From positions 1 to 41,128 of the forward strand of contig JANWXQ010000077.1 of assembly GCA_025057275.1 (NCBI GenBank): DNA of 41,128 nucleotides, read 5' to 3'. Each line of letters begins with the position of its first letter. The first letter of the stretch is position 1. The notes under the pieces are model-generated. The model was not told where the DNA came from and ran no database searches. It worked only from the letters and a program-made list of their open reading frames with translations. The stretch is from Chitinophagales bacterium. Its GTDB lineage: Bacteria; Bacteroidota; Bacteroidia; Chitinophagales; UBA10324. This document shows, piece after piece, positions 1 through 41,128 of this stretch. The translations under genes were made by a program, and so were the position numbers.

Positions 1-363
1 GCGCCGGTTGTCATCGGGCGCGACCACCTGGACGCAGGCAGTGTGGCTTCACCGAACCGGGAAACCGAGGCCATGCTGGACGGCAGCGACGCCATTGCCG
101 ACTGGCCCGTGCTCAATGCTTTGATCAACACGGCCGGTGGCGCCAGTTGGGTAAGCCTGCATCACGGCGGCGGGGTGGGCATGGGCTATTCCCTTCATGC
201 CGGCATGGTCATCGTGTGCGATGGCACTGAAGCCGCCGACCATCGCCTGCGGCGCGTGCTGCATAACGATCCCGCCCTGGGCGTCTTAAGGCATGCCGAT
301 GCGGGTTATGAGTTGGCCCAACAGGTCGCCCGCCGATTTAAGCTTTTGCCGGAAGACAAATAG
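1..363 (+). CDS. hutU: Urocanate hydratase, C-terminal fragment
   Basis: The window opens inside this gene; frame 1 is open from base 1 to the TAA at 361-363, giving about 120 residues of the C-terminus. Urocanate hydratase uses tightly bound NAD+ to convert urocanate to imidazolonepropionate, the second step of histidine degradation, in the cytoplasm. The visible part carries the well conserved family segment [15 protein letters not shown] followed by the usual ending with [24 protein letters not shown] at 43 could be mistaken for a start, but the preceding codons ([11 protein letters not shown]) belong to the same conserved protein, so the gene is truncated only by the window edge. It converges with the next gene, 56 bp away, with no clear terminator between them. 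Other hut genes would lie outside the window. Confidence 0.95.
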
Positions 364-419
364 ATTTTCTTACTATATTGGGTAAAAATAGATGATGACC
401 AGCCTGAATGCCTGGCACA

Positions 420-2282
420 TTAATCTTTAATAACTGTCCGGGTCCACTGAGTGATAGTGTCGTTAATGCGAATGACGTACATGCCAGGTGCCCAGCGTTC
501 TGTTGCCAGTACAAAAGTTGTTTCCACCTGCCAGCCTCCGGAAAACAACTTTTTTCCGGACAGGTCATAAACTTCAACCTGCTTTGGCCGGTTGTTGGGT
601 ACAGAAAACGAAAGCGTAATGCTGTTTTGGAATGGATTGGGAAAAGCAGCCAATGCGGAAACGTTATCCAGTACATCGCCCTCACGGGCAGGGACGGTGT
701 GGGTTAAGGTAGCGGTATAGGCTGATGACGTTTTGTCGGGGTCGCATTTGGCTTTTACTTTCCATTTGTACGTTCCGGGGGAAAGTAGAAGCGTTTGTGA
801 AGCAACGGTGGGTTCATAGGTGGTGTAGGATCCCCCGACAGGTTTTACCTTAAATACATAACTCTTAGCACCGGGCACCAGGTCCCAATCAAATCGGGAA
901 AAGCCGGAGAAACCGTACATGTAAGCCATGGGATTTTGGGGAACAATGCAACTCAGGGCGCCTAGTTTGGCTACCCAGATTTGCTCTCCCGGATAGGCAT
1001 TCGTTACCTGGCCATTGGACGAATTGGTGGTGGCTGCCATCATCCAGTATCCATCGGCAGTACCGATGATTTTGGCAGACCCATCCACGCAACCTCCGCC
1101 GTAAGATCCTTCCCATTTGATTTTTTTGCCTGATGCCGATAGGTTTAACAGCCAAAGATCTGGTAAAACCCCAAAGCAGGATTCTTCACCTGCCCAATAG
1201 CCGGAGCCTTTGACATGCACTCCGGCAGCGCTGTTCGATCCGATGAGGGTAAAGGTTCCGTCGGCGTTTTGCATTATATCATAAGCTTCCTCATAGCCCC
1301 CGACTAAGCCGCTTCCATAGGTATAGGCCCACACTTTGGATCCACTGGAATTCAGTTTCATGATCCATGCGGCGCCATTGGTGGCATGGGTATTACCGGA
1401 GAAATCATGATCTGTGGAAAAGGTGGTGCCGCAGATGATGAGCTTTCCGTCGGCCAGCTCCAGTGCCGATTTGGCATAGTCGCCGCTGCTGCCGCCAAAG
1501 GTTTTTATCCAGACTATCGTTCCCGCAGAGTTCAGCTTGGCGACGAATACATCCACGCCGCCTTTGTTGGAAGGCATGTCGCCATCGGAGGAATAAGTGT
1601 CGCCAACGATCAGGTAACCCCCGTCGGCCAGCTGGATGACGTGTTGGGCTATATCATTGTTGGAGCCACCAATACATTTTTTGAATGCTTCACCGGCAGG
1701 ATAAGCCAGCACCCAGGCATCCATCATGCCGTGATTGCCGGTAACGTCGCCATCGGTGCTTTTGGTGCCGCCACAGATTACATAACCGCTTGCTCCGGCT
1801 TTGGCAATATGGCGCGCTTCATCGAGCTGGCTTCCTCCCAGACAGATATTGGAGCCATAGGAGGTTTGAAAAAGGGAGTCGGCAAAGGCAAGATAAATGT
1901 CGCCCAGCCCTTTATAATCACTCCATGGAGAGTACGTATTGGCAGCAATCACCAGATCACCGGTGGGCAGTTGCATGAGGCCGACGGGCTTATCGTCGCT
2001 GACTCCGCCTATGACCCCATCCCGCACTTTTACGCCGCCGGCGCTGATGCGCAATAGCCAGATATCGTAGGCCAATGTAGGCTCCGACACATCTCCGTCA
2101 TCAGAAAATGCTTCGCCTGTCACTACATAGCTTCCGGTGGCTTCCTGGAGCAAGTCGGCAAGTTTTTCAGACAAGGAGCCGCCCCAGGCTTTCTCAAATT
2201 CGATAACGGGGGCCTGGGCATCGGCCGTGAAGTGTATAACCCAGAAGAAAAGAAGTGCCAGGATTGGGCGTTTTTGTTTCAT
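420..2282 (-). CDS. T9SS-exported propeller-like repeat protein
   Basis: A 620-residue secreted protein. The open frame extends to 2357, but the ATG at 2282 begins a clean signal peptide (MKQKRPILALLF then cleavage after TADA), so this start is preferred. The body holds degenerate repeats of about 50-60 residues built around GGS...D.A, ADGGYLI.G and VAKLN..G, a pattern common in predicted beta-propellers of Bacteroidota. A fibronectin-like segment lies at about 445-530 and a type A sorting domain at about 542-620 (FPNPF, VYDLSGKKL, PGMYVIRI). The sorting domain is known to direct proteins through the type IX system to the outer surface. No enzymatic motif is visible, so the function is unknown; binding or adhesion is a guess. 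It is transcribed towards hutU and has its own AT-rich upstream region. Confidence 0.85.
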   Translation of the reverse strand: MKQKRPILALLFFWVIHFTADAQAPVIEFEKAWGGSLSEKLADLLQEATGSYVVTGEAFSDDGDVSEPTLAYDIWLLRISAGGVKVRDGVIGGVSDDKPVGLMQLPTGDLVIAANTYSPWSDYKGLGDIYLAFADSLFQTSYGSNICLGGSQLDEARHIAKAGASGYVICGGTKSTDGDVTGNHGMMDAWVLAYPAGEAFKKCIGGSNNDIAQHVIQLADGGYLIVGDTYSSDGDMPSNKGGVDVFVAKLNSAGTIVWIKTFGGSSGDYAKSALELADGKLIICGTTFSTDHDFSGNTHATNGAAWIMKLNSSGSKVWAYTYGSGLVGGYEEAYDIMQNADGTFTLIGSNSAAGVHVKGSGYWAGEESCFGVLPDLWLLNLSASGKKIKWEGSYGGGCVDGSAKIIGTADGYWMMAATTNSSNGQVTNAYPGEQIWVAKLGALSCIVPQNPMAYMYGFSGFSRFDWDLVPGAKSYVFKVKPVGGSYTTYEPTVASQTLLLSPGTYKWKVKAKCDPDKTSSAYTATLTHTVPAREGDVLDNVSALAAFPNPFQNSITLSFSVPNNRPKQVEVYDLSGKKLFSGGWQVETTFVLATERWAPGMYVIRINDTITQWTRTVIKD

Positions 2283-2492
2283 AGGTGTTTTAGTTTTAGT
2301 CAAAGAAATATAACAGGTTAATATTAAGATAATAATAAGCACACATAAAATTAACAATTACTTAACTTAGAAATTTTGGATTGGGAATCATGGCAGTCGG
2401 ATGAGCGAGCACCAAAAAAAGCCGGTTTTCAGGCAAATTGCTGCCCTTTAGTTTTCTAAGATTATCAGGTTAAGGCAGTTTTAACTTGTAGC
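2283..2492. promoter_or_regulatory. AT-rich upstream region with palindrome
   Basis: This 210-bp gap precedes the T9SS protein transcribed leftward from 2282. The part next to the gene (2283-2360) is strongly AT-rich and contains the perfect palindrome TTAATATTAA at 2318-2327. No exact TAnnTTTG element was found on the minus strand; the nearest is TATTTCTTTG, which has too long a spacer. The right half (2361-2492) follows the stop codon of the esterase-like gene and shows no convincing terminator stem. A promoter is expected here but not located. Confidence 0.3.
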
Positions 2493-5237
2493 TTATTCAT
2501 GCTGAATAATCAGCAACTGCTGGCTGGCGCGGTCAGAGGTTGTGCATCGCATCAGATAGCATCCTGCACCAAGAGCATGTCGAAGATCGAGCTCTACAGA
2601 CTGAGAATCAATAGAGGAATTATCGAGCGTTTGGGCAAAAACCAGCCTGCCGCTCAGGTTGAAAATTTTTACGTGCAGCGGTCCGGCGGCGCCATTAGGA
2701 ACTGATAGTTGAAAACGGCCTGAATTGGGATTGGGGTACAAAACGATGTAAAGCGAATCTCCGGTGTTGTTCATCCTGCAGTTTTTGGTCACTTTCACTC
2801 CTGATGACGTTTCGCTGCAGCCGTTGGAATTGGTGACCACCACTTTGTAGGTTCCGGTTTGGGTGGCCGTGTAGGTCATTTGGGTAGCGCCGGAAATGGT
2901 GCTCGTGCCCTTAACCCATTGGTAGCTGAGCCCGCTACCGCTGTTGGCCTGTAAGACAACTGATCCGGTCGCACACAGATCCGTGCTGCCCAACGGAGTG
3001 ATGACTGCATCGGGTTTTTCGTAGCGCTGTACGGAGGTGGCTTCAGAGGTGCTGCTGCACTGCTGGCTATTGGTGACCACCACAGAAAAATTGCCGGATT
3101 CGTTCTTCTTGGTGGAATACGTTTTTCCGGTGGCACCGGCAATTGCTGATCCGTTCTTTAACCATTGGTAGCTGAGCCCGTTTCCGCTGTTGGCCGTGAG
3201 CTTTACTTTTTTTCCTTTACACTCATATACCGTACCGGAAGGCGTTACGGTAGCCGTTACGGTTGATTCATTGACCAGGCCGTCGCAGTCATCGTCAATA
3301 GTGTTGGAGCAGATTTCGGTGGCGCCGGGGTGAACGGAAGCATTTTGATCGTTGCAGTCTCCGCCAGTCGCTACGTAGCCTAAGGGTTTGACATCAGCGT
3401 ACTGAAACACGCTGTTGTTGCCGTAAGTGTCGTTATCCAGATCCTGATACCAAACCGTTTGCTGCTGAGAGGATAGGGTGATGGTGAGTACTGACGTGTC
3501 GCGGTAGATTTTTACTGCGGGAATCACCAGCGCTTTGCCATCATAAACCACCGTGCCCGATTGAATCACTTTATTGTTTCTGACTACCTGATAGGCATAA
3601 GTGGCTCCCGCAGTAAGGGTAAAAGATTGAAGACGACGCGGGGTCACATCGGACGTACAGGAATCGGGATAGACAACCGTGGTGTTGAACATCGCTTTGA
3701 GGTTTCGGACAAAAAGCTTCACCTGCCAGGAAGTGCTCGTTTCGCTGATGTTCGGATTCCAGTCAACGGCGCCGTTCAGCGTTCCGTAAGGTGCACCATC
3801 GTTGCCGTTGCCGTTACCAAAATGTTCATTCAGCGAGCAATAGGTAACGGCCGGAAAAGAAACATTACGGCGAAAGCGATATAAGTCAAAGTTGGCATCT
3901 ACCCATGTTTTTCCGGCACCGTCGTGCGTGCGGTTGTCCCAAAAAAACCAACCGCCAAAGCGGTGCAGGTTAACGGAATCATAGAACTGGGTTTTTTCCG
4001 TCCAGCCGGTTTGTTTGTCCTGCTTGCCGTTGATGCTGTACACAAACGGAAAGCTGCGTTGTGGGTACTTGCCGATCATCCATCCTCCGTTGAGCGCATC
4101 ATAGGTGTTGATGCCCAGATTGGTGGGCAGATTGGAGGCCACAGTGCCCAGGCGGTTGTCCAATTCTTTCCGTTTCTTTTTGCCGGAGTTCAAGGCGCAG
4201 TTAGCCTGCCAATCGTTCTGAAATGCCAGGTTAAAGGTGCCTACGGCCAGCTTGATGGCAGCAATCCGCTCGGGATACGTCAACGCATACATGAAGGCAG
4301 GTGTGCTGCCATCGCTGGTGGCATGCAAGTAAATACGGTTGCTGTCAATGGGCAGGTTGCGGATGGCCCAGTCAATGACCACAGAAACGAACTGCTGCCC
4401 GTGGTTGACATTGCGCCCTGCAGCGGGCGGGGCGCTGTTGTTGGCATTATTAAAAACATCAAATTGTTCGTTAGCGCCCCACCACTCCGAGCTGATGCTG
4501 GTGTCGGGATAAACGCTTTCCACGTTGATGCGCACTTCGTTGTCGTCCACCACGCCGATATTTTCCAGGTAGTGGGTGCCGCCGCCATGGAAAAAAATGC
4601 GAAGCGGATTATTGCCCGAAGCATTGTTCAGAAATACGGCAAAGTCAAAAGCCACAAAGGCTGCGTCCAGCATCAGCGGCAGCCCGGAGGCGTATTTAGA
4701 ACTCAGGAACACCGTGTAAATGTTGATGTTCAGCGGTCCTATCTTTTTGGTTTGCTGAAACACCGGAACGATGCGTGCGGTTTGTTCGGCCACAGGCGAA
4801 GTGAGCGAGTTGCTTCCGGCGATGATCGTTGTGTTTTCCGTGCCGTTGGTCACTGTGGTTACGGCGTAGTAGTAATTACCCGGTGCCAAGGTCAGTCCGA
4901 CAAACAAACCGCTGTTGGCACTTAAGTAGCTGCCGTTGGGGTCAATTTTCAGGTAGCGGGTCGTTTTCTCTGCATAACTCAGACTGTGGTTCACCGATGA
5001 ATTGCTATTAACCTTGCCGAGGTATTCACAGGCAGCAAGCTGCGATCCGCTGGTTATAGGTGCCGTATGCCGATAAATCTTGTAGTAAGCAGAAGCGTTG
5101 TTGATTTCGTTCCAGGTCAGAAACACCTGACCATCCCGCCAAAAACCCTGCAGACCGGTTACGGTCTGAGCCCTGGCAGGGAGAGAAAACCATCCTGCCA
5201 GTACGGCCCAAAGTCCTATGCGAAAAACCGCGCGCAT
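2493..5237 (-). CDS. T9SS-exported esterase-like protein with MopE and Ig domains
   Basis: A 914-residue secreted mosaic starting with a signal peptide (MRAVFRIGLWAVLAG, cleavage after ARA). In order: a fibronectin-like segment (about 25-150); an alpha/beta-hydrolase-like region (about 170-560) with an HGGG oxyanion-type motif and a nucleophile-elbow candidate ATSDG before ALTYPERIAA, as in esterase-D/polyhydroxyalkanoate-depolymerase relatives; a MopE-type putative metal-binding motif (GDCND...PGA.EIC...DDDCDG); two Ig-like repeats, each with the core SYQW; and a type A T9SS sorting domain (YPNPNSGRF). The family elbow is normally GxSxG; here the first Gly is Ala, so activity on an ester is plausible but unproven. 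It lies 62 bp downstream of the asparaginase gene on the same strand and may be co-transcribed with it. It is probably an extracellular polymer-degrading or polymer-binding protein. Confidence 0.8.
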   Translation of the reverse strand: MRAVFRIGLWAVLAGWFSLPARAQTVTGLQGFWRDGQVFLTWNEINNASAYYKIYRHTAPITSGSQLAACEYLGKVNSNSSVNHSLSYAEKTTRYLKIDPNGSYLSANSGLFVGLTLAPGNYYYAVTTVTNGTENTTIIAGSNSLTSPVAEQTARIVPVFQQTKKIGPLNINIYTVFLSSKYASGLPLMLDAAFVAFDFAVFLNNASGNNPLRIFFHGGGTHYLENIGVVDDNEVRINVESVYPDTSISSEWWGANEQFDVFNNANNSAPPAAGRNVNHGQQFVSVVIDWAIRNLPIDSNRIYLHATSDGSTPAFMYALTYPERIAAIKLAVGTFNLAFQNDWQANCALNSGKKKRKELDNRLGTVASNLPTNLGINTYDALNGGWMIGKYPQRSFPFVYSINGKQDKQTGWTEKTQFYDSVNLHRFGGWFFWDNRTHDGAGKTWVDANFDLYRFRRNVSFPAVTYCSLNEHFGNGNGNDGAPYGTLNGAVDWNPNISETSTSWQVKLFVRNLKAMFNTTVVYPDSCTSDVTPRRLQSFTLTAGATYAYQVVRNNKVIQSGTVVYDGKALVIPAVKIYRDTSVLTITLSSQQQTVWYQDLDNDTYGNNSVFQYADVKPLGYVATGGDCNDQNASVHPGATEICSNTIDDDCDGLVNESTVTATVTPSGTVYECKGKKVKLTANSGNGLSYQWLKNGSAIAGATGKTYSTKKNESGNFSVVVTNSQQCSSTSEATSVQRYEKPDAVITPLGSTDLCATGSVVLQANSGSGLSYQWVKGTSTISGATQMTYTATQTGTYKVVVTNSNGCSETSSGVKVTKNCRMNNTGDSLYIVLYPNPNSGRFQLSVPNGAAGPLHVKIFNLSGRLVFAQTLDNSSIDSQSVELDLRHALGAGCYLMRCTTSDRASQQLLIIQHE

Positions 5238-5299
5238 GAGATTGTGGTTCTACGCAGAAGGCAGAAAAAGGTTTGCTTTTTGCAATCGGACCACGAGGG

Positions 5300-5785
5300 T
5301 CATGCTTCCTCAAAAACTCCGGTTTGCCGATTCTTGGTTACGTGTTGCCAGTGGAAATAGCGGCCATTCATGGCCACATAAACACCTTCAGGCAGGGTTT
5401 CGGCAAAGGCCATGGCGCTGCCGAGGTTAAACAGTCCGTCGGAGCTGCCGAATTTATAGGGAATCATGGCTCCGGTGAGCACGATGGTTTTGGGCACCAG
5501 GGCCTGACCCAGAAAGCGGGCCGTTTGTTCCATGGTATCCGTTCCGTGGGTGATGACGATGTGGCGCTCCGGGCAGCTTTGGCAGTGGCTGAGAATTTGC
5601 TCCCGGTGCCTGTCGGTCATTTCCAGCGAATCAATCATCATTAAAGTTTCTATAGTTACCGGTATGGTACATCGCGCCAGACGGAGCATTTCAGGTACAT
5701 GGGTCTGTTTGAAAAATAAAGTGCCCGTCAGCTCATCGTATTCCTTATCAAACGTTCCTCCGGTAACCAAAATCTTCAGTTTCAT
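5300..5785 (-). CDS. Single-domain asparaginase family protein
   Basis: A 161-residue protein matching only the N-terminal catalytic domain of type I/II L-asparaginases, which usually have about 330 residues. The key residues are present: the TGGT motif at 8-11 with nucleophile candidate Thr11, the HGTDTM motif at 80-85 with Thr82 and Asp83, a Lys at 99 before the VLTGAM strand, and SSDGLFN at 114-120. There is no signal peptide, so it should be cytoplasmic. The reading frame ends cleanly at an intact stop with no remnant of the second domain downstream, so this is a short form rather than a frameshifted full-length gene. The C-terminal domain normally completes the active site by subunit contacts, so amidohydrolase activity needs testing. 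It is divergent from the gene at 5914. Confidence 0.85.
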   Translation of the reverse strand: MKLKILVTGGTFDKEYDELTGTLFFKQTHVPEMLRLARCTIPVTIETLMMIDSLEMTDRHREQILSHCQSCPERHIVITHGTDTMEQTARFLGQALVPKTIVLTGAMIPYKFGSSDGLFNLGSAMAFAETLPEGVYVAMNGRYFHWQHVTKNRQTGVFEEA

Positions 5786-5890
5786 GCCAAATCATTTGAA
5801 CAAAGCAAAGAAAAGTTATCCCCTGGGTTTAACGTTGATGCATCCCTGCCGGAAAGTTTCCCACCAGGTACACCACAAATCAACCTGTAC

Positions 5891-5898
5891 TATCTTTC
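5891..5898 (+). promoter_or_regulatory. Candidate -7 element TATCTTTC
   Basis: TATCTTTC differs by one base from the Bacteroidota -7 consensus TAnnTTTG and ends 15 bp before the ATG at 5914. This placement implies a very short leader for the Ycf48-like gene. No TTG-type -33 element is visible at the usual spacing. Confidence 0.4.
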
Positions 5899-5913
5899 TC
5901 ATACATTTCAGCC

Positions 5914-7629
5914 ATGGTGAAACACATCTTTCTTTTACTGAGCCTGCTGGTGATCAGTGGTCTATGCCGCGAAGCATCCGGACAATGGCAAAAGATTTTT
6001 GGTGGCAATCAGGGACCCACGTTGCGCGCTGCCTTTTTTCTGAATGCCCAAACGGGTTACGTGGTGGGAGGTCAGGAATTTTATCCCGGTTCGGCCACCA
6101 TTGTAAAAACCACCAATGGTGGTCTGAGCTGGACAACCCAGGTGGCCGGCATTGACACCGGATTGCGGGCTATTTACTGCCTGGACGAAAACAACTGTAT
6201 TGCCTGCGGCTACGGCGGCTACATCATCAAAACCACCAATGGAGGAGCCACCTGGACCGTAAAACCCAGTGGCACCACCCAAACGCTGCGTTCCATTGAC
6301 TTTATCAGCGCTACTACCGGATTTGTTTGCGGCGGTGCGGGCGTGATTTTGAAAACAACGGATTTCGGCGAAACATGGTCGCCGGTGACCAACAGCGGAA
6401 CCACCCAGGACCTGATTAACATCCGGCTTGCCAGCCCTCAGGTGGGCTATGCCGTATCCAGCACATCTGCATTCAGCAACGGCCTTGTTGTTAAAACCAC
6501 CGATGGCGGCAATAACTGGACGCCCGTTTATACCAACGCTCAGGGGCTGCTGGGCCTGGCTGTTACCGATGAAAACACCGTTTATGCCGGAGGAGGCAAT
6601 AACCAGTTTGCTTCTCCTTCCAACTATGCTTACATCGTGAAAACTACCGATGGCGGGGCAACCTGGACGCAGGTTTATTCCGGTTACTCCCTCCGTGCAT
6701 TCCGCGGCGCACATTTCGTAACGGCGCAGAAAGGGTGGTTTGTTGGCGATCAGGGCTATCTGCTTCGAACCGAAGATGGCGGCGCTTCCTGGATCAACGA
6801 CAGCATTCATCCGCAGGGCCTGCTGGGTATTCATTTTGCCTCTCCGGACACGGGCTACGCCGTAGGTAATCTGGCGCTGATCCTGAAATACGCCAGTTCG
6901 TGCTCCCCTATGAGCGACCTCAGTGATTTTTCCGGTCCGGCATTCCTGTGTACCGGTGACACGGCAAAGTATAGCGTTTTGCCCGTCAGCGGGGCGACCA
7001 GCTACGTCTGGCAGGTGCCGCCGGGTTGTACCATTCTTAGTGGTCAGGGTACCTCCTCTCTTACCTTGCTGGCTGGCCTGCCGTCCGGTACGGTAACGGT
7101 TACGGCTTACAACAGCTGCGACACCACCAACACGCTCTCCCTTCCGTTAACCATCAATCCATCACCTGCCAAGCCTACGATAACATTTTCCAATGGGGTA
7201 CTCACTTCATCGCCTGCCTTAGCCTATCAATGGTACCTGAACGGCTCGGCCATAGCCGGCGCTACGGCGCAGTCGTATATTCCTATGCAAAACGGATTTT
7301 ACCAGGTGGCCGTAACAGAAAACGATTGCAGCGAAATCTCCGATCCTTACCAGGTGGTAGGGGTATCCGACGGGCTACTGACTGAATGGGGCACTGTGCT
7401 GGCTTATCCCAATCCGGTAAAGGATGAATTGACGATCCAACTGCAGCAACCAGCAGAAGGTCGTCTCCTGCTTTTTGACGTCACAGGCAGAGCAGTAGCC
7501 AAACGAGTGGTAAACTCTTCACCCTTTGTGCACCTAAGCCTTTCGGCGCTGCCTGCCGGCATCTATCAAGTGGTTTTGTTCCATGAAGCCGGCCATGTTG
7601 TTTTTACCGTGCCAGTGCTGAAACTTTAA
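5914..7629 (+). CDS. T9SS-exported Ycf48-like beta-propeller protein
   Basis: A 571-residue secreted protein starting at an ATG with a signal peptide (MVKHIFLLLSLLVISGLC, cleavage near ASG). The first two thirds hold at least six copies of a BNR/Ycf48-type repeat, recognisable by KTTNGGLSW, KTTNGGATW, KTTDFGETW, KTTDGGNNW, KTTDGGATW and RTEDGGASW, which should fold as a beta-propeller. A PKD/Ig-like region follows, including the core YQWYLNG near residue 435, and a type A T9SS sorting domain closes the protein (AYPNPVKDE, LFDVTGRAV, PAGIYQVVL). Ycf48 itself is a photosystem II assembly factor; these Bacteroidota proteins share only the repeat fold, so no photosynthetic role is implied. It is followed after 13 bp by the MazG-like gene and the two are probably co-transcribed. 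Confidence 0.85.
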   Translation: MVKHIFLLLSLLVISGLCREASGQWQKIFGGNQGPTLRAAFFLNAQTGYVVGGQEFYPGSATIVKTTNGGLSWTTQVAGIDTGLRAIYCLDENNCIACGYGGYIIKTTNGGATWTVKPSGTTQTLRSIDFISATTGFVCGGAGVILKTTDFGETWSPVTNSGTTQDLINIRLASPQVGYAVSSTSAFSNGLVVKTTDGGNNWTPVYTNAQGLLGLAVTDENTVYAGGGNNQFASPSNYAYIVKTTDGGATWTQVYSGYSLRAFRGAHFVTAQKGWFVGDQGYLLRTEDGGASWINDSIHPQGLLGIHFASPDTGYAVGNLALILKYASSCSPMSDLSDFSGPAFLCTGDTAKYSVLPVSGATSYVWQVPPGCTILSGQGTSSLTLLAGLPSGTVTVTAYNSCDTTNTLSLPLTINPSPAKPTITFSNGVLTSSPALAYQWYLNGSAIAGATAQSYIPMQNGFYQVAVTENDCSEISDPYQVVGVSDGLLTEWGTVLAYPNPVKDELTIQLQQPAEGRLLLFDVTGRAVAKRVVNSSPFVHLSLSALPAGIYQVVLFHEAGHVVFTVPVLKL

Positions 7630-7642
7630 GCGGGATGCGTTC

Positions 7643-7987
7643 ATGAAACAGGAACTCACTCTGGCCCAGGCACAGCAACAGGTAGATGCATGGATCCGCT
7701 CCACCGGTGTGCGTTACTTTAATGAGTTGACCAACATGGCCTTGTTGACGGAAGAGGTGGGGGAGCTGGCCCGCGTGGTGGCCCGCAGCTTTGGGGAACA
7801 GTCATTTAAAAAAGGAGAAAAAGCCAATCTGGCCGATGAAATGGCCGACGTCCTGTTTGTTCTGATTTGCCTGGCCAACCAAACCGGTGTGGATCTGACG
7901 AAGGCCTTTGCGGTGAGTTTGAAAAAGAAAACGCAACGCGACCGGCTCCGGCACCGCCGCAACCTAAAGCTGCAAGGATCCCGCTGA
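7643..7987 (+). CDS. MazG-like nucleotide pyrophosphohydrolase
   Basis: A 114-residue cytoplasmic protein of the all-alpha NTP pyrophosphohydrolase (MazG/dUTPase-like) superfamily. The metal-binding pattern is visible: Glu37, Glu38 and Glu41 in EEVGELA and Glu66 and Asp69 in DEMADVLF, the EExxE...ExxD arrangement that holds magnesium. Family members hydrolyse nucleoside triphosphates, often non-canonical ones, to monophosphate and pyrophosphate, so a house-cleaning role is likely; the exact substrate cannot be read from sequence. The length is normal for a one-domain member. It starts 13 bp after the T9SS propeller gene, but the two proteins have no obvious functional link. Confidence 0.88.
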   Translation: MKQELTLAQAQQQVDAWIRSTGVRYFNELTNMALLTEEVGELARVVARSFGEQSFKKGEKANLADEMADVLFVLICLANQTGVDLTKAFAVSLKKKTQRDRLRHRRNLKLQGSR

Positions 7988-7999
7988 AGATTTTTTTTT

Positions 8000-8007
8000 T
8001 ACATTTG
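8000..8007 (+). promoter_or_regulatory. -7 promoter element TACATTTG
   Basis: TACATTTG is an exact match to the Bacteroidota -7 consensus TAnnTTTG and lies 19 bp before the ATG at 8027, directly after a run of ten T (7991-8000). No clear -33 element is seen. This promoter would transcribe the small Cys-rich gene independently of the MazG-like gene. Confidence 0.6.
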
Positions 8008-8026
8008 TCGCGAAAATCTGACGAAC

Positions 8027-8443
8027 ATGAAAAAACTGATTGCTGTTTTCGCTTTGCTGTTCGCCTGCAGCACCGCATTTGCTCAGTCTGTTTCTGAATC
8101 CGAAAAAACTCCCGCTGCCAAAAGCGGATGCCATTCCATAAAAGCCGATAGCGATAAGAAATGCAGTTCCAGTTCTTCGGCTGCCTTGTGCCCCGGGGCT
8201 AAAGCATCGGCAGTTTCTGACAACACCATGCAGGCCAGTCATGAGCATGCCGGCGCAGTGAAGGATAAAAAGAAGAAATGCAGCAAGAAGCATTGTGGTG
8301 CCGGTTGCAAATGCGCTGAAAACAAAGGCGAAGCCGGTGCGCAGGGTTGTGGCGGAGAAAAGAAGGCTGAAGGAAAAGGCTGCTGTGCCGCGAAAAAGGC
8401 CGAAGTGCCGGCTCCTGCTCAGGAAGCTCCCGACAAGCAGTAA
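8027..8443 (+). CDS. Small Cys/Lys-rich secreted protein
   Basis: A 138-residue protein that I cannot assign to a family. It begins with a signal peptide (MKKLIAVFALLFACSTAFA, cleavage before Q20); an alternative lipoprotein cleavage at LFAC is possible but the motif is poor. The mature part is low-complexity, rich in Lys, Ala, Ser and Glu, with ten cysteines, many paired or near-paired: CSKKHC, CKC, CC. Several His residues lie near the middle (ASHEHAG). Such spacing suggests metal binding or disulfide cross-linking in the periplasm, but this is inference from composition only. The gene is a separate transcription unit, with its own consensus promoter upstream and a strong intrinsic terminator downstream, which supports a real and probably well expressed gene. 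Confidence 0.75.
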   Translation: MKKLIAVFALLFACSTAFAQSVSESEKTPAAKSGCHSIKADSDKKCSSSSSAALCPGAKASAVSDNTMQASHEHAGAVKDKKKKCSKKHCGAGCKCAENKGEAGAQGCGGEKKAEGKGCCAAKKAEVPAPAQEAPDKQ

Positions 8444-8465
8444 TCAGTTTACAGAATGGTTATGC

Positions 8466-8497
8466 AAAGGCATCCCAGCGGATGCCTTTGTTTTTTT
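8466..8497 (+). terminator. Intrinsic terminator after Cys-rich gene
   Basis: A perfect 10-bp stem, AAAGGCATCC paired with GGATGCCTTT around the loop CAGC, is followed by G and seven T. It starts 22 bp after the stop codon of the small Cys-rich gene and isolates it from the helicase gene. Confidence 0.92.
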
Positions 8498-8542
8498 CTT
8501 TCCATGTGCACAAATGGTTCGGCCAACCGATTGCCCTCCGTG

Positions 8543-8550
8543 TAATTTTA
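8543..8550 (+). promoter_or_regulatory. Candidate -7 element TAATTTTA
   Basis: TAATTTTA is one base from the TAnnTTTG consensus and ends only 4 bp before the helicase ATG at 8555. If it is used, transcription would begin at or next to the start codon, giving a leaderless message. It lies between the strong terminator and the gene, where a promoter is required. Confidence 0.35.
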
Positions 8551-8554
8551 GTGC

Positions 8555-11500
8555 ATGACTGCACCCGTTTCTGAGCTGCAGAGCAAGGTTTTTGCTGAAG
8601 CCCTGCAGCAGCTTAACAGCAACCAGCGGCTGGCGGTAGAAACTATTGAAGGGCCGGTGCTGGTGGTGGCAGGCCCGGGCACGGGCAAAACGCAGGTCAT
8701 AGCCACGCGCATCGCCAACCTGCTGCATACCCGTGAAGCACAGATACATCCAAGCAATGTTTTATGCCTCACTTTTAGCGAAGCCGCAGCCGTTAACATG
8801 CGCCAAAGGCTGTTGGAGATCATAGGCCCCACGGCTTATCAGATAACGGTGGAAACCTTTCATGCCTTTTCCAATGCCGTCATCCAACACAATCCCGAGG
8901 ACTTCGGTATGCAGCAGTGGCAGCCGATTACGGAACTGCAGCGCATGCAGGTTTTGGAGCAGGTGCTGGAGGAATTGCCTGTAGGTCATCCTCTGCGCAA
9001 TCCGAGGGGCTCGCTGACCCGTGAAGCCAAAAAACTGGGCGAACTGTTTACGTTGATGAAACGGGAAAACTGGTCGCCTCAATTCGTCAGTGATGCCATA
9101 GACCGCTATCTGGAATCGTTGCCGACGCGGCCTCAGTTTGTGTATCAGACCAACAGTCGTTATGGAAAAAAGGGAGAGCCCAAGCTGAAAGACATTGAGG
9201 AGCAACACAAAAAAATGGAACTGGTTCGGGCAGCAGCCGGCTTGTTTGACCGTTACGAAGCCATTAAAGAACAAAGAAGCTGGTACGATTATGAGGACAT
9301 GATCCTCTGGGTCACAGATGCTTTTATGAAAAACGAAAATCTGCTGCGCAGGTATCAGGAACGCTACCAATACGTGTTGGTAGATGAGTTTCAGGATACC
9401 AACGGTTCGCAGAACAGACTGCTGGAGCTGCTTACCGGCTATTGGGAAGTACCGAATCTGTTTTGCGTAGGCGATGACGATCAGGGCATTTATGAATTTC
9501 AGGGCGCCCGCCTGAAAAACATGACGGAATTTATTAAGCGGTACGGAGAAGCCCTGACGTTGGTCGTATTGCAGCATAACTACCGCAGCACGCAGGCCAT
9601 TTTGGACACGGCGGCCCGCATTATTGCAAACAATCAACAGCGGCTTGCGGTTGCCGATCCTCGGCTGGCCAAAAATCTGATAGCTTCTAATCCAGAAGTT
9701 CCGGAACAGCAGCCGCGTGCCGTGCAGTATGCCAACGATCATCAGGAAGCCGCCGAAGTGGCGCTGCATCTGGAACGCCTTCATGAACAGGGCGTGCCCT
9801 GGAAGGAAATGGCTGTGCTCTACCACCGCCACCAGCACGGCATCTTGCTTCAGGAATTGGCACAGCGAAAAGGCATTCCCCTTCGCGTGGTGCGTAGCGT
9901 AAATGCCCTGAATCTGCCCCAGGTGCGGCAATGGATTGACCTGCTGGAATACGTGGCAAGGGAATGGCAGTATCCGTACCAAAACTCCGGACGCCTCTTT
10001 ACTGTGCTGCATCAGCCCTGGTTTGGTTTGCATCGTCAGGATTTGGATCGGGTGGCTCTTCATGCTCCCTCACATGCCAGTGGCGGCAGGAACTGGCGGC
10101 TGTTGCTGCAGGATGAACCGTTTATCAAGAGCCTTCCCCTGGTTGCTGCCGATACCTTGCTGCAGGCATTCCGAACCACCGAGCAATGGATCGAGGCATG
10201 TACTACCCTGCCGGTTACCGTTTTGCTGGAGCGCATCGTGGAGCAAGCCGGCATCTTACGATGGGTTTTGCAGCAGGCTGACAAACACTGGCATCTGGAG
10301 GTGCTGGGCACCATTCACCGCTTTGTGCAGCGGGAAGCCGCCGCCAGGCCATTAATCTCCTTAGCGGAGTTGCTTGACGTCTTTGACCAGTACTACCGCT
10401 ATGAGTTAGCCCTTCCCGTGGAACATGTGCTTGGTGACGAAGATGGCGTGGTGTTTTCCACCTGTCACAGCGCGAAGGGACTGGAGTTTGATTATGTGTT
10501 TCTGATCGGTTGCAGTGCAAGGGGATGGGAGAAAGCGCTGAAGGGAGGAAATCAGTTCAGCCTTCCCGATACGCTAACGTACGCTTCCGAAACCAATGAC
10601 CAGGAGGCGTTGCGTCGTCTGTTTTACGTGGGATGCACCAGAGCGCGTATCGGATTACAGATCAGTTATGCAGCCCGTTCATTGGAAAGCGGCAGCCTGA
10701 ATGTGGCCTCGCAGTTTGTTGCAGAAAGCGGACTTGAGGTGGAACAGGTTGTCGTGCAGGAAGACGTTGCCGCCGATGGGCTGGTGCACCTGCTGAAGCC
10801 CCAGCCTGTGCCTGTGGCTGACCGGCTGGAACAACAGGTGGTGGCTGAACGGTTATCCCGTTTTGCCATGAGCCATTCCGCACTGGCAGCCTATCTGCAA
10901 TGTCCCCTGCGCTTCTACTATGAATATGTTCTGACCATGCCCACCACCACCTCAGAATCATTGGAATACGGCAGCGCCGTGCATGGGGCGCTGAACCGGC
11001 TGTTTCAGTTGATGAAGCAACGCAACGAACGGTTTCCGCCTCTGGAGGAATTTCTGCAGCTTTTTGATGAAGAGCTTGACCGGCGCCGGCAACATTTTAC
11101 CGAGCGTCAGTTTCGGATGCGTCAGCAGCAGGGCCACATGGTGCTTTCGGCTTATTACCAAAGCCAGGTGGTGCGTTCAAACAAAATTGTTCTTCTGGAA
11201 TACCTGGTCCGTAACGTGCAGCTCAACGGCGTGCCTGCCAAAGGACGTATTGACAAGCTGGAATTTCAGGGCAAAAGGGTAACGGTGGTGGACTACAAGA
11301 CCGGTAGTTTTTCCCGTGCCGAGCAAAGCGGAAAGCTCAAACCGCCCTCTGACGCATTGCCCTATGGCGGCGACTATTGGAGGCAGATGGTGTTTTACAA
11401 ATTGTTGCTGGAAGGCCAGCCCAACGACTGGGAAGTGGCAAAGGCGCGGTTTGATTTTGTGGACCTCCCTGCCGGCGGCACGCCTGAAGATTTCCGGCAT

Positions 11501-11683
11501 TTTGAAATGGAGGTGGAACCCGCCCAGCAGCAACTGGTCATGAACCTGATACGCGATACATACGATGCCATCATGCGCCATCGGTTTTATGAAGGTTGCG
11601 GGGAAAAGGACTGCCCGTATTGCGGCATGTATTCCGATCAGGCAGCAGTGTTTCCTCAGGAGCCGGAGGCCTCCTTTGCCTGA
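8555..11683 (+). CDS. UvrD-like helicase fused to RecB-type nuclease
   Basis: A 1042-residue superfamily 1 DNA helicase with a C-terminal PD-(D/E)XK nuclease. Helicase motifs in order: Q-motif LNSNQ (20-24), Walker A GPGTGKT (40-46), Walker B VDEFQDT near 275, GDDDQGIYEFQGA near 305-317, and a late motif CHSAKGLEFDYVFL. The nuclease part shows GSAVHGALN near 809, GRID with Asp900 and VDYKTG with Asp913 and Lys915. Cys783 (LQCPLRFYYEY) together with Cys1015, Cys1020 and Cys1023 (CGEKDCPYC) forms the four-cysteine pattern known to hold a 4Fe-4S cluster in AddB-type nucleases. The arrangement suggests ATP-driven unwinding coupled to strand cleavage in DNA repair. No AddAB partner is adjacent. 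The gene is preceded by a terminator and is tail to tail with the SDR gene, 8 bp apart. Confidence 0.92.
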   Translation: MTAPVSELQSKVFAEALQQLNSNQRLAVETIEGPVLVVAGPGTGKTQVIATRIANLLHTREAQIHPSNVLCLTFSEAAAVNMRQRLLEIIGPTAYQITVETFHAFSNAVIQHNPEDFGMQQWQPITELQRMQVLEQVLEELPVGHPLRNPRGSLTREAKKLGELFTLMKRENWSPQFVSDAIDRYLESLPTRPQFVYQTNSRYGKKGEPKLKDIEEQHKKMELVRAAAGLFDRYEAIKEQRSWYDYEDMILWVTDAFMKNENLLRRYQERYQYVLVDEFQDTNGSQNRLLELLTGYWEVPNLFCVGDDDQGIYEFQGARLKNMTEFIKRYGEALTLVVLQHNYRSTQAILDTAARIIANNQQRLAVADPRLAKNLIASNPEVPEQQPRAVQYANDHQEAAEVALHLERLHEQGVPWKEMAVLYHRHQHGILLQELAQRKGIPLRVVRSVNALNLPQVRQWIDLLEYVAREWQYPYQNSGRLFTVLHQPWFGLHRQDLDRVALHAPSHASGGRNWRLLLQDEPFIKSLPLVAADTLLQAFRTTEQWIEACTTLPVTVLLERIVEQAGILRWVLQQADKHWHLEVLGTIHRFVQREAAARPLISLAELLDVFDQYYRYELALPVEHVLGDEDGVVFSTCHSAKGLEFDYVFLIGCSARGWEKALKGGNQFSLPDTLTYASETNDQEALRRLFYVGCTRARIGLQISYAARSLESGSLNVASQFVAESGLEVEQVVVQEDVAADGLVHLLKPQPVPVADRLEQQVVAERLSRFAMSHSALAAYLQCPLRFYYEYVLTMPTTTSESLEYGSAVHGALNRLFQLMKQRNERFPPLEEFLQLFDEELDRRRQHFTERQFRMRQQQGHMVLSAYYQSQVVRSNKIVLLEYLVRNVQLNGVPAKGRIDKLEFQGKRVTVVDYKTGSFSRAEQSGKLKPPSDALPYGGDYWRQMVFYKLLLEGQPNDWEVAKARFDFVDLPAGGTPEDFRHFEMEVEPAQQQLVMNLIRDTYDAIMRHRFYEGCGEKDCPYCGMYSDQAAVFPQEPEASFA

Positions 11684-11691
11684 AGCAAATC

Positions 11692-12477
11692 TCACAGGCA
11701 GGGCATGCGGCCCCCATCAACGGTGAGGTTGATGCCGCTGATGTAGGCAGCCTGGGGGGAAGCTAAAAAAGCGGCGGCGGCGGCTATTTCCTCAGGATAT
11801 CCAAACCGATGCAGCGGAATTTCATGTATCATTTCATTTTCTATTTCTTCCTGCCGCCTGCCGGTTTTCAATGCCCGCAGGCGGATGAGTTCCTGCAGCC
11901 GCTCCGTATTGGTAGCACCGGGCAAAATGTTGTTGACTGTGATGCCGAAGGGGCCCAGTTCGTTTGCCAGCGTCTTGGCCCAGTTGGCTAAAGCTGCCCG
12001 CACGGTATTGGAAAGGCCCAGGCCGTGGATGGGCACCTTGACGCTGGTGGATACGATGTTGATGATCCGTCCGTAACCGCTGCGTTTCATGCCGGGTACC
12101 AGCAACTGGGCCAGCAAATGGGCGCTGACCACATGACTTCGAAACGCAGCTTCCAACTGGTCAAGGGTCATGTCCAACAGGTCGCCGGCCGGCGGCCCTC
12201 CGGTGTTGTTGATCAGAATGTGATACGTGGTGTCGTGCAGTTGATGCTGAATGAGTTCCCTGAGTTCGCCAGGTCGGCTGTGGTCGGCCAGGATAAAATC
12301 GTGGCGTTGGCCGGCCGTAGTATCCAGCGCCCGAATGGCATCCAGCAGGGCTTCTTCGCTGCGCGCAACCAGAGTGATGTTGCAGCCCCGCAGCGAAAGC
12401 GCCGTGGCAATAGCCCGACCGATGCCCTTGCTGCTGCCGCCAACCAATGCATTTTTTCCTTTCAAATCGGTTTCCAT
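11692..12477 (-). CDS. SDR-family protein lacking catalytic Tyr and Lys
   Basis: A 261-residue short-chain dehydrogenase/reductase-fold protein. The nucleotide-binding motif GGSSKGIG (13-20), the NNTGG strand motif (90-94) and the catalytic-type serine at 143 (IVSTS) are intact, and the ending LTVDGGRMPCL is typical of the family. At the standard spacing from Ser143, the catalytic tyrosine and lysine (YxxxK) are replaced by Ser156 and Arg160 in LSNTVRAALANWAK. Some ketoacyl-ACP-reductase-like subgroups are known to deviate at this site, so this may be a subfamily with altered chemistry, a binding protein, or an enzyme using other residues. It is divergent from the 3-hydroxyanthranilate dioxygenase gene with 91 bp between start codons, which links it to tryptophan/kynurenine metabolism by context only. 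Confidence 0.85.
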   Translation of the reverse strand: METDLKGKNALVGGSSKGIGRAIATALSLRGCNITLVARSEEALLDAIRALDTTAGQRHDFILADHSRPGELRELIQHQLHDTTYHILINNTGGPPAGDLLDMTLDQLEAAFRSHVVSAHLLAQLLVPGMKRSGYGRIINIVSTSVKVPIHGLGLSNTVRAALANWAKTLANELGPFGITVNNILPGATNTERLQELIRLRALKTGRRQEEIENEMIHEIPLHRFGYPEEIAAAAAFLASPQAAYISGINLTVDGGRMPCL

Positions 12478-12514
12478 AAGTTCACGACCAGCCCATCGCT
12501 GGTGCTTTTCTTGC

Positions 12515-12522
12515 TACCTTTA
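12515..12522 (+). promoter_or_regulatory. Candidate -7 element TACCTTTA
   Basis: TACCTTTA is one base from TAnnTTTG and lies in the divergent gap 12478-12568, 46 bp before the dioxygenase ATG. The same core, GCTACCTTTAT, recurs upstream of the small His-rich gene near 37699-37709. It would drive the kynurenine operon. Confidence 0.45.
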
Positions 12523-12568
12523 TCAGGCTAAATCTACAGGTCATAACCCTCAAAATCAAATTGATCCT

Positions 12569-13090
12569 ATGATAACGCCCCCGTTTTCTTTTCAGAAATG
12601 GATAGACGAAAACCGTCATCTGCTTAAGCCTCCGGTGGGCAATCAGGTGGTTTACCGGAATACCAGCAACTTTATCGTTATGGTTGTAGGCGGGCCCAAT
12701 GCGCGGAAGGATTATCACTACAACGAAACGGAAGAATTTTTCTATCAGTTGGAAGGAGATATCGTAGTTAAGATTATAGAAGACGGAAAATTTGTTGACG
12801 TGCCCATCCGGCAGGGAGAAATTTTTCTGCTTCCTCCGCGAGTGCCGCATTCGCCGCAGCGTGGCCCCAACACCGTCGGACTGGTAATGGAAGTGGTGCG
12901 TCCGGACAAAATGGATGGCTTTCAGTGGTATTGTGAGCAATGCGGAAATAAGCTGTTTGAAACGCGCATTGCCGTTCAGGATATTGTGAAGGACTTACCC
13001 GTTGTCATGGATCAGTTTTATGCTTCGGCCGAATTGCGTACCTGCAAAAACTGCGGCGCCGTAATGGAACCGCCACGCAGGCTAAACTGA
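12569..13090 (+). CDS. nbaC: 3-hydroxyanthranilate 3,4-dioxygenase
   Basis: A 173-residue cupin dioxygenase that opens the ring of 3-hydroxyanthranilate to 2-amino-3-carboxymuconate semialdehyde with Fe(II) and O2. The iron ligands are His50, Glu56 and His94, and the substrate-side residues Arg46, Arg98 and Glu108 are present. The second, rubredoxin-like metal site of bacterial enzymes is intact: Cys122, Cys125, Cys159 and Cys162. The open frame continues far upstream (to 12251) into the SDR gene on the other strand, but the ATG at 12569 gives the normal family N-terminus (MITPPFSFQKWIDEN), so it is chosen. The gene leads an apparent operon with kynureninase and kynurenine monooxygenase. The symbol haaO is also used for this enzyme. 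Confidence 0.95.
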   Translation: MITPPFSFQKWIDENRHLLKPPVGNQVVYRNTSNFIVMVVGGPNARKDYHYNETEEFFYQLEGDIVVKIIEDGKFVDVPIRQGEIFLLPPRVPHSPQRGPNTVGLVMEVVRPDKMDGFQWYCEQCGNKLFETRIAVQDIVKDLPVVMDQFYASAELRTCKNCGAVMEPPRRLN

Positions 13091-13138
13091 GTCGCTTTTC
13101 CAATAGCCATTGTGCCGCCGGCCCACGTTGCGAATTGC

Positions 13139-14461
13139 ATGCAGTTTAAAAACGATCAGGATTTTGCCCGTGGCCTGGATGAACAGGATCCGCTGCGCCG
13201 CTACCGGAGTGCATTTGCTTTTCCTATCCGCAATGGGCAACCCGTGGTTTATCTGGCAGGCAATTCCCTTGGCCTCATGCCGCTTAAAGCGCAACAATAC
13301 GTTACGCAAGAATTACGCAGTTGGGCTGAGCTGGGTGTGGACGGCCACTTTCATGGACGGCATCCCTGGTATTACTATCACCACTTTGGGCGGGAAGCGC
13401 TGGCCCGTTTGGTAGGAGCCCGGCCTGATGAGGTGGTGGCTATGGGTTCGTTAACGGCCAATCTGCATTTGCTTCTGGTTTCTTTTTACCGGCCAACACG
13501 TGAGCGTTACAAGATTCTGATGGAAAACTCCGCCTTTCCTTCGGATCAACATGCTATAGCCTCGCACGTGCGATGCCACGGGCTGGATGCGCAGGAAGCC
13601 GTAGTGGAACTGCGCCCCCGACCGGGTGAGCTGACCCTGCATACTGAAGATATTGTGGAACACATCCGGCGCCAGGGCGATGCCCTGGCTACCATCCTGT
13701 TGGGAGGAGTCAACTACCTGACCGGTCAGTTTTTTGATTTACCTACCATTACACGCGAAGGTCATGCTGCAGGAGCAACTGTGGGTTTCGACCTGGCTCA
13801 TGCTGCCGGTAATGTACCACTGCACCTGCACGACTGGGATGTGGATTTTGCTTGCTGGTGCAGCTACAAATACCTCAACAGCGGACCGGGTGGGGTGGCC
13901 GGCATCTTTGTTCACGAACGTCATGGTCGCAATGCCGGGTTGCCGCGTTTTGCCGGCTGGTGGGGACATGATGAGCAGACCCGATTCCGCATGGAAAAGT
14001 CGTTTATACCCCAGCCCGGAGCCGCCGGCTGGCAGCTGAGCAATGCGCCCGTGCTGCCGATGGCGGCGCACCGGGCTGCGCTGGAGCTTTTTGACGAAGC
14101 CGGCATGCAGCGCCTGAGGGAAAAAAGTGAAAGGCTCACAGCATTCCTGGAATTTCTGGTGGACGAATACAACACGGCTTTCCCGGATCAGGCGCTGGAG
14201 CTGATTACGCCCCGTCAGGCAGCGCAGCGCGGATGTCAGCTTTCGTTTCGTACCGGCAGCTATGGCCGCCGGCTGTTTGAGGCATTGGGTCGTGAGGGCA
14301 TTGTTTGCGACTGGCGACCGCTGGACGGAGACCCGGATGCCGGAGTGATCCGCATGGCTCCCGTTCCCTTGTATAACAGTTTTGAAGATGTTTGGCGAGC
14401 CGCGGCAGCCCTGCAGCGGGTAGCTGCACACCAGCAGGCTGATTTCGGAACAACCGCTTAA
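13139..14461 (+). CDS. kynU: Kynureninase
   Basis: A 440-residue PLP-dependent enzyme that cleaves kynurenine or 3-hydroxykynurenine to anthranilate or 3-hydroxyanthranilate plus alanine. The PLP-binding lysine is Lys244 in SYKYLNSGPGG, preceded by the typical GFDLAHAAGNVPL strand; an early GNSLGLMP motif and WGH near the centre also match the family. A GTG at 13112 could extend the protein by nine residues (PPAHVANC), but the ATG at 13139 gives the usual start MQFKNDQDFA and is preferred. It lies 48 bp after the dioxygenase and 9 bp before the monooxygenase gene, so the three are probably one transcript covering kynurenine to the ring-opened product. Confidence 0.95.
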   Translation: MQFKNDQDFARGLDEQDPLRRYRSAFAFPIRNGQPVVYLAGNSLGLMPLKAQQYVTQELRSWAELGVDGHFHGRHPWYYYHHFGREALARLVGARPDEVVAMGSLTANLHLLLVSFYRPTRERYKILMENSAFPSDQHAIASHVRCHGLDAQEAVVELRPRPGELTLHTEDIVEHIRRQGDALATILLGGVNYLTGQFFDLPTITREGHAAGATVGFDLAHAAGNVPLHLHDWDVDFACWCSYKYLNSGPGGVAGIFVHERHGRNAGLPRFAGWWGHDEQTRFRMEKSFIPQPGAAGWQLSNAPVLPMAAHRAALELFDEAGMQRLREKSERLTAFLEFLVDEYNTAFPDQALELITPRQAAQRGCQLSFRTGSYGRRLFEALGREGIVCDWRPLDGDPDAGVIRMAPVPLYNSFEDVWRAAAALQRVAAHQQADFGTTA

Positions 14462-14470
14462 TCAGAGGAA

Positions 14471-15850
14471 ATGGGGGAGAACATGAACCCACAGAGTTCT
14501 GTTGGCAATGAAGTAACCATTCTGGGTGCTGGTCTGGTGGGTAGCCTGTTGGCGGTGTATCTGGCCCGTAGGGGCTATTCTGTGGTCATCTACGAACGGC
14601 GCAGCGATTTGCGCCATACCGATGCAGCGGGAGGGCGTAGCATCAATCTGGCCTTAAGTGATCGGGGATGGAAGGGCCTGGCCGGCGCTGGTCTGGATGC
14701 AGAGGTTCGGCAGATGGCCATACCCATGTATGGCCGTATGGTTCATCATACCGATGGTACCCGTCAGCCGCAGCCCTACGGCCGAGCCGATCAGGCCATT
14801 TACAGCGTTTCCCGTGCCGAACTGAACCGACGTTTGCTGACGGCGGCAGAAAGCACCGGCCGGGTACGCATTGAGTTTGAGCGGTTCTGCTACAAGGTGG
14901 ACCTGAACCGGCGCCAGTTGCATTTTTCTAATGGTCCCGATGATCACCACATCCGGCATAGCGAGCGGTACAGCCTGCTCTTTGGAGCCGATGGTGCGTA
15001 CTCGGCGCTGCGTTTTGCCCTGATGTACACCGATCAGTTCAATGCAGCACAGACTTACATTGAACACAGCTACAAGGAACTGCATATACCCCCCGGCCCC
15101 GGCGGAAGCTGGCAGATGGAAAAAAACTACCTGCACATCTGGCCGCGAAAAAACTTCATGCTGATTGCCCTGCCCAATCCCGACGGTAGTTTCACCTGCA
15201 CGCTCTTTTTGCATACCCGCGGTCCGGAGTCTTTTGCTTCCTTGCAAACTCCTGAAGACGTGCAGCAGTTCTTTGCCCGCTATTTTGCCGATGCCGTTGC
15301 CCTAATGCCCCAATACCTAAATGATTTTTTCCGTAATCCGACATCTTCTTTGATGTATGTAACCTGTTTCCCCTGGGCTACAGAGCATACCTGCCTTATT
15401 GGCGATGCCGCTCATGCCATCGTACCCTTCTTTGGTCAGGGTATGAACTGTGGGTTTGAGGATTGCACCGAACTGAATGCGTTTATGGATTCGGAGCCTG
15501 ACTGGCCAGTGCTTCTGCGGCGCTTTGAGAATTCACGAAAGCCCAACGCCGATGCCATCTGCGAGCTGGCGCTGAACAACTTTATCGAAATGCGTGATCT
15601 GGTGGCTGACCCGCACTTTTTGCTAAAGAAAAAAATCGAGCAACGCCTGGCCGATCGCTATCCGCAACAATTTGTTTCCCCGTATCAAATGGTTTCGTTT
15701 TCTCACCTGCCTTATGCCGAAGCGTTGCAAAACGGTAGGCGCATTAATGCTGTTCTGGAGGAACTGGCAGAGCTGCCCGACTGGGAGCAACGGCTGGATG
15801 AGCCTCATTGGAAACGTCGTGTAGAGGGTATTTGCTTTGGTCCGCTGTAA
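14471..15850 (+). CDS. kmo: Kynurenine 3-monooxygenase
   Basis: A 459-residue FAD-dependent hydroxylase that converts L-kynurenine to 3-hydroxykynurenine with NADPH and O2. Visible motifs are the Rossmann GAGLVGS near residues 20-26, the ERRSDLR end of the second strand, GGRSINLALSDRG, which is characteristic of KMO, and the FAD-ribityl motif GDAAHAIVPFFGQGMNCGFEDC near 310-331. Eukaryotic KMO has C-terminal membrane helices; here the C-terminus is short and soluble-looking, as in bacterial enzymes. ATG codons at 14471 and 14483 are both possible; GGGGGAG lies 5 bp before the second, so translation might begin there. It is the last gene of the kynurenine operon and converges with scpB, 8 bp away. 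Confidence 0.95.
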   Translation: MGENMNPQSSVGNEVTILGAGLVGSLLAVYLARRGYSVVIYERRSDLRHTDAAGGRSINLALSDRGWKGLAGAGLDAEVRQMAIPMYGRMVHHTDGTRQPQPYGRADQAIYSVSRAELNRRLLTAAESTGRVRIEFERFCYKVDLNRRQLHFSNGPDDHHIRHSERYSLLFGADGAYSALRFALMYTDQFNAAQTYIEHSYKELHIPPGPGGSWQMEKNYLHIWPRKNFMLIALPNPDGSFTCTLFLHTRGPESFASLQTPEDVQQFFARYFADAVALMPQYLNDFFRNPTSSLMYVTCFPWATEHTCLIGDAAHAIVPFFGQGMNCGFEDCTELNAFMDSEPDWPVLLRRFENSRKPNADAICELALNNFIEMRDLVADPHFLLKKKIEQRLADRYPQQFVSPYQMVSFSHLPYAEALQNGRRINAVLEELAELPDWEQRLDEPHWKRRVEGICFGPL

Positions 15851-15858
15851 AACGGCGG

Positions 15859-16425
15859 TTAGTTTTCGTTCGGAGTGCCTATAGTGTTTTCGGCAGGTTG
15901 TTCCAGATCGCGCAAACGCGGCAGGTCATCCACACTGTTGATGCCGAAATGATTCATAAAGTGCTGGCTGGTGCCGTAGAGCAAGGGTCGGCCTATGCCT
16001 TCGCTGCGGCCGACGATACGGATCAGCTCTTTTTCCAGCAATTTCTGAATCGCAAAATCGCAATTGACGCCCCGTATGCGCTCAATTTCGCTTTTGGCCA
16101 CGGGCTGCCGGTAGGCAATAATGGCCAGGGTTTCCAGTTGGCTGGTGGTCAGATGCTTGCTATGATGGGCCTTTAGGTAAGCGTTAACGGCCATTTCGAC
16201 GTCGGGTTTGGTCAGAAACTGGTAACCGCCGGCCAGAGCCACCAGCTCGAAGGCAAAATCGCCATTTCGATACTTGTCAATCAGCTTTTCCAGCTGTTCG
16301 TTAACCTCAGTTATGGCCGGCATCAGGCCGGTGGCAGCAGTCAGATGCTTCTGCAGATCTTTTACAGTAACCGGCTCTTCAGCAATAAAAAGAATAGCCT
16401 CAATGAATCGGGAAAGGTTTTCCAA
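15859..16425 (-). CDS. scpB: Chromosome segregation protein ScpB (TTG start)
   Basis: ScpB binds the kleisin ScpA and, with SMC, forms the bacterial condensin that organises and segregates the chromosome. From the TTG at 16425 the protein has 188 residues and begins MENLSRFIEAILFIAEEPVT, the normal N-terminal winged-helix start; the second winged helix contains LETLAIIAYRQPVAKSEIERIRGV, the family's best-conserved stretch. The frame is open upstream to 17121 but has no ATG there, and it runs antisense through the zinc peptidase gene. GTG codons at 16476 and 16497 are alternatives, but the exact -7 element at 16443-16450 lies downstream of both, which favours TTG. The partner scpA is not in the window. 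Confidence 0.85.
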   Translation of the reverse strand: MENLSRFIEAILFIAEEPVTVKDLQKHLTAATGLMPAITEVNEQLEKLIDKYRNGDFAFELVALAGGYQFLTKPDVEMAVNAYLKAHHSKHLTTSQLETLAIIAYRQPVAKSEIERIRGVNCDFAIQKLLEKELIRIVGRSEGIGRPLLYGTSQHFMNHFGINSVDDLPRLRDLEQPAENTIGTPNEN

Positions 16426-16442
16426 TGCGTTTGCGTTGCTGC

Positions 16443-16450
16443 CAAATATA
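16443..16450 (-). promoter_or_regulatory. -7 promoter element TATATTTG for scpB
   Basis: On the minus strand TATATTTG is an exact TAnnTTTG match located 17 bp before the TTG start codon at 16425. Transcription would begin about 10 bp before that codon, so GTG starts further upstream could not be on this message. Confidence 0.55.
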
Positions 16451-16553
16451 GAAAAGCCGGTGCCTGCGCCTGACACTTCGGTGGACGAATTATGCACCTT
16501 TGTCAGGAACCCCTGGACCTCGGGCAAACGGCAAACTTTTTGCCCGCTGGCAG

Positions 16554-16561
16554 TACTTTTG
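16554..16561 (+). promoter_or_regulatory. -7 promoter element TACTTTTG
   Basis: TACTTTTG matches TAnnTTTG exactly and ends 20 bp before the ATG of the zinc peptidase gene. A TTTTTG sits at 16537-16542, closer than the usual -33 spacing. With the scpB element at 16443-16450 it forms a pair of divergent promoters in one 156-bp gap. Confidence 0.6.
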
Positions 16562-16581
16562 CACAGAAATCGTTCTTGACC

Positions 16582-17262
16582 ATGACCCTTTTGTGGATTG
16601 CCATGATTGCCCTGATGGTGGGAGGCTTCATCGTGCAGGGCGTTTTGCGTTCCCGGATGTCGAAATACAGCCGTTATCCGACGCCGGGGGGTATGAGCGG
16701 TGCCGAAATGGCACAGCGCATGCTGCACGATTACGGCATTTATGATGTAAAGATTACGTCGGTACCCGGGTTTCTTACGGATCATTATAATCCGGTAAAC
16801 AAAACCGTTAACCTCAGTCCGGAGGTGTACAACGGTCGCAGCGTAATGGCTGCAGCTATTGCCGCTCACGAATGCGGCCATGCCGTTCAGCATGCCCAGG
16901 CTTACCAGTGGCTGACCCTGCGCTCGCGGCTGGTGCCTGTGGTGAGCTTCTCTTCGCGTATCGTGATGTGGGTTTTGCTGGCCGGTATTCTCATGCTGAA
17001 TGTGTTCCCGCAGTTGCTGCTGTTTGGCATTATTCTGTTTGCCACGACCACCTTGTTCAGTTTCGTTACCCTGCCGGTGGAATTTGACGCCAGCCGGCGT
17101 GCATTGGCCTGGATCAACCAAAGGCAGGTATTGGCGGGCAGGGAATACGATATGGCCAAGGATGGTTTGAAATGGGCAGCCATGACCTACGTGATTGCGG
17201 CTTTGGCTTCGTTGACTACACTGATCTATTACATCATGATTTACATGGGTCGCCGCAACTAA
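16582..17262 (+). CDS. YugP-type membrane zinc metallopeptidase
   Basis: A 226-residue integral membrane protein of the Zn_peptidase_2 (YugP) family. The zinc-binding HExxH motif is HECGH with His96, Glu97 and His100. The N-terminal helix (about 2-20) and hydrophobic segments near 128-160 and 198-220 anchor it in the cytoplasmic membrane. The family motif LPVEFDASRRAL follows the second hydrophobic region and probably supplies the third zinc ligand. The frame is open to 16492, but the ATG at 16582 is the family start and is the one placed correctly behind the TACTTTTG promoter. The physiological substrate of this family is poorly known; a role in membrane protein quality control is inference. 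It ends 19 bp before a very strong terminator. Confidence 0.9.
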   Translation: MTLLWIAMIALMVGGFIVQGVLRSRMSKYSRYPTPGGMSGAEMAQRMLHDYGIYDVKITSVPGFLTDHYNPVNKTVNLSPEVYNGRSVMAAAIAAHECGHAVQHAQAYQWLTLRSRLVPVVSFSSRIVMWVLLAGILMLNVFPQLLLFGIILFATTTLFSFVTLPVEFDASRRALAWINQRQVLAGREYDMAKDGLKWAAMTYVIAALASLTTLIYYIMIYMGRRN

Positions 17263-17281
17263 AGGTTGGCCAGAGTTACTG

Positions 17282-17315
17282 ACTGCGGGCGGCCGAAGGC
17301 CGCCCGCAGTTTTTT
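17282..17315 (+). terminator. Strong intrinsic terminator
   Basis: A perfect 13-bp GC-rich stem, ACTGCGGGCGGCC with GGCCGCCCGCAGT around a GAA loop, runs straight into a T tract (17310-17315). It terminates the zinc peptidase transcript. The remaining gap to 17491 has no recognisable promoter or gene. Confidence 0.95.
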
Positions 17316-17491
17316 ACCAATTGTTAAACCGATGTCTTGTTCCTTTTCGGCACAGCTTTCGTTCCCGAAGTAGGGCACGGCATGCAAGCCGGCGTCAGCA
17401 GGACGCTTGTGCAAACGCAGTCATTTTATGGCATCTTTACGTACACAGTGATCACCAACGGGAGCGCAGCCAGCAGCACGATGGCAGTTTC

Positions 17492-19132
17492 ATGAGCAGG
17501 ATATATTTTATTTTTTTTGTTGCGATACTGGCTGCCTGTGCCAGCCAGCAGCCGCCCGGAGGCGGACCCAAAGATCTGGAGCCGCCGCACGTGGTGAAGT
17601 CGGTGCCTCCGCCGTTTGCCACGGACTTTACGGGTCAGTCTGTGCGGCTGACGTTTAGCGAATTCGTCAAACTCAGTAATCCTTCATCAGGCATTTACCT
17701 TTCGCCGGCATTGAGCCAGCCATTGTCGTTTCGGCTGAGAGGGAAAACATTGCGCATCGCTTTTGCCGATTCGCTGCGTGCCAACACCACCTATACTCTG
17801 TTTCTTGGCAACGCCATAAGCGATCTGACCGAGGGTAATGTGTTGAAGGACTATCGATATGTATTCAGCACGGGCGCTGCAGTGGATTCTCTTCGGTTGC
17901 GCGGCCGGGTCATTCATGCTCGCACCGGTCAGCCGCAGGCAAACATGTTGGTTATGCTGCACAAGGATTTAAGCGACAGCGCTGTGGTTCGGCGTCTGCC
18001 GGATTATTTTGTGCGAACTGATTCCAGCGGCTTCTTCGACCTGAACTACCTGAGGGCAGGTACGTACCGTTTGTTTGCATTATCCGATGACAATCAAAAT
18101 TACCTGTACGATCAGAGTTCGGAACTGATTGCTTTTGAGCCCCAGCCGATTACCGTCAGCGACACAACAACTTTCGTTACCCTAAGGGCGTTTCAGGCCT
18201 TGCCTCAGCAACAGCTTCGTCAGGTAAGAACTGTGGGCCCCCGGGTGGTGCAGGTGGTGCTGGCCAGACCTTACGGCCAACCACAGGTTTCTGTGCCGGA
18301 TAACGCTTTACCTGTCGCTACCTGGCGAAACGCCAGCCGCGACACGCTGCTCACCTGGTTGTTGCAACCGGCTGACAGCATTCGGCTGCACATCGTTGAC
18401 GGCGATTTCTCGGATACCGTATTGGTGAGTATGCAGCCACCGGCCTCGCGCAGAAAGGCTGCCGGTGCTGCCGGTCAAACGTTTCGGCTGGCCTCGGCAT
18501 TGTCGGGCATGTTTGTTTCCGATTCCGGTGCGTTGCTGCTTGCACCCTCGCTGTGGATCGATACCCTTGATGTTAAGGTTTTGGCACGGGTTCAGGAGGG
18601 GCAGTTGCCTGTACAGCAGGTTCCCATGGTTCTAGAAACCGATTCGGTCAGCGGGCGGCAGTTCTTATCCATGCAATTTCCCAGACGGCTGGGTTATACC
18701 TACCGCATGACGGTGCCGGATTCGCTTTGCCGCGACATCACAGGCAAATGGAACGATAGCCTGAGCCTGACGGTGCGTGTTTTGTCGGATGAAGAAGGCG
18801 GAAACGTGGTGATCAGGCTGGTCTGGGGCCAACAGCAGCAGGAAAAAAAGCATTTGTTCCGGCTGCTGGAGCAAAAGGGATCGGGTCGATATGAGCGCAC
18901 ACTGACTTCCCAAACCGATCGGCTAACTTTTTTTCGTCTGCCGCCTGCGCGTTACGATGCAGAGCTCATAGAAGACGAAAATGGCAACGGCCGCTGGGAC
19001 ACGGGTGATTATTGGCATGGCGTGCAGCCGGAACGTGCCTATTTATTTCCAGCCGCAGTAACCGTGCGTTCCAACTGGGATGTGGAGGTAGAATTAAACC
19101 TGTCTGCTACCAGCACGAGCAACGGCCGGTAA
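17492..19132 (+). CDS. Ig-like domain-containing lipoprotein
   Basis: A 546-residue lipoprotein typical of Bacteroidota. The signal peptide MSRIYFIFFVAILAAC carries a good lipobox (LAAC, acylated Cys16), and the downstream CASQQPPGGGPKDLEPPHVV is the usual beginning of this family. An Ig-like domain of the BIG_5 type covers about residues 30-135 (LTFSEFVKL, GKTLRIAF, TTYTLFLGNAISD). A carboxypeptidase-regulatory-like segment with DSSGFFDLNYLRAGTYRLFA follows near 170-200, and the C-terminus has EDENGNGRWDTGDYW, a short calcium-loop-like stretch common to the family. The frame is open to 17321, but only the ATG at 17492 gives a signal peptide. The function is unknown; a structural or binding role in the outer membrane is inferred. 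It converges with the CRTAC1-like genes, 27 bp away, without an obvious terminator. Confidence 0.85.
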   Translation: MSRIYFIFFVAILAACASQQPPGGGPKDLEPPHVVKSVPPPFATDFTGQSVRLTFSEFVKLSNPSSGIYLSPALSQPLSFRLRGKTLRIAFADSLRANTTYTLFLGNAISDLTEGNVLKDYRYVFSTGAAVDSLRLRGRVIHARTGQPQANMLVMLHKDLSDSAVVRRLPDYFVRTDSSGFFDLNYLRAGTYRLFALSDDNQNYLYDQSSELIAFEPQPITVSDTTTFVTLRAFQALPQQQLRQVRTVGPRVVQVVLARPYGQPQVSVPDNALPVATWRNASRDTLLTWLLQPADSIRLHIVDGDFSDTVLVSMQPPASRRKAAGAAGQTFRLASALSGMFVSDSGALLLAPSLWIDTLDVKVLARVQEGQLPVQQVPMVLETDSVSGRQFLSMQFPRRLGYTYRMTVPDSLCRDITGKWNDSLSLTVRVLSDEEGGNVVIRLVWGQQQQEKKHLFRLLEQKGSGRYERTLTSQTDRLTFFRLPPARYDAELIEDENGNGRWDTGDYWHGVQPERAYLFPAAVTVRSNWDVEVELNLSATSTSNGR

Positions 19133-19159
19133 GGAAAACCGGTCAGGTACTGCCAGAAT

Positions 19160-22100
19160 CTACTGCCTGGCCAAAGCTCCGCCCGAGGGGGTTGCTGTTC
19201 GGGTTTTGCCGGAAGCATCGGTGATCACCACCTCGGCAGCGGAGGAGGAAACAGGGATGACAGCAGAATTTTGCGATAGATAACCGTTGCCGATGTACCA
19301 TTCTACCCGCTGCCGGCTGCCGTCGGAGGCCAGGATTTCGGCATAGCGGTCGCCGGCGGCAAACGGGATACGGTAGTCCTGTGCTTTCAGCAGCGAAAAG
19401 GCAAACATCTTGTTGTTGTTGTTGGTTCCCAGCACCACCGGCTTCTGCCCTCTGCCGACATGAATCAGGGCAAGTCCTTTGGCGTCTTTATCGGAGAGAA
19501 AACCACTGAAGCGGCTGGGAACGTAGGTAAAGTTGCCTTTGCCATCGCCAAGGAGCACTTCACCGACGAATGCGTCGTTGCGTTCGGTTTCCGTTTCCTT
19601 ACCATAAAAATTTCCGTGATAGATAAGATCCAGGTTTCCGTCGCCGTTCACATCGTACGGCAGCATGCCGTACATGCAGGAAACCTGGGCCCGCAGCGGA
19701 AGCGAGCGGAGGGCGAAGCGGCCGTTGCCCAGATTTTCCACGTAGGAGCTGGCCAGGGTATTGGCGTAAAGGGTATAAGCTTCATTCAGTCCCTTAGGAC
19801 CGTAGATTTCTTCGGTGGACGACAAGGCAAAGCCGCTGTAGGTCTTGAATTCTTTGGTCAGGATCGGCATCTGTTCTGCGCTGTATTGCAGGTTTTTGGT
19901 TGGATACAGCTTGCCGTGATTGTAAAACGACAGAACCAGATCCGTGGTTCCGTTTTTGTCAAAGTCATGAGCATGGAGGAACACCGGCTCTTTATCGGTG
20001 GGGCAGTAGAAGCGGGTGTTTAGACCTTCATTACCAACCACATAATCCATGTCGCCGTCTTTGTCAAAATCAGCACCAACGATGCTGTTCCACCAGCCGC
20101 GGTGCGAACCAATGCCGGTGGCATCACTTACATTTTTAAAGGCCTTGCCATCGTTTTGGAGGAAACGAATGTTCATCCATTCGCCGGTGTAGATCAGATC
20201 CAGTTTTCCGTCGTTGTTGAAGTCGGTCCACAAGGCGGAGGTGACCAGTCCGGCTTGCTGCAATTCGGGAGCCAGATCGGCGCTGACGTCGGTGAAGCGG
20301 CCGCCGTCGTTGCGCAGCAACAGACTGGGAACGGCAAACGGATAGTGCTGGGGCTTAACGCGGCCGCCGACAAAAAGGTCCAGGTCGCCATCGGCATCGT
20401 AATCGCCGGCCACCACGCAGGAATTGCTGAGGGCCAGGGCAGGAATACGATCAGAGGCGTCCGAAAAATTCCCTTTGCCGTCGTTCAGGAAGAAGTAATC
20501 GCGGTAACGGCTGTCGTCCACGCCGAATTCATTGCCGCCCGTGGCCAGGTAAAGGTCCAGGTCGCCGTCGTTATCGGCATCAAAGAGCAGGCATCCGAGC
20601 ACGTCGGCTGTGGAGGGGAAGCTTTGATCGGTTTTTCGGGAAAACGTACCGTCGTTGTTCTGCAGGTACAGTGCCGATGACTGACGGAAGGCGCCACCCA
20701 CAATAAAATCTTCCAGCTTATCGCCGTTTACGTCGCCAACAGCCAGGCCCGGACCGAACTGGCTGTTTTTTTGCGGCAGCAGGAGTTCTTTCCGAAAGTC
20801 ATCGTATTGATTTTCCTGATGCTGGAAATCGATTCCAAGTTTTTCTGTTATGTCGGCAAAGAGCGGATCTGCAGCGGGTGCAGGAAGGGTTTTGTTAACT
20901 GCCTGCTGATACGACAACACATGCGTTTGATTGGCAGGCAGGTTATGATGTTCCGACACCTTGCCATCGGGCCACAAGACCTGAACCTTATCCACCTGCT
21001 GCAGCGATCCCAGTCCGAAGTGAATCAGATTCTGTGAAGAAGCCTGATAGCCGCGCACCACATGATGGGTCTGAAAGCGGATGCCTTGCGTAGTAAAGAG
21101 GGTGATTTCGGCGCCAATGGCCTGCCGGTTGCTTTCCGGACCCTGCAGCAAGAACCGGATATAGGTGTTGGGGATTTTCTGGGCGGCATTGTTCCGGTAC
21201 AGATAGGGCGACTGTTCGGTGTTGGACGTAATGATGTCCATGTCGCCATCGTTGTCGAAGTCGGCAAAAGCGGCGCCATGCGTGATGGTAGGTTGAAAGA
21301 ATCCCCACTCATAGGTTTTGTTGGCGAACGTCAGGTCGCCGTTGTTGCGGAAGATCAGGTTGGGATCGCGCAGTTTGCGGTTGTTGATGATGGCGGCAAT
21401 GCGGTTAAAAGCAGCACTATCGCCCCGGCGGGTGGCATCCCGCAGGCCCTGAACCAGTTCCCGCTCGTCGATGTTGAAGGTTTTGTAATAACCGTTGGAG
21501 ACGAACAGGTCTTCGAAGCCATCGTTGTCAAAATCCACGAACAGGGGGCTCCACGACCACTCGGTGGCATCAATGCCGGCCAGGCAGCCGATTTCACTGA
21601 AGGTGCCGTTGCCGTTGTTGAGTTGCAACATGTTGCGGACGTACTGATAGTGATAGCCGCTGGACACCATGGTGTGAAACTCGTTGCGGCGCTGAGCCAG
21701 CATGAAGCTGCGGCGCATGTAGGATTTATCAAATTTCATATCTACGCATACCACGTCGATCAGCCCGTCGTTGTTGATGTCGCTCACGTCGCTGCCCATG
21801 CCGAACAAGGGCGTTTTGCGCAGCACTTCACGTGCCACTTCCTTGAAGGTGCCGTTGCGCTGATTGATGAACAAGTAATCGTACATGGCAAAGTCGTTGC
21901 CCACATAAATATCGGGCCAGGTGTCGCCGTTGAAATCGCCGACGGTGGCGCTGAGGCTGTAGGCATGCGTGTTGATGCCGGCCTGTTTGGATACGTTGGT
22001 GAATTTGCCTTTGTCATTACGAAACAGCATGCTGGACTGATTGATGCCCTGCTCAATTTTTTCCAGGTTGTTGAAGCGCAGCTTTTCAATCCAATCGGTG

Positions 22101-22774
22101 GGATGATTGGCCAGAAACATGTCCAGATCTCCGTCTTTATCGTAATCAAAAAAGTTAGCCATTATGGAAAAGCTGCCGGGCACATCCAGACCATATTCTT
22201 TGGCGCGTTCCGAAAAAGTGCCGTCGCCGTTGTTGACGTACAACAAATTGGAAGAGGTGTCTTTCCAACGTGAGCGACAAACATAGATATCGTCCCAGCC
22301 GTCGTTGTTGATGTCGGTTATGGTTACACCGGTGCTCCAACCTTTGTTTTGAGTGGGAATGCCGGCCTGCTCGGTGATATCGCGGAACCGGAGATTACCC
22401 AGGTTGAGAAATAGCTTGTCGTGTACGATGTTGCCGGTGAAATATACATCGGGCAGCTGGTCACGGTTTACGTCCAGAACGGCTACGCCGCTTCCGTTGT
22501 AGAAGTAGTTGTACTGGTTGTTGTCGTTGCGCATGCGGAAGCCCACATCGTTGCTGAATGTGAGACCGGTGGATTTATCGGTTAGAATGTCAAAGAGTTT
22601 TCCGCTGGGTTTGTCCAATGGGTCAAACTGCAGGCTGTCGTATGAGGGAAAATCCACTACCGTTAGCCCTGCTTTCTGGTATCCGCTTTTGCAGGACCCC
22701 AGGGCCAGCAAGCCAAAGAGCAGGAACAGAGGCCTGCTCAGTTGCCGGATGGATTTTATTGCTTTCATGTTCAT
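19160..22774 (-). CDS. CRTAC1-like double-propeller lipoprotein (first paralogue)
   Basis: A 1204-residue lipoprotein: signal peptide with lipobox LGSC (acylated Cys28), an N-terminal FG-GAP/VCBS region, a central ASPIC/UnbV domain (near 545-615, GAEITLFTTQG, RGYQASSQNLIHFGLG, VLWPDGK), then a second FG-GAP/VCBS region. Counting DxDxDG-type calcium loops (for example DINNDGWDD, DYDKDGDLD, DFDNDGDMD) gives seven before and seven after the ASPIC domain, as expected for two seven-bladed integrin-alpha-like propellers. No acidic stretch follows the acylated cysteine, so surface export by that signal is not indicated. Calcium binding is predicted from the loops; the ligand or substrate is unknown. 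It lies 21 bp downstream of a paralogue with the same architecture and is probably co-transcribed with it. Confidence 0.88.
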   Translation of the reverse strand: MNMKAIKSIRQLSRPLFLLFGLLALGSCKSGYQKAGLTVVDFPSYDSLQFDPLDKPSGKLFDILTDKSTGLTFSNDVGFRMRNDNNQYNYFYNGSGVAVLDVNRDQLPDVYFTGNIVHDKLFLNLGNLRFRDITEQAGIPTQNKGWSTGVTITDINNDGWDDIYVCRSRWKDTSSNLLYVNNGDGTFSERAKEYGLDVPGSFSIMANFFDYDKDGDLDMFLANHPTDWIEKLRFNNLEKIEQGINQSSMLFRNDKGKFTNVSKQAGINTHAYSLSATVGDFNGDTWPDIYVGNDFAMYDYLFINQRNGTFKEVAREVLRKTPLFGMGSDVSDINNDGLIDVVCVDMKFDKSYMRRSFMLAQRRNEFHTMVSSGYHYQYVRNMLQLNNGNGTFSEIGCLAGIDATEWSWSPLFVDFDNDGFEDLFVSNGYYKTFNIDERELVQGLRDATRRGDSAAFNRIAAIINNRKLRDPNLIFRNNGDLTFANKTYEWGFFQPTITHGAAFADFDNDGDMDIITSNTEQSPYLYRNNAAQKIPNTYIRFLLQGPESNRQAIGAEITLFTTQGIRFQTHHVVRGYQASSQNLIHFGLGSLQQVDKVQVLWPDGKVSEHHNLPANQTHVLSYQQAVNKTLPAPAADPLFADITEKLGIDFQHQENQYDDFRKELLLPQKNSQFGPGLAVGDVNGDKLEDFIVGGAFRQSSALYLQNNDGTFSRKTDQSFPSTADVLGCLLFDADNDGDLDLYLATGGNEFGVDDSRYRDYFFLNDGKGNFSDASDRIPALALSNSCVVAGDYDADGDLDLFVGGRVKPQHYPFAVPSLLLRNDGGRFTDVSADLAPELQQAGLVTSALWTDFNNDGKLDLIYTGEWMNIRFLQNDGKAFKNVSDATGIGSHRGWWNSIVGADFDKDGDMDYVVGNEGLNTRFYCPTDKEPVFLHAHDFDKNGTTDLVLSFYNHGKLYPTKNLQYSAEQMPILTKEFKTYSGFALSSTEEIYGPKGLNEAYTLYANTLASSYVENLGNGRFALRSLPLRAQVSCMYGMLPYDVNGDGNLDLIYHGNFYGKETETERNDAFVGEVLLGDGKGNFTYVPSRFSGFLSDKDAKGLALIHVGRGQKPVVLGTNNNNKMFAFSLLKAQDYRIPFAAGDRYAEILASDGSRQRVEWYIGNGYLSQNSAVIPVSSSAAEVVITDASGKTRTATPSGGALARQ

Positions 22775-22795
22775 GGCTTCTTTCTCTGAATGGGA

Positions 22796-25700
22796 TTAGC
22801 GGGTGGCTACAGCGTTGTTCTCGTAAGCAATACGTGAATTGCCGCTTCGGTCTGTAACCGTAATTTTTTGAACTACGGCAGGGTTGTAAGCCAGACGGGG
22901 AGAGTTCTGCGACATATAACCGCTGCCCAGATGGACTTCATGACGTTGTTTGCGACCGTCGGCGAGCAGCAATTCAGCGTAGCGGTCGTTGTAGGTCAAT
23001 TCCAGCACAGCGGGTTTGTGCATGAGTTCATGGGCGAACATGGCATCGTTGTTATTGGTGCCCAGTATAACCGGCCGCTTTTCCTTGCCCACATAAATCA
23101 GTGCCAATGCTTTGCCGTCTTTGTTGTTCAGAAATCCGGATTCTTTCAGGGGCATGACGGTGAATTTGCCGGTGCCGTCGCCCAGCAGGGTCAACCCCAT
23201 AAAGGCATCCTGCTTTTCCACTTCGGTTTCGTTGGAAAAGAAGTTGCCGTGAGCCACCAGGTCAACGTTTCCGTCCTGATTTACATCCAGGGGAACCATG
23301 CCATACATGCAGGAGAACTGAGCCTGCAGCGGAAGGGGCTGGAAGGAAAATGTTCCGTTGGCATTGTTGATAAACACGCCCGAGTGGAAGTCCGTGGCTT
23401 TGAGGTGAAGGGCTTTCTGCAATGCTTCTTTACCAAAGACCTGATCGGTGGTAGCCAGAGCGAACTGCTTATACAAAGGGAATTTTTCGCCCAGGGAGGG
23501 CACCTGCTCCGTCATGGTTAAGCGGGTTTTGACCGGATATGGTTTTCCGAAGTTGTAAACGGAAAGCAGCAAATCGTTGGTGCCGTTTTGGTCAAAGTCA
23601 GCGCAGTAAAGTTCTACGGGCTCATCCGCTTTGGGCTGATAGTATCGGCTGTTCAAGCCTTCATTACCGGCAATGTAATCTAGGTCGCCGTCGTTATCTA
23701 CATCAGCGGCAACAATGCTGTTCCACCAGCCGGTGATGTGTTCGATGCCGGCCTCACGGGTTTTGTTTACCAGCTTTCCGTTTTCGTTGAGGAATACCAC
23801 CAAGGGCATCCATTCTCCTACCACCAACAGGTCGGTTTTGCCATCGTTGTTGTAGTCGGTCCATAAGGCGCTGCATACCAGGCCGGCCTCTTCCAACTCG
23901 GGTGCCACTTCATTGGTGACATCCGTAAAGCGACCGCCTTCGTTTCGCAGGATCTGACTGGGGGCCGGCAAGGGATAGCTGGCCGGCACGACGCGACCGC
24001 CGACAAACAAATCCCAATCGCCATCGCTGTCGTAATCACCGGCCACCACGCAGGAGCCGCTGATGCGGCTGTCGGGAAGCGCATCGGCTGCCAGGCGGAA
24101 GTTGCCCTTGCCGTCATTGAGATACAGGAAGTCCTTAAGCCACGGGTCGTTCTGTTTGAATTCATTGCCACCGGAAACGCAGTATAAATCAGGGTAGCTG
24201 TCGCCGTTGGCATCAAAGAACAGCACACCAAGGATTTCGGCATTTTTTTCATTTTCCCAGGGTTGGGCAGGTGCTTTGCTGAAAGTGCCGTTGGGCTGCT
24301 GCAGGTACAGAGCGTTGGACATGCGGGCAGCTCCGGCTACCAAAAAATCTTCCAGTCCGTCGCCGTTGACATCGGCCACAGCCAAACCGGGACCATAGCG
24401 GCTCAGCTTATGGGGCAGCAGAATTTCCTTGCGGAAGTCTTCGTATTCGTTTTCCGTATGAACAAAATCAATTTTTGTTTTTTGTGTTGCGTCAGTAAAC
24501 AGCGGCTGGGTAACGGACTTGCCGAATACAAATTTTTCCGGCGTGGACTGTTTGTAGTCCAGCGTGTACACGCGGTTAACTGGTAATTGGGTCAATTGCT
24601 GGGTTCGTCCATCAGGCCAAACGATCACCAGCCGGTCAATCATCTGATCCTTACCCATGCCAAAGTGCACGATATTTTGCGAGGCAGACTGATAGCCGCG
24701 GACTGTGTGGTGCTGGGCCATTTGCAATCCAAGCGGTGACCAGATGTAAATTTTTGCCCCTATGCCATCGGGATTGTTGGGCTGCCCGCGCAGCGAGAAG
24801 TGCACCCAGTTGTTATTGGAAAATCGTTCCTGATTGTTGCGGCAAATCAGAGCGGGCACTTCGTGGTTGTTCATGATGATGTCCATGTCGCCATCGGCGT
24901 CCAGATCGGCAATGGCAGCCCCATGGGTGATGGTCGGGTAATTCAGTCCCCAGTTTTCCATTTCACGGGTAAACTGGTAGCCGTTCTGGTTTTTGAAGAT
25001 GTAGTTAACGGCCATCAGCTTTTTCTTACTAACAGCCTTGAACAGTTTGTTGTACGTGGCACTGTCTTTACGGCGGGTGGCATCGCGCATGGCCTGATAG
25101 AGCTCCCGCTCATCCACGTTAAGCCAGCGGTAGTAGCCATTGGGGATATAGAGGTCTTTAAGGCCGTCCTGGTCGAAATCGCACATGATGGGACCCCACG
25201 ACCAATCGGTGGCATCTACCTGCGCCAGGTTGGCAATTTCGCTGAAGCTGTTAAAACCGCTGTTGATGTGCAGCGTGTTTTTGACATACTGATAATGATA
25301 GCCGCTGGTGACCATGTTGTTGAACTCATTGCGGCGCAGACCCAGGGCAAAGGAGCGACGCAGGTAAGAGTGATCAAAGCGCATGTCGGCCGTAACAATG
25401 TCCTGGTAGCCATCGTTGTTTATGTCGCCGATGTCAACACCCATGGAGAACATGGATACCTTGCCCAGCAGCGAGTGCGACATATCCTTGAACGTGCCAT
25501 CTTTCTGATTGATGTACAGGTGGTCATACATGGCAAAGTCATTGCAGCCGTAGATGTCCATCCAACCGTCATCATTGATGTCGGCGGCAATGACAGCCAA
25601 ACCGAAACCGTGGTTATTGATGCCGGCTTTCTTGGATACGTCCACGAATTTGCCGTTCTCGTTACGAAAGAATTTGTCGCTCTGATTTATGCCTTTTTCA

Positions 25701-26398
25701 ATTTTTTCCAGATTGTTGAAGCGCATGCGCTCCACGTAATCGGTGGGGTGATTTTTGACGAAAAGATCTAAATCGCCGTCGTTATCAGCGTCAAAGAATA
25801 CGGCGCCCATGGAATAGCAATCGATGCATTCCACTCCGTATTCCTTGCCGCGCTCGGTGTAGGTGCCATCGCCGTTGCTGACATAAAACAGGTTGGTTAC
25901 CGAGTCTTTCCAGCGGGAGCGGAGCACGTAGAGATCTTCAAAGCCGTCGCGGTTAATATCGCAGGTGGCGACGCCGGTACTCCAGCCTTTGTTTTTCAGG
26001 GGTATGCCGGCCTGCTCGGTGACATCGCGGAAGCGCATGCCCCCTTCATTGACATACAGGCGGTCGGGCACGATGTTTCCGGTAAAATACAGATCGGGCA
26101 GCGAGTCGTTGTTGTAATTGATCACAGCCACCCCTGCGCCGTTGTAGTAGTTTACGTAGAGGTTGTTATCGGCCATGAAGCCAAACTGAACTTTATTGAT
26201 GAAATCAATGCCGGTGCTTTTGCTGCCCAACAGGTCAAACATTTTACCGCTGGGCACATCCGGATAATTAAACTTGGTGCTGTCCGGAGGAGGAAAATCA
26301 AAATTCTTTTTCAGGGCACTTTCGTAGTTGGTGCAATGCATCATTGGCGTAACCAGTACCAGCAATGCGAATGCGGCCAGTGCGTTTCGAAAACTCAT
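22796..26398 (-). CDS. CRTAC1-like double-propeller protein (second paralogue)
   Basis: A 1200-residue paralogue of the downstream gene with the same order: signal sequence, seven calcium-loop repeats (DINRDGFED, DADNDGDLD, DLDADGDMD and others), ASPIC/UnbV domain (GAKIYIWSPLG, RGYQSASQNIVHFGMG, VIWPDGR), seven further repeats. The open frame begins at 26473, but the ATG at 26398 starts the signal sequence MSFRNALAAFALLVLVTP. A cysteine follows at MMHC, in the position of the paralogue's lipid-modified Cys, but His at -1 is a poor lipobox, so acylation is uncertain. Its leader is about 80 nt from the TATCTTTG element at 26483-26490 and holds a small hairpin. It is the first gene of the leftward arm and diverges from a pair of shorter CRTAC1-like genes. 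Confidence 0.88.
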   Translation of the reverse strand: MSFRNALAAFALLVLVTPMMHCTNYESALKKNFDFPPPDSTKFNYPDVPSGKMFDLLGSKSTGIDFINKVQFGFMADNNLYVNYYNGAGVAVINYNNDSLPDLYFTGNIVPDRLYVNEGGMRFRDVTEQAGIPLKNKGWSTGVATCDINRDGFEDLYVLRSRWKDSVTNLFYVSNGDGTYTERGKEYGVECIDCYSMGAVFFDADNDGDLDLFVKNHPTDYVERMRFNNLEKIEKGINQSDKFFRNENGKFVDVSKKAGINNHGFGLAVIAADINDDGWMDIYGCNDFAMYDHLYINQKDGTFKDMSHSLLGKVSMFSMGVDIGDINNDGYQDIVTADMRFDHSYLRRSFALGLRRNEFNNMVTSGYHYQYVKNTLHINSGFNSFSEIANLAQVDATDWSWGPIMCDFDQDGLKDLYIPNGYYRWLNVDERELYQAMRDATRRKDSATYNKLFKAVSKKKLMAVNYIFKNQNGYQFTREMENWGLNYPTITHGAAIADLDADGDMDIIMNNHEVPALICRNNQERFSNNNWVHFSLRGQPNNPDGIGAKIYIWSPLGLQMAQHHTVRGYQSASQNIVHFGMGKDQMIDRLVIVWPDGRTQQLTQLPVNRVYTLDYKQSTPEKFVFGKSVTQPLFTDATQKTKIDFVHTENEYEDFRKEILLPHKLSRYGPGLAVADVNGDGLEDFLVAGAARMSNALYLQQPNGTFSKAPAQPWENEKNAEILGVLFFDANGDSYPDLYCVSGGNEFKQNDPWLKDFLYLNDGKGNFRLAADALPDSRISGSCVVAGDYDSDGDWDLFVGGRVVPASYPLPAPSQILRNEGGRFTDVTNEVAPELEEAGLVCSALWTDYNNDGKTDLLVVGEWMPLVVFLNENGKLVNKTREAGIEHITGWWNSIVAADVDNDGDLDYIAGNEGLNSRYYQPKADEPVELYCADFDQNGTNDLLLSVYNFGKPYPVKTRLTMTEQVPSLGEKFPLYKQFALATTDQVFGKEALQKALHLKATDFHSGVFINNANGTFSFQPLPLQAQFSCMYGMVPLDVNQDGNVDLVAHGNFFSNETEVEKQDAFMGLTLLGDGTGKFTVMPLKESGFLNNKDGKALALIYVGKEKRPVILGTNNNDAMFAHELMHKPAVLELTYNDRYAELLLADGRKQRHEVHLGSGYMSQNSPRLAYNPAVVQKITVTDRSGNSRIAYENNAVATR

Positions 26399-26437
26399 TG
26401 GTAAATGGATTTTTAATTTTTTGAATTCAAATGAATT

Positions 26438-26454
26438 GTGGTTGTTTGAACCAC
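26438..26454 (-). promoter_or_regulatory. Small hairpin in the leader
   Basis: GTGGTT and AACCAC form a perfect 6-bp stem around a 5-nt loop in the predicted 5' leader of the leftward propeller operon. There is no T tract, so it is not a terminator; it could affect message stability or translation. Confidence 0.3.
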
Positions 26455-26482
26455 GTACGTCCAGTCTGCACAATTATGTAGG

Positions 26483-26490
26483 CAAAGATA
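26483..26490 (-). promoter_or_regulatory. -7 promoter element TATCTTTG
   Basis: On the minus strand TATCTTTG matches TAnnTTTG exactly. It lies 84 bp upstream of the ATG at 26398 and would drive the two long propeller genes. No good -33 element is visible, which fits a promoter needing an activator or an alternative sigma factor. Confidence 0.5.
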
Positions 26491-26517
26491 TTGGCAGATG
26501 CTATTCGCACTTCGTAT

Positions 26518-26535
26518 TTAATGTTCATTAACATT
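26518..26535. promoter_or_regulatory. Overlapping inverted repeats, candidate operator
   Basis: Two perfect inverted repeats overlap: TTAATG-TT-CATTAA (26518-26531) and AATGTT-CATT-AACATT (26520-26535). They lie between the divergent promoters of the two propeller operons, 27 bp upstream of the leftward -7 element. This is a plausible binding site for a dimeric regulator acting on both arms, though AT-rich palindromes also arise by chance. Confidence 0.4.
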
Positions 26536-26590
26536 CTAAACCGATATGTTTTCCCGTCGGTGTTTCTGCCTCACGGCCTGATGTTAACGC

Positions 26591-26617
26591 TATGCAAAGC
26601 ACTGCTTTTGGTATGCA
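26591..26617 (+). repeat. Direct repeat TATGCA-N15-TATGCA
   Basis: TATGCA occurs at 26591-26596 and again at 26612-26617, 21 bp start to start, or two helical turns. The pair flanks the possible -33 element of the rightward operon (TTTTG at 26606-26610), a typical place for an activator site. The repeat is short and may be coincidental. Confidence 0.3.
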
Positions 26618-26634
26618 TTGACCCAGTAATTTTG
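26608..26634 (+). promoter_or_regulatory. Promoter TTG-N16-TAATTTTG
   Basis: An exact -7 element TAATTTTG (26627-26634) is preceded by TTG at 26608-26610, spacing 16 bp, close to the range reported for Bacteroidota promoters. The ATG of the first 753-residue gene is 28 bp further on. This is among the best promoters in the window. Confidence 0.6.
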
Positions 26635-26662
26635 CCCCCACAGCTCCAAACCCGATTCAATC

Positions 26663-28924
26663 ATGAAGTTTAAAACCATCGCTCTTCTTTTTGTAGGGGT
26701 AGTTGTTTTGGCAGGGGTGGCTTTCGCCGTTGTGCGCTGGGCCGGTCAAGATTCGCCCGAAATAAAATATACTGCTACCACCATGCCTGAAATTTATTAT
26801 GAGATCATTGACAATCTGCCTCCTACCATCCTGTACAGCCGCAACGATGTGATTCTGCCGTACTATCAACAGCTGCTGGCTAAGGACCCGGAAAATCCCT
26901 ATCTGAAATTTCAGGTGGGTATTCAACACATTTTGTACGGCACCACGGAAGAAGGATTGAAAATTCTTGAGGAACTGGAAGCCAGCAACTCGTTTATGAC
27001 CAATCCGAATTTTCTCAGGGTTGCAGACGGGGAGAACTGGTCGGTGGTGGACTCACTCAAACAGTTTCTGGCGTTGGGCTATCTGCGCCTGGCCGAGCAG
27101 ACCAACTGTATCATGAACCACAACGATGAAAGCTGTGTGTTTCCCATTTCCGGCGCCGGTGTTCACATCAACAAAGACCCGGCCCGCGAAGCCATCCGGC
27201 GGTACCTGCAGCTCATTAAGGAATATCCGGACGACCATCTGTGTGTTTGGCTGCTCAACATTGCCCTTCAGGCTTACGGCAGTGTGCCACCGGAAGTTCC
27301 GGCCAATCTGGTCATCTCTAAAGACGCCCTTCCCAATGAATACAACATCGGCCGCTTTGACGACATTGCCGTAGACCTGGGTGTGGAAAATATGCTCGAT
27401 GCAGGAGGGGTTGCCGTGGATGACTACGATAACGACGGATACATCGACATCATCAATGGAGCTGTGCGGCTCAAAGGGCAGGTACGCTACTTCCACAACA
27501 ACGGCGACGGCACCTTCAGTGACTGGACCGAGCGTGCCGGCCTTAAAGGCGCTTACGAGGGTTTGAATCTGGTGCAGGTGGACTACAACAACGACGGGTG
27601 GATGGATTTCATCATTCCGCGCGGAGGCTGGAAGGCCAAGGCAGGATTCCTGCCTTCCTCTCTTTATCGGAATAACGGCGACGGCACCTTTACCGATGTG
27701 ACCATAGAAGCTGGTCTGTTGCAGTTTGCCCCGACCCAGTCAGTGGAAGCAGCCGATATCGACCTAGATGGCGACGTGGACCTCTTCTTTGGCAATGAGT
27801 ACTTCACGTACAGTAAGATGTTTCTGAACAACGGCGATGGTACCTTCAAGGATGTGGCCAAAGAGGTGGGTATTTACTTCAAGGGTTATGTAAAAGGTTC
27901 CTCTTTCGGCGACTACAACAACGACGGCTATCCTGACCTGTATATCAGCGATTTCGGAAACAAGAACAGACTCTACCGCAACAATGGTCCGGATAAAAAT
28001 GGCCTGGTCACCTTCACGAACGTAGCGGAAGAAGCCGGCGTAACCGAACCCAAAAAGAGTTTCCCCTGCTGGTTTTTTGACTACAACAATGACGGCTGGC
28101 AGGACATTTACGTTTCAGCCTACAAGCCGGGCTTTATTTCCGCCAAAGAATTTCTGGGCCTGCCCATGGATTCGACGATGTTCCCCTGCCTGTACCGCAA
28201 CAACGGCGACGGCACGTTTACCAACGTGACGCTGGAAACCAACATAGCTTACGAATCCTTTACCATGGGCTGCAATTACGGTGATCTGGACAACGACGGT
28301 TGGCTGGATTTTTACCAGAGCATCGGCGCACCCGATTATCGAGCCATTTTCCCCAACCGCATGTACCGCAACAACCAGGGCAAACATTTCCAGGATTGCA
28401 CCATCAGCGGAGGATTCGGTCAGTTGCAGAAAGGGCATGGCGTTTCCTTCTGCGACTTTGACTTCGACGGCGATCAGGATGTCTATACCGACTACGGCGG
28501 CTTTTTTTACGGCGATGTATTTCAGAATTCCTTTTACCTCAATCCCGGGCATGGCAACAACTGGGTCAATGTCCGGTTTGAAGGCACCGATAACAACCGC
28601 TTTGGGGTAGGTTGCCGCGTAAAACTCACCTTCACCGATCAGGGCGTTAAGCGCCATACCTATCACGTCATCAGTAAGGGAGCCAGCTTTGGCAGTAATC
28701 CCATCCGGTTGCAGGCCGGGGTCGGCAAGGCAACTGTAATTGAAGAAATGGAAGTTATCTGGCCGAAAGGACAGAAAAAGCAGGTGTTCCGCAACATTCC
28801 GGTCAATACCCTGTATCATTGCCGGGAAGATGCGGATCAGCTCAACCCGCTGTCCATCAAGCCAATAACCTTCATTCTGCGCAAGCCGGATCAGCAGCAG
28901 CAACATCATCATCACATGATGTAA
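26663..28924 (+). CDS. Membrane-anchored CRTAC1-like propeller protein A
   Basis: A 753-residue protein with an N-terminal hydrophobic segment (MKFKTIALLFVGVVVLAGVA) that may be an uncleaved anchor, as no lipobox is seen. Residues 35-230 are mainly helical and TPR-like and include the motif NHNDESCVFPISGAGVH with two nearby cysteines. Seven DxDxDG-type loops follow (DYDNDGYID, DYNNDGWMD, DIDLDGDVD, DYNNDGYPD, DYNNDGWQD, DLDNDGWLD, DFDFDGDQD), consistent with one seven-bladed calcium propeller, and then an ASPIC/UnbV domain (GVGCRVKLTF, KGASFGSNPIRLQAGVGKA, VIWPKGQ). The C-terminus is Gln- and His-rich and ends in HHHHMM. A second copy follows after 38 bp. The function is unknown; periplasmic or surface binding is inferred. 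Confidence 0.88.
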   Translation: MKFKTIALLFVGVVVLAGVAFAVVRWAGQDSPEIKYTATTMPEIYYEIIDNLPPTILYSRNDVILPYYQQLLAKDPENPYLKFQVGIQHILYGTTEEGLKILEELEASNSFMTNPNFLRVADGENWSVVDSLKQFLALGYLRLAEQTNCIMNHNDESCVFPISGAGVHINKDPAREAIRRYLQLIKEYPDDHLCVWLLNIALQAYGSVPPEVPANLVISKDALPNEYNIGRFDDIAVDLGVENMLDAGGVAVDDYDNDGYIDIINGAVRLKGQVRYFHNNGDGTFSDWTERAGLKGAYEGLNLVQVDYNNDGWMDFIIPRGGWKAKAGFLPSSLYRNNGDGTFTDVTIEAGLLQFAPTQSVEAADIDLDGDVDLFFGNEYFTYSKMFLNNGDGTFKDVAKEVGIYFKGYVKGSSFGDYNNDGYPDLYISDFGNKNRLYRNNGPDKNGLVTFTNVAEEAGVTEPKKSFPCWFFDYNNDGWQDIYVSAYKPGFISAKEFLGLPMDSTMFPCLYRNNGDGTFTNVTLETNIAYESFTMGCNYGDLDNDGWLDFYQSIGAPDYRAIFPNRMYRNNQGKHFQDCTISGGFGQLQKGHGVSFCDFDFDGDQDVYTDYGGFFYGDVFQNSFYLNPGHGNNWVNVRFEGTDNNRFGVGCRVKLTFTDQGVKRHTYHVISKGASFGSNPIRLQAGVGKATVIEEMEVIWPKGQKKQVFRNIPVNTLYHCREDADQLNPLSIKPITFILRKPDQQQQHHHHMM

Positions 28925-28962
28925 ATCCTTCTTACCCTGACGCTTTCAACGCAATTTTTTTC

Positions 28963-31290
28963 ATGAAACGCAAAACGATTTTCTTTCTGATCGTCATCGG
29001 CATAGGCATAGCTGCAGGCGCGGTTTATGCTTACAAGAAGCTGGCCAGTGATTACGATGGCAGGGTGCACTACACGGCCACCACCATGCCTGAGATTTAC
29101 TATGAAATTATTGACCAGTTGCCGCCAACTATTCTGTACGGCCGCAACGACGTGATCCTGCCCTACTACCAGAAATTGTGGAGCCAGGATCCGAACAATT
29201 CCTGGCTGAAGTTTCAGGTTGGCATGCAGCACATCTTTTACGGAACCACGGAAGAGGGACTGAAGCTGCTGGAAGAGCTGGAAGCGGATGAGCAATTTCT
29301 GCGCAACCCGAAGTTTAACACCAAGAAAAAGAATGACGAATGGTCGGTAGTGGATTCGCTGAAGAACTTCCTGGCATTGGGCTATCTGCGATTGGCCGAA
29401 CAGACCAATTGCATCATGAACCACAACGACGAAAGTTGTGTATTTCCCATTTCGGGCGGGGGAGTACATATCCACAAAGACCCCGCAGCCGAAGCCATTC
29501 GCCGCTACCTGAAGCTCATTCAGGAGTATCCTGACGATCCGCTGAACATCTGGCTGCTGAACATTGCGCTTCAGGCTTATGGCAGTGTGCCGCCTGAGGT
29601 GCCGGCTCATCTGGTTATTCCCAGGGAACGCATGCCCGATGAATACAACATCGGCCGCTTCAACGATATTGCCACTGATCTGGGGGTGGAGAATCTTTTG
29701 GATGCCGGAGGAAATGCCGTGGATGACTTTGATAACGATGGCTACATCGACATCATCAATGGCAGCGCCCGTTTGAAAGGCCAAATCCGTTTTTACCGCA
29801 ACAATGCCGACGGCACCTTCAGCGACTGGACGGAACGCGCCGGACTTATAGGTGCTTACGAAGGTTTGGGCATGATGCAGTTTGATTACAACAACGACGG
29901 ATGGATGGATTTTATGATCACCCGAGGCGGCTGGAAAGCCAAAGCCGGCTTCTTGCCCCCGTCGCTTTATCGCAACAACGGAAATGGCACTTTTACTGAC
30001 GTCACCGTCGAGGCTGGCCTCCTCCATTTTCTACCCTCCCAAACGGCTGAAGCCGCAGACATTGATCTGGACGGCGACCTGGACCTGTTCATCGGCCACG
30101 AATACCATACCTACAGTCGGATGTACCTCAACAACGGTGATGGTACCTTCCGCGATGTTACCCGCCCCACCGGCTTGTTCTTCAAGGGCTTTGTGAAAGG
30201 CTGCTCGTTTGGTGATTACAACAACGATGGGTATCCCGATCTGTTTGTCAGCGATTTCGGTCGTCCCAACAAACTGTTTCGCAACAACGGTCCGGGTAAA
30301 GACGGTTTGGTAACGTTTACCGAAGTGGGCAAAGAAGCCGGCGTGACCAATCCCATCTGGAGTTTCCCCTGCTGGTTCTTTGACTACAACCACGACGGAT
30401 GGGAAGACATCTACATTTCAGCGTACAAACCCGGTTACATTATCAATTCCTGCCGTGAGTTTCTCGGACTGCCTATGGATTCCACCATGTTCCCCTGTCT
30501 GTACCGCAATAATGGTGACGGAACATTTACCAATGTTGCCCGGCCAACCAACGTGGCTTATGAAACCTTTGCCATGGGTTGCAACTACGGTGATCTGGAC
30601 AATGACGGCTGGCTGGATTTCTTCCTGAGTATCGGCGCTCCTGATTACCGCGCCATATTTCCCAACCGCATGTATCGCAACAATCAGGGCAAATACTTTC
30701 AGGATTGCACGCTCAGCGGTGGCTTTGGTCAGTTACAAAAAGGTCATGCCGTATCCTACTGCGATTTCGATTACGATGGCGATCAGGATATCTACACGGA
30801 TTATGGCGGCTTTTTCTATGGTGATGTGTTTCAAAATGCCTTTTACCTGAATCCCGGACACGGCAACAACTGGATTAATGTCCGGTTGGAAGGAACAGAA
30901 AACAACCGTTTCGGCGTAGGATGCCGTGTGAAGCTGACCTTCGTCGACAACGGCCAGCGCCGAAATACCTACTACACCATCAGCAAAGGGGCCAGCTTTG
31001 GCAGCAACCCGATTCGTTTGCAGGCCGGTCTGGGTAAGGCTACGGTAGTGGAAGAGATGGAAATCATCTGGCCGAAGGGACAAAAAAAGCAGGTGTTCAA
31101 TAACGTGCAGGCCAATCGGATTTACCTGTGCAAAGAGGACGCCAGCGAGCTTCAGGTGCTTGACCTGAAACCGCTGGTACTGCGCAGCCGCGAAGTGATG
31201 GCTGAAATGGGATTACCCGTTCAACCGCACAGCCATGGTCATCACGCTCATGGCCATCAGCTGCAGGGTCTGCACCTCATGCAGCATTAA
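28963..31290 (+). CDS. Membrane-anchored CRTAC1-like propeller protein B
   Basis: A 775-residue tandem paralogue of the preceding gene, similar along its whole length; by eye roughly three quarters of residues match. The order is the same: hydrophobic N-terminus (MKRKTIFFLIVIGIGIAAGA), helical region with NHNDESCVFPISGGGVH, seven calcium loops (DFDNDGYID to DYDYDGDQD) and an ASPIC/UnbV domain. The C-terminus is longer and His-rich (PHSHGHHAHGH), which may bind a transition metal. The frame is open to 28819, inside the previous gene, but the ATG at 28963 is where similarity to the paralogue begins. The two genes form one transcript; a hairpin and AT-rich structures after the stop separate them from the haloperoxidase-like gene. 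Confidence 0.88.
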   Translation: MKRKTIFFLIVIGIGIAAGAVYAYKKLASDYDGRVHYTATTMPEIYYEIIDQLPPTILYGRNDVILPYYQKLWSQDPNNSWLKFQVGMQHIFYGTTEEGLKLLEELEADEQFLRNPKFNTKKKNDEWSVVDSLKNFLALGYLRLAEQTNCIMNHNDESCVFPISGGGVHIHKDPAAEAIRRYLKLIQEYPDDPLNIWLLNIALQAYGSVPPEVPAHLVIPRERMPDEYNIGRFNDIATDLGVENLLDAGGNAVDDFDNDGYIDIINGSARLKGQIRFYRNNADGTFSDWTERAGLIGAYEGLGMMQFDYNNDGWMDFMITRGGWKAKAGFLPPSLYRNNGNGTFTDVTVEAGLLHFLPSQTAEAADIDLDGDLDLFIGHEYHTYSRMYLNNGDGTFRDVTRPTGLFFKGFVKGCSFGDYNNDGYPDLFVSDFGRPNKLFRNNGPGKDGLVTFTEVGKEAGVTNPIWSFPCWFFDYNHDGWEDIYISAYKPGYIINSCREFLGLPMDSTMFPCLYRNNGDGTFTNVARPTNVAYETFAMGCNYGDLDNDGWLDFFLSIGAPDYRAIFPNRMYRNNQGKYFQDCTLSGGFGQLQKGHAVSYCDFDYDGDQDIYTDYGGFFYGDVFQNAFYLNPGHGNNWINVRLEGTENNRFGVGCRVKLTFVDNGQRRNTYYTISKGASFGSNPIRLQAGLGKATVVEEMEIIWPKGQKKQVFNNVQANRIYLCKEDASELQVLDLKPLVLRSREVMAEMGLPVQPHSHGHHAHGHQLQGLHLMQH

Positions 31291-31312
31291 GAATCTGGCC
31301 TGACCGGCACGA

Positions 31313-31332
31313 TTTCCGGAGTCCTCCGGAAA
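31313..31332 (+). repeat. Hairpin downstream of the propeller pair
   Basis: TTTCCGGA and TCCGGAAA form a perfect 8-bp stem around the loop GTCC, 23 bp after the stop codon. No T tract follows, so it may protect the 3' end of the message rather than terminate it on its own. Confidence 0.45.
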
Positions 31333-31387
31333 ATGAAATACAAAGTATTTGGGGCGCTAAAGAATGCCGTGGCCCAAATGCAGGCGG

Positions 31388-31446
31388 TGACTTTTTAAAA
31401 TTTTTTGTTAATAAAAGTCAAAACCCGATGCAAGATGGGGGTTTTG
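31388..31446 (+). terminator. Two adjacent stem-loops, probable terminator
   Basis: TGACTTTT (31388-31395) pairs with AAAAGTCA (31413-31420) around an AT-rich loop. Directly after, CAAAACCC (31419-31426) pairs with GGGTTTTG (31439-31446), the A-rich/T-rich flank pattern of many Bacteroidota terminators. The two stems share two bases, so they could be mutually exclusive. They separate the propeller pair from the haloperoxidase-like operon. Confidence 0.45.
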
Positions 31447-31502
31447 TTACGTCTTTTGTGAGCTGAAAAACTACCCTCCCATCAGGTCTTAGCCAGGGGT
31501 GA

Positions 31503-31533
31503 TTGTTTATTACGTTCAACCAAAATGCTTTTG
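31503..31533 (+). promoter_or_regulatory. Candidate promoter TTG-N20-TGCTTTTG
   Basis: TTG at 31503-31505 is followed after 20 bp by TGCTTTTG (31526-31533), one base from TAnnTTTG and at a spacing reported for Bacteroidota promoters. It lies 21 bp before the haloperoxidase-like ATG at 31555, so the three-gene operon could be expressed apart from the propeller genes. Confidence 0.45.
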
Positions 31534-31554
31534 CAAAAAATGAGAAATAAAACC

Positions 31555-32916
31555 ATGAAGCAATGCTCGCTTATTGCCTTGTTGGCTGCTTTCACAGTTG
31601 CCATGGCAGGATGTCAAAAAGGACAAAAAACCCTTGAGTTTAATTCCGTATCCACACCGGCTACTGAGTTGGATAACTCGGTTGCTCTTGCCTGGGTGGA
31701 TATGTTGCTGGATCAGGTACGATTTCAGCGTGTGGGTCCCCCGCCTGCAGCACGGGCTATGGCTTATCTGGGCGTGGCCATGTATCAATCTGTTGCTCCC
31801 GGCATTGCCGGTGCGTATTCGTTGGAAGGTCAGTTAAAGGATCTGGAGAATCTGCCCAAAGCTGACCCGAAGCTGGAGTACGACTGGCCTACCGTGCTCA
31901 ACAATTGCGCCTACCTGGTCTGCGACGAAGGATTGGCCCGCTACATGGGCCCCAACACCGTTGCCCTGAACAACCTGCGCGATAAGATCAACCACATGCG
32001 CGATTCTCTGCTGGGCAAACCTGAAGTGTTTCAGCGCTCATTAGAATACGGCAACGCGCTGGGCCAGGCTCTGGTAGCTTACATGAAAACCGACCAGTAT
32101 GACTATACCCGCGAGCACAACGAATACGAATCGCCCCCGCGCACCAATAACCCCGAATGGTACGAAGTTACCGATGTGGACAAAACACCGTTTGAGCCCT
32201 TCTGGGGAACCCTGCGGCCTATGGGATTGGACACCACCGAGCTGTGTATGATGCAGCCTACCATTCCGTACAGCTCCGATCCCAATTCCGAGTTCTACAA
32301 ATTCAATGTCAAGTTGTACGGAATTGACACTTCTTTTTCTGAATACGAACGCATGACAGCACTCTACTGGGCTGATGATCCCGTGGAAACCTTTACTCCT
32401 CCCGGCCACTGGATGAAAATCGCCAAGCAGCAGGTACGCAAGAACAATTACAACCTGGCCCAAACGTGTGAACTGTATGCCTACCTCGGCATGGCTGTTC
32501 ACAATGCCGGTATTTCCGTTTGGAGAATGAAATATCAGATCAACCTGCTGCGACCGAAGACCTACATCAATGAGGTGTTGGATAAACCCGATTGGGAGCC
32601 CTATCTGGAAACCCCGCCGTTCCCGGAATATCCCTCCGGACACTCCGGATTTTCCGGTGCTGCTGCTGGCATCCTGACCCATTTCTTTGGCGATGTAGAG
32701 TTTACCGACAGCACCAACATGATGATCGGCCTCAAGCCCCGCACGTTTAAATCCTTTAAGGCTGCTGCAGAAGAGGCTGCCTGGTCGCGCATGTATGGCG
32801 GCATTCACTTCGAAGCAGGTATCGTGGACGGCATACGTACCGGTACTTGCATTGCTGAAAACCTGCTCAGGAAAGTGAAAATGGGAGGTGCCTCCCAGCC
32901 GCTGGCAGCCAAATAA
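31555..32916 (+). CDS. Vanadium haloperoxidase/PAP2-like lipoprotein
   Basis: A 453-residue lipoprotein (signal MKQCSLIALLAAFTVAMAGC, acylated Cys20) of the helical PAP2/vanadium-dependent haloperoxidase superfamily. The vanadate/phosphate-binding set is visible: K326 to R333 in the KX6RP motif (KYQINLLRP), PSGH with Ser361, Gly362 and His363, and SRX5H with Arg412 and His418. The Asp often found four residues after the last His is Gly here (HFEAG). These motifs are shared by haloperoxidases, which oxidise halides with H2O2, and by acid phosphatases, so the reaction cannot be decided from sequence. The frame opens at 31525, but the ATG at 31555 gives the signal peptide. It starts an apparent operon with a secreted unknown protein and a haem lipoprotein, next to the CRTAC1-like genes. 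Confidence 0.88.
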   Translation: MKQCSLIALLAAFTVAMAGCQKGQKTLEFNSVSTPATELDNSVALAWVDMLLDQVRFQRVGPPPAARAMAYLGVAMYQSVAPGIAGAYSLEGQLKDLENLPKADPKLEYDWPTVLNNCAYLVCDEGLARYMGPNTVALNNLRDKINHMRDSLLGKPEVFQRSLEYGNALGQALVAYMKTDQYDYTREHNEYESPPRTNNPEWYEVTDVDKTPFEPFWGTLRPMGLDTTELCMMQPTIPYSSDPNSEFYKFNVKLYGIDTSFSEYERMTALYWADDPVETFTPPGHWMKIAKQQVRKNNYNLAQTCELYAYLGMAVHNAGISVWRMKYQINLLRPKTYINEVLDKPDWEPYLETPPFPEYPSGHSGFSGAAAGILTHFFGDVEFTDSTNMMIGLKPRTFKSFKAAAEEAAWSRMYGGIHFEAGIVDGIRTGTCIAENLLRKVKMGGASQPLAAK

Positions 32917-32952
32917 ACTCCGAAACCTGTAACCCATTAAAAATCTGCTCAC

Positions 32953-33492
32953 ATGAAAGTGAAAACGATTATCCTGCTGCTGACCCTTCTGGTTGGCGGT
33001 GTTGCCCAGGCTCAGGTGCTGATGAAAGAATACCTAACTCAGAATCAGAAAGGCGTGGTGGACAAATCCGTCAACTGGCCGGGCAAAAAGGTGTATTACG
33101 AAATGCGATTTGACAGCTCGCGCGCCATGAAGTTTGAAAACTATGGCACTACGCGTTACTACTACACGCTGTTGTTGGCCGACAATCCCGCCATGGCCAA
33201 TGCCATTCAGATCCCCGGTATGGTTCGCGACCTGGTCATCACTACTTATTTTGAGTTTTATTTCAACAACGGAAAAGAGTCCAAGACCTTTACCTTGGTG
33301 TACGACAAAAACAATAAGTGGTACCGCATCAAGTTTGCTCCTCAGTGGGGCTGTCGGCGTGAAGAACTCTGGAAACGGGTTAATTTCATTTCCAGCTATG
33401 AGCAATTGCTCAACAGCATGGTTACCCAGATGGATAACAACCTGAATCTGGATTGCTACAAAGGGCAGAAGCCGGTAATTCTGGATTATTAG
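32953..33492 (+). CDS. Secreted protein of unknown family
   Basis: A 179-residue protein with a clear signal peptide (MKVKTIILLLTLLVGGVAQA, cleavage before Q21). I do not recognise the family. The mature part is rich in aromatic residues and Lys/Arg, with alternating patterns such as KKVYYEMRFD, TRYYYTLLL and YFEFYFNNGK that suggest a beta-rich fold. It has two cysteines (WGC and LDC) that could form one disulfide. It starts 36 bp after the haloperoxidase-like gene and ends 5 bp before the haem lipoprotein gene, so co-transcription is very likely and a shared function plausible. It could be a substrate-binding or accessory subunit; this is inference. Confidence 0.8.
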   Translation: MKVKTIILLLTLLVGGVAQAQVLMKEYLTQNQKGVVDKSVNWPGKKVYYEMRFDSSRAMKFENYGTTRYYYTLLLADNPAMANAIQIPGMVRDLVITTYFEFYFNNGKESKTFTLVYDKNNKWYRIKFAPQWGCRREELWKRVNFISSYEQLLNSMVTQMDNNLNLDCYKGQKPVILDY

Positions 33493-33497
33493 AGCCA

Positions 33498-34055
33498 ATG
33501 ATGCGGCCAGTTCTGCTCACACTGTGCCTTTGGTGGGCGTTTGGCTGTACGATGACGCCGCAAAAGCCGGATGCCAGTCAATATCGTCGGCTGGGAGATT
33601 CCATTGCCACGTTGACCCAACAGGCATTGCTTAAAAACGTCGTGCAGGCGGTAACCGACAGTGGTTTTTCTTATGCCATCCGTTACTGCAATGTGCACGC
33701 CGTTGCTTTGACTTCTGCATTAGCCGGAACGGGCCAGGTGCTATCCATTCAGCGGCTTAGCGACAAGAACAGAAATCCTGACAATCGCATTACGGAGGCT
33801 GCCGACCAAAGTGCGTTTGCCTATTTACAGTCGGGTGGTGCCGATACACTTATTTTCCGGGAAGGAGAGGCAGTATATTACAAGTCCATCAAAATCATGA
33901 TGCCCACCTGTCTGAAATGTCACGGCAGCGACGCCGATTTGGATGCCAGTGTGGCCGAAGTCTTGAAGGAAAAATATCCGGGCGATTTGGCGCGCAATTA
34001 CCGGATGGGTGATCTCCGGGGTATGTGGAAAATTGTAATGAAAACTGAAAGTTAA
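33498..34055 (+). CDS. DUF3365/Tll0287-like haem-binding lipoprotein
   Basis: A 185-residue protein with a signal sequence and a probable lipobox (MMRPVLLTLCLWWAFGC). The body matches the Tll0287-like (DUF3365) domain: an N-terminal helix with LTQQALLKNVVQAVTDSG, then AIRYCNVHAVALTSAL, then RNPDNRITEAADQ, and a single c-type haem motif CLKCH (Cys138, Cys141, His142) near the C-terminus. Such domains bind one covalent haem and are thought to sense or transfer electrons or small ligands in the periplasm. Two ATGs are adjacent (33498 and 33501) and either could be used. Its 5-bp distance from the previous gene places it in the haloperoxidase-like operon and suggests redox chemistry there. Confidence 0.85.
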   Translation: MMRPVLLTLCLWWAFGCTMTPQKPDASQYRRLGDSIATLTQQALLKNVVQAVTDSGFSYAIRYCNVHAVALTSALAGTGQVLSIQRLSDKNRNPDNRITEAADQSAFAYLQSGGADTLIFREGEAVYYKSIKIMMPTCLKCHGSDADLDASVAEVLKEKYPGDLARNYRMGDLRGMWKIVMKTES

Positions 34056-34154
34056 AACCTGTCGCGCCAATACCCTGTGCAGCCACTAGGCGGCGGGGTA
34101 TGCCTGGCAAGCGCGCCATCCGGTTATTTAGAATCAAGTTAAGTGGCCCGGCCG

Positions 34155-35720
34155 TTATCGTGCCACGCTGACGGCCCGCTTTTCCCGGATAACTGTCACC
34201 TTGATTTGTCCCGGATAGGTCATTTCGTTTTGGATGCGCTGGGCCAGCAGCACAGCCAGCTCATCGGCTTTGGCATCGCTGACTTTATCGGCTTCCACAA
34301 TCACGCGCAGCTCGCGACCAGCCTGTATGGCATAGGTTTTTTCCACCCCATCGTAGCTGAGGGCCAGGCTTTCCAGATCCTTGAGCCGCTGGATGTACTG
34401 CTCGGCAATTTCGCGGCGCGCTCCGGGCCGTGCCCCGCTGATGGCATCGCAGGCTTGCACGATAGGTGAAATGACGTATTGCATTTCAATTTCATCGTGG
34501 TGCGCGCCGATGGCATTGCAGACGGCAGGACTTTCGTTGAACCGTTCGGCCAGTTTCATACCCAGCAAGGCATGGCTTAGCTCAGGATCTTCATCGGATA
34601 CCTTGCCGATGTCGTGCAGCAGGCCGGCCCGTTTGGCCAGCTTAGGGTTTATGCCCAGTTCAGCAGCCATAATGGCGCACAGGTTGGCCACTTCCCGCGA
34701 ATGCTGCAACAGGTTTTGTCCGTAGGAGGAACGGAACTTCATGCGGCCCACCAGGCGAATCAGTTCCGGATGCATGCCGTGCAGGCCCAGTTCCACGACA
34801 GTGCGCTCGCCGGTTTCCACAATGTGTTCTTCGATCTGCTTTCGGGTTTTGGCCACTACCTCTTCTATCCGGGCGGGATGGATTCGGCCATCGGCAATCA
34901 GGCGCTGCAGTGCCAGCCGGGCAATTTCCCGTCGCACCGGATCGAAGCAGGAAATCACAATGGTTTCCGGCGTATCGTCCACAATCAGTTCCACGCCGGT
35001 AGCTGCTTCCAGAGCACGGATGTTGCGGCCTTCCCTGCCGATGATCTGCCCTTTGACGTCGTCGCTGTCAATATGCACGGTGCTGACCGCATTTTCTATG
35101 GATTGTTCGGCGGCAATCCGCTGTATGCTCTGAATAATGACCTTTTTTGCTTCCTTGGAGGCGCGCAGCCGCGCTTCGTCCATGGCTTCCTTCACATAGG
35201 CCATGGCCTCGGTTTGGGCCTGAGCCTTCATGGATTCCAGAAGTTGCGCTTTGGCTTCCTGTTGGGTCAGTTTGGCTATGCTTTCCAGCTTGTTGTTGTA
35301 TTCCTGCTGCTGTTTTTCCAGTTCGGAACGTTTTACCGAAAGCAGCTCCAGTTGGCGGTTCAGGTTCTGCCGGATCTGGTCCAGCTCATGTTCTTTTCTC
35401 TGGTAATTTTCCTGTTTCTGATTTAATGACTGTTCCAGCCGCTTGAGTCGCAGCTCGTTTTGTTCCTGCTGTTTCTGACGCTGCAGTTGCTGCTTTTCAA
35501 ATTCGGAACGGAGGCGAAGCACCTCCTCTTTGGCTTCCAGCAGCTTGTCCTTCTTCAGGTTTTCGGCGGCCTGCTGGGCTTCGCTGAAGATGCGTTCGGC
35601 TTCTTTTCGCGCTGCTTCAAGTTCTTTTTTTGCCTTACTGCGGAAGATCAGGGCCCCCACGCCCAAACCCAGGGCAAGAAAACCCAGAGCCCACGCAATA
35701 TAGAGAGGTTGGAATTCCAT
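34155..35720 (-). CDS. rny: Ribonuclease Y
   Basis: A 521-residue membrane-anchored endoribonuclease that initiates mRNA decay. An N-terminal transmembrane helix (about 5-25) is followed by a long charged coiled coil (about 28-190, rich in Glu, Lys, Arg and Gln), a KH RNA-binding domain with [12 protein letters not shown], and an HD phosphohydrolase domain with LLHDIGKV and later GAHHDEIE that supplies the metal ligands. Length and order match the family exactly. Transcription probably starts from the TATTTTTG element at 35798-35805, giving a leader of about 70 nt. The gene lies 105 bp downstream of another predicted nuclease on the same strand, which together suggests an RNA-processing locus. 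It converges with the haem lipoprotein gene. Confidence 0.97.
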
Positions 35721-35797
35721 GTTGACTGGCTTTTGACAATCGCTTCATAACCCACTGTAAACGCATTTCCTGTTGCCTTGCTTCAGGTTGCTGTTTA

Positions 35798-35805
35798 CAA
35801 AAATA
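35798..35805 (-). promoter_or_regulatory. -7 promoter element TATTTTTG for rny
   Basis: On the minus strand TATTTTTG is an exact TAnnTTTG match, 77 bp upstream of the RNase Y start codon and inside the 105-bp gap after the MBL nuclease gene. Confidence 0.5.
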
Positions 35806-35825
35806 ACAAAAGAGTTACAGCCAGT

Positions 35826-37220
35826 TCACAGAGCAAATGCATCGGCAAAAGCCGGTATGGTAATCCGGTTGCAGACGGGCAGCAACAAATCGCGCAGGGC
35901 GCACTGGGCCTCGTATTCGCCATGTACCAGAAAAAGCTGCTGCAGCCGGTTGCCCAGCAGCGGTTTGAGAAAACCAAACAATTCTGCCTGGTCGGCATGG
36001 GCCGAAAGGCCGTCCAACGCGGCAATTCGGGCCTTTACCGATTTATGCTGTCCCAGCACCCGAACAGGATTTATGCCGTTGCGCAGCCTCCAGCCCAGCG
36101 TGCCTTCCGCACAATGTCCGACAAACAGCACGGTACAGCGGTCGTCTTCAATGTTATTGCTGATGTGGTGAACGATGCGGCCGGCCTCAGCCATACCTGA
36201 GGCGCTGATGATGATGCAGGGTTCGGAAAAACTATTGAGCTGCTTGCTTTGCTCTACATCGGTAATAAAGGTCAGCTGGGGAAAACCAAAGGGATTGGGA
36301 TCGGTGAGAATCAGCTGGCGGATTTCTTCGTCAAAACAGTCCAGGTGGTTGCGGTAAATACCTGTAATGTCCACCGACAGCGGGCTGTCCAGAAAGACGG
36401 GCAGGTGGCGGAGCATTTTTTGTTGGTCCAGTCGGTTGAGCAGGTACAGGATTTCCTGCGTGCGCCCCAGGCTGAACGAGGGAATGAGCAGTTTGCCTTT
36501 ACGCCTCAAGCAGGTGTCGTGTACAATGTCCCATAAGGCTGTTTCTTCCTGTCTGCGTTCCGGATGCAGGCGGTTTCCGTAGGTCGATTCGCAGATCAGC
36601 ACATCACAGGGCAACATAGGCTCCGGGTTGCGCAGTATGGGCCGGTCCGGTCGGCCAACGTCGCCGGTGAAGCCGAGCTGCAGCCCCTGGCTGCCCTGCA
36701 ATTCCAGATGCACCGTGGCGCTGCCCAGAATATGGCCGGCATCCCGAAACTGGAACCTCACGCCCGGGCTTAAGGTACACCATTGCTCATAGGGAACCGT
36801 GTGAAACCGTTCCATGCTCCGGTGCACGTCGTCGGCCGTGTAGAGGGGATCCAGCGGGGGCAGCCCCTGCTTTCGGCGGTGCTTGTTGTGAAATTCGCTG
36901 TCTTTTTGCTGAATATGGGCGCTGTCCAGCAGCAGCGAGGCCGACAGTTCACGCGTAGCCGGAGTGCAGTAAACCGGTCCGCGAAAACCTTCTTTAACTA
37001 ACTTGGGAATCCGTCCTGCATGGTCAATATGGGCATGCGACAAAATCACGGCCGTGATTTCGGAAGGGGAAAACGGAAAGCGCATGTTCCAGTCGTCAAT
37101 GTAGGCCTGGCGGCCCTGGAACAGCCCGCAATCCAGCAGCAGGTTGATGTCATTTTCCAACTGCAACAAATGGCAACTGCCGGTAACGGTGCGGGCGGCG
37201 CCGCAAAATTTTATCTGCAT
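35826..37220 (-). CDS. Beta-CASP metallo-beta-lactamase-fold nuclease
   Basis: A 464-residue protein of the MBL-fold/beta-CASP RNA-nuclease family (CPSF/YsfI-like). The dinuclear zinc motif HxHxDH is HAHIDH with His62, His64, Asp66 and His67; further ligands are in DAGHILGSA and GDVGRPDRP. The beta-CASP part has ISASGMAEAGRI and ends with the RMMBL-type LSAHADQAEL and VHGEYEA motifs. It is predicted to cleave RNA as an endonuclease and/or 5' exonuclease in the cytoplasm. The frame is open to 37523, but the ATG at 37220 gives the standard start MQIKFCGAARTVTGS. Its start is only 23 bp from that of the divergent DCC gene, so their promoters must overlap or lie inside the neighbouring coding regions. 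Confidence 0.93.
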   Translation of the reverse strand: MQIKFCGAARTVTGSCHLLQLENDINLLLDCGLFQGRQAYIDDWNMRFPFSPSEITAVILSHAHIDHAGRIPKLVKEGFRGPVYCTPATRELSASLLLDSAHIQQKDSEFHNKHRRKQGLPPLDPLYTADDVHRSMERFHTVPYEQWCTLSPGVRFQFRDAGHILGSATVHLELQGSQGLQLGFTGDVGRPDRPILRNPEPMLPCDVLICESTYGNRLHPERRQEETALWDIVHDTCLRRKGKLLIPSFSLGRTQEILYLLNRLDQQKMLRHLPVFLDSPLSVDITGIYRNHLDCFDEEIRQLILTDPNPFGFPQLTFITDVEQSKQLNSFSEPCIIISASGMAEAGRIVHHISNNIEDDRCTVLFVGHCAEGTLGWRLRNGINPVRVLGQHKSVKARIAALDGLSAHADQAELFGFLKPLLGNRLQQLFLVHGEYEAQCALRDLLLPVCNRITIPAFADAFAL

Positions 37221-37243
37221 GATACAGGGCAGGTAAGATAGAA

Positions 37244-37669
37244 ATGTTTGATTCTTTTGCCTGGATGAATGTTGCCGGCTCCCATCCAGTGATCCTGTTT
37301 GATGGCTATTGTCGTTTCTGCAGTGGTGTGGTCCAATGGATTCTTCGTCGGGACCGCAAAAAGGTATTTCGGTTTGCTCCGCTGCAGTCGCAAGCAGCAC
37401 GGGCTTTGTCCGGAGGCAGGTCGTTGCTTTCGGATTCTTTTCTGTTGTACGAATCGGGAAAACTTTACGAACGCTCTTCGGCCGCTCTGCGTGTGGTGCG
37501 GCATCTTCCGGGCTTGTGGCCATTGCTCTACGGACTGATCGTCGTTCCCAAGCCCCTTCGCGATCTGGTATACAACTGGATTGGCCGTAACCGTTACCGA
37601 CTGTTCGGAAAAAGCGAACATTGTTTTTCGCCCCTCCCGGCCGACAGCGATCGTTTTCTGAATCTGTAG
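37244..37669 (+). CDS. DCC-family thiol-disulfide oxidoreductase
   Basis: A 141-residue protein of the DUF393/DCC (YuxK) family. The defining DxxCxxC motif is present with Asp20, Cys23 and Cys26 in LFDGYCRFCSG, preceded by the strand HPVILF. Downstream RFAPLQS, an internal Ser-Ala-Ala-Leu helix and a C-terminal YNWIGRNRYRLFGK stretch are typical for the family. The cysteine pair suggests a thioredoxin-like redox activity, but natural partners of these proteins are mostly unknown. Met8 at 37265 is a possible alternative start. There is no signal peptide, so it is cytoplasmic or membrane-peripheral. It is followed by a short weak terminator-like hairpin. Confidence 0.9.
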   Translation: MFDSFAWMNVAGSHPVILFDGYCRFCSGVVQWILRRDRKKVFRFAPLQSQAARALSGGRSLLSDSFLLYESGKLYERSSAALRVVRHLPGLWPLLYGLIVVPKPLRDLVYNWIGRNRYRLFGKSEHCFSPLPADSDRFLNL

Positions 37670-37677
37670 AAACCCTT

Positions 37678-37698
37678 CCTGATCGTTAATCAGGTTTT
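37678..37698 (+). terminator. Weak terminator after DCC gene
   Basis: CCTGAT and ATCAGG form a 6-bp stem around a 5-nt loop, followed by TTTT. It abuts the candidate -7 element of the next gene (TACCTTTA at 37701-37708), so terminator and promoter are packed together. Confidence 0.4.
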
Positions 37699-37700
37699 GC

Positions 37701-37708
37701 TACCTTTA
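37701..37708 (+). promoter_or_regulatory. Candidate -7 element TACCTTTA
   Basis: TACCTTTA, one base from TAnnTTTG and within the same GCTACCTTTAT core seen before the kynurenine operon, lies 19 bp before the ATG at 37728. It would drive the uptake cassette. Confidence 0.45.
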
Positions 37709-37727
37709 TTCTTCCGATAGCGCAAAA

Positions 37728-38045
37728 ATGGCAGGTCGCTTGTTGGCATGGCTGGTAGTGGCAGTGATGCTGAATGCCGTTATTCCGCAGGACCTGTTGC
37801 ATTTGTTCAGCGGCCATCACGACCATTCAGGATGCAACAATGCCTATGCCATCCTCAGTGAAGAGCATCAGCATTGCCCGTCTCTGCTGCTGCAATTGCA
37901 GGTTCAGCAGCATGTTGATGTCCTGAGCGCTATTCCACCTCAATGGACCGCGCAACAACTGGATTTTTCTGTTGACTTTTTCGCCCCTTTATCCGATCGC
38001 ATAACCCCGTCATCCCGGGGTCCTCCGGCTGGTATGTATACCTGA
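37728..38045 (+). CDS. Small His-rich exported protein
   Basis: A 105-residue protein with an N-terminal hydrophobic signal or anchor segment (MAGRLLAWLVVAVMLNAVIP). The family is not recognised with certainty. The region after the signal is dense in potential metal ligands: HLFSGHHDHSGC, EEHQHC and QQHVD, that is seven His and two Cys within about 45 residues. The C-terminal half (DFSVDFFAPLSDRI) shows no motif. Small His-rich proteins of this type commonly sit directly upstream of TonB-dependent receptors in Bacteroidota, and that is the case here. A periplasmic metal-binding role is inferred from composition and context. Confidence 0.65.
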   Translation: MAGRLLAWLVVAVMLNAVIPQDLLHLFSGHHDHSGCNNAYAILSEEHQHCPSLLLQLQVQQHVDVLSAIPPQWTAQQLDFSVDFFAPLSDRITPSSRGPPAGMYT

Positions 38046-38100
38046 ACGTGTGAGTTCAGGCGTTCCTGCCGCTGCTGCGGACAGGAATTCTCGTTTTTTT
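38041..38100 (+). terminator. Tandem hairpins with T tract, terminator or attenuator
   Basis: Two stems follow each other. The first is CCTGAAC with GTTCAGG around a 6-nt loop (38041-38060), overlapping the stop codon of the small His-rich gene. The second is TTCCTG-CCGC with GCGG-A-CAGGAA (38063-38087), ten pairs with one bulged A, followed six bases later by seven T at 38094-38100. The T tract ends 20 bp before the receptor's start codon. The structure could reduce read-through into the receptor gene or stop transcription completely if the receptor has its own promoter. Confidence 0.6.
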
Positions 38101-38120
38101 CTCACCTAAAATTTTTTGGA

Positions 38121-40445
38121 TTGCGCCCAAACACATTGGCAATTCTTTTCATCCTTTTTTCTGGCTCATGGAAGGTGGCCGGACAGCCTGCCCATTGCCA
38201 TTACTATTTGACGGGCCGGATCCTTCACTCCGTGGAAGGTGCTGCACTCGCTGATGCGCGGATCACAGCCGGACCTCTTGAAACTCAGAGCGACGAGCGG
38301 GGACGATTCCGGATCGGTCCGCTGTGCAGGGGAACCTATATCGTGCAGGTGGTTTTGCCGGGATTTCGTCCTTTTACTGATACTGTCCTGCTTGCCGGAG
38401 ACTACCACCTGCAAGTACCGATGGTGCCTGCTGTTCAGGAATTGGAGGAGGTCGAAGTTTTCGGCGCCCGGCCTGCAGCCACCCCGGTTCAGGCATCCAG
38501 CCATCTGTATGGTCATGAGCTCAGGGAAGCCCGTGGCGAATCGTTGGGGGAAACCCTGCGACGCATGGCTGGCATCAGCGTGCTGCAAACCGGTCCTTCC
38601 ATAGCCAAGCCGCTGATTCATGGGTTGACCGGAAACCGTATCCTTATTCTCAACAACGGGGTTCGGCTGGAAGGGCAGCAATGGGGCAGCGAACATGCGC
38701 CGGAAATTGATCCCTTCATTGCTGAGGAGCTGATCGTCATCAAAGGGGCTGATTGTGTCCGCTACGGCAGCGATGCCATCGGCGGCGTGGTATTGGTCAA
38801 TCCGCGACCCTTACCGGACAGCGTCGCATTAAGCGGTGAGTTCAATTGGGTGGGAATGAGCAACAACCGTGAAGGGGTGATCTCGGCCATTGCCGAACAA
38901 CGGCTGAAGGCTTTGCCTTTGGCCTGGCGTCTTCAGGGCACATTGCGGCGGGCGGCCTGCACGCGCACGCCCGACTATTACCTGCAGAACACGGCTTATC
39001 GGGAGGATAATTTTTCTGCTGCATGGGGATGGAAGCGCTACCACTTTGGCATTGAGGGATACTTCAGTCACTTCAGTGCCGATCTGGGCATCTTCTCCGG
39101 TGCTCATCTGCACAATCTGACGGATCTCAACCATGCTCTTTCTCTTCAGCGTCCTACCGACACATTGAATACGGGGTACCACATCAACAGGCCCTCTCAG
39201 CAGGTGCGGCACGATCTGGCCAAGGTGCAGGCCTACCTGCGCCAGTCAGAAGGTACCAAGTGGACGCTGACGACAGCCGGTCAACTCAACCGCCGAAGCG
39301 AATACGACAAGCACGGTCCCCTCAACGATTCGCTGGCTGCCTTGAACCGACCGGAGCTGCAGTTTGATTTGTCCACGTTCACCACGGAGTTGCTCTGGCA
39401 GCATGACTACTCCCAAAGCTGGCTGGCTACAGCCGGCATCAACGGAGCCACTCAATACAACACCTACTCCGGCCGGTACTTCATTCCGTATTACCGCAAT
39501 TACAGCGCAGCTCTGTTTTACATTCAGCGCTATCGCAGAACGATGACGGAATGGGAGGCCGGCGTCCGCTACGATTACCGCTGGATGCAGGTTAAAAAAT
39601 ACGAAGATGGCCAGCTGTTGCGGCCGCAGTATGTTTATGAACGGCTGAACATGCATGCCGGCATGTTGTGGCGATTGTCGCTGCATGCTGATCTTCATGT
39701 ACATGTGGGCACGGCCTGGCGTCCCCCGGCAGTCAATGAATTGTACAGCGAGGGTTTGCATCATGGTGTGGCAGCACTGGAGTACGGAAATCCTAACCTG
39801 CTGCCCGAGCAGGCGTTCAGTACCAGCCTGTCGCTGGATGTGCACGACCATGACGTGCTGGCCGGCGAGTTGACGCTGTACCACACACGTATAATCCGTT
39901 TTATTTATCTGAAACCGCAACCGCCCCCGCAGCTTACCATTCAGGGCGCATTTCCGGTATTTGTTTATGATCAGACGGATGCACGGTTCAGCGGACTGGA
40001 TGCGGCAGTGACGGTGCGCTTGTCGCGGGCCTGGTCGGTAGCGCCGCGACTGTCATTGCTGTATGCCTACGATGCCGGCAACCAGGATGATTTGCCGTTG
40101 ATGCCACCGCACAACGGCTCGGTGATGGTCCGCTGGCAGCGGCCTGCTGCAGGACCTTTCCTGGATCCGTTCGTTTCTCTGACGGTGGAGCATGTGTTGC
40201 AGCAGCGACGCGCTCCCGGTGATGATTTTGCCCCGCCGCCGCCGGCCTTTACCCTTTGGTCGGCAAGCCTGGGCGCCACCGTTCGGCTGGGTGGCCAGCC
40301 TTTAGACGTGCAGCTCAGCGGTACGAACCTGACCGATCTGGCATACCGAAACTACATGAACCGCTTCCGCTACTATGCCGATGAAATGGGACGCAACATC
40401 GTGCTGCGGCTGACGGTTCCTTTTTCAATTAACCCTTCCCATTAA
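38121..40445 (+). CDS. TonB-dependent receptor, probable metal uptake
   Basis: A 774-residue outer-membrane receptor. The start is a TTG at 38121, because no ATG precedes the signal peptide MRPNTLAILFILFSG (cleavage near VAG); a TTG at 38136 is an alternative. A carboxypeptidase-regulatory-like domain (about 27-105, LTGRILHSVEGAALADARI, DERGRFRIGPL) is followed by the plug (about 115-225, ETLRRMAGISVL, GLTGNRILILNNGVR, YGSDAIGGVVLV) and a 22-strand barrel ending in aromatic VLRLTVPF. The plug contains GQQWGSEHAPEID, a His/Glu/Asp-rich stretch at the site where substrate would enter. A metal ion or metal complex is suggested by this motif and by the His-rich upstream protein, but a siderophore or another ligand is not excluded. 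Confidence 0.9.
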   Translation: MRPNTLAILFILFSGSWKVAGQPAHCHYYLTGRILHSVEGAALADARITAGPLETQSDERGRFRIGPLCRGTYIVQVVLPGFRPFTDTVLLAGDYHLQVPMVPAVQELEEVEVFGARPAATPVQASSHLYGHELREARGESLGETLRRMAGISVLQTGPSIAKPLIHGLTGNRILILNNGVRLEGQQWGSEHAPEIDPFIAEELIVIKGADCVRYGSDAIGGVVLVNPRPLPDSVALSGEFNWVGMSNNREGVISAIAEQRLKALPLAWRLQGTLRRAACTRTPDYYLQNTAYREDNFSAAWGWKRYHFGIEGYFSHFSADLGIFSGAHLHNLTDLNHALSLQRPTDTLNTGYHINRPSQQVRHDLAKVQAYLRQSEGTKWTLTTAGQLNRRSEYDKHGPLNDSLAALNRPELQFDLSTFTTELLWQHDYSQSWLATAGINGATQYNTYSGRYFIPYYRNYSAALFYIQRYRRTMTEWEAGVRYDYRWMQVKKYEDGQLLRPQYVYERLNMHAGMLWRLSLHADLHVHVGTAWRPPAVNELYSEGLHHGVAALEYGNPNLLPEQAFSTSLSLDVHDHDVLAGELTLYHTRIIRFIYLKPQPPPQLTIQGAFPVFVYDQTDARFSGLDAAVTVRLSRAWSVAPRLSLLYAYDAGNQDDLPLMPPHNGSVMVRWQRPAAGPFLDPFVSLTVEHVLQQRRAPGDDFAPPPPAFTLWSASLGATVRLGGQPLDVQLSGTNLTDLAYRNYMNRFRYYADEMGRNIVLRLTVPFSINPSH

Positions 40446-40486
40446 AACCAATCAGATTAAAAAACCTTTTAAACAAAAAAACCATC

Positions 40487-41041
40487 ATGAACAAGACAGT
40501 TTTCTCCTGGCTTCTTTTGTTGGCTACTGCCGTTTTTTTTCAGGCCTGCCGCGATGAAGATCCGCCACTACCGGAAAACGAACCGGAGCTGGTCACCACG
40601 GTGGAACTTCAGTTTACCAACACCGCCGATCCCTCCGATCAGGTAACGGCGCTGTTCAGCGATCCGGATGGTATCGGAGGTAATCCGCCCGTTCGTTTTG
40701 ACACCATTCGGCTGGGCGCTGGCAAAACCTATCATTGTCAGGTCACCCTCAGCGATGCATCCAAGAATCCGCCGCATGATCTGACGCACGAAGTGGAAGA
40801 GGAGGCCGATGACCATCAGTTTTACTATTTGCCCTCCGGAGTTGAGGTAGTGATCACTTACGAGGATGTGGACAGCAAGGGTCGGCCGCTCGGCCTGCAT
40901 ACGTTGTGGCAGTGTGGCGCAGCAAGTTCCGGCACGGTAACCGTCATTTTGAAACACAAGCCCGGGCTGAAGGGGGATAACGATCCTCCCACGGTGGGCG
41001 ACACCGACATGGAGCTGGCTTTCCGGACGGAATTGCAATAG
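40487..41041 (+). CDS. Lipoprotein with acidic surface-export signal
   Basis: A 184-residue lipoprotein: signal MNKTVFSWLLLLATAVFFQAC with lipobox FQAC (acylated Cys21), followed directly by RDEDPPLPENEPE. Acidic residues right after the acylated Cys resemble the lipoprotein export signal that sends Bacteroidota lipoproteins to the outer face of the outer membrane. The mature part appears to be a compact beta domain (TVELQFTN, TIRLGAGKTYHCQVTLSD, VEVVITYEDVD, GTVTVILKHKPG), of the sort often annotated as type 1 periplasmic-binding-fold superfamily next to TonB receptors. It starts 41 bp after the receptor and is the third gene of the cassette; a role as surface partner of the receptor is inferred. 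Confidence 0.8.
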   Translation: MNKTVFSWLLLLATAVFFQACRDEDPPLPENEPELVTTVELQFTNTADPSDQVTALFSDPDGIGGNPPVRFDTIRLGAGKTYHCQVTLSDASKNPPHDLTHEVEEEADDHQFYYLPSGVEVVITYEDVDSKGRPLGLHTLWQCGAASSGTVTVILKHKPGLKGDNDPPTVGDTDMELAFRTELQ

Positions 41042-41063
41042 AAGGGAAAGGTGCGATGTAGTT

Positions 41064-41105
41064 CCGGCGGGGGGGGGGCCCGCCGGGGGCCCCCCCCCCG
41101 GTTTT
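41064..41105 (+). terminator. G10/C10 palindrome, terminator or assembly artefact
   Basis: A run of ten G is separated by CCCGCCGGGGG from a run of ten C, followed by GG and TTTT. The two runs can pair into a very stable hairpin, and its place 20-odd bases after the last stop codon fits a terminator. Homopolymers of this length are unlike anything else in the window, and the site is at the window edge, so read-end or assembly error is also likely. Confidence 0.4.
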
Positions 41106-41128
41106 GGCGTATTTTTGAGCCCAATTTT

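Follow-up and report, generated by a model that had tools for sequence, protein, structure and literature searches.

A possible undescribed envelope system of Bacteroidota pairing vanadium-dependent haloperoxidases with giant FG-GAP/ASPIC lipoproteins

Human CRTAC1 is a single secreted protein of ~660 aa. FG-GAP/ASPIC (CRTAC1-like) proteins are present in 180 of 249 sampled genomes of the order to which our window belongs (the window being the whole 41,128-nt stretch of Chitinophagales DNA analysed here), and we found no function for the bacterial proteins in the open-access literature. Haloperoxidases resembling the iodoperoxidase ZgVIPO1 of Zobellia occur in 158 of the 249 genomes, and those of this order are mostly without a known substrate. 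For Arenibacter sp. C-21, membrane haloperoxidase-based iodine accumulation has been put forward as a proposal only (PMC5064120). A search of the open-access literature found no link between haloperoxidases and FG-GAP proteins. The locus described below points to a Bacteroidota envelope system, undescribed before, in which vanadium-dependent haloperoxidases (VHPOs) would be dedicated, co-evolving partners of giant FG-GAP/ASPIC lipoproteins, with one branch having an obligate cysteine-paired subunit, F, and a common divergent promoter. We give this reading a probability of about 0.5.

An open reading frame (ORF) check recovered seven genes, A to G, where the first-pass annotation had placed them. 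These genes and the elements of the gap between the two arms are as follows.

A, 19160–22774, minus strand: 1204-aa FG-GAP/VCBS and ASPIC/UnbV lipoprotein, core propeller, paralogue 1 (Pfam, orthologues, propeller tree).
B, 22796–26398, minus strand: 1200-aa paralogue of A, leading gene of the leftward operon, core propeller (Pfam, orthologues, tree).
Divergent promoter gap, 26399–26662, no strand: 264 bp, common to both arms, with conserved divergent TAnnTTTG / CAAAnnTA elements.
Candidate Bacteroidota −7 element of the B-A operon, TATCTTTG, 26483–26490, minus strand: conserved in homologous gaps.
Candidate operator, TTCATTAACA, 26524–26533, plus strand: fixed place in homologous gaps.
Candidate −7 element of the rightward genes, TAATTTTG, 26627–26634, plus strand: conserved in homologous gaps.
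C, 26663–28924, plus strand: 753-aa membrane-anchored FG-GAP/ASPIC protein, family-specific addition (Pfam, locus comparison).
D, 28963–31290, plus strand: 775-aa paralogue of C, a second copy only in the genus of the window (Pfam, locus comparison).
E, 31525–32916, plus strand: lipoprotein of the VHPO family, ZgVIPO1-like, core (phmmer to 4cit, site residues, tree).
F, 32953–33492, plus strand: 179-aa secreted protein of no known family, core (database negatives, linkage).
G, 33498–34055, plus strand: Tll0287-like lipoprotein with one c-type haem site, genus-specific accessory (Pfam, 5b82 match).

The start of B was set at 26398 (the listed ORF begins at TTG 26473), that of D at an ATG within a longer listed ORF, and that of G at an ATG within the ORF listed from 33453. 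The A/B and C/D arms diverge from the common gap; B and A are separated by 21 bp, D and E by 234 bp, E and F by 36 bp, and F and G by ~6 bp. An export or anchor segment was found by eye at the N-terminus of all seven proteins, in agreement with the earlier claim: A, B, E and G show a lipoprotein-like Cys, F a signal peptidase I-like site, and C and D a transmembrane anchor that lacks Cys. In the sister species (G008) the identical seven genes stand in identical order, and therefore the set is not an assembly accident. An NCBIfam search of A to G matched none of the seven proteins, and Pfam showed no adjacent SusC/SusD pair among them. A TonB-plug protein lies at 38121–40445, separated from the seven genes by unrelated genes.

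In the co-occurrence check, propeller genes remained linked to the haloperoxidase operon in different genera and families and in two orders, while the outer flanks differed; the scatter to unrelated places that the first-pass annotation had named as counting against a joint system was not seen. The core of the set, A/B, E and F, is a real conserved unit. The seven-gene set proposed earlier is too large, because the ~750-residue propellers (C/D) are limited to one family and G to one genus. Orthologues of A were found in G008 (85%), G006 (69%), G005 (66%) and G004 (64%), those of B in G008, G006, G005, G009 and G004, and C in the loci of G008, G006 and G009. The C/D type is absent from the loci of G005, of families f12, f14 and f18, and of G455, and the D copy is confined to the genus of the window. 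Wherever a relative of F had room upstream (13/13; five families, two orders), it stood directly behind an E-type VHPO, and these enzymes stand head-to-head with ~1200-residue propellers. Named genome contigs, scanned for F with narrow patterns, gave three loci.

The pairing of VHPO and propeller extends beyond the loci with F. Long propellers were present in 20 of 40 neighbourhoods of VHPOs without F, against 1.0 expected (2.6%; P ~2e-22). The other half had none, and thus a propeller is not indispensable to the VHPOs of this superfamily. Among the proteins flanking the other propeller-VHPO pairs, SusD (4/67) and TonB (3/67) proteins appeared, with no constant third partner.

Phylogenies of the two partners matched. 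The F-partnered VHPOs form one clade (support 100/99, recovered in all 200 bootstrap trees), and so do the propellers beside them (SH-aLRT 99), while the duplications giving A- and B-type propellers arose separately in families f1 and f14. Enzyme and propeller distances were correlated overall (Mantel r 0.82), within F loci (0.95) and within non-F loci (0.84), and the correlation persisted after the GTDB family was removed (r 0.76). Matched trees of this kind can arise from joint inheritance of neighbours without contact.

A shared regulatory gap between divergent arms had been proposed, and its conservation strengthens the proposal. Back-to-back −7 elements were found in 10 of the 11 homologous gaps; 1000 shuffles gave a mean of 0.15 and a maximum of 2. 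The candidate operator TTCATTAACA sits 37–43 nt beyond the −7 element of the B-A operon in 9 of 10 homologous gaps and accompanies only ~4% of other CAAAnnTA sites. It showed no genome-wide enrichment (11 occurrences vs 9 for the reversed control), and would therefore be at most a local operator. No recognisable −7 element was seen in the D-E gap of the window. A/B, E and F are probably co-regulated from the common divergent gap.

E matches ZgVIPO1 (4cit) over its full length (phmmer 1.2e-59; E residues 13–453 on chain residues 11–449), and its vanadate-site residues K336, R343, S371-G372-H373, R422 and H428 align with the site of that enzyme, so that by both similarity and site residues it belongs with the VHPOs. 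The Lys, Arg, Gly, His, Arg and His of the site are invariant in 53/53 aligned homologues, and Ser371 is kept in 51. On this evidence, what had been called "haloperoxidase-like" can be sharpened to a VHPO of the Zobellia iodoperoxidase type. The W-to-HW segment, which holds the rim loop, has 18 residues in E and in all aligned F-partnered enzymes, and not the 30 that mark the ZgVIPO1 subfamily and that are found in 37 of 41 other VHPOs. As E is without the 12-residue rim loop that bears a tyrosine (Tyr263, presumably an active-site residue) in ZgVIPO1, its halide chemistry may differ. We rejected the loop deletion as a mark of F partners, since a sister clade without F (L043, L047, L052, L066) shares it. 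Cys241 and Cys442, on the other hand, were shared by all 12 F-partnered enzymes in the alignment, and the G455 enzyme was read as having both; among the 41 other VHPOs, C241 occurs in one and C442 in none. These cysteines may form a disulphide, either within E or between E and F. The AlphaFold2 model of E was of low confidence (pLDDT 32). A second VHPO of the source genome, on contig C105, likewise adjoins a propeller that matches it.

The description of F as unrecognised held up: it gave no Pfam match at E ≤ 0.001, and nothing significant in NCBIfam or among PDB sequences. Judged by its sequence, F represents a small new family, with invariant Cys134 and Cys168. AlphaFold2 with four sequences (pLDDT 52, pTM 0.39) gave a rough outline of ~8 strands and a C-terminal helix, and Foldseek with this weak model returned no match (best E 0.18). 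For the propellers, FG-GAP_3 and UnbV_ASPIC exceeded the curated Pfam cut-offs in all four proteins as claimed, and the several FG-GAP repeats with an ASPIC/UnbV domain make A to D CRTAC1-type; strict calcium-type motifs numbered 12 in B, 10 in A and 7 each in C and D. G likewise proved to be the one-haem DUF3365 lipoprotein that had been annotated, with a Tll0287-like domain (PF11845, formerly DUF3365; 1.5e-15, 58.3 bits against a cut-off of 24.1), a single CxxCH, read as CLKCH, and the lipoprotein-like Cys. It stands beside F only in the source genome (G000) and G008.

We infer that the gene set forms one working machine, whose core would be a three-part envelope module of A/B propeller lipoprotein(s), the VHPO lipoprotein E and the obligate exported partner F. 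Linkage, head-to-head layout, matched phylogenies, the intact vanadate site and export signals are its observed basis. E would bind vanadate, use H2O2 and oxidise halide to hypohalous acid outside the membrane, the likeliest halide being iodide or bromide, given that the Zobellia iodoperoxidase is its kin. F, which is secreted and probably bears a disulphide, would bind E and control the active-site rim or substrate access, while calcium-dependent A/B propellers would dock E, or hold a polymer or ligand acted on by the oxidant. C/D may widen the docking surface in the family of the window, and G, in its genus only, could be an optional haem sensor or electron carrier. The explanation we favour, at even odds, is that peroxide drives halide oxidation in this way at the envelope and that the propellers serve as docking proteins.

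E could instead be an envelope phosphohydrolase of the PAP2 type that strips phosphate from a phosphorylated polymer (teichoic-like, nucleic acid or phosphoglycan) caught by the propellers, vanadate being merely an inhibitor. PAP2 is indeed the sole Pfam name for E (5.7e-11). Bacterial non-specific acid phosphatases have the signature K-x6-RP ... PSGH ... SR-x5-H-x3-D, and E has all of it except the final Asp, where Gly432 stands; some relatives (L021, L027, L028) do carry this +4 Asp. We dropped its absence as an exclusion of a phosphatase role, because the Asp varies within the F clade and cannot decide the question. What makes a phosphatase unlikely is that the 440-residue full-length match of E is a solved iodoperoxidase, while the ~220-residue phosphatases score only 0.17–0.19.

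Alternatively, the propellers could be the substrate: E would halogenate or cross-link tyrosines in A/B (and matrix) and so harden a surface layer or an adhesive, and F would be a targeting or inhibitory subunit. Propellers and F are the most constant partners of E, and flanks of the other propeller-VHPO pairs offer no third candidate that is constant; however, no oxidation-specific sequence feature was identified in A/B, and we consider this role doubtful, at rather long odds. Passive co-inheritance of neighbours without joint function is very improbable. Gene order is often kept within families, but here the pairing persists over five families and two orders despite the differing outer flanks, the propeller excess beside other VHPOs is far above chance, and the lineage-specific cysteines of E co-segregate with the lineage-specific partner F.

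If VHPOs and propellers do form such an envelope system, two large orphan groups would gain a functional setting together, the bacterial haloperoxidases of no known substrate and the bacterial CRTAC1-like proteins of no known function. The repeated, co-evolving pairing gives VHPO and propeller each a testable partner, and suggests a site and target of hypohalous acid formation on the cell surface. F can be expressed directly and tested with E.

E is a novel form of a known kind of enzyme, within a system that is probably without earlier description. It is like ZgVIPO1 of Zobellia galactanivorans (PDB 4cit/4usz) in full-length similarity, complete vanadate-site residues and Bacteroidota origin, and differs in lacking the 12-residue loop that ZgVIPO1 shares with E2-type enzymes, in its Cys241/Cys442 and in its tie to F. 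A to D share repeat and domain content with CRTAC1-type FG-GAP/ASPIC-UnbV proteins (PF13517, PF07593), whereas A/B are ~1200-aa lipoproteins of the clade beside F-partnered VHPOs. G has the domain and CxxCH of the Tll0287/DUF3365 haem proteins (PDB 5b82), but is a single-domain lipoprotein and a genus-specific rider on the locus. Sus-type glycan uptake loci also comprise Bacteroidota surface lipoproteins, and SusD/TonB receptors flank some other propeller-VHPO pairs; the seven genes differ in having neither a SusC/SusD pair nor a glycoside hydrolase. Arenibacter sp. C-21 is likewise of the Bacteroidota and has several ZgVIPO-like genes, with peroxide-driven iodide oxidation proposed at the membrane; no propeller or F partner is described there (PMC5064120).

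Seven genes were found in the ORF listing of the locus, as the first-pass annotation had described them. They are listed below with other features of the window.

8555–11683: AddA-like 1042-aa protein, a UvrD-type helicase fused to a PD-(D/E)XK nuclease domain
12251–15850: three adjacent genes resembling a kynurenine-pathway block (3-hydroxyanthranilate dioxygenase, kynureninase and a kynurenine 3-monooxygenase-like FAD enzyme)
A and B, leftward (−): propeller lipoproteins of ~1200 residues, 21 bp between them
C and D, rightward (+): anchored propellers of ~750–775 residues, 38 bp between them
31312–31334: perfect short inverted repeat TTTCCGG/CCGGAAA, 3' of D, without a T run
E, rightward (+): PAP2/haloperoxidase-like lipoprotein
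F, rightward (+): 179-aa secreted protein, without a family in Pfam or NCBIfam
G: Tll0287-like lipoprotein with a single haem

A–D all carry FG-GAP repeats and an ASPIC/UnbV domain (4/4 over the Pfam curated cut-offs), and export signals were evident by inspection on the proteins of the module. The genome assembly (2.48 Mb, 108 contigs) has a completeness of 99.4% and a contamination of 0.05%. All seven genes recur in unchanged order in the sister species, G008 (61–92% identity).

Over its full length, E aligned with ZgVIPO1, the vanadium iodoperoxidase from Zobellia galactanivorans whose structure is solved (PDB 4cit; phmmer, 1.2e-59); acid phosphatases gave scores of just 0.17–0.19 in phmmer against E. 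The vanadate-holding residues are complete in E (6/7 invariant among 53 aligned homologues), Ser371 is kept in 51 of the 53, and the active site is intact. Compared to ZgVIPO1, E is missing 12 residues at the rim of its active site, and therefore the halide preference of ZgVIPO1 is not transferable to it. The stretch concerned is 18 residues long in E and its F-partnered relatives and 30 in 37 of 41 other enzymes. E represents a new subfamily within a known enzyme type, the vanadium-dependent haloperoxidases (VHPOs).

Of 249 genomes from the order Chitinophagales, 13 (10 genera, 4 families) contained F in a profile search, as did one genome from outside the order (class sample, n = 395). A VHPO lies directly upstream of F in all loci whose contig reaches upstream (13/13), and these enzymes form one clade (support 100/99). 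All 12 aligned F-partnered enzymes share Cys241 and Cys442 with E, as does, by reading, the enzyme of genome G455 (L070); of the 41 others, only one has C241 and none has C442. F is a new small family with two invariant cysteines of its own (134 and 168). The cysteines of E and F may form disulphides within each protein or between the two.

At every F locus whose contig extends upstream, the rightward E–F arm stands head-to-head with one or two propellers of 1200 residues, and the outer flanks vary.

Outer flanks of F loci (the last three named from sequence reading)
Window's genome and G008: ribonuclease Y
G006: purine phosphorylase
G005: two-component pair
G455: thiolase

In a quickly built tree, some of whose branches are long, propellers adjoining F-partnered VHPOs formed one clade (SH-aLRT 99) and had duplicated separately in families f1 and f14. 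Enzyme distances correlated with those of neighbouring propellers (Mantel r 0.82 overall, 0.95 at F loci alone, 0.84 with these excluded, 0.76 after removing GTDB family). The window's genome shows this matching between paralogues, its second VHPO adjoining a propeller of the other clade on contig C105. This locus (L017, 4640–9848), where F is absent, encodes the VHPO and an adjacent 1105-aa propeller, followed by a 166-aa membrane protein. In G006, a 429-aa porin-like protein lies between the C-type propeller and E (L014, 10898–12187).

We also sampled 40 VHPO neighbourhoods without F, from high-scoring hits, one per genome. A long propeller lay within ~8 kb in 20 of them, against 1.0 expected from the ASPIC/UnbV gene number per genome (P about 2e-22). 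Orientation is mixed in these pairs, in contrast to F loci, which are uniformly head-to-head, and their flanking proteins include no constant third partner. No annotated propeller was found near two plasmid VHPOs (Adhaeribacter, Hymenobacter); the pairing, though common, therefore has exceptions. The Adhaeribacter swui plasmid neighbourhood (L072, 1366–13046) is halide-flavoured, its VHPO lying amid three PAP2 phosphatases, a chloride channel, a CrcB fluoride exporter and a TonB receptor. L043, L047, L052 and L066, the sister clade of the F-partnered VHPOs, share the short rim loop, have neither F nor a long propeller within 8 kb, and offer a natural comparison for the contribution of F and the propellers.

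The Bacteroidota-type −7 element is TAnnTTTG. Ten of 11 homologous divergent gaps have one for each direction (shuffled gaps: mean 0.15, maximum 2). A TTAACA/TGTTAA site lies 37–43 nt beyond the propeller-side element in 9/10 gaps, compared to ~4% of such elements across all fetched loci. No −7 element for E itself was recognizable in the window's 234-bp D–E gap; the inverted repeat 3' of D may separate C–D from E–F transcription.

The remaining parts are narrower in distribution. C/D-type propellers are restricted to the family of the window, and even there G005 lacks them; the second copy, D, occurs only in the window's genus. G is likewise confined to that genus, and the haem–haloperoxidase link proposed in the first-pass annotation is therefore weak.

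Conservation, linkage, layout, matched trees and an intact active site are established for the core. We propose that E would use vanadate and peroxide to oxidize halide at the envelope, with F as its dedicated subunit and the propellers as putative calcium-stabilized docking or substrate-holding proteins; the enzyme may, on the other hand, act as a phosphatase or modify the propellers themselves.

In the open literature searched, no paper combined 'haloperoxidase' with 'FG-GAP', and among the papers listed none joined CRTAC1 or VCBS with haloperoxidase. As the search covered mainly open papers, the novelty of the VHPO–propeller pairing is provisional; the combination of enzyme, F and propellers is, as far as testable, undescribed. 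The nearest described physiology to the chemistry proposed for E is the iodine accumulation of Arenibacter C-21, a strain with five or more ZgVIPO-like genes, for which a membrane haloperoxidase with a peroxide-making oxidase was proposed (PMC5064120).
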